Below the pieces are notes generated by a model. It searched no databases, had not been told where the DNA came from, and worked only from the letters and a program-made list of their open reading frames with translations. The position numbers and the translations under genes are program-made. Below are positions 1-24,008 of a stretch of 24,008 nt of DNA, piece after piece; position 1 is the stretch's first letter; the number at the start of each line of letters is the position of its first letter. Source of the DNA: a virus; the IMG/VR virus record IMGVR_UViG_3300047409_000036, positions 1 through 24,008 of that record; one strand, 5' to 3'.

Positions 1-1
1 C

Positions 2-34
2 CTGCTCGCGATCTTCGTCATCAAGCGCATCTGA
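2..34 (+). CDS. C-terminal end of an upstream gene (partial)
   Basis: The frame entering from the left edge reads LLAIFVIKRI and stops at a TGA (32-34). The next gene's ATG overlaps that stop as TGATG, the same coupling used between most genes of this window, so this is probably a real gene end. The hydrophobic run followed by a basic tail looks like the end of a membrane helix with its cytoplasmic anchor, as in a small membrane protein or holin. Only ten residues are visible, so no function is assigned. Confidence 0.5.
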   Translation: MLAIFVIKRI

Positions 35-756
35 TGAGCCGCGAGTCGGTCTGGTTCGTCACCCCGGCATGGGGTCGCTTCGACCTGACCGACGTCTGCC
101 TCGAGCAGCGCCGGGACGTGATTGCGAGACTCGCAACCGAGGGCATCGAGGGCAACTGCGTCGTCGTGGCGGATGACGAGAACCTCGACATCGCCCGGGA
201 TCACGGCTTCGACATCCTCGAGCGGAACAACGACTGGCTCGGCCGCCGGTTCAACGACGGCATCGAGTACGCCGCCCATCACGGCGCAACCCGGATCGTG
301 CCCATCGGCTCGGACTCGTGGATCGACCCCGGCTACTTCCTGCCGCTGCCGAACACGGCGCACACCCTCACGAGCCCGCTGTACTGCCACGTCACCGCGG
401 ACACCCTCCTGGAGTCGTCGGTCGATGACGACAAGGGCGCAGGGCCATACGTCTTCCACAAGTCGCAGCTCCGGTTCAGCCGGTTCCGTCCCGCAAAGGA
501 CGAGATCAGCCGGGGCGTGGACGGCTCGACGATCCGCGGCATCCGCTACCGCCTCCGGTGGGTTCGCAGGGAGCTTCACCCGTTCCAGTACGTCGGCTTC
601 CGCGTTCCGCCGTACCTCACGGGCTACGAGGCGCTGCGCGATGCGTGGGGCGTCCGAGAGCATCCGAACCCGTGGAGCATCCTCGCCGAGCACTATCCGG
701 TCGGACTCGTGGAGCGTGCGCGGGACATCCTGACGGCGCAGGAAGTGGCGGCGTGA
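34..756 (+). CDS. Putative glycosyltransferase, GT-A (family 2-like)
   Basis: A 240-residue cytosolic protein. The N-terminus has a beta strand and nucleotide-binding-type start (VWFVTPAWGRFDLTDVCLEQ). A second strand follows (NCVVVADDEN), then GRRFNDGIEYAAHHGA, which resembles the arginine/asparagine helix of GT2-type enzymes, then IVPIGSDSWIDPGYF, where the SDSWID acidic cluster sits where the metal-binding DxD motif is expected. These features suggest transfer of a nucleotide-activated sugar to an unknown acceptor. I recall similar proteins near terminase genes in actinobacterial phages, but no search was run. The ATG overlaps the preceding stop, and the gene overlaps the second transferase by 4 nt, so the two are probably co-translated. 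The acceptor could be a virion protein, DNA or host glycan. Confidence 0.62.
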   Translation: MSRESVWFVTPAWGRFDLTDVCLEQRRDVIARLATEGIEGNCVVVADDENLDIARDHGFDILERNNDWLGRRFNDGIEYAAHHGATRIVPIGSDSWIDPGYFLPLPNTAHTLTSPLYCHVTADTLLESSVDDDKGAGPYVFHKSQLRFSRFRPAKDEISRGVDGSTIRGIRYRLRWVRRELHPFQYVGFRVPPYLTGYEALRDAWGVREHPNPWSILAEHYPVGLVERARDILTAQEVAA

Positions 757-1937
757 ATGCCGTCATCGTCTCGTATGGCCAGGACACGAACGGGCAGAAC
801 GCACGATACGTCGAAGCCGCCCGGAAGCACGGCGACGAAGCCATGAAGGCCATCGCCATCGGCGCCACGGATCCTGCGGGAGTCGTCGGACGGTTCGCCG
901 AGGCCGGCATCAAGATGGGCACGCTGTCGCTTCGTAGCGCCGCTCGGGTCGTGCCGTACTTCGACTTCCCGGCAGACATCATCTGGGACGCCCATACCGA
1001 GCCGCTGATCCGCCAGCTCGTCAGCGAGGCCGATGTCGTCCACCTGAACAACTCGTACAAGGCCGTGAGCCAGTTCCGCGTGAAGAAGCCGATGCTGCTC
1101 CACCATCACGGCTCGCTGTTCCGAAGCGATCCTGCGTTCATGCTCGCACTCGCTCGGCGATACCGGATGGCGCAGGCCGTGAGCACGATCGACCTGACGC
1201 GACCGGCGCCCGATGTCCTGCATTGGCTGCCATCGGCATATGACATCGACGCCCTCCAGGCACTTCGCGAGGAGCACAAGCGCAAGCCCGATGGGCGGAT
1301 CCGCATCGTCCACTCGCCGACGAACCGGAGCCTGAAGCACACCGACCTCTTGATCACGACCGTGCTCGAGCTCGCCGAGACGCTGCCCATCGACCTCGTC
1401 CTCGTCGAGGGCAAGACGAACGCCGAGACGCTCATCGAGAAGGCGCAGGCCGACATCGTCTACGACCAACTGATGTACGGCTACGGCTGCAACTCCATCG
1501 AGGCGTGGGGCATGGGCATCCCCGTCATCAGCGGTGGCGATGCGTGGACGCTGAACCGCATGGACGAGATGTGGGGCGCCCTCCCGTTCGCCGAGGCCGA
1601 GGAGTCCACCCTGAAGGACGTGATCCGCGGACTCGTCACGTCAGCCGACATGCGCCAGGAGTACGCCGAGCGCGGCCTTGCCCATGTCCGCAAGCACCAC
1701 GACGAGCGGCCGGCGCTCGATAGGCTGCTCGAGCTCTACGACCTCGCCATCAAGACGTACTACCGAACCCGCAACGTCGAGCCCGTCCGCTTCCGCAACA
1801 ACGGCAAGAGCGTGACATGGGACAAGGTGGTCATCCCCTCAGGGACGGAGATCGAGGTGAGCGACCCCGAGGCCATCAGCCATCTGCGTGGACTCGTGAA
1901 GCGCAGCGCCTTCGACGTCGAGGAGGTGACGGCCTGA
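753..1937 (+). CDS. Putative glycosyltransferase, GT-B (family 4-like)
   Basis: The start is taken as GTG at 753, which overlaps the previous stop as GTGA and has AGGAAG about 7 nt upstream. It gives 394 residues beginning VNAVIVSYGQDTNGQNARY. The frame is open further upstream, but that extension lies wholly inside the previous gene. The first half has a Rossmann-like start and an HHHGS motif (117-121). The second half has HSPTNRSLKHTD (187-198), matching the donor-binding region of GT4 enzymes, and EAWGMGIPV (from E250), matching the conserved C-terminal glutamate motif. An extra 50-55 residues at the C-terminus look like a separate small beta domain. The likely role is sugar transfer, acting after or with the adjacent GT-A enzyme. 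The acceptor is unknown. Confidence 0.68.
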   Translation: MNAVIVSYGQDTNGQNARYVEAARKHGDEAMKAIAIGATDPAGVVGRFAEAGIKMGTLSLRSAARVVPYFDFPADIIWDAHTEPLIRQLVSEADVVHLNNSYKAVSQFRVKKPMLLHHHGSLFRSDPAFMLALARRYRMAQAVSTIDLTRPAPDVLHWLPSAYDIDALQALREEHKRKPDGRIRIVHSPTNRSLKHTDLLITTVLELAETLPIDLVLVEGKTNAETLIEKAQADIVYDQLMYGYGCNSIEAWGMGIPVISGGDAWTLNRMDEMWGALPFAEAEESTLKDVIRGLVTSADMRQEYAERGLAHVRKHHDERPALDRLLELYDLAIKTYYRTRNVEPVRFRNNGKSVTWDKVVIPSGTEIEVSDPEAISHLRGLVKRSAFDVEEVTA

Positions 1938-2347
1938 TGGAGGACCGTCGCTACCACACCGTCCGATGGCGCCGCAGTCGAGAGGCCGCACTGGCACGAG
2001 ACAAGTGGACGTGTCGCATCGTCGAGGGCTGCCCACGCAAGGCGACGGTAGCGGACCACATCATGCCGGTGTACCCAGGGATGCCAGACCACGAGTTCTT
2101 CGCGATGAGCAACCTCAGGGCAGGGTGCCACACCCACAACACCCGGAGAGGCATGGCAGAGCGGCTGGAGCGAGAGATGCGTGAGGGAGTGCAGCCATTG
2201 GCACCACTCGTCGCGTTCGCGAGTCGTTCCCGTTTTTTAGGGGCACGCACCCATATGACTGGCCCGCTCCCGAAATCTCTCCCCCTAAGCAGAACACCCA
2301 CTGTTTTTAGAGGAACCCGTGGCGGATATGGCGCTGACCGCGGCTAG
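1937..2347 (+). CDS. HNH endonuclease
   Basis: The ATG at 1937 overlaps the previous stop (TGATG), giving 136 residues. The HNH core is clear: C26 and C32, D40-H41 in VADHIMPV, N59 in MSNLR, and C64-H65-T-H67-N68. HNH proteins encoded beside the large terminase are known to assist cos-end cleavage in HK97-type phages, and the position here fits that. The core ends by about residue 85. The last 40 or so codons (from about 2225) include TTT, TTA, CTA and AGA, which are rare elsewhere in the window, so the annotated C-terminus may not be under protein-level selection. The frame runs 29 nt into the terminase gene, an unusually long overlap for this region. Confidence 0.8.
   Translation: MEDRRYHTVRWRRSREAALARDKWTCRIVEGCPRKATVADHIMPVYPGMPDHEFFAMSNLRAGCHTHNTRRGMAERLEREMREGVQPLAPLVAFASRSRFLGARTHMTGPLPKSLPLSRTPTVFRGTRGGYGADRG
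2225..2318 (+). other. T-rich, rare-codon stretch before the terminase; possible cos or regulatory site
   Basis: This stretch is visibly less GC-rich than its surroundings. It holds an imperfect direct repeat, GTTTTTTAGGGG (near 2232-2243) and GTTTTTAGAGG (near 2303-2313). A short stem ACTCG/CGAGT (2206-2210, 2220-2224) precedes the first T-run by 8 nt, too far for a convincing terminator. The second copy supplies the AGAGGA ribosome site of the terminase gene. It is formally inside the HNH frame. Its location between HNH and terminase is where cos sites occur in related phages, but no cos motif can be proven. Confidence 0.3.
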
Positions 2348-3752
2348 CCGCCGGAAGCCGCTGGAAGGCCGGGAACACCCCCGGCTCGCTCCACCGACCC
2401 CTGCACGCAGCGATGTGGCCGACTTCGTGAAGGTGGCCGAGGAGCTCGGCATCGGCCTGTTCCCGTGGCAGAAGACGGCAGCCCGCTACCTCACGGCCAA
2501 GGGCCAGGGCAACCGTTGGCTCTACCGACACGTCGCGATCGTGGTCGCGAGGCAGAACGGGAAGACGAAGCTGCTCGTTCCGCTCATCGTCCAGCGGCTG
2601 CGGATGGGCCAGCGGATCATGCACACCGCGCAGGACCGGAACCTCCCGCGGGAGATCTATTCCGAGGTCGCCGACATCATGGCCGCGTCTCCCGGTGAGC
2701 TGGCGGTGAAGAACGGGCGGATCGTCATGCCCCGGTTCGCCAACGGGCAGGAGGAGATCCGCATGAAGAACGGCGGCATCTACTCCATCGTGGCCCCGAC
2801 CAGAGGCGGTGCCCGTGGTCCATCCCGAGACTTGGTCATCGTGGACGAGCTTCGCGAGATGACGGACAACGACTTCATCGCTGCGGCCAACCCGACGCTT
2901 CAGGCATCGCAGTCGCCGCAGATCGTCTACCTCTCCAACGCGGGAGATGACACCTCGCTGGTCCTGAACTCCATCAAGGCATCGCAGGACGAGGACCCGA
3001 CGCTCGCGTACCTCGAGTGGAGCGCCGGCCCCGACCACGCCGCCGATGACATGGCGGGATGGTGCGAGGCGAACCCGTCCATCGGCCACCTTCCGGGGCT
3101 CGTGGAGAACCTCGGCCTCGACTACCAGACCCTCAAGGCCCGCGGAGCTCTGCCGATCTTCGAGACGGAGAACCTGTGCCGGTGGGTCACCACCGTCAGG
3201 GATCGACTGGTCGACGACAACGCATGGATGGCCTGCGCCGGTCCGGTCGGGACTCCGGTTCGTCCGTCACTCGCGGTATCCCTTGATCCTGACGGCAAGC
3301 GAGCCGCCATCGCGATCGCGTGGATGGTCGGCCGCAAGGTCGCCCTCCAGGTCGTCGAGAACGTCACGGGGGATCCGGTGAACACCGACGTCCTCGGGGA
3401 GACGCTGAAGCTCCTCGCGCTGAAGCACAACGCCAAGGTCGGGTACGAGCTCGAGGACTCGCAGCTCATGAAGTACGTCAAGAAGGACAAGGGCGTTGCG
3501 TTCGGTGGCGGCAAGGCCAAAGCCGCATCAGCCGAGTTCGCCCGCCTCGTCTCTGCGGGCGATCTGGTGTGGGCGAACTGCGATCCCGTCACCGATGACC
3601 TGACGTGGACGGCCCGCAAGCAGGACCATGACGGGACCTACGAGGCCGTCCGGGCGAAGGACGATCACCCGATCCCGGCTTCTCTGGCCGCGATCCGTGC
3701 TGTATATATGGCATCACTGCCACAGACTGAGGGAAGGCTGGTGGTCCGGTGA
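2319..3752 (+). CDS. terL: Terminase large subunit
   Basis: The packaging motor ATPase and nuclease, 477 residues, a usual length. The N-terminal adenine-binding region contains FPWQK. Walker A is ARQNGKT (77-83, K82) and Walker B is LVIVDE (172-177, E177 catalytic). A coupling-type motif follows at VYLSNAGD. The nuclease half begins at VSLDPDGKRAA (D323 and D325 as metal ligands), with a later acidic site in YELEDS. The start chosen is GTG 2319 with AGAGGA 4-5 nt upstream. ATG 2328 is an in-frame alternative that would place that site too far away. The gene ends in a 4-nt overlap (GTGA) with the portal gene. The HNH gene lies directly upstream and no small terminase subunit is recognised in the window. 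Confidence 0.95.
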   Translation: MADMALTAASRRKPLEGREHPRLAPPTPARSDVADFVKVAEELGIGLFPWQKTAARYLTAKGQGNRWLYRHVAIVVARQNGKTKLLVPLIVQRLRMGQRIMHTAQDRNLPREIYSEVADIMAASPGELAVKNGRIVMPRFANGQEEIRMKNGGIYSIVAPTRGGARGPSRDLVIVDELREMTDNDFIAAANPTLQASQSPQIVYLSNAGDDTSLVLNSIKASQDEDPTLAYLEWSAGPDHAADDMAGWCEANPSIGHLPGLVENLGLDYQTLKARGALPIFETENLCRWVTTVRDRLVDDNAWMACAGPVGTPVRPSLAVSLDPDGKRAAIAIAWMVGRKVALQVVENVTGDPVNTDVLGETLKLLALKHNAKVGYELEDSQLMKYVKKDKGVAFGGGKAKAASAEFARLVSAGDLVWANCDPVTDDLTWTARKQDHDGTYEAVRAKDDHPIPASLAAIRAVYMASLPQTEGRLVVR

Positions 3753-5653
3753 GCCTCTGGGATGACGTCGCGATGAAGCTGGCGCTGCGTCCCCGACTCC
3801 GAGGATCGGACCTCCCCGACCTCCCGCAGGCCCGGGCGATCGACTCCTTCACCGACTATCCCGGCCTGACCGAGCAGCTCCTCCGCATCCAGGGACTGTC
3901 TCCGCGCCCGTGGAAGGCCGCCGGCCTCCGCGATGCACTGGGAGTCCCCGCCATCGCGGGCGCGACGACGCTGATCGCCAAGACGATCGGCTCGATGACG
4001 ATGCGGGCGCTGAAGAACGAGGTCGAGATCCCGCCCGAGGACCGGCCGAGGCTCATCATCCGGCCCGACCCGTTCCGAACGGCCAACCTGTTCTACTTCC
4101 AGACGGGCTGGAACATCGCCACCCGTGGCGAGGCGTGGTGGTGGGTCGCCAAACGGGATGCCGACGGCAACGCGATCAGCATCATCAACGTCGACCCGGC
4201 GCAGGTCATGGTCGCGGAGAACACGCAGAACCTCCTCCGACCGACGATCACTTGGCGGAACGTCGAGATGCGGAACGAGGACATGGTCCACATCCCGTAC
4301 ATCCTCGACGCATCGAGCCTTCGCGGGATCGGACCCTTGCAGCTCTGCCAGGCCGCGATCTCCGTCACGGTGGAAGCCCAAGAGTGGGCGGCGAACTTCT
4401 ACGCCGATGGCGGCGTGACGATGGCGCCCGTCATCCACTCCGCGGAGATCCTCGGCGACGATCCCTCCGACCCCGATGCGGAGACGGAGGCCGAACGCTT
4501 CGCCGATGCGTGGAGCGCCAAGGGCAACAACCGGCCCCGGGTCGTGGATCCACGGGTCGAGTCCATCGACTTCCCGACGTTCAACTCGTCGGGAGCGCAG
4601 ATGCTCGACGCGAGGATGTACCAGAACGGCGAGGCCGCGAGGATGTTCAACATCCCGGGCACCCTCCTCGAGTACGCGATGTCGGGCAGCAGCCTGACGT
4701 ACCAGAACCTTAGTACCGTCTACGAGGACTTCCTCCGTCGGTGCCTGCGGCCGAACTACCTCGCCCCCATCGAAGCCGCCATGAGCGACCTCATCCCGCG
4801 AGCGCTGGTGGCGCGGTTCGACACCGACAACCTGACCCTCGCCGACACGAAGACGCGGTACGAGGCCTACCAGATCGGGATCACGACCGGCATCCTCACC
4901 GTCGAGCAGGCGCAGGCGTTCGAGGGCATCCAGCCCGGTGACACCGACAACGCCCCGGTGCCGTTCTCACCGCCGCAGGCCATCCCCGACGCCCTGCCCA
5001 TCCAGGGCCGCTCCGCCGAGATCCGCTGCCTGAAGTGCAACCGGCTCCTCGCGGAGGTCGCATCGGCCCCGTATCGGTTCACCTGCCCAAAGTGCAAGAC
5101 GGTGAACGAGATGGCCGGCGAGCAGATGCGTGTCGAACGCGATGCCGAGCCGCCGATGATCATCGCCCCGACCATCAACGTCCCGCCCGCCAACGTCACC
5201 GTCACGATGCCCGACATCGGTGACGCCATCGACCGCATCGGGACCATCGCGGCGGCGCTGAATGAGAATGCCATCTCCGCTCGGGCGCAGATCGACAGGA
5301 TGGCACCCAGTCCCGACCTGTCGGATCTGCCCGAGCGGATTGCTGCCGCGATGCCCCGACCGGAGCCGGCTCCTGCGTCCGAGGTTCACTTCCACGAGGG
5401 AGCCTTCCCGCGTGCCGAGGTGACGGTACCGACGCCGGAGTTCTCGTACCAGCCGCCGGACATCCACATCCCTGCGACCGAGGTCACCGTCCAGCCGACT
5501 CCCGTGACCATCGACATGGGTCCGGTGATGGCGATGGTCACCGAGCTCCAGGCACGCGTCGAGCAGATGAACGCCCCGAAGCAGCGCAAGGTCCAGCGCG
5601 ACAAGGACGGACGGATCATCGGGATCACCGAGTGGACGGAGAAGACGGCATGA
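3749..5653 (+). CDS. Portal protein with internal Com-like zinc ribbon
   Basis: A 634-residue protein that forms the dodecameric DNA entry ring at one capsid vertex. Residues of about 45-400 look like an HK97-family portal (GVPAIAGATTLIAKTIGSM, then the ANLFYFQTGWNIATRGEAWW region and the MFNIPGTLLEYAMSGSSLTY region). It is longer than typical portals of this family because of an added C-terminal section. First comes a four-cysteine ribbon, IRCLKCNRLL to FTCPKCKTVNEM, with C427, C430, C446 and C449, closely resembling the Mu Com zinc finger. Then comes a proline-rich beta-strand region (about 470-610) with repeating P-x-V-x-V motifs, and a basic end with DKDGRIIGITEW. The start is GTG 3749, overlapping the terminase stop. 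Confidence 0.93.
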   Translation: MSLWDDVAMKLALRPRLRGSDLPDLPQARAIDSFTDYPGLTEQLLRIQGLSPRPWKAAGLRDALGVPAIAGATTLIAKTIGSMTMRALKNEVEIPPEDRPRLIIRPDPFRTANLFYFQTGWNIATRGEAWWWVAKRDADGNAISIINVDPAQVMVAENTQNLLRPTITWRNVEMRNEDMVHIPYILDASSLRGIGPLQLCQAAISVTVEAQEWAANFYADGGVTMAPVIHSAEILGDDPSDPDAETEAERFADAWSAKGNNRPRVVDPRVESIDFPTFNSSGAQMLDARMYQNGEAARMFNIPGTLLEYAMSGSSLTYQNLSTVYEDFLRRCLRPNYLAPIEAAMSDLIPRALVARFDTDNLTLADTKTRYEAYQIGITTGILTVEQAQAFEGIQPGDTDNAPVPFSPPQAIPDALPIQGRSAEIRCLKCNRLLAEVASAPYRFTCPKCKTVNEMAGEQMRVERDAEPPMIIAPTINVPPANVTVTMPDIGDAIDRIGTIAAALNENAISARAQIDRMAPSPDLSDLPERIAAAMPRPEPAPASEVHFHEGAFPRAEVTVPTPEFSYQPPDIHIPATEVTVQPTPVTIDMGPVMAMVTELQARVEQMNAPKQRKVQRDKDGRIIGITEWTEKTA

Positions 5654-5961
5654 CGGTCATGATCGAGACGGTCCGCCACTGGTACTGCCCGAACTGCCTG
5701 CTCGAGGACACCACCACGGATCCTCGTCCGCACTCGCGGTTTCACACCTGTCCGAAGATGGGCAACCTGACGGCCCCGATGCTCCCTGCGGGGACGAAGG
5801 CCAAGGTGACCGCCCACGAGCGCGACGACTACGTCGGCAACGACATCGTCCGCCTGAATGATGACGGTCGCCCCGTCATGTCCATCACGACCGAGCGGGA
5901 GGATGGGCAGGACGTCGTCGTCTTCGCCCCGACTGCCACGGCATCAGCGAAAGAGATGTGA
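5650..5961 (+). CDS. Small zinc-ribbon-like protein, virion region
   Basis: The ATG at 5650 overlaps the portal stop as ATGA, giving 103 residues. An earlier in-frame ATG at 5632 lies inside the portal gene and is not preferred. The N-terminal part has WYCPNC (C13, C16) and RFHTCP (H32, C34), a plausible single zinc site. The rest is a short hydrophilic beta-rich domain ending in DGQDVVVFAPTA. I recall similar small proteins next to portal genes in actinobacterial phages without a known function. Being coupled to the portal gene suggests a head-assembly or portal-associated role. A DNA- or RNA-binding role is also possible. Existence is well supported; function is unknown. Confidence 0.75.
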   Translation: MTVMIETVRHWYCPNCLLEDTTTDPRPHSRFHTCPKMGNLTAPMLPAGTKAKVTAHERDDYVGNDIVRLNDDGRPVMSITTEREDGQDVVVFAPTATASAKEM

Positions 5962-5969
5962 GGTAAGTC

Positions 5970-6458
5970 ATGGCGTGGAGCAACAGCAAGATCTTCAGCG
6001 CGTGCCTGACGGACGCACTGAACAAGGCCAAGGGCTGGAACCTCGGTGCAGACACGATCGAGGCCGCCCTCTTCGACAACACGATCACCCCGTCGCAGAC
6101 GGTCGCATCGGCCTCGAGCGCCTACGGTGCTGGCGTGTGGGCCTCGGGTGGCGTGACTGACACGGGGACGTCCGCCCCTGCGGGCTGGCCCGCGCTCGGG
6201 CGTCCGCTCGGCTCGCTGGCGTCGGGCTTCAGCAGCAACGTCTACACCTTCGACGCCGCCGACACCGTGTCCGCGAACAGCGCGACGACCCTGACGAACG
6301 CCTACGGGACGCTCGTGTACGACCACACGACCACCTCGCCGGCGGGCGTGACGGACCAGGGCATCTGCTTCAACTACTTCGGCGGTGCCAACTCCGTCAC
6401 GCTGGGGACGTTCACGATCGTGTGGAATGCCTCTGGCATCTTCGCGCTGACGCTGTAG
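5970..6458 (+). CDS. Small phage structural-type protein, possible head or decoration component
   Basis: A 162-residue protein beginning MAWSNSKIFSACLTDAL, with GAGG 6 nt before the ATG. It is rich in small residues, Thr and aromatic beta strands, with motifs such as ADTIEAALFDNTITPS and DQGICFNYFGGANSVTLGTF. It ends in a strand pattern (TIVWNASGIFALTL) typical of compact virion beta-sandwich proteins. I recall like-sized proteins near head genes of other actinophages, annotated only as hypothetical. It has no signal peptide or membrane segment. A decoration or accessory capsid role is inferred from position between portal and capsid. It is the last gene before a terminator-like hairpin. Confidence 0.72.
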   Translation: MAWSNSKIFSACLTDALNKAKGWNLGADTIEAALFDNTITPSQTVASASSAYGAGVWASGGVTDTGTSAPAGWPALGRPLGSLASGFSSNVYTFDAADTVSANSATTLTNAYGTLVYDHTTTSPAGVTDQGICFNYFGGANSVTLGTFTIVWNASGIFALTL

Positions 6459-6468
6459 ATTGCTGACA

Positions 6469-6514
6469 CGAGGGGGCCCTCGGTTGGTCCCTCGGGCTCC
6501 CTCGTTCCCCTTCT
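6469..6514 (+). terminator. Rho-independent-like terminator or attenuator
   Basis: An 11-bp stem pairs CGAGGGGGCCC (6469-6479) with GGGCTCCCTCG (6494-6504), containing one G-U pair and a 14-nt loop. It is followed by the pyrimidine tail TTCCCCTTCT. It lies 10 nt after the stop of the preceding gene. The next gene starts only 16 nt after the stem and no promoter fits in between, so it may attenuate rather than fully stop transcription. Confidence 0.6.
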
Positions 6515-6519
6515 AGGTC

Positions 6520-8007
6520 GTGACGACCTACTACGTCGACTTCGTCAACGGGTCCGACGCCAACAACGGCCTCGGTCCCGACGCTTCGGCTGTCTCGAAC
6601 AAGCCGTGGAAGACGATCACGAAGCTCCTCGGAGCGGCGGGGATGGCGTCGGGAGACACCGCCTACCTCTCGCCGGCTGGCCCGTTCCGCGAGACAGTGA
6701 CCGTCGCGATGACCTCGGCTGTCGCGGAGACGAAGGTTCTCGGTGATCCGGCCAATGCCCAAGGGTTCAAGACGTCGGGTGGTGTGTCCGTCACTCCGGG
6801 TGAGGTCCAGCTCACCGGCTACACGACGAATGACACGACGGCGCCATCCGCTGCGGTGCTCCTGAGCCTGAGCGCCCGCGACTTCCTGACGTTCCAATAC
6901 ATCACATTCATCGACGGGACGGGTCAGATCGTCCAGGGCGGTACCGACGCAACGAACATCACGTTCAAAGACTGCGCGTTCATGGGCGCAGCGGGCGCGT
7001 CGAACGGGTTGACTGGGACGGCGTCATTCGGGACTGCCCTCAACTGGACGATCCAACGATGCCGGATCGTCATGCTGGGAACAGGCGCCACGTTCTCCTT
7101 CACGGCGACCACCGCTGGTGCCGGCGCGGACTTCGACATGAACGTCCAGATCAGCGATTGCCTCGTCATCGGAGTGGGCAATGCAGTCACGGTCGGCGCC
7201 AGTGGGTCCAGCTCAAGCAAGGGCAATGGCGTCCACGTCAAGAACTCGACCCTCTATACGGGAAGTACCTGCTTCAGTTCCAACTCGGCCAACCTCAGCA
7301 ACACCGTTGCGAACCTCGTCTACAACAACCTGATCGTCACAGGTAGTGCCCTCACCGCAAGCGCGACCGGCGGTCTGATCACCGAGGATTACAACCAGAT
7401 CATTGCGACCACCGCACGGACCAACGTCTCGACAGGAACGCATTCAATCGCCAATGCGGCCCATGCGGCCTTGTTCCACTTCGGCCAGGAGCTGTTCTGG
7501 GGCGGCAACCTCCGACCATTCGGGATGCCCACTGCTGGTTCACCGCTCCTCGGCTTCGGTGGAAACAGTCCGACCGCGACGGACATCCTGAACAACGCAC
7601 GGCCGTCAGGTGGCGCGTCTGCTTCGACGGCCATCGGAGCCTATGAGCGGGCCAACACCTTCGGCCGCGAGATGTCCACCGTTCGGACGGGCTCGAATGC
7701 CATCAGCATCACGGGACCAGGACTGTCGGACTTCGACATCCCGGTCGATGCCATCTCGACGACCTGTACGGTCTACGTCCAGTGGGACGCGACCTACGCC
7801 GGGACGAAGCCCAAGATGCAGGTGATCAAGGGCACGGAGGCTGGTGTCGCTGATGCCACTGCCACGGCAACCGGCTCCTCGGGCTCATGGGAGCAACTGT
7901 CACTGAACTTCACGCCCACGGCGAAGGGGATCGTGACGATCCGCTTCCTGTCCTCCGACACCAACGGCGGCGGGAAGATGTTCGTCGATGACTTCGATGT
8001 GACCTAA
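6520..8007 (+). CDS. Right-handed beta-helix surface protein
   Basis: A 495-residue protein starting at GTG 6520; the AGG before it is poorly placed, so initiation may be weak. The N-terminus YYVDFVNGSDANNGLG followed by PWKTITKLL is the classic entry of pectate-lyase-like parallel beta-helix proteins. Repeating short strands with Asn/Thr/Gly turns follow to about residue 370 (ITFKDCAFMG, WTIQRCRIVM, NVQISDCLVI, VHVKNSTLY). A C-terminal beta-sandwich of about 115 residues (FTPTAKGIVTIRFLSS, FVDDFDVT) resembles a carbohydrate-binding or trimerisation module. It probably decorates the virion as a head or tail fibre, possibly cleaving or binding polysaccharide. No catalytic residues can be assigned. 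Its location between portal and capsid genes is unusual for a fibre. Confidence 0.75.
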   Translation: MTTYYVDFVNGSDANNGLGPDASAVSNKPWKTITKLLGAAGMASGDTAYLSPAGPFRETVTVAMTSAVAETKVLGDPANAQGFKTSGGVSVTPGEVQLTGYTTNDTTAPSAAVLLSLSARDFLTFQYITFIDGTGQIVQGGTDATNITFKDCAFMGAAGASNGLTGTASFGTALNWTIQRCRIVMLGTGATFSFTATTAGAGADFDMNVQISDCLVIGVGNAVTVGASGSSSSKGNGVHVKNSTLYTGSTCFSSNSANLSNTVANLVYNNLIVTGSALTASATGGLITEDYNQIIATTARTNVSTGTHSIANAAHAALFHFGQELFWGGNLRPFGMPTAGSPLLGFGGNSPTATDILNNARPSGGASASTAIGAYERANTFGREMSTVRTGSNAISITGPGLSDFDIPVDAISTTCTVYVQWDATYAGTKPKMQVIKGTEAGVADATATATGSSGSWEQLSLNFTPTAKGIVTIRFLSSDTNGGGKMFVDDFDVT

Positions 8008-10451
8008 TGGCAGTCGCGCTGGTCGGCACGATCGGCACTGCCGTCCAGAGCACATCCGGCGGGAACGCCAGCCCCGGTTGGGGCGCGAGCGAGAACCGGA
8101 CCTACGGCAATCTCCTCGTCCTGTTCAGCTCCGTCACCGGCACTGCCACACTGCCGAGCACGCCCGCCGGCTGGACCATCGCGAAACAGGTCGCAGGCAC
8201 CTCCTGCTCCGCAACCGTCTACACCCGGATCGCCACCGGGACGGACTCTGCACCGGTCATCACGGGCGTTACCTCTGGGCTGATCGCCGCCCAGCTCGCG
8301 GAGTACAGCGGCGTCGGGACGCTCCCGGTTCCGAACCAGTCCGGCTCCGCGACGGCGACCTCGAGCCCTGTCACCGCCACGGCCGGTGGAGCGGACGGGT
8401 CGAGCAGTTCCCTGCTCCTCGCTGCGGGAGGCGACTTCCGCTCCGTCGCACGAGCCCCCAACGACACATGGACCAGCAACCACGTCACCACCGTGACGGC
8501 GGCCGGCAACAACAACGGCGTCTCGTCGGTCAACCACTACTCGTTCGGCTACGGGACCACCAACAGCAACAGCGGTGCGGACACCGCGATCATGACCCTG
8601 TCCGTCACGACGAGCATCACCGGGCTCGCAGTGGCGATGGCGACCTTCCTCCAGGGCGACACTGGGCCGAGCGAGGTATCGACGGGAACCGGCGCCGCCT
8701 ATCAGGCGGTCGCGAATGTCCAGCCGAATGCCGACGTCGGAACTGGCACCGGTGCCGCTTATGACGTCCCGATCAGATGCGCGCCTGCTGGTCTCGCGAG
8801 CGGCACCGGCACTGCCTCTGACGCCATCGTCCCGAACCCCAACCCGAACTTCTTCAACATCTTCCGTCGGGGTGAGCCCTATCAGTTCCTCCGAAGCACG
8901 GCCAAGCAATGGGGCTTCGACTACTACCGCCGCGCGGAACCCCTTCTTGATCTCGATACCCAACTGCCATCGAGTTCCACGTCCACCAATGCATCTGCCG
9001 GACTCGCCTCAGGCACGGGCACTGCGTACTCGGCAACTGCCTCGATCGCGGGATCATCGGGCGCATCGTCAGGGACTGGGTCGGCTGGCAGCGCCATCAT
9101 CAACCTGCAGCCGAACGCGGGCTCAGGGTCAGGTACAGGCTCCGCGGGCGGTCCTGGTGGGACCGTCTCGGCGACAATCGGTGCCGCTCTGGGAACCGGT
9201 TCGGCCGGGACGGCTGCGTCGAACGTCCAGCCCAACGCCGATGTCGCCAATGGGACAGGGACGGCCTACGACGCAACAGGAGCCGTTGCCAAGGCCGTCA
9301 GTCCAACGGCTGCTACCGGCACAGGGACGGCATCGGATGCCACGACCAATATCGCGGGGTCGATCAACGTCGCCAGCGGCACCGGCACCTCGAACGGCGC
9401 CGCCGGTTCCGTCGCGACGAACTCGGGCTCAGGCTCCGCGACAGGATCGGCCGGCGGTCCCGCTCCCTCGGAGTCCGTCAGCGCAGGAGGAGGCACCGGA
9501 ACAGGGTCTGCCTTCGACGCCACGGGGACTCAGTCGGTCAACGCCAACCCCACTGCAGCAACCGGCACCGGAACGGCATACACCCCGACTACGATCATCG
9601 AGGACGACACCGTCGAGATCGCCCAGGGGACCGGCGCAGCAGGAACCCCGAGCATCAGCATCGCCGTCAACGGCGGCGAGGGAACCGGCACCGGAACCGC
9701 ATACGACGCCACCGGAGCGGTCTCGCAGTCGGCTTCTGCTGGCGCTGCAACCGGAACCGGGGCAGCGTCGGATGCCATCCCGTCCATCGCCACGGCTCCG
9801 ACTGTCTCGTCAGGGACCGGCTCTGCGGGTGGCATTGCAGGATCCGTCGCCACCTCCAGCGGCACGGGCTCCGCGACTGGCACCGCCGGCGGGCCTGCTC
9901 CGTCCGAGTCGGTCAACGTCGATGTCGCATCCGGCACTGGTTCGGGCTTCGACGCCATCATCACGACGAGCTCGGATGCCCATGCGGCAGCAGGCACGGC
10001 AACAGGAACAGGCACGGCCTCCGGTCCGCGGATCGACATCCTCGGGTCGGTCACCTCGGCAGACGGCACTGGTTCTGCGGGAACGGCCGGTGCCGACGTC
10101 CAGTCCGGTGCCGGCGGTGCCACGGGTTCGGGTTCTGCCTCTGGTTCCTCGCCGTCGCTCGAGGTGCTCATCGGGGGAGCCTTCGGCACCGGCTTGGCGT
10201 ACAACGCCACCGCCCAGGCATCGGAGCCCGGTCATGCCATCGCGCAGCTCGCCTCGGGGACGGGACACGCATACAACGCCACCGTCCATGCCGTCTCCAA
10301 GGAAGAGCGCCACGGTGGCAAGAACATCAAGATCACGCGGCACAAGTTCGTCGATGCCGGGATCGCCATCGGCCGTGGGACCGCATATGACCCCGACCCG
10401 ACGTGGAACGACGACGAGTTCGTCCTCGCCCTGCTCCTCGATGCTGCGTAA
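8007..10451 (+). CDS. Gly/Thr/Ala/Ser repeat surface protein
   Basis: An 814-residue protein coupled to the beta-helix gene by TAATG. Residues 1-220 form a beta-sandwich-like domain (LPSTPAGWTIAKQVAG, LIAAQLAEYSGVG). The remainder consists of about 25 degenerate copies of an S/T-GTGTAYDA-type motif spaced roughly 20-24 residues apart. The array is interrupted near residues 270-320 by a non-repeat insert that itself holds two related RRGEP/RRAEP segments (NIFRRGEPYQFLR and YYRRAEPLLDL). It ends in KNIKITRHKF and an acidic tail. I recall similar GTGTAYDA arrays in actinophage tail-region proteins. The low-complexity, Ser/Thr-rich array fits an extended virion fibre and is a plausible glycosylation target. 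Function is inferred. Confidence 0.72.
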   Translation: MAVALVGTIGTAVQSTSGGNASPGWGASENRTYGNLLVLFSSVTGTATLPSTPAGWTIAKQVAGTSCSATVYTRIATGTDSAPVITGVTSGLIAAQLAEYSGVGTLPVPNQSGSATATSSPVTATAGGADGSSSSLLLAAGGDFRSVARAPNDTWTSNHVTTVTAAGNNNGVSSVNHYSFGYGTTNSNSGADTAIMTLSVTTSITGLAVAMATFLQGDTGPSEVSTGTGAAYQAVANVQPNADVGTGTGAAYDVPIRCAPAGLASGTGTASDAIVPNPNPNFFNIFRRGEPYQFLRSTAKQWGFDYYRRAEPLLDLDTQLPSSSTSTNASAGLASGTGTAYSATASIAGSSGASSGTGSAGSAIINLQPNAGSGSGTGSAGGPGGTVSATIGAALGTGSAGTAASNVQPNADVANGTGTAYDATGAVAKAVSPTAATGTGTASDATTNIAGSINVASGTGTSNGAAGSVATNSGSGSATGSAGGPAPSESVSAGGGTGTGSAFDATGTQSVNANPTAATGTGTAYTPTTIIEDDTVEIAQGTGAAGTPSISIAVNGGEGTGTGTAYDATGAVSQSASAGAATGTGAASDAIPSIATAPTVSSGTGSAGGIAGSVATSSGTGSATGTAGGPAPSESVNVDVASGTGSGFDAIITTSSDAHAAAGTATGTGTASGPRIDILGSVTSADGTGSAGTAGADVQSGAGGATGSGSASGSSPSLEVLIGGAFGTGLAYNATAQASEPGHAIAQLASGTGHAYNATVHAVSKEERHGGKNIKITRHKFVDAGIAIGRGTAYDPDPTWNDDEFVLALLLDAA
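8676..10395 (+). repeat. Degenerate tandem repeats inside the surface-protein gene
   Basis: At the DNA level the array is built on GGCACCGGNAC-like cores recurring about every 60-72 nt. A longer period is also visible. The segment starting at 9261 (TAYDATGAV ... AATGTGTASDA ... SGSATGSAGGPAPSESV) recurs at 9696 with the same spacing and no gaps for about 90 residues, an offset of 435 nt (145 residues). This points to duplication of a multi-unit block followed by divergence. Confidence 0.75.
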
Positions 10452-10454
10452 GCG

Positions 10455-10489
10455 TTGACATCCGACACCGCGATGCTCCACTATCGCGG
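10455..10489 (+). promoter_or_regulatory. Candidate promoter with overlapping inverted repeat
   Basis: A perfect TTGACA (10455-10460) lies just after the surface-protein stop. The best -10 is CACTAT (10479-10484), with an 18-nt spacer and only a partial match (TAnnnT-like). A 7-bp perfect inverted repeat, CCGCGAT (10468-10474) and ATCGCGG (10483-10489), spans the -10 and could be an operator or an RNA hairpin. It would start transcription of the capsid operon in front of a structured leader. Confidence 0.45.
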
Positions 10490-10539
10490 CAACTGAAGAA
10501 CCCACGAGCCGTACGCCAGTCGTCAGCCTCGTCCAGTCG

Positions 10540-10595
10540 GCCTCCACCCCTGCGGAAACGTCCGCCAGCAGCAGGGCTAGTGGAGGCTTTCCCTT
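10540..10595 (+). promoter_or_regulatory. Leader hairpin that sequesters the next ribosome site
   Basis: GCCTCCAC (10540-10547) pairs perfectly with GTGGAGGC (10580-10587). CCCTGC (10548-10553) can also pair with GCAGGG (10571-10576), or alternatively GCGGA (10552-10556) with TCCGC (10561-10565) around AACG. The 3' arm contains GGAGG (10582-10586), the only Shine-Dalgarno for the ATG at 10596. TTTCCCTT follows the stem, so the element could act as a terminator, as a translational switch, or both. The structure is read by eye, without folding energies. Confidence 0.6.
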
Positions 10596-10769
10596 ATGCG
10601 GCTCTACGGATACCGACGAACAGACGGGCGCACCCTCTCCGCGGTTCGCCGCCCCACTCGTCCGGTTGACCCTTCCACGCTGAAGAAGCCCGAGCTGGTG
10701 AAGCTCGCCGAGTCCAAGGGCATCGACTCCTCCGGCACGAAGGACGAGATCCTCGAGCGCCTGTCATGA
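10596..10769 (+). CDS. SAP/HeH-like mini-protein
   Basis: A 57-residue protein beginning MRLYGYRRTDGRTLSAVRR. GGAGG lies 9 nt before the ATG, and the stop overlaps the capsid gene start as ATGA. Residues of about 28-57 (LKKPELVKLAESKGI, then GTKDEILERL) match the two-helix SAP/HeH/LEM pattern with its conserved glycine-turn-lysine. This motif is known in nucleic-acid-binding proteins and recurs in small phage proteins near head genes. The N-terminal half is Arg-rich, which supports DNA or RNA contact. It may contact packaged DNA, or bind its own leader; both are guesses. Its coding reality is supported by the ribosome site, the coupling and the recognisable motif. Confidence 0.7.
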   Translation: MRLYGYRRTDGRTLSAVRRPTRPVDPSTLKKPELVKLAESKGIDSSGTKDEILERLS

Positions 10770-12799
10770 CGGACGAGACGAGGTTCGTGTCCTACACGGA
10801 GAACATGAGCAACTCCGTGACGGTCAATCTTGACCGTCACGGAGAAGCCCGAGCCACCAAGACGGAGGACGGGGTTGCCTATCCTGCGTCGGACTACTGC
10901 TACGTTCCCGATGCCGCTGCTCCCTCGACGTGGAAGCTCCGCGTCACGGACCACGGCCAGGACGACACCGCGCTCGTCTCGGCTGCTGCCGCTGCCCTCT
11001 CAACGGGTGGCTTTCGCGGTAACCCCGTCCAGCTCCCCGCTGCTGACCGGTCGGCCGTGGTTGCCTGCGTCCGGCGGGCGTGGAAGTCGGCCTACCCCGA
11101 CCGCATGGACATGCCGGTAGGGATCCGGTCGGAGGACGACGTGGAGGAAGCCCGCTCGCTGATGTTCGAGGCGTCGGACATCGAGGTCCGTGACGCCATG
11201 AAGCGCGAGGTCGATGTCCGCCTGCTGCCGTGGGGCAAGCAGATCGACACGAAGATGGGACCGGAGGAGTTCCGCAAGGGCGCCTTCGACGGCACCGATC
11301 CCTCGACCGTCTACCTGTTCGGAGCCGAGCACGAGATGCGGTTCGGCCTCGGCCAGGACGGCTCTCCCAAGCCGGTCCGGGTTCCCGTGGGGCGAGCCAT
11401 CGCCCTCGGGGAGGATGAGATCGGCCCCAAGGCCACCTTCCGCGTTGCCCGAACCAGTGGCGGTGATGAAGCCCTCGCGCTGATGGCCGACAAGATCATC
11501 AGCGGCGTGTCCGTCGAGTTCAGCGAAGTCCCCGGCGGGACCCTCATCGAGAACCGGAACGGCCGCCGGGTCCGTGTCCACACCCGCGCCCGCCTCATGG
11601 GCGCAACACCAACCCACCGTCCCGCCTATGGCGACCAGGCGACGGTGCTTGCAGTGCGGTCGCTCGAGGAGGTTGCCCCGATGGGCGAAGGTACCGAGAT
11701 CGCCCCGGTTGCGGGGCCAGTGGAGGACACGGCAGTCCGTGTCCTCGCGGCCATCGAGGCCGTCGAGACCCGCGCCAAGGCGCAGGACGCCGTCAACCAG
11801 AAGTTCCTCGAGCGGATGGACCGCTTCGAGGAGAACGCCCGCGCCTCGTTCGAGGTGCCGAACCCGTCACCGGAGCCCGACAAGCCCCGCATCCACAAGG
11901 GCGAGTGGATCCAGATCGTCACCCGCATCCTGACGGGCGAGCGCATCCCGGACCAGCAGCTCCGATCGCTCGAGGACGTCATCACGACCGACAACGCGGG
12001 CGTCGTCCCGCCGGCGTTCCTGACGGAGCTGATCGGCGTCATCGACAACTCGCGTCCGTTCATGCAGACGACCCGCCGACTGCCGACCCCCGCCTCGGGG
12101 ATGAAGCTGACGGTCCCGGTCATCACGCAGCGTCCGGAAGTCGGCATCCAGGCCCACGAGAAGGACGACATCGCCTCTCGGGCCACGAAGATCACGGCCG
12201 AGGACTTCAACGCCGTGACCATCGCGGGTGGCGGCGACCTGAGCCTCCAGATCATCAAGCGGTCCAGCCCGGACTTCCTGAGCCTGTGGGTGGAGCTCCT
12301 GGCCGAGGCGTACGCCATCGAGGCCGAGGACGTCAGCGTCCTCGCGCTGCTCGACAGCATCGGCGGCGTCGGTGCGGCGAGCGCCCTGAACCCCAACAAC
12401 CTCGCGCTCGGGGATGCGTTCGTCACGAGCTTCGACGCCATCCGGCGTCCCCCGGACACGATCTGGCTCTCGACCAAGGCGGTCGGCGAGTTCATCGACG
12501 CCAAGGCGACCACCACCAACCAGCCCCTGTACCCCGGCCTCGCTGCCTCCGCAACGGCGGCCGGTGGGATCACGGGCGTCATCAGCGGCCTGCGCCCGGT
12601 CCATGTCCCGGCGCTCGACGCGCATGGCGCCTACGCGATCGTCGGACCCTCGTCCGGGTTCGCGTGGGCCGAGGACGGGACGTACACCCTCCAGGTGGAC
12701 GTCCCGTCCAAGGCCGGTCGCGATGTCGCGCTGGTCGGCATCCTTTGGCCGGCCCCGTGGTATCCGGCAGCCTTCACCGCGTATAACGTCGCCTCGTAA
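10766..12799 (+). CDS. Fused prohead protease and major capsid protein
   Basis: A 677-residue, three-part protein. Residues 1-135 form an N-terminal domain (YCYVPDAAAPSTWKLRVTD, GGFRGNPVQLPAADRSAV) of a type I recall attached to phage maturation proteins. Residues of about 146-300 match the HK97 prohead protease (peptidase S78), with H189 in GAEHEM and S249 in ISGVSVEF as catalytic candidates and RARLMGATPTHRPAY near the end. Residues of about 315-360 are a predicted coiled coil (AIEAVETRAKAQDAVN, FLERMDRFEENA), like the scaffolding delta domain. The rest is an HK97-fold capsid protein (VPPAFLTELIGVIDNSRPFM, DTIWLSTKAVGEFIDAKA). One chain supplying scaffold, protease and shell implies self-cleavage during assembly. 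Confidence 0.92.
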   Translation: MTDETRFVSYTENMSNSVTVNLDRHGEARATKTEDGVAYPASDYCYVPDAAAPSTWKLRVTDHGQDDTALVSAAAAALSTGGFRGNPVQLPAADRSAVVACVRRAWKSAYPDRMDMPVGIRSEDDVEEARSLMFEASDIEVRDAMKREVDVRLLPWGKQIDTKMGPEEFRKGAFDGTDPSTVYLFGAEHEMRFGLGQDGSPKPVRVPVGRAIALGEDEIGPKATFRVARTSGGDEALALMADKIISGVSVEFSEVPGGTLIENRNGRRVRVHTRARLMGATPTHRPAYGDQATVLAVRSLEEVAPMGEGTEIAPVAGPVEDTAVRVLAAIEAVETRAKAQDAVNQKFLERMDRFEENARASFEVPNPSPEPDKPRIHKGEWIQIVTRILTGERIPDQQLRSLEDVITTDNAGVVPPAFLTELIGVIDNSRPFMQTTRRLPTPASGMKLTVPVITQRPEVGIQAHEKDDIASRATKITAEDFNAVTIAGGGDLSLQIIKRSSPDFLSLWVELLAEAYAIEAEDVSVLALLDSIGGVGAASALNPNNLALGDAFVTSFDAIRRPPDTIWLSTKAVGEFIDAKATTTNQPLYPGLAASATAAGGITGVISGLRPVHVPALDAHGAYAIVGPSSGFAWAEDGTYTLQVDVPSKAGRDVALVGILWPAPWYPAAFTAYNVAS

Positions 12800-12803
12800 G
12801 TCG

Positions 12804-12905
12804 ATGGCGAAGAAGGCGCTTCCCGCCTCCCTCAAGAAGTTCCAGTTCAAAAAGGGTGGAGGGCGGGTCGGCTCGAAGTCGGCCCCCAAGGGCAAAGGGA
12901 AGTAG
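12804..12905 (+). CDS. Tiny lysine-rich protein after the capsid gene
   Basis: A 33-residue frame beginning MAKKALPASLKKFQFKKGGG, about one-third lysine, with almost no acidic residues. It starts 4 nt after the capsid stop and ends directly before the next ATG (TAGATG), so it fills the gap exactly. The ribosome site is weak, so it may depend on re-initiation after the capsid gene. I recall short basic proteins following capsid genes in other actinophages. It may neutralise DNA or bind the shell, or may simply be an unexplained conserved small gene. Function is unknown. Confidence 0.6.
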   Translation: MAKKALPASLKKFQFKKGGGRVGSKSAPKGKGK

Positions 12906-13196
12906 ATGGCTGACTGGCCGGATGCAGCCGAGCTGAAGCAGGTCCTGAACATCGACACCGATGATTGGGACGTGACAGTCGACCGCGTTCGGTCAGCCGC
13001 CATCGCCAAGGTCAAGCGTGACGTCGGGCTCTGGGACGAACTCGTCGATGAGCCCGACGACATGCTTGCCCAAGCAGCACTTCGGATGGCCGAGATGATC
13101 AGCGAGCGTCCGGGGATCCCGGTCACACTGCTCGACCATGACCCGGCGTACCGGGCCAACCTCACCGGACACCGTCGCTCGTTCGGCATCGGATGA
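12906..13196 (+). CDS. Head-tail connector, gp6-like adaptor
   Basis: A 96-residue, mainly helical protein (MADWPDAAELKQVLNID, VRSAAIAKVKRDVG, LAQAALRMAEMISERPG). Size, helix pattern and position two genes after the capsid gene match the HK97 gp6-type adaptor that docks under the portal ring. AAGGGAAG lies about 7 nt upstream of the ATG. Its stop overlaps the next gene as ATGA. No catalytic motif is expected. The assignment rests on synteny and the helix-rich N-terminal pattern. Confidence 0.78.
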   Translation: MADWPDAAELKQVLNIDTDDWDVTVDRVRSAAIAKVKRDVGLWDELVDEPDDMLAQAALRMAEMISERPGIPVTLLDHDPAYRANLTGHRRSFGIG

Positions 13197-13492
13197 GCAG
13201 CACGACGGTCCTCATCAACACCGACGTCGATGGGAACTTCACCTACCAGCGGCCGTTCTTCGGCCTCATCAACGCCGTCATGCTCGACCTCGGGGACATG
13301 GACTTCGCATCCCTCGACGTCCTCGTCGAAGATGCGGTGCAGGACGTGACCCTCCACGAGTTCGGTGAGCTCGACGCGGATGCGTTCTGGCAGCCGGGAG
13401 GCCCGGTTGCCTGCTACGGCCAGCTCCGCGTGACGGTGGTGAACGGCGGCAACACCAAGCACGGCAGCCTGAGGTTGATGACGACGACATGA
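13193..13492 (+). CDS. Beta-rich connector-region protein, possible stopper
   Basis: A 99-residue protein starting MSSTTVLINTDVDGNFTYQ and ending with RVTVVNGGNTKHGSLRLM. The alternating strands and the NGG-x-x-K-x-G ending resemble a small beta-sandwich protein I recall in the connector region of other phages. It sits where a head-tail stopper would lie, between the adaptor and the gp10-like gene, but that role is inferred from order only. A decoration role is an alternative. Both ends overlap neighbouring genes by 4 nt. Confidence 0.7.
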   Translation: MSSTTVLINTDVDGNFTYQRPFFGLINAVMLDLGDMDFASLDVLVEDAVQDVTLHEFGELDADAFWQPGGPVACYGQLRVTVVNGGNTKHGSLRLMTTT

Positions 13493-13596
13493 GCGACAAG
13501 ACGCGCGCAGCCATCAAGGCCCGCCAGGACCGCAAGGCCGGCATCGTCGAGAAGGTGGAGCGCAAGAAGCCCGAGCCCAAGAAGGACGACGAGTGA
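13489..13596 (+). CDS. Tiny charged protein between connectors
   Basis: A 35-residue frame (MSDKTRAAIKARQDRKAGIV to the DDE end), almost entirely Lys, Arg, Glu and Asp, and likely a single helix with a flexible tail. Its ATG overlaps the previous stop (ATGA) and its stop overlaps the next GTG start (GTGA). Without it there would be a roughly 100-nt hole in an otherwise gapless operon. That tiling is the main evidence that it is real. Function is unknown; it may be a small assembly chaperone or a protein linker. Confidence 0.6.
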   Translation: MSDKTRAAIKARQDRKAGIVEKVERKKPEPKKDDE

Positions 13597-14006
13597 GCCT
13601 GACGGGCAAGCAGCAGCTGAACGCGCGACTGCGGGCGATCAAGCAGTCGTTCAAGCCCATCGGCAAGGCATGGGCTGACGGGGACGTGCGCCAGAACCGC
13701 GCCGACGTCCCCGTGCGGACTGGCCGGCTGAAGGCATCGTTCCGGGTCCGCAATGCCACGCAGCGCAAGGCGACGGTGTACGGCCACTTCACGGCCAACT
13801 TCGTCGATGCCGGGACGAAGGAGCACGCCGAGACGGCCCACAAGCGAGCCATGAAGTTCGCGGTCGGCGGACAGACGATGTTCTCGCCACGGGTCATGCA
13901 CCGGGGCTCCAAGGCGCAGCGGTTCAAGCGGCGGGCAGCCGAGCGAGCGCTGGAGCAGAACCCGATGGCGATCGAAGTCATCAAGCAGTGGAACAACGCG
14001 GCATGA
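13593..14006 (+). CDS. Neck or tail-completion protein, HK97 gp10-like
   Basis: A 137-residue basic protein from GTG 13593. The motif VPVRTGRLKASFRVRNATQ is the signature 'D/V-x-TG-x-L-x-x-S' region of the HK97 gp10 family. It is followed by YGHFTANFVDAGTKEHA and HRGSKAQRFKRRAAERAL, as in other members. These proteins sit at the joint between head connector and tail. Gene order (adaptor, beta protein, this gene, tail terminator, tail tube) agrees. It overlaps both neighbours. Confidence 0.82.
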   Translation: MSLTGKQQLNARLRAIKQSFKPIGKAWADGDVRQNRADVPVRTGRLKASFRVRNATQRKATVYGHFTANFVDAGTKEHAETAHKRAMKFAVGGQTMFSPRVMHRGSKAQRFKRRAAERALEQNPMAIEVIKQWNNAA

Positions 14007-14458
14007 CGATGACGCGGATCCCGTTCGAGACGATGATGCGGGCCGCCTGTGTCCAGATGCTGCGTGACTACGCACAGGATGCCGTCAACAAGATGAGCGT
14101 CTACGAGGGACGCCCCCTGACGATCTCCCCGCCCCACGCGTGGGCCGAGCGGATGCGCGAGACGATCGGCGACGGCTCCTTCGGTCCGTTCCGGCAGCGC
14201 CAGGTGGAGATCGACCTCCGCATCGTGTGGGGGCTGTTCGACTCCAAGGAAGCCGTCCTCCAGCGGGACGTGTTCATCGACCAGTTCATCGACTGGACGT
14301 GGGACCGCCCGCACGAAGCCTTCGGGACCACGGTGCTCGAGCCCCGCCGCGTCGAGGATGACCCGAACTTCCAGCCGGACTGGGGCCCCGAGCAGCAGCG
14401 CAACGCCACCTACTTCTCGTCGATCCTCACCATCGGAGGGTTCGCCGGCGGCTACTGA
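14003..14458 (+). CDS. Tail terminator-type protein
   Basis: The ATG at 14003 overlaps the previous stop, giving 151 residues; an earlier in-frame ATG at 13988 lies inside the gp10-like gene. Sequence features include YEGRPLTISPPHAWAERM, VEIDLRIVWGLFDSKEAVLQ and FIDWTWDRPHEAF, an alpha/beta pattern compatible with the gpU-type fold that caps the tail tube. Position directly before the tail tube gene is where terminators lie in siphoviruses. The assignment is mainly by synteny, with moderate sequence support. Confidence 0.7.
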   Translation: MTMTRIPFETMMRAACVQMLRDYAQDAVNKMSVYEGRPLTISPPHAWAERMRETIGDGSFGPFRQRQVEIDLRIVWGLFDSKEAVLQRDVFIDQFIDWTWDRPHEAFGTTVLEPRRVEDDPNFQPDWGPEQQRNATYFSSILTIGGFAGGY

Positions 14459-14523
14459 CAACTGAATAGCAGGGTTCATGACCAGCGCCGGTCGGTAGGC
14501 GTATCACACGAGAGGAGAACCCG

Positions 14524-15600
14524 ATGCCAGTCCAGGGCTTCGTCCGCGCACGAAAGCACCAGTTCGGACGCCAGTCCGTCATGGGGACCAAGGTCGCGGC
14601 AGCCCGCGCCTATCCGATGTCAGGCGTCCCCGCCGTCAACCTGAACAAGACCGACCCGGACGTCGACACCGGGTCCATCGTCAAGACGGTTGCCCCGTAT
14701 CTCGGCCCGTCGGACATCACGGCTCCCCTGACGATGCCGGCCCTCGACTACGACTCCATCCCGCTCCTGATGTGCGCCCTGTTCGGCGGCCAGGAGTCTC
14801 CGGTCACGACCGCCAGCACGGGTCGGACGTGGACCCACAAGCCGTCTCCCGTCGATCCCCTCGATCTCCCCGACGTGTTCACCTACGAGTTCGGCGACGA
14901 CGTCGTGACGGACTGGTTCCAGCTCGGCGACGGCATCCTCGAGTCCCTGACGATCACCGGCCCCGACGGGCTAGGCGTCTGCTCCGTCTCCTCGACGTGG
15001 CGGTTCGCCTCGGGCTCCTCGACGGGTTCGACCGACTTCCCGGTCACGGGTTCCGTCCCGACGCCCGACCTGTTCGTGGACACGTCCCCGACCTACGTCT
15101 ACATGAAGGACATGGGGCTCTTCATCTCCGACCTCGTCGGGACGGTGGACAGCAACCAGATCTCGAACGCGCTCCACAACTTCACCCTGACGATCACGCG
15201 CACCGTGGACCAGAAGCGGTTCGCCAACGCCTCGCAGTCCTTCGATATCAACGAGTACGGCGTGGCGGGGTACGAGGTCGTCCTGGCCCTGACTCTCGCG
15301 AAGACCGACGACACGGTCGGGACCGGCTCCGAGGCCGATGCGTGGTACTCCGAGGATGCGGTGGCGCGGTTCATCCGCCTGAAGTTCACCGCAATCCCGT
15401 TCGTCGGCGGCTCGACGCCGTTCTCGTGGCAGATCTCGATGCCGGCTTGGTACTACACCCGCGACGACGGTGAGTCGGGCGGCAACACCACCGTCACCCT
15501 GACGGCCAACGCCTACTACCTCCCGTCCTACGCCGGGTTCTTCGAGTCGGTCGTCGTCAACCAGCTCCGTGAGTCGCAGCTCGGCGAGAACGTCTCCTGA
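14524..15600 (+). CDS. Major tail tube protein
   Basis: A 358-residue protein with a strong ribosome site (AGAGGAG, 6 nt before the ATG), as expected for the most abundant tail component. It begins MPVQGFVRARKHQFGRQSV. The beta-rich body (LTMPALDYDSIPLLMCALFGG, TYEFGDDVVTDWFQLGDGIL, LTITRTVDQKRFANASQSF) and the near-repeat of strands fit the tail tube fold. At 358 residues it is longer than the simplest tube proteins, with no clear extra Ig-like domain. The 65-nt gap before it (14459-14523) shows no convincing promoter. It is coupled to the chaperone gene by TGATG. Confidence 0.85.
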   Translation: MPVQGFVRARKHQFGRQSVMGTKVAAARAYPMSGVPAVNLNKTDPDVDTGSIVKTVAPYLGPSDITAPLTMPALDYDSIPLLMCALFGGQESPVTTASTGRTWTHKPSPVDPLDLPDVFTYEFGDDVVTDWFQLGDGILESLTITGPDGLGVCSVSSTWRFASGSSTGSTDFPVTGSVPTPDLFVDTSPTYVYMKDMGLFISDLVGTVDSNQISNALHNFTLTITRTVDQKRFANASQSFDINEYGVAGYEVVLALTLAKTDDTVGTGSEADAWYSEDAVARFIRLKFTAIPFVGGSTPFSWQISMPAWYYTRDDGESGGNTTVTLTANAYYLPSYAGFFESVVVNQLRESQLGENVS

Positions 15601-16184
15601 TGGACATCAAGTGCGTCTGCCCCCCGAAGCCGTCGGGGGAGACACGACACGACCACGACACCGTCACCCTGAAGGACCGGATGGACTTCCGGTCCAGCAT
15701 CGCCATTCGCAACGCCCTCGCCCTCGAGGCCGGTGAAGGTGGTGAGATTGACATGGCAGACATCCTCGCCATCCTCACGGAGCGGTTCATCCGCTACGGG
15801 ATCCAGTCCTGGTCGCTCGTCGATGAGCGCAACCAGCCTGTCCCGGTGTCGCAGGATGCGATCACGAGGCTGATCCTGTCGGACATCGACCTCGCCACCG
15901 ACATCGGCGACGAGGCCGACGAGAAGTACCGCGAGGCGGTGATGCTCCCTTTGTTGGTAAGGGGCTCAAGGTCATTGCCCTCTTCGCCGACGACAACATC
16001 GACATCAGCCGAGAAGACCGAGTCAAGTGGCCCGACGGGTTCCAAGTCAAGCTCCCCGACGAAGCCCCGGAGGCGATCGAAGCAATCCTCGACTACTGCT
16101 TCCCCGATGGCCGGCACCGAGACGACTTCGCTCTCGCTCGTTGGCGACTCCAGCTTGTCGCCGAGCTCGGAGTCGGCCGCCTAG
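15600..16184 (+). CDS. Tail assembly chaperone, unshifted form
   Basis: A 194-residue product of normal reading. Residues 1-117 are an orderly globular domain (VTLKDRMDFRSSIAIRNAL, ADILAILTERFIRYGIQSW, AITRLILSDIDLAT), the gpG-like part that binds the tape measure. After the slippery site at 15947-15953 the frame turns into a Ser/Thr/Pro-rich tail of about 77 residues (SPTTTSTSAEKTESSGPT and similar), which looks like non-optimised sequence read out of phase with the T domain. The long tail before the stop is unusual compared with lambda gpG, where the stop follows the slip site closely. Confidence 0.7.
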   Translation: MDIKCVCPPKPSGETRHDHDTVTLKDRMDFRSSIAIRNALALEAGEGGEIDMADILAILTERFIRYGIQSWSLVDERNQPVPVSQDAITRLILSDIDLATDIGDEADEKYREAVMLPLLVRGSRSLPSSPTTTSTSAEKTESSGPTGSKSSSPTKPRRRSKQSSTTASPMAGTETTSLSLVGDSSLSPSSESAA

Positions 16185-16246
16185 TCCGTCGCCAGCAAAG
16201 CGAGGAAGACGCGAACGTGGCACAGCTCAGGAAGGCGGTGCGGTAG
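15600..16246 (+). CDS. Tail assembly chaperone, -1 frameshift fusion form
   Basis: Reading shifts back one base at CCCTTTG (15947-15953) and gives a 215-residue fusion. The added T-like domain of about 97 residues is clean and well-formed (KVIALFADDNIDISREDRV, DEAPEAIEAILDYCF, FALARWRLQLVAELGVGRL), has no start codon of its own, and stops at 16244-16246, touching the tape measure ATG at 16247. This gpG/gpGT arrangement is a hallmark of long-tailed phages: both forms bind the tape measure and recruit tail tube protein. Open frame, slip heptamer and exact abutment together make the fusion likely. The slip rate cannot be known from sequence. Confidence 0.85.
15947..15953 (+). promoter_or_regulatory. 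Programmed -1 ribosomal slippery heptamer CCCTTTG
   Basis: In the zero frame the codons are CCT (15948-15950) and TTG (15951-15953). After a one-base back-slip they become CCC and TTT, a canonical X-XXY-YYZ heptamer. The -1 frame is open from here to 16246 and encodes the chaperone T domain. No strong downstream stem was identified by eye. Confidence 0.8.
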
Positions 16247-18307
16247 ATGGCTGTCGCGGAGACGGCTCGCCTCATCGCGTCCCTCGAGCTGAAGGACCTG
16301 TTCACGAAGTCGGTTGACAATGCAACCAAGAGCCTGAACAAGCTCGACAAGTCGATCGACTCCTCGCAGGGACGGGCATACAAGGCCGGCCAGCAGATCG
16401 GCGTGGGCATCAAGCGCGGGCTGCTTATCGCGGTCGGCGCGGCGACGGGCCTGACTGCGCTGTTCATCAAGATCGCCAAGGAGGGACAGAGCGCAGCCGA
16501 CGTCCAGGCCATCTTCGCGAAGGCGATCCAGAACTCAGGCAAGGTCACAACCGACAACGTCGCTGCGCTGAAGGCTCAGGAGGACGCCCTCCTGAGCCTG
16601 TCCGGCGTCGATGACGAGCTGATCAAGACCGAACAGACCCGGCTGATCCAGATGGGCCTGACCGGTGCCCAAGTCCTGAAGCTGACGCCCGCCATCCTCG
16701 ACTTCGCCAAGGCAACCGGAACCGACCTCCTCACCGCCACGAAGCTCGCCGGGAAGGCTGCGGAGGGCAATGTCACGGCCCTGAAGCGGTACGGCATCGA
16801 GATCGACAAGGCGAAGGCGAAGACGGATCCATTCGGCGCGACCCTCGATGCACTGAACAAGAAGTTCGGCGGAACGACCGCTGCTCTCTCCGGCTCCATC
16901 GACACGAAGCTGAACGTGTTCAAGGAGCGCCTCCAGAACATCCGCGAAGAGGCGGGCATCAAGCTCCTGCCCGCCCTGACCCGGATCATCGACACCGTGA
17001 CGGCGAAGCTGCTGCCCGCGTTCCAGGAGTTCATCGACGCCATCCTGCCGGGAGTCATCAGCGGCCTGAACAAGTTCGCCGACGCCCTCCAGTCCGGTGA
17101 CGCGACGAAGGGGCTCACCAGCGTCCTGAACACCATCAAGGTCGCCGCACCGATCATCCAGAAGTCGGCAGAGGCGACGTTCACGATCGTCAAGGCTGCG
17201 GTGGACCTCTTCACCAGCCTCCCGGAAGGCTTGCAGCAGCTCGCCGTCGGGGCGTTCGCGGTCAACAAGCTCACGGGCGGGCTCGTGACGAACGTCGGAG
17301 GCGGCATCGCCGACTTCATCGCGGGCAAGATCGGCCTGCTCCGCGGTCAGACACCGGCAACGCCGTTGTTCGTCTCGGACGTGACGGGCGGGATTGGCAA
17401 GGGCATTCCGGGCCTTGTCTCCGGCGGCGCCGGAGCGTTGCCTGCAGCGGCCGGTGTGGCCGGAGTCGGAGCGATCGTCACGGCTGCCCTGCCGTTCCTG
17501 CTGTTGGCGCTGCCGGAGATCATCAACCCCGGCTTCAAGATGACGCCCGGGTTCACCGGATCGGTCTCGCCGAAGGGCCAAGGCGGTCCATCCGGTCTCG
17601 TGGCAGCGGGCAATCACACGCCGGACGGGTCGGCTAGCAATCCGATCCACGTCACCGCTGGCGGGTTCGATCCGGGGCTGGCCCGTGACCCGAACATCTC
17701 AGCGGTCGGCGGCTTCGACAAGCGCCTGACGGTCGTGATCAAGGACGGCTTCACGAAGATGATCGACGCCCTCCGAAATGCGAAGGGTGCCAAGGCCATC
17801 GAAGCGGCCGTCAAGGAAGCCGTCCATCAGGTCATCGGACTGAAGAAGGGATCACTCGACGCGACCAAAGAGACGGTCGCGGGCCTCCGTGCCCTGCTGA
17901 AGAAGACGAGCGACCCGAAGCTGCGAGCCGACATCAAGACGGCGCTCGCGAAGGTGCAGGCGAAAATCCCCGGTCGCGAGTTCGCTCAGAAGCAGATCGC
18001 CATCGCCAACCACGCCCTCGCCGATGGGAAGCTCGACACGGCTGAGACGAAGCGCGTGAAGACGGCGATCCAGCAGCTCAAGGACCGGGGTCTGCCGCAC
18101 GCGGCTGCGGTCATCCAGGCGAGCGTCGACAAGGCGAAGAATGCCGAGGTCTCCGCGTCCAATGAGACGACGTCAGCGATCAAGGCCAAGGACCTGTCCG
18201 TGACGGTGCAGAATGCCGTCCAGTTCTCGCTGCGGACGTTCGTCAACGGAACGAACACCTACAGCTCGTTCACGCGAACCGCCCGCAATACCAACGTCAT
18301 TAGCTGA
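16247..18307 (+). CDS. Tape measure protein
   Basis: A 686-residue protein that runs inside the tail tube and sets its length. At about 0.15 nm per residue it predicts a tail near 100 nm, a rule of thumb only. It begins with helical segments (LELKDLFTKSVDNATKSLNK), then a hydrophobic stretch near residues 55-80 (GLLIAVGAATGLTALFIKIA). Long Ala/Lys/Thr helices follow (QAIFAKAIQNSGKV, LLTATKLAGKAAEGNVTAL). A second strongly hydrophobic region near 390-425 (AGVGAIVTAALPFLLLALPE) is likely to interact with the host membrane during DNA entry. The C-terminal part is again Lys-rich coiled coil. It follows the frameshifted chaperone directly, the standard order. Confidence 0.92.
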   Translation: MAVAETARLIASLELKDLFTKSVDNATKSLNKLDKSIDSSQGRAYKAGQQIGVGIKRGLLIAVGAATGLTALFIKIAKEGQSAADVQAIFAKAIQNSGKVTTDNVAALKAQEDALLSLSGVDDELIKTEQTRLIQMGLTGAQVLKLTPAILDFAKATGTDLLTATKLAGKAAEGNVTALKRYGIEIDKAKAKTDPFGATLDALNKKFGGTTAALSGSIDTKLNVFKERLQNIREEAGIKLLPALTRIIDTVTAKLLPAFQEFIDAILPGVISGLNKFADALQSGDATKGLTSVLNTIKVAAPIIQKSAEATFTIVKAAVDLFTSLPEGLQQLAVGAFAVNKLTGGLVTNVGGGIADFIAGKIGLLRGQTPATPLFVSDVTGGIGKGIPGLVSGGAGALPAAAGVAGVGAIVTAALPFLLLALPEIINPGFKMTPGFTGSVSPKGQGGPSGLVAAGNHTPDGSASNPIHVTAGGFDPGLARDPNISAVGGFDKRLTVVIKDGFTKMIDALRNAKGAKAIEAAVKEAVHQVIGLKKGSLDATKETVAGLRALLKKTSDPKLRADIKTALAKVQAKIPGREFAQKQIAIANHALADGKLDTAETKRVKTAIQQLKDRGLPHAAAVIQASVDKAKNAEVSASNETTSAIKAKDLSVTVQNAVQFSLRTFVNGTNTYSSFTRTARNTNVIS

Positions 18308-20370
18308 TGACGCTGCTCGCCTATCTCGCGGGCGATGACCACGCCCACAACATCCGTCTGAACGACATCGGCCTCACGACGCACGCCGATGGTTCTGTGG
18401 GCTTCGGCGGGATCGTGTTCGACGACCCGGACGGGACGCTCCTCGTCCGAGGCTGGATGGAGGTGATGGTCGTCGAGGACGAGTGCATCGACGCGCCGAT
18501 CCTGTTCCGGGGGTGGGTCGGCGACCGGCAGTACGTCCGCCAGGGTGGCCAGGGGCAGCCGTATCGTTCGGCGGTCGGTCGGTACATCGACACGAACCTC
18601 GTTGACCCGAACGACGCGCTGGTCATCCGCCTGTTCGTGAACCCCGATGCCAAGCGACCACCGGAGACGGACATCCGCCGCATCAACTGGTTGCTCGGAG
18701 CGGCGGATCCCGGGGGGCTCGACGGACTCGTCATCGACCTCGGCCTCGTCGATCGCTCGTCGCCTCGTCCGTTCCAGGATGCCGACTGGCGCGGCTCGTA
18801 TGCGCGTGACGTGCTGGAGGACCTCGCGGCGCCGCTCGGGCGCATCTTCTTCGTCTACATCAACCAGCCCGACGGGACGTTCGGGCTGTTCTACGACTTC
18901 CCGACGAGCACCGTGAACACGTCGAGCCTGAGCATCAGCAACGATGCCGATGACACGTCGGATACCTGCTTCTACCCGTTCATGGACGGGAACCTCCATC
19001 GCGACCCGTCGAACATGATCAGCCTCGAGCGGTTCATCTACCGGAATGGCGTGGTGCTCGAGGGCGACACCGGTACGCAGACGGACTACTTCTCGGCTGC
19101 CGCGACGGGCGGCGCGGACCTCGGCAACCGCGGTGACAACGTCAGCAACGATCGCGTCGGGCTGGAGGACACCGCCCGGACGATGGCCGACGGGAACCTC
19201 AACAAGAACGGCATCGAGCGCGACACGCTCACGGTGTCGATCATCCTGCCCGCGGCTCAGGTCGGGTTCATCGACGTGGGCCAGCGGGTCGCGATCAAGC
19301 TGACGCACCTGGAGATGGAGGGATACGCCCCGGACTTCGTGTATGTCCGCGTCACGGCTCGGCAGATCCAGCAGTACGTCACGAACCAGAACTACGTCGT
19401 GACCCTCGAGCTGTCCAACGACGGGCTCCGGTCCTCGGGTGGTGGGGGCGGGACTCCGGTCGGTGACTTCCCGCATCCGCCGTCGAGCCCCGGCAGCATC
19501 ATCCAGGGCGACTGGACGGCCGGCAACCCGATGATGCCGAACCCCATCCAGGACGGCGACACCCTCGTCATGGGCATCGAGACCCGCGGCACCGTCGTGT
19601 CGGGATTGGTTCCGGCGAGCTACAGCGTCAGCCCCGAGGGCATCCAGACGGTAACGCCGGACCAGATGGCGTTCATCATCAAGCCGTCTGCCTCCGGGGA
19701 TACCCAGTCGTTCGTCGCGGGGATCGGGATCGACTCGGCCGGCGGCTGGTGGGAGCTCTCGCCGGGGATGACGGTCACCGACTCGTCATCGACGTCGGGA
19801 TCCGCGACTGGTCTCCCGTCGGAGACGTTCAGCGCGGGCGCCGTGACGATGGCGCAGGGCGATATCGCGCTCATCATGTTCCTCGCGACTGACGGTGGAG
19901 TGTTCGACTCGGGCATCATCCTCGACTCGTGGGCATGGACCGCGGTCGCTCCGTCCGTCGAGGATGGACATGGGGCAGGTGGGTCCGGTCACCCGGGCTG
20001 GTACTTCGCCCACTACACCGCGACGGCAGCAGGGTCGTTCACGGCGCAGGCCACGTTCCTCGAGCCGATCAGCTCGGGTGCGTTCGACTGGGGCGCTCAG
20101 GTGATCGTCCTCCACTCCGACGCGGTGGCGAACCCGCCCATCCCCGGCTCGGAGGTTCCGTGGGAGACCGTCGTCATGACCACCGTGAACGGAGTCAGCG
20201 CCGGGACCACCGCCAACCCGTACGCCGACCGATCCCTCCAGGTGAAGGTGGACGGCAACATCATCTCGCCCGCCTCGTTCACCGAGGATGACGGGCTCTG
20301 CGGCGACTTCCACCTCTCATGGGAGATCGACGTCGGCGAGACCGTCCAAGTGAAGTACCAGGGCCGCTGA
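18307..20370 (+). CDS. Tail-tip (distal tail or hub) minor tail protein
   Basis: A 687-residue protein coupled to the tape measure gene by TGATG, the position of the distal-tail/tail-associated hub. Residues of about 1-370 are beta-rich (IGLTTHADGSVGFGGIVFD, LFRGWVGDRQYVRQGG, GRIFFVYINQPDGTFGLFYD, DTLTVSIILPAAQVGFIDVG), compatible with a hub ring. A glycine-proline linker (about 376-398) leads to a second beta-sandwich section with lectin- or Ig-like character (GGWWELSPGMTVTDSSS, HPGWYFAHYTATAAGSFTAQ). A short final domain follows, starting WETVVMTTVNGV. No separate Dit and Tal genes are seen, so this chain may cover both. Function is inferred from position and domain style. Confidence 0.75.
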   Translation: MTLLAYLAGDDHAHNIRLNDIGLTTHADGSVGFGGIVFDDPDGTLLVRGWMEVMVVEDECIDAPILFRGWVGDRQYVRQGGQGQPYRSAVGRYIDTNLVDPNDALVIRLFVNPDAKRPPETDIRRINWLLGAADPGGLDGLVIDLGLVDRSSPRPFQDADWRGSYARDVLEDLAAPLGRIFFVYINQPDGTFGLFYDFPTSTVNTSSLSISNDADDTSDTCFYPFMDGNLHRDPSNMISLERFIYRNGVVLEGDTGTQTDYFSAAATGGADLGNRGDNVSNDRVGLEDTARTMADGNLNKNGIERDTLTVSIILPAAQVGFIDVGQRVAIKLTHLEMEGYAPDFVYVRVTARQIQQYVTNQNYVVTLELSNDGLRSSGGGGGTPVGDFPHPPSSPGSIIQGDWTAGNPMMPNPIQDGDTLVMGIETRGTVVSGLVPASYSVSPEGIQTVTPDQMAFIIKPSASGDTQSFVAGIGIDSAGGWWELSPGMTVTDSSSTSGSATGLPSETFSAGAVTMAQGDIALIMFLATDGGVFDSGIILDSWAWTAVAPSVEDGHGAGGSGHPGWYFAHYTATAAGSFTAQATFLEPISSGAFDWGAQVIVLHSDAVANPPIPGSEVPWETVVMTTVNGVSAGTTANPYADRSLQVKVDGNIISPASFTEDDGLCGDFHLSWEIDVGETVQVKYQGR

Positions 20371-21857
20371 TGGCTGCTCCTCCGATCATCGAGCGCCACC
20401 TCCCGCACTTCCATCGGCGGGCGCCCATCAAGGAGCTGGTGCGCGCGGCGACGACAGCGCCCATCACGATCGCCACCGCGCTGAACAACGGTGACACGCT
20501 CGACGGGGTGACGCTCGCCACCGACGACCGCGTGCTCGTCAAGGACCAGTCCACCGGTGCGGAGAACGGCATCTATGTCGTCGGCGCCTCCCCGGCCCGG
20601 GCATACGACGCCTCCACGGATGACCCGACCTTCGGCTACCTCGTGCTCGTGCTCCAGGGGACCGCCAACGCGGGGACGCTCTGGCAGAACACGAACACGA
20701 GTGCCCCGACGATCGGCTCGACGACCCTGACCTACTCGCAGTTCACCGGGGGCGCACCCTCGTTCGCGACTCCTGCCATCGTCCTCGGCTCATCGGCGGC
20801 GGCCGGCGCAGCCTCTACCGTGATCCGGTCCGACTCCACCATCGCGGCCTTCGATGCCACGAACCCGGTAACCCTGGCCTTCGGTGCGAGTGCCTCAGTC
20901 GGCTCTGCGGCGTTCGCAGCTCACCGTGATCACGGACACGCGATGCCGACGGCTGCCGTCACCACGAGCGGGCTGACGCAGGCCACAGGCAAGCTGCTCG
21001 GCCGCTCGTCGGCATCGACCGGGGCCATCGAGGAGATCACGGTCGGGGCCAACCTGACGCTCTCGGGTGGGACGCTCGACGCCACGACGGCGGGTTCAGC
21101 GACGATCACGACGGAGGACGAGGGCAGCACGCTCTCGACGACCGTGGACACGCTGAACTTCACCGGGGCCGGTGTCAGCGCCTCGGGTGGCAGCAACATC
21201 ACCACGATCAACATCCCCGGCACGACCGGAGCAGGCGCCGTTCAGTATCCGGGGCTGAAGCCGGGATCGCCGACGTACGACTTCGATGGAACGTCCCTGC
21301 CAGGAGCGTTCGCGGCCTACTCGACGCAAGGCTCCTTCGTGACCGGCAACGCCATCACGCAGGGCGTCCACTGGATGGGCTCGTCCGTGGAGATGGAGTA
21401 CAGCGCACAGATGGGCGGGCTGTACGTCACTCACGGCAACACCGACCTAGATTTCTCCGTCGGAGGGATGGGCGTCCACGGCAACCCGGGCTCGGCGATC
21501 ATGATCGGCATCGCGGCCCTGAACTCGAGCGGGACCGGAGTCGGGATCACGGCCTACACCGATACGAACTGCTACTTCTGCTCCGTCGTGACGTACGGAT
21601 ACACCGCGAACTCCGACAACTGGGGAGGCTATGGCCTCGCCAATGGTGACTCGCAGGGCGACTACTGGATGCGCCTGACCCGCGTGTCGGGGACCTGGAC
21701 CGGCTACGTCTCCCGGTCGGGTCGGGCATGGGACAAGACGTTCTCCACGCGGGCTGACTCCGTGACCGTGGACCGGCTCGTCTTCGGGATCCTGTTCCTC
21801 ACCGCCACGGCCTACAACGTCCGGGTCTGGGCCGACTACTTCCACGTCGCCGTCTAG
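20370..21857 (+). CDS. Tail fibre or receptor-binding protein
   Basis: The ATG at 20370 overlaps the preceding stop (TGATG), giving 495 residues; an upstream in-frame ATG at 20319 lies inside the tail-tip gene. Residues of about 20-125 are the widespread fibre module VRAATTAPITIATALNNGD ... DDRVLVKDQSTGAENGIYVV, known from many tail fibres. A Thr/Ala/Ser-rich shaft follows (GLTQATGKLLGRSSASTGAI, LTLSGGTLDATT). From about residue 305 the sequence (FDGTSLPGAF, VEMEYSAQMGGLYV, DYWMRLTRVSGTWTGYVS, RADSVTVDRLVFGILF) looks like a concanavalin-type lectin domain. It probably binds a host surface glycan and determines host range. Confidence 0.8.
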   Translation: MAAPPIIERHLPHFHRRAPIKELVRAATTAPITIATALNNGDTLDGVTLATDDRVLVKDQSTGAENGIYVVGASPARAYDASTDDPTFGYLVLVLQGTANAGTLWQNTNTSAPTIGSTTLTYSQFTGGAPSFATPAIVLGSSAAAGAASTVIRSDSTIAAFDATNPVTLAFGASASVGSAAFAAHRDHGHAMPTAAVTTSGLTQATGKLLGRSSASTGAIEEITVGANLTLSGGTLDATTAGSATITTEDEGSTLSTTVDTLNFTGAGVSASGGSNITTINIPGTTGAGAVQYPGLKPGSPTYDFDGTSLPGAFAAYSTQGSFVTGNAITQGVHWMGSSVEMEYSAQMGGLYVTHGNTDLDFSVGGMGVHGNPGSAIMIGIAALNSSGTGVGITAYTDTNCYFCSVVTYGYTANSDNWGGYGLANGDSQGDYWMRLTRVSGTWTGYVSRSGRAWDKTFSTRADSVTVDRLVFGILFLTATAYNVRVWADYFHVAV

Positions 21858-21865
21858 GAGAAGAC

Positions 21866-22969
21866 ATGGCTGCCGTCGTCAGCGCAACACCAGCTTCGCA
21901 GGCGGTGAACCAGTACATCGATGTCACCGGAACCGGCGGAAGCTCCGCGAAGAACCGGCTGAAGCTCGACGGGGTTGTCGTGTGGGGCGGCTGCACCGAC
22001 ACCACCTTCGAGACGACGATCCAGCTCGGGGCCGCCGCCGGAACCTCGACGATCGACTGGGAGCAGTACCTCGCTGGGACCTGGACGAGCGTTGACACCT
22101 TCTCCGAGACGGTGACGAGCTCGGGCGGCGGGACGGCCGCACAGTTCCCCGGCACCGGACCATCCACGGCTGCTGCTCTCACGGCGATGATGACGAACAA
22201 CTCCATCCGCATCATCGAGATCGCAGCGGGCACCTACTCGCAGTTCCACGTCTACATCCGAAACACGCGAGGCAGCGCCAACTCCTTGACGGTGAGGCCG
22301 GCGCCAGGAGCAGCCGTCATCTTTGACGGCGCCAGCGTGGCCGGTGCGGACGGTGTCTTCTACTTCGGCGCCGACAACGGTGGCGCCGGCTACCCCGGCT
22401 CGGTCACGGACTACATCACGATCGATGCCGCGGGTACGGGCGGATCCTTCGCCTTCGCCAACTACCACATCGGCTCGACGGGCCTCGTCTACACCGGATG
22501 GTCGGACCACATCACGGTCAACGGGATCACGGTCACGGGCTTCGACGGGGTGATCAGCGGGGGTGGCTTCTATAACCAGTCGCACGCGGTCTATGTCAGC
22601 GAGGGCGGCAGTCCGGGTCACGCGACCACGAACCTGACGGCGAATGGCTGGAACGTGACCGGGGTATCTCGTCACGTCAACGGGCTCCAGACGTTCCATG
22701 AGCCTCAGGGCGCTACCCGGACCGCGCACACCTGGACCGTGACGCTGCTGAACCACTGGGCGCTCATCTACGGCAACAGCGGCAGCCTCGTGGACATCGA
22801 CGGCTGGAACGGGACCAACTGCAACGCGACCATCGACTCACCATCGGGTCAGGCGATCAGCGGCACCGTCAAGAACTGCAACGGTCACGGCTCCTGCGGG
22901 ACGCTGGCCCTCGGCTCGGGCCTCTGGACGAACACCAACCTCGCCAATGGTGGCGGCAACGTGGCGTAG
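21866..22969 (+). CDS. Beta-helix tail protein, possible depolymerase
   Basis: A 367-residue protein with AGGAG 5 nt before the ATG. Residues 1-90 are a small beta domain (KNRLKLDGVVVWGGCTDTTF) likely to attach it to the tail. Then IRIIEIAAGTYSQFHVYI opens a parallel beta-helix, with coils such as LTVRPAPGAAVIFDGASV, ITVNGITVTGFDGVISGG, LTANGWNVTGVSRHVNGLQT and a Cys-bearing end (CNATIDSPSG, VKNCNGHGSCG). Pectate-lyase-like helices at the end of a tail operon commonly bind or cut capsule or cell-wall polysaccharide. Catalytic residues cannot be identified by eye. It is the last gene before a new promoter. Confidence 0.75.
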   Translation: MAAVVSATPASQAVNQYIDVTGTGGSSAKNRLKLDGVVVWGGCTDTTFETTIQLGAAAGTSTIDWEQYLAGTWTSVDTFSETVTSSGGGTAAQFPGTGPSTAAALTAMMTNNSIRIIEIAAGTYSQFHVYIRNTRGSANSLTVRPAPGAAVIFDGASVAGADGVFYFGADNGGAGYPGSVTDYITIDAAGTGGSFAFANYHIGSTGLVYTGWSDHITVNGITVTGFDGVISGGGFYNQSHAVYVSEGGSPGHATTNLTANGWNVTGVSRHVNGLQTFHEPQGATRTAHTWTVTLLNHWALIYGNSGSLVDIDGWNGTNCNATIDSPSGQAISGTVKNCNGHGSCGTLALGSGLWTNTNLANGGGNVA

Positions 22970-23009
22970 CCTCTTGACATGCCGCTACGCACCGCGTAGT
23001 GTCACGGTA
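22964..23009 (+). promoter_or_regulatory. Promoter with operator palindromes, leaderless start
   Basis: TTGACA (22974-22979), a 17-nt spacer and TAGTGT (22997-23002) form the best promoter in the window. The expected transcription start falls on the ATG at 23009, so the mRNA would be leaderless. CTACGC-ACC-GCGTAG (22985-22999) is a perfect palindrome overlapping the -10. GCGTAGC (22964-22970), which contains the stop of the previous gene, is a third half-site inverted relative to GCTACGC (22984-22990) around the -35. This is a typical repressor operator layout, and an XRE-type regulator is encoded in the same cassette. Confidence 0.72.
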
Positions 23010-23206
23010 TGAACAGCAGCGAGCAGGTCTGGAAGATCACCGCAGGGACCAAGGTCCGCACCGTCTACGGCGAGGACGCGGTCCTTGTCACGGACTGGTT
23101 CGACTGGGAAGCCTCCGTCACCGTCCGCACGAGCTACGGCGAGACGCAGCGGTTCCACCCGGCGAAGATCTACATCGACGGAGCGGCGCTGCCGTACAAG
23201 GCATGA
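23009..23206 (+). CDS. Small beta-rich protein from a leaderless transcript
   Basis: A 65-residue protein (MNSSEQVWKITAGTKVRTVY ... AKIYIDGAALPYKA). The ATG coincides with the predicted transcription start and has no Shine-Dalgarno, as in leaderless actinobacterial genes. Alternating hydrophobic residues (TVYGEDAVLVTDWF, ASVTVRTSYGETQRF) suggest a small SH3-like barrel. I do not recognise a family. Being first in an operator-controlled cassette with a helix-turn-helix regulator, it could be a regulatory or early-expressed accessory protein. It overlaps the regulator gene by 4 nt. Confidence 0.68.
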   Translation: MNSSEQVWKITAGTKVRTVYGEDAVLVTDWFDWEASVTVRTSYGETQRFHPAKIYIDGAALPYKA

Positions 23207-23400
23207 CCGAACAGACACCTCCAGCATGGAAGACCCTGCGCGAGATGGCGGGGCTGTCTCAGCGCGAAGTGGAGCGTCGATGCGGCTGGCCTACCTCGGG
23301 CCGACTGTCGGTCATCGAACGAGGATTGATCCCGACAGAAGTCGAGCGATCGACCCTCATGCGCGTCCTGCTGGATGCGCTGTCGGAGAAGGCGTCATGA
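23203..23400 (+). CDS. XRE/Cro-type helix-turn-helix regulator
   Basis: The ATG at 23203 overlaps the previous stop (ATGA), giving 65 residues. Residues of about 10-60 fit the XRE fold: LREMAGLSQREVERRCGW is helices 1-2 and SGRLSVIERG is the recognition helix with the conserved I-E-x-G ending. Helices 4-5 follow (VERSTLMRVLLDAL). It is a DNA-binding domain with no separate oligomerisation domain, the size of Cro or a small excision-type regulator. The palindromic promoter 200 nt upstream is the natural target, which would mean self-repression. It could belong to an immunity switch, but no integrase is seen in this window. Confidence 0.75.
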   Translation: MTEQTPPAWKTLREMAGLSQREVERRCGWPTSGRLSVIERGLIPTEVERSTLMRVLLDALSEKAS

Positions 23401-23597
23401 ACCACCCGCAGGGCAAATGCCCCGATCCCGTCCAGCTCGTCCGCCTCGTCGGCGATCCCTCTCGGACCGTCTACCGGGTGTGCGCCGAGTGCAAGCCCTC
23501 CTATGAGGCGCTCGGGATCCTCTTCGTCGCTGCCGATGCCCCCGAGTGGGTCCAGCGGGCAGCAGAGCATCGTCTCCCGGCGAAGGTGGCGGCATGA
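23397..23597 (+). CDS. Small Cys-containing hypothetical protein
   Basis: A 66-residue protein from the ATG overlapping the regulator stop (ATGA). It contains H3, C8 and a VCAEC pair (C29, C32) that could bind one zinc ion. A helical C-terminal half follows (SYEALGILFVAADAPEWVQR). I do not recognise a family. Overlap at both ends with neighbouring small genes and normal codon use for this window support it as a real gene. A role as a small nucleic-acid-binding or partner protein of the regulator is possible but unproven. Confidence 0.6.
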   Translation: MNHPQGKCPDPVQLVRLVGDPSRTVYRVCAECKPSYEALGILFVAADAPEWVQRAAEHRLPAKVAA

Positions 23598-23716
23598 TCC
23601 GCGACCTCCTCGACGGCATCAGCCCGATCCAGATGGTCGGCTACCTGTTGGCAGCCATCGCCATCGTTGGCATCGTCTGGATCGTCGCGGTCACCTATCT
23701 CGTGGCCTTCTCATGA
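23594..23716 (+). CDS. Single-pass membrane mini-protein
   Basis: A 40-residue protein (MIRDLLDGISPIQMVGYLLA, then AIAIVGIVWIVAVTYLVAFS). One strongly hydrophobic helix of about 25 residues follows an N-terminal segment with R3 and two Asp. GAAGG lies about 10 nt upstream and the ATG overlaps the previous stop. Size and shape fit a small inner-membrane peptide, for example a holin-like, superinfection-exclusion or toxin-type peptide, but no family is recognised. It resembles in style, though not in visible sequence, the hydrophobic gene end at the left edge of the window. Confidence 0.62.
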   Translation: MIRDLLDGISPIQMVGYLLAAIAIVGIVWIVAVTYLVAFS

Positions 23717-24008
23717 TGGCCCCCCGGCCCGCTCACGATCCCGGTCGTGGGCGGACCGAGGCGTCATTCGAGACACCCGTCGCGGCGGGTGACGCTTCAC
23801 CGACCCGGACCGCGACACCCTCCGGGTCACTGACAGACGGGGGCGGCAGCGTTGGCGGAGAGGATCAACGCGACCGCTCCAGCGGTGACCGGCCGGGGAG
23901 CTGGAATGCCCGACTGGTTCGTCCGTTCGAATCGGACACGCAGCCGTCCCCGTCTGTGAGTACTCCGACCGCCAGTGGTGGCGACTATGTGCGCGAGGAC
24001 CCCCCCTT
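23713..24008 (+). CDS. Doubtful open frame running off the right edge
   Basis: The frame starts at ATG 23713 (ATGA overlap) or 23716 and stays open to the end. Its product is low in hydrophobic residues and rich in Pro, Gly, Ser, Asp and Arg (SLTDGGGSVGGEDQRDRSSG), with no recognisable motif. The same bases fold into three hairpins and a tRNA-like cloverleaf, which explains the composition better than a protein. It is listed only because the start is coupled like the genuine genes upstream. It is more likely a non-coding region than a gene. Confidence 0.25.
   Translation, partial: MMAPRPAHDPGRGRTEASFETPVAAGDASPTRTATPSGSLTDGGGSVGGEDQRDRSSGDRPGSWNARLVRPFESDTQPSPSVSTPTASGGDYVREDPP
23729..23828 (+). 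other. Cluster of three GC-rich hairpins
   Basis: Three inverted repeats follow each other. The first is CCGCTCACGA/TCGTGGGCGG (23729-23738, 23745-23754; 10 bp with one G-U, loop TCCCGG). The second is CACCCG/CGGGTG (23774-23779, 23786-23791; loop TCGCGG). The third is GACCCGG/CCGGGTC (23802-23808, 23822-23828; 13-nt loop). None is followed by a T-run, so these are not standard terminators. They may be a structured RNA, a processing region ahead of the tRNA-like element, or a site on DNA. Confidence 0.5.
23846..23945 (+). tRNA. tRNA-like cloverleaf, Ser-type D-arm, abnormal anticodon loop
   Basis: Every cloverleaf part can be placed. The acceptor is GCAGCGT/ACGCAGC (23846-23852, 23938-23944), with six of seven pairs. 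T8 and G9 follow. The D-arm is GCG/CGC with loop GAGAGGATCAA, typical of class II (Ser/Leu) tRNAs. A stem ACCGC/GCGGT (23873-23877, 23882-23886) encloses only TCCA. A long variable arm is formed by GACCGG-C-CGGG against CCCG-A-CTGGTT. The T-arm GTCCG-TTCGAAT-CGGAC (23921-23937) is perfect. The discriminator is C and CCA is not encoded. The 4-nt loop cannot present a normal anticodon, so this may be a decayed tRNA, a tRNA mimic or an unusual functional RNA. Confidence 0.45.

Follow-up and report, generated by a model that had tools for sequence, protein, structure and literature searches.

The window, by which we mean the whole 24,008-b stretch of viral DNA analysed here, is a contig that begins just upstream of a glycosyltransferase gene; because it starts there, the genome is partial, with the early genes absent from the record. 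Positions 1-33 encode the tail of a hydrophobic protein, which by eye fits the small membrane (holin-like) genes found there in relatives. The first complete gene on the plus strand encodes a GT-A-fold glycosyltransferase (GT-A, 34-756) of 240 aa with an ATG start, and the second a GT-B-fold enzyme (GT-B, 753-1937) of 394 aa with a GTG start. The GT-A stop and the GT-B start share a 4-nt overlap, GTGA (753-756), as do their counterparts in four other phage contigs (L004, L005, L062 and L063). We place the GT-B start at the GTG at 753 because homologues begin at the same residue, and the longer in-frame reading from 558 is a mechanical ORF only.

The GT-B stop in turn overlaps by 1 nt (TGATG, 1935-1939) the start of an HNH endonuclease gene (1937-2347, plus strand; phrog_144, E 2e-12). 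The terminase large subunit (2319-3752, plus strand), recognised by Pfam and PHROG profile matches, follows, and the order GT-B, HNH, terminase recurs in L059. Next comes a portal protein with a C-terminal zinc-ribbon-like part (3749-5653, plus strand). The preliminary description had reported a 4-nt coupled glycosyltransferase pair leading into packaging and structural genes, and the order of overlap, HNH, terminase, portal and capsid genes confirms it. Overlaps of 4 nt are common in phages and mean little alone. We regard this one as more than chance, because the overlapping pair recurs in unrelated virion modules. A consensus scan, which is weak evidence, revealed no promoter- or terminator-like sites in positions 1-4000.

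A small protein that follows the portal (5632-5961) displays a CxxC..H..C pattern and has a homologue at the equivalent place in L010. Farther along the plus strand lie a small Ser/Thr-rich protein (5970-6458, 25% S+T), a Ser/Thr/Gly repeat protein (8007-10451, 26% S+T), a fusion of head protease and major capsid protein supported by profile matches (10766-12799), and a probable major tail protein assigned by position (14524-15600, 20% S+T). An S/T-rich virion protein at 20370-21857 resembles a head-decoration PHROG family. The capsid gene is a triple fusion, which joins an N-terminal domain, an S78-type head protease and an HK97-type capsid protein; the N-terminal domain (residues 10-127) shares about 40% identity with hypothetical proteins encoded by Salmonella and Klebsiella phages. 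The nearest isolate terminases, at about 30% identity, belong to actinobacteriophages, which hints at an actinobacterial host for the window phage.

Sequence libraries (Pfam, PHROGs, phmmer on PDB) were nearly blank on both enzymes, so structure was needed. GT-A had zero matches in Pfam up to E 1, in PHROGs and in phmmer on PDB, and for GT-B the three together gave a single weak match. The GT2 profile PF00535 was unmatched by the window GT-A and was reached by one distant member of its family only, at E 0.2; we therefore file GT-A as GT2-like in fold only, not as a GT2 member. Predicted from an alignment of 38 relatives, the GT-A model has a pLDDT of 97.1 and a pTM of 0.93, and its best 50 structural matches by Z are all nucleotide-sugar transferases or glycan synthases, with a maximum Z of 16.8. 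They include WrtF, TarS, TarP and heparosan synthase, with Z 16-17 over 170-185 residues. In general, GT-A resembles the GT2-type enzymes TarP, TarS, WrtF, RmlT and SpsA in fold (Z 14-17 over 170-200 residues) and in motif order. It differs from them in its low identity (9-15%), in a reduced DxD motif, and in the absence of an added C-terminal or membrane domain.

The motifs of GT-A follow a GT2-like order: VVVADDEN (47-50), N66..GRxFNDG (70-76), GSDSW (92-96) and D163. An Asp pair is retained ahead of the N..GRxFNDG element. Residues N74, G76, G92, D94 and P153 are invariant in all 38 aligned GT-As, and D163, the likely base, is kept in 37. On the donor side, the DxD motif has shrunk to GSD(S/D)W, where D94 is the sole invariant Asp. 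Searches of open-access literature turned up no description of this phage-specific family.

The core of GT-B (residues 1-342, 753-1778) is GT4-like, with its closest Pfam profile, PF13524, below cut-off at E 0.008. Modelled from an alignment of 10 relatives, it reaches a pLDDT of about 90-98 over most of its length. The best structural matches, BshA (Z 23.2) and PimA (Z 22.6), extend over about 290 residues. Together with MshA and PglA, these GT4 enzymes share with GT-B the whole-core fold (Z 21-23) and the positions of R192, K195 and E250. In contrast, identity to them is only 10-17%, the first Glu of the E-x7-E motif is unconserved, and GT-B has an extra C-terminal module of about 50 residues. 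Residues G14, G120, P189 and G245 are invariant in 10 of 10 GT-Bs; K195 is found in 9 and E250 in 8, R192 is mostly kept, and the first Glu of E-x7-E is replaced by Tyr, Leu or other residues. The C-terminal extension (residues 343-394, 1779-1937) is poorly modelled and forms a separable module. It is found in 11 GT-Bs, and in L060 it stands alone as a gene adjoining GT-B (9271-9540). Nothing in Pfam or PHROGs matched it significantly, the best hit being phrog_33758, of unknown function, at E 0.014. This module perhaps takes part in acceptor recognition.

Two glycosyltransferases of different folds had been proposed from the first inspection, and structure prediction, with fold matches to GT2-type and GT4 enzymes, bore this out. 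At the level of predicted models, GT-A is confirmed as a GT-A-fold, GT2-like glycosyltransferase, and GT-B as a GT-B-fold, GT4-like glycosyltransferase with two Rossmann domains, the C-terminal one being the donor domain. Given the degenerate DxD in GT-A and the unconserved first Glu in GT-B, activity cannot be assumed; from the models, we infer that both enzymes are catalytically active.

An alignment-based pattern search located GT-A in 45 viral contigs. Among 84,980 bacterial and archaeal species genomes, a single cellular locus was found; its contig is 12 kb long and comes from a metagenome-assembled bin. Relatives of GT-B occur in 33 contigs; a single-protein scan with GT-B gave zero relatives, and the alignment-based search was required. 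Counts are based on profile matches because single-linkage clusters merge some distinct glycosyltransferases (cluster 1 contains GT2-type and GT-B proteins). A tblastn search of 50,697 isolate-phage records with both enzymes and two divergent members gave no match. Within the sensitivity of these sequence searches, GT-A and GT-B are families mainly of uncultivated phages.

We mapped the gene neighbourhoods of 73 non-redundant loci that contain GT-A, GT-B or both, many of them related, so that the counts are not independent: a recognised virion gene is present in 62, 55 have one on the same strand at a distance of no more than 3.5 kb, and the major capsid gene is the nearest upstream virion gene within 1.5 kb in 17. 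Capsid, portal, protease and connector calls were checked by PHROGs on representatives, and some other calls were made by position. The insertion point varies by lineage. The genes lie after the capsid gene in L005, L006, L007, L018, L060-L063 and others, between the connector and a gp10-like gene in L030, L037 and L042-L044, between terminase and portal in L028 and L041, between portal and scaffold or capsid in L011 and L013, and between lysis genes and terminase in the window, L010 and L053-L059. The adjacent overlapping pair is found in the window and in the four contigs named above, with the gene order reversed in L010. In some unrelated phages, it sits directly between the major capsid and head-tail connector genes. 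Two variations of GT-A were seen: in one group of phages (L006, L021, L022, L025, L031 and L034) it is repeated in tandem immediately behind the capsid gene, and in L018 (6262-7830) it forms a fused double-domain protein.

The window GT-A is 53-59% identical to the GT-As of L004, L005, L062, L063 and L010. The first four of these phages have terminases 20-24% identical to that of the window, only short partial matches in the portal, and no match to the window capsid protein. The window's structural relative is L053, with 56% identity in terminase, 66% in portal and 63% in capsid, and it carries GT-B (62%) without GT-A. Since GT-A is shared with phages of unrelated heads and missing from L053, the genes for the enzymes travel independently of those for the head. 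Judged from these comparisons, the pair behaves as an exchanged late-operon cassette. GT-B co-occurs in 7 of the 11 loci of the window's GT-A subfamily versus 2 of 27 others (Fisher p 0.0007, relatedness ignored). In L053, the place of GT-A (9300-9990) is taken by an unannotated frame that by eye resembles a double-psi beta-barrel (RlpA-like) cell-wall protein.

In relatives, sugar- and glycan-synthesis enzymes cluster with these glycosyltransferases. Large glycan cassettes are located between the head-tail connector and tail genes in L004 (7611-12929), L013 and L015; they contain GT2, rhamnosyltransferase-like, GT-A, GT-B, cytidylyltransferase, CDP-glycerol glycerophosphotransferase and epimerase genes. 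DegT aminotransferase, WbqC-like proteins and methyltransferases also belong to the larger cassettes. In L003, an asparagine-synthase-like gene (10719-11552) separates GT-A from a CDP-glycerol transferase-like gene. One might imagine that the phage-only GT-A is the hub of exchangeable head-operon glycan cassettes in numerous uncultivated phages, of which the larger ones would build a complex or polymeric, wall-polymer-like glycan directly on the capsid and the window would represent the minimal two-enzyme version; we consider this quite unlikely.

Our preferred interpretation is that the pair serves virion glycosylation, which we hold to be probable. The preliminary description had put this forward as a candidate function, with the repeat protein at 8007-10451 among the possible acceptors. 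The function is supported by the folds and motifs, by the late operon, by the capsid- or packaging-adjacent cassette in unrelated phages, and by a slot shared with mycobacteriophage Che8; the repeat protein as acceptor gained no support from a presence/absence check. Relatives of its 214-residue N-terminal domain (L166-L171) occur in phages where neither enzyme was found, four of the records having been searched whole. Conversely, no GT-B phage carries the domain. On co-occurrence, therefore, we rejected this protein as the acceptor, although in the window phage itself it may still be modified. Its N-terminal domain (8007-8660) reaches 74% identity with proteins encoded on phage contigs of 111 kb and 131 kb (L168 and L170), a similarity that likely reflects exchange between very different phages.

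Other acceptors can be considered. The small Ser/Thr-rich protein at 5970-6458 is a candidate; its homologue was found only in L010, which also has the pair, and with one relative only, we rejected it as a general partner of the glycosyltransferases. By analogy with the capsid-adjacent cassettes elsewhere, the capsid fusion (10766-12799) is another candidate acceptor, and the tail protein (14524-15600) and the S/T-rich protein (20370-21857) may likewise be modified. We found no one virion protein whose occurrence went together with that of the glycosyltransferases.

In the mechanism we propose, both glycosyltransferases would be soluble, cytoplasmic proteins made late, alongside packaging and head proteins. 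They would draw sugars from the host nucleotide-sugar pools and place them on one or more virion proteins, such as the capsid, tail tube or decoration protein. The GT4-like enzyme and GT-A may act in sequence on one glycan, and the proposed order, a first sugar followed by its extension, is plausible. GT-B frequently occurs without this GT-A, and the two steps are thus not obligately linked. The benefit might be changed adsorption or protection of the particle. The protein modified, the sugars donated, the sequence of the two steps and the advantage gained are all inferred. The masking of particles from antibodies, which was suggested earlier, is speculative for an environmental phage.

Modification of the host surface is an alternative that we judge unlikely. 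Here the pair would attach sugars to a glycolipid or wall polymer of the host, whether infected or lysogenic, and so block the adsorption of competing phages or released progeny. The fold neighbours include the wall-polymer transferases TarP, TarS and RmlT and the lipid-linked mannosyltransferase PimA, and among the products of related cassettes are proteins of the kind usual for surface polysaccharides (rhamnosyltransferase-like, CDP-glycerol-type, epimerase and WbqC-like). Moreover, at least one relative, L057, by eye seems to encode an integrase-like protein. However, the acceptor cannot be read from fold similarity. Hydropathy analysis revealed no membrane segments in 108 proteins, and the GtrA-type flippase (PF04138) was found in 0 of 24 related contigs, which may be incomplete, while controls matched. 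The cassettes also belong to the head operon, where capsid and connector genes often flank them, rather than to a lysogenic module.

We give still less credence to the idea that the genes are non-functional or generic cargo, that is, inactive folds or small-metabolite enzymes that persist in late operons because insertion is tolerated there. Consistent with it, the DxD and E-x7-E motifs are degenerate, and the structural neighbours of GT-B include the small-molecule enzymes BshA and MshA. The glycosyltransferases are also missing from close relatives: L053 is without GT-A, and in L091 and L097 neither gene is present at the lysis-HNH-terminase junction, so the function is dispensable. Nevertheless, other active-site motifs are strongly conserved over 30-60% identity, and the pair is repeatedly retained in unrelated phages, which together argue for selection. 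Glycosylation of phage DNA against restriction, as by T4 alpha-glucosyltransferase, is very improbable: phage glycosyltransferases can glycosylate DNA according to PMC12619734, and GT-B does have the T4 enzyme as a structural neighbour (Z about 20), but it ranks under many small-molecule and glycan GT4 enzymes, a search of 24 related contigs (17-57 kb; fragments possible; controls matched) found no member of the thymidylate-synthase/hydroxymethylase family (PF00303), and the glycosyltransferase genes of the mapped loci lie beside head genes, not replication genes.

To our knowledge, reports of virion glycosylation are limited to a few cultured mycobacteriophages. If this is indeed the role of the pair, uncultivated phages would be passing the trait around on an exchangeable cassette in the late operon, the basis of which is a GT-A family unrecognised by public Pfam and PHROG models. 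The loci would also supply specific enzyme pairs with which to ask which protein of the virion receives sugar and to what end. We thus see a genuine glycosyltransferase pair that most likely serves virion glycosylation, a trait of a known kind, with enzyme families that are new and a cassette that recurs and is exchanged in late operons.

Among known systems, the Gtr seroconversion clusters resemble the window system in that the glycosyltransferases are phage-encoded. In contrast, no GtrA flippase was found in the 24 related contigs and no membrane segments by hydropathy, and the window system lies in the late head operon rather than in the attachment-site region. Closer in kind are the mycobacteriophages such as Che8, for which papers describe glycosylated capsid and tail-tube proteins (PMC12363180, PMC12619734) and report a role of the Che8 glycosyltransferases in capsid glycosylation (PMC12363180). 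Corndog and Myrna are reported to have related systems (Freeman et al., 2023, as cited in PMC12363180 and PMC12619734).

Che8 has three overlapping glycosyltransferase genes (gp108-110), followed by gp111 and an HNH gene at the right genome end, and its terminase genes open the left end. Both systems thus have glycosyltransferases in 4-nt overlaps, then HNH, then terminase, in Che8 across the genome end, and the slot of lysis genes, glycosyltransferases, HNH and terminase is common to the two. A Che8-like layout, with terminase and GT-B at opposite ends, was observed in L052/L088 (26,952 b) and L056/L104 (26,311 b). The enzymes differ: by Pfam, gp108 is a GT2-methyltransferase fusion, gp109 is GT2-like and gp110 is GT25-like, families other than those of the window. 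With hhalign, the Che8 glycosyltransferases showed no detectable homology to the GT-A and GT-B family alignments (probability below 1%), in a comparison of low sensitivity, with single sequences on the Che8 side. The virion glycosyltransferases reported so far likewise belong to families other than the window's. The window system occupies a Che8-like slot with different enzymes, and its likeness to that of Che8 is one of arrangement.
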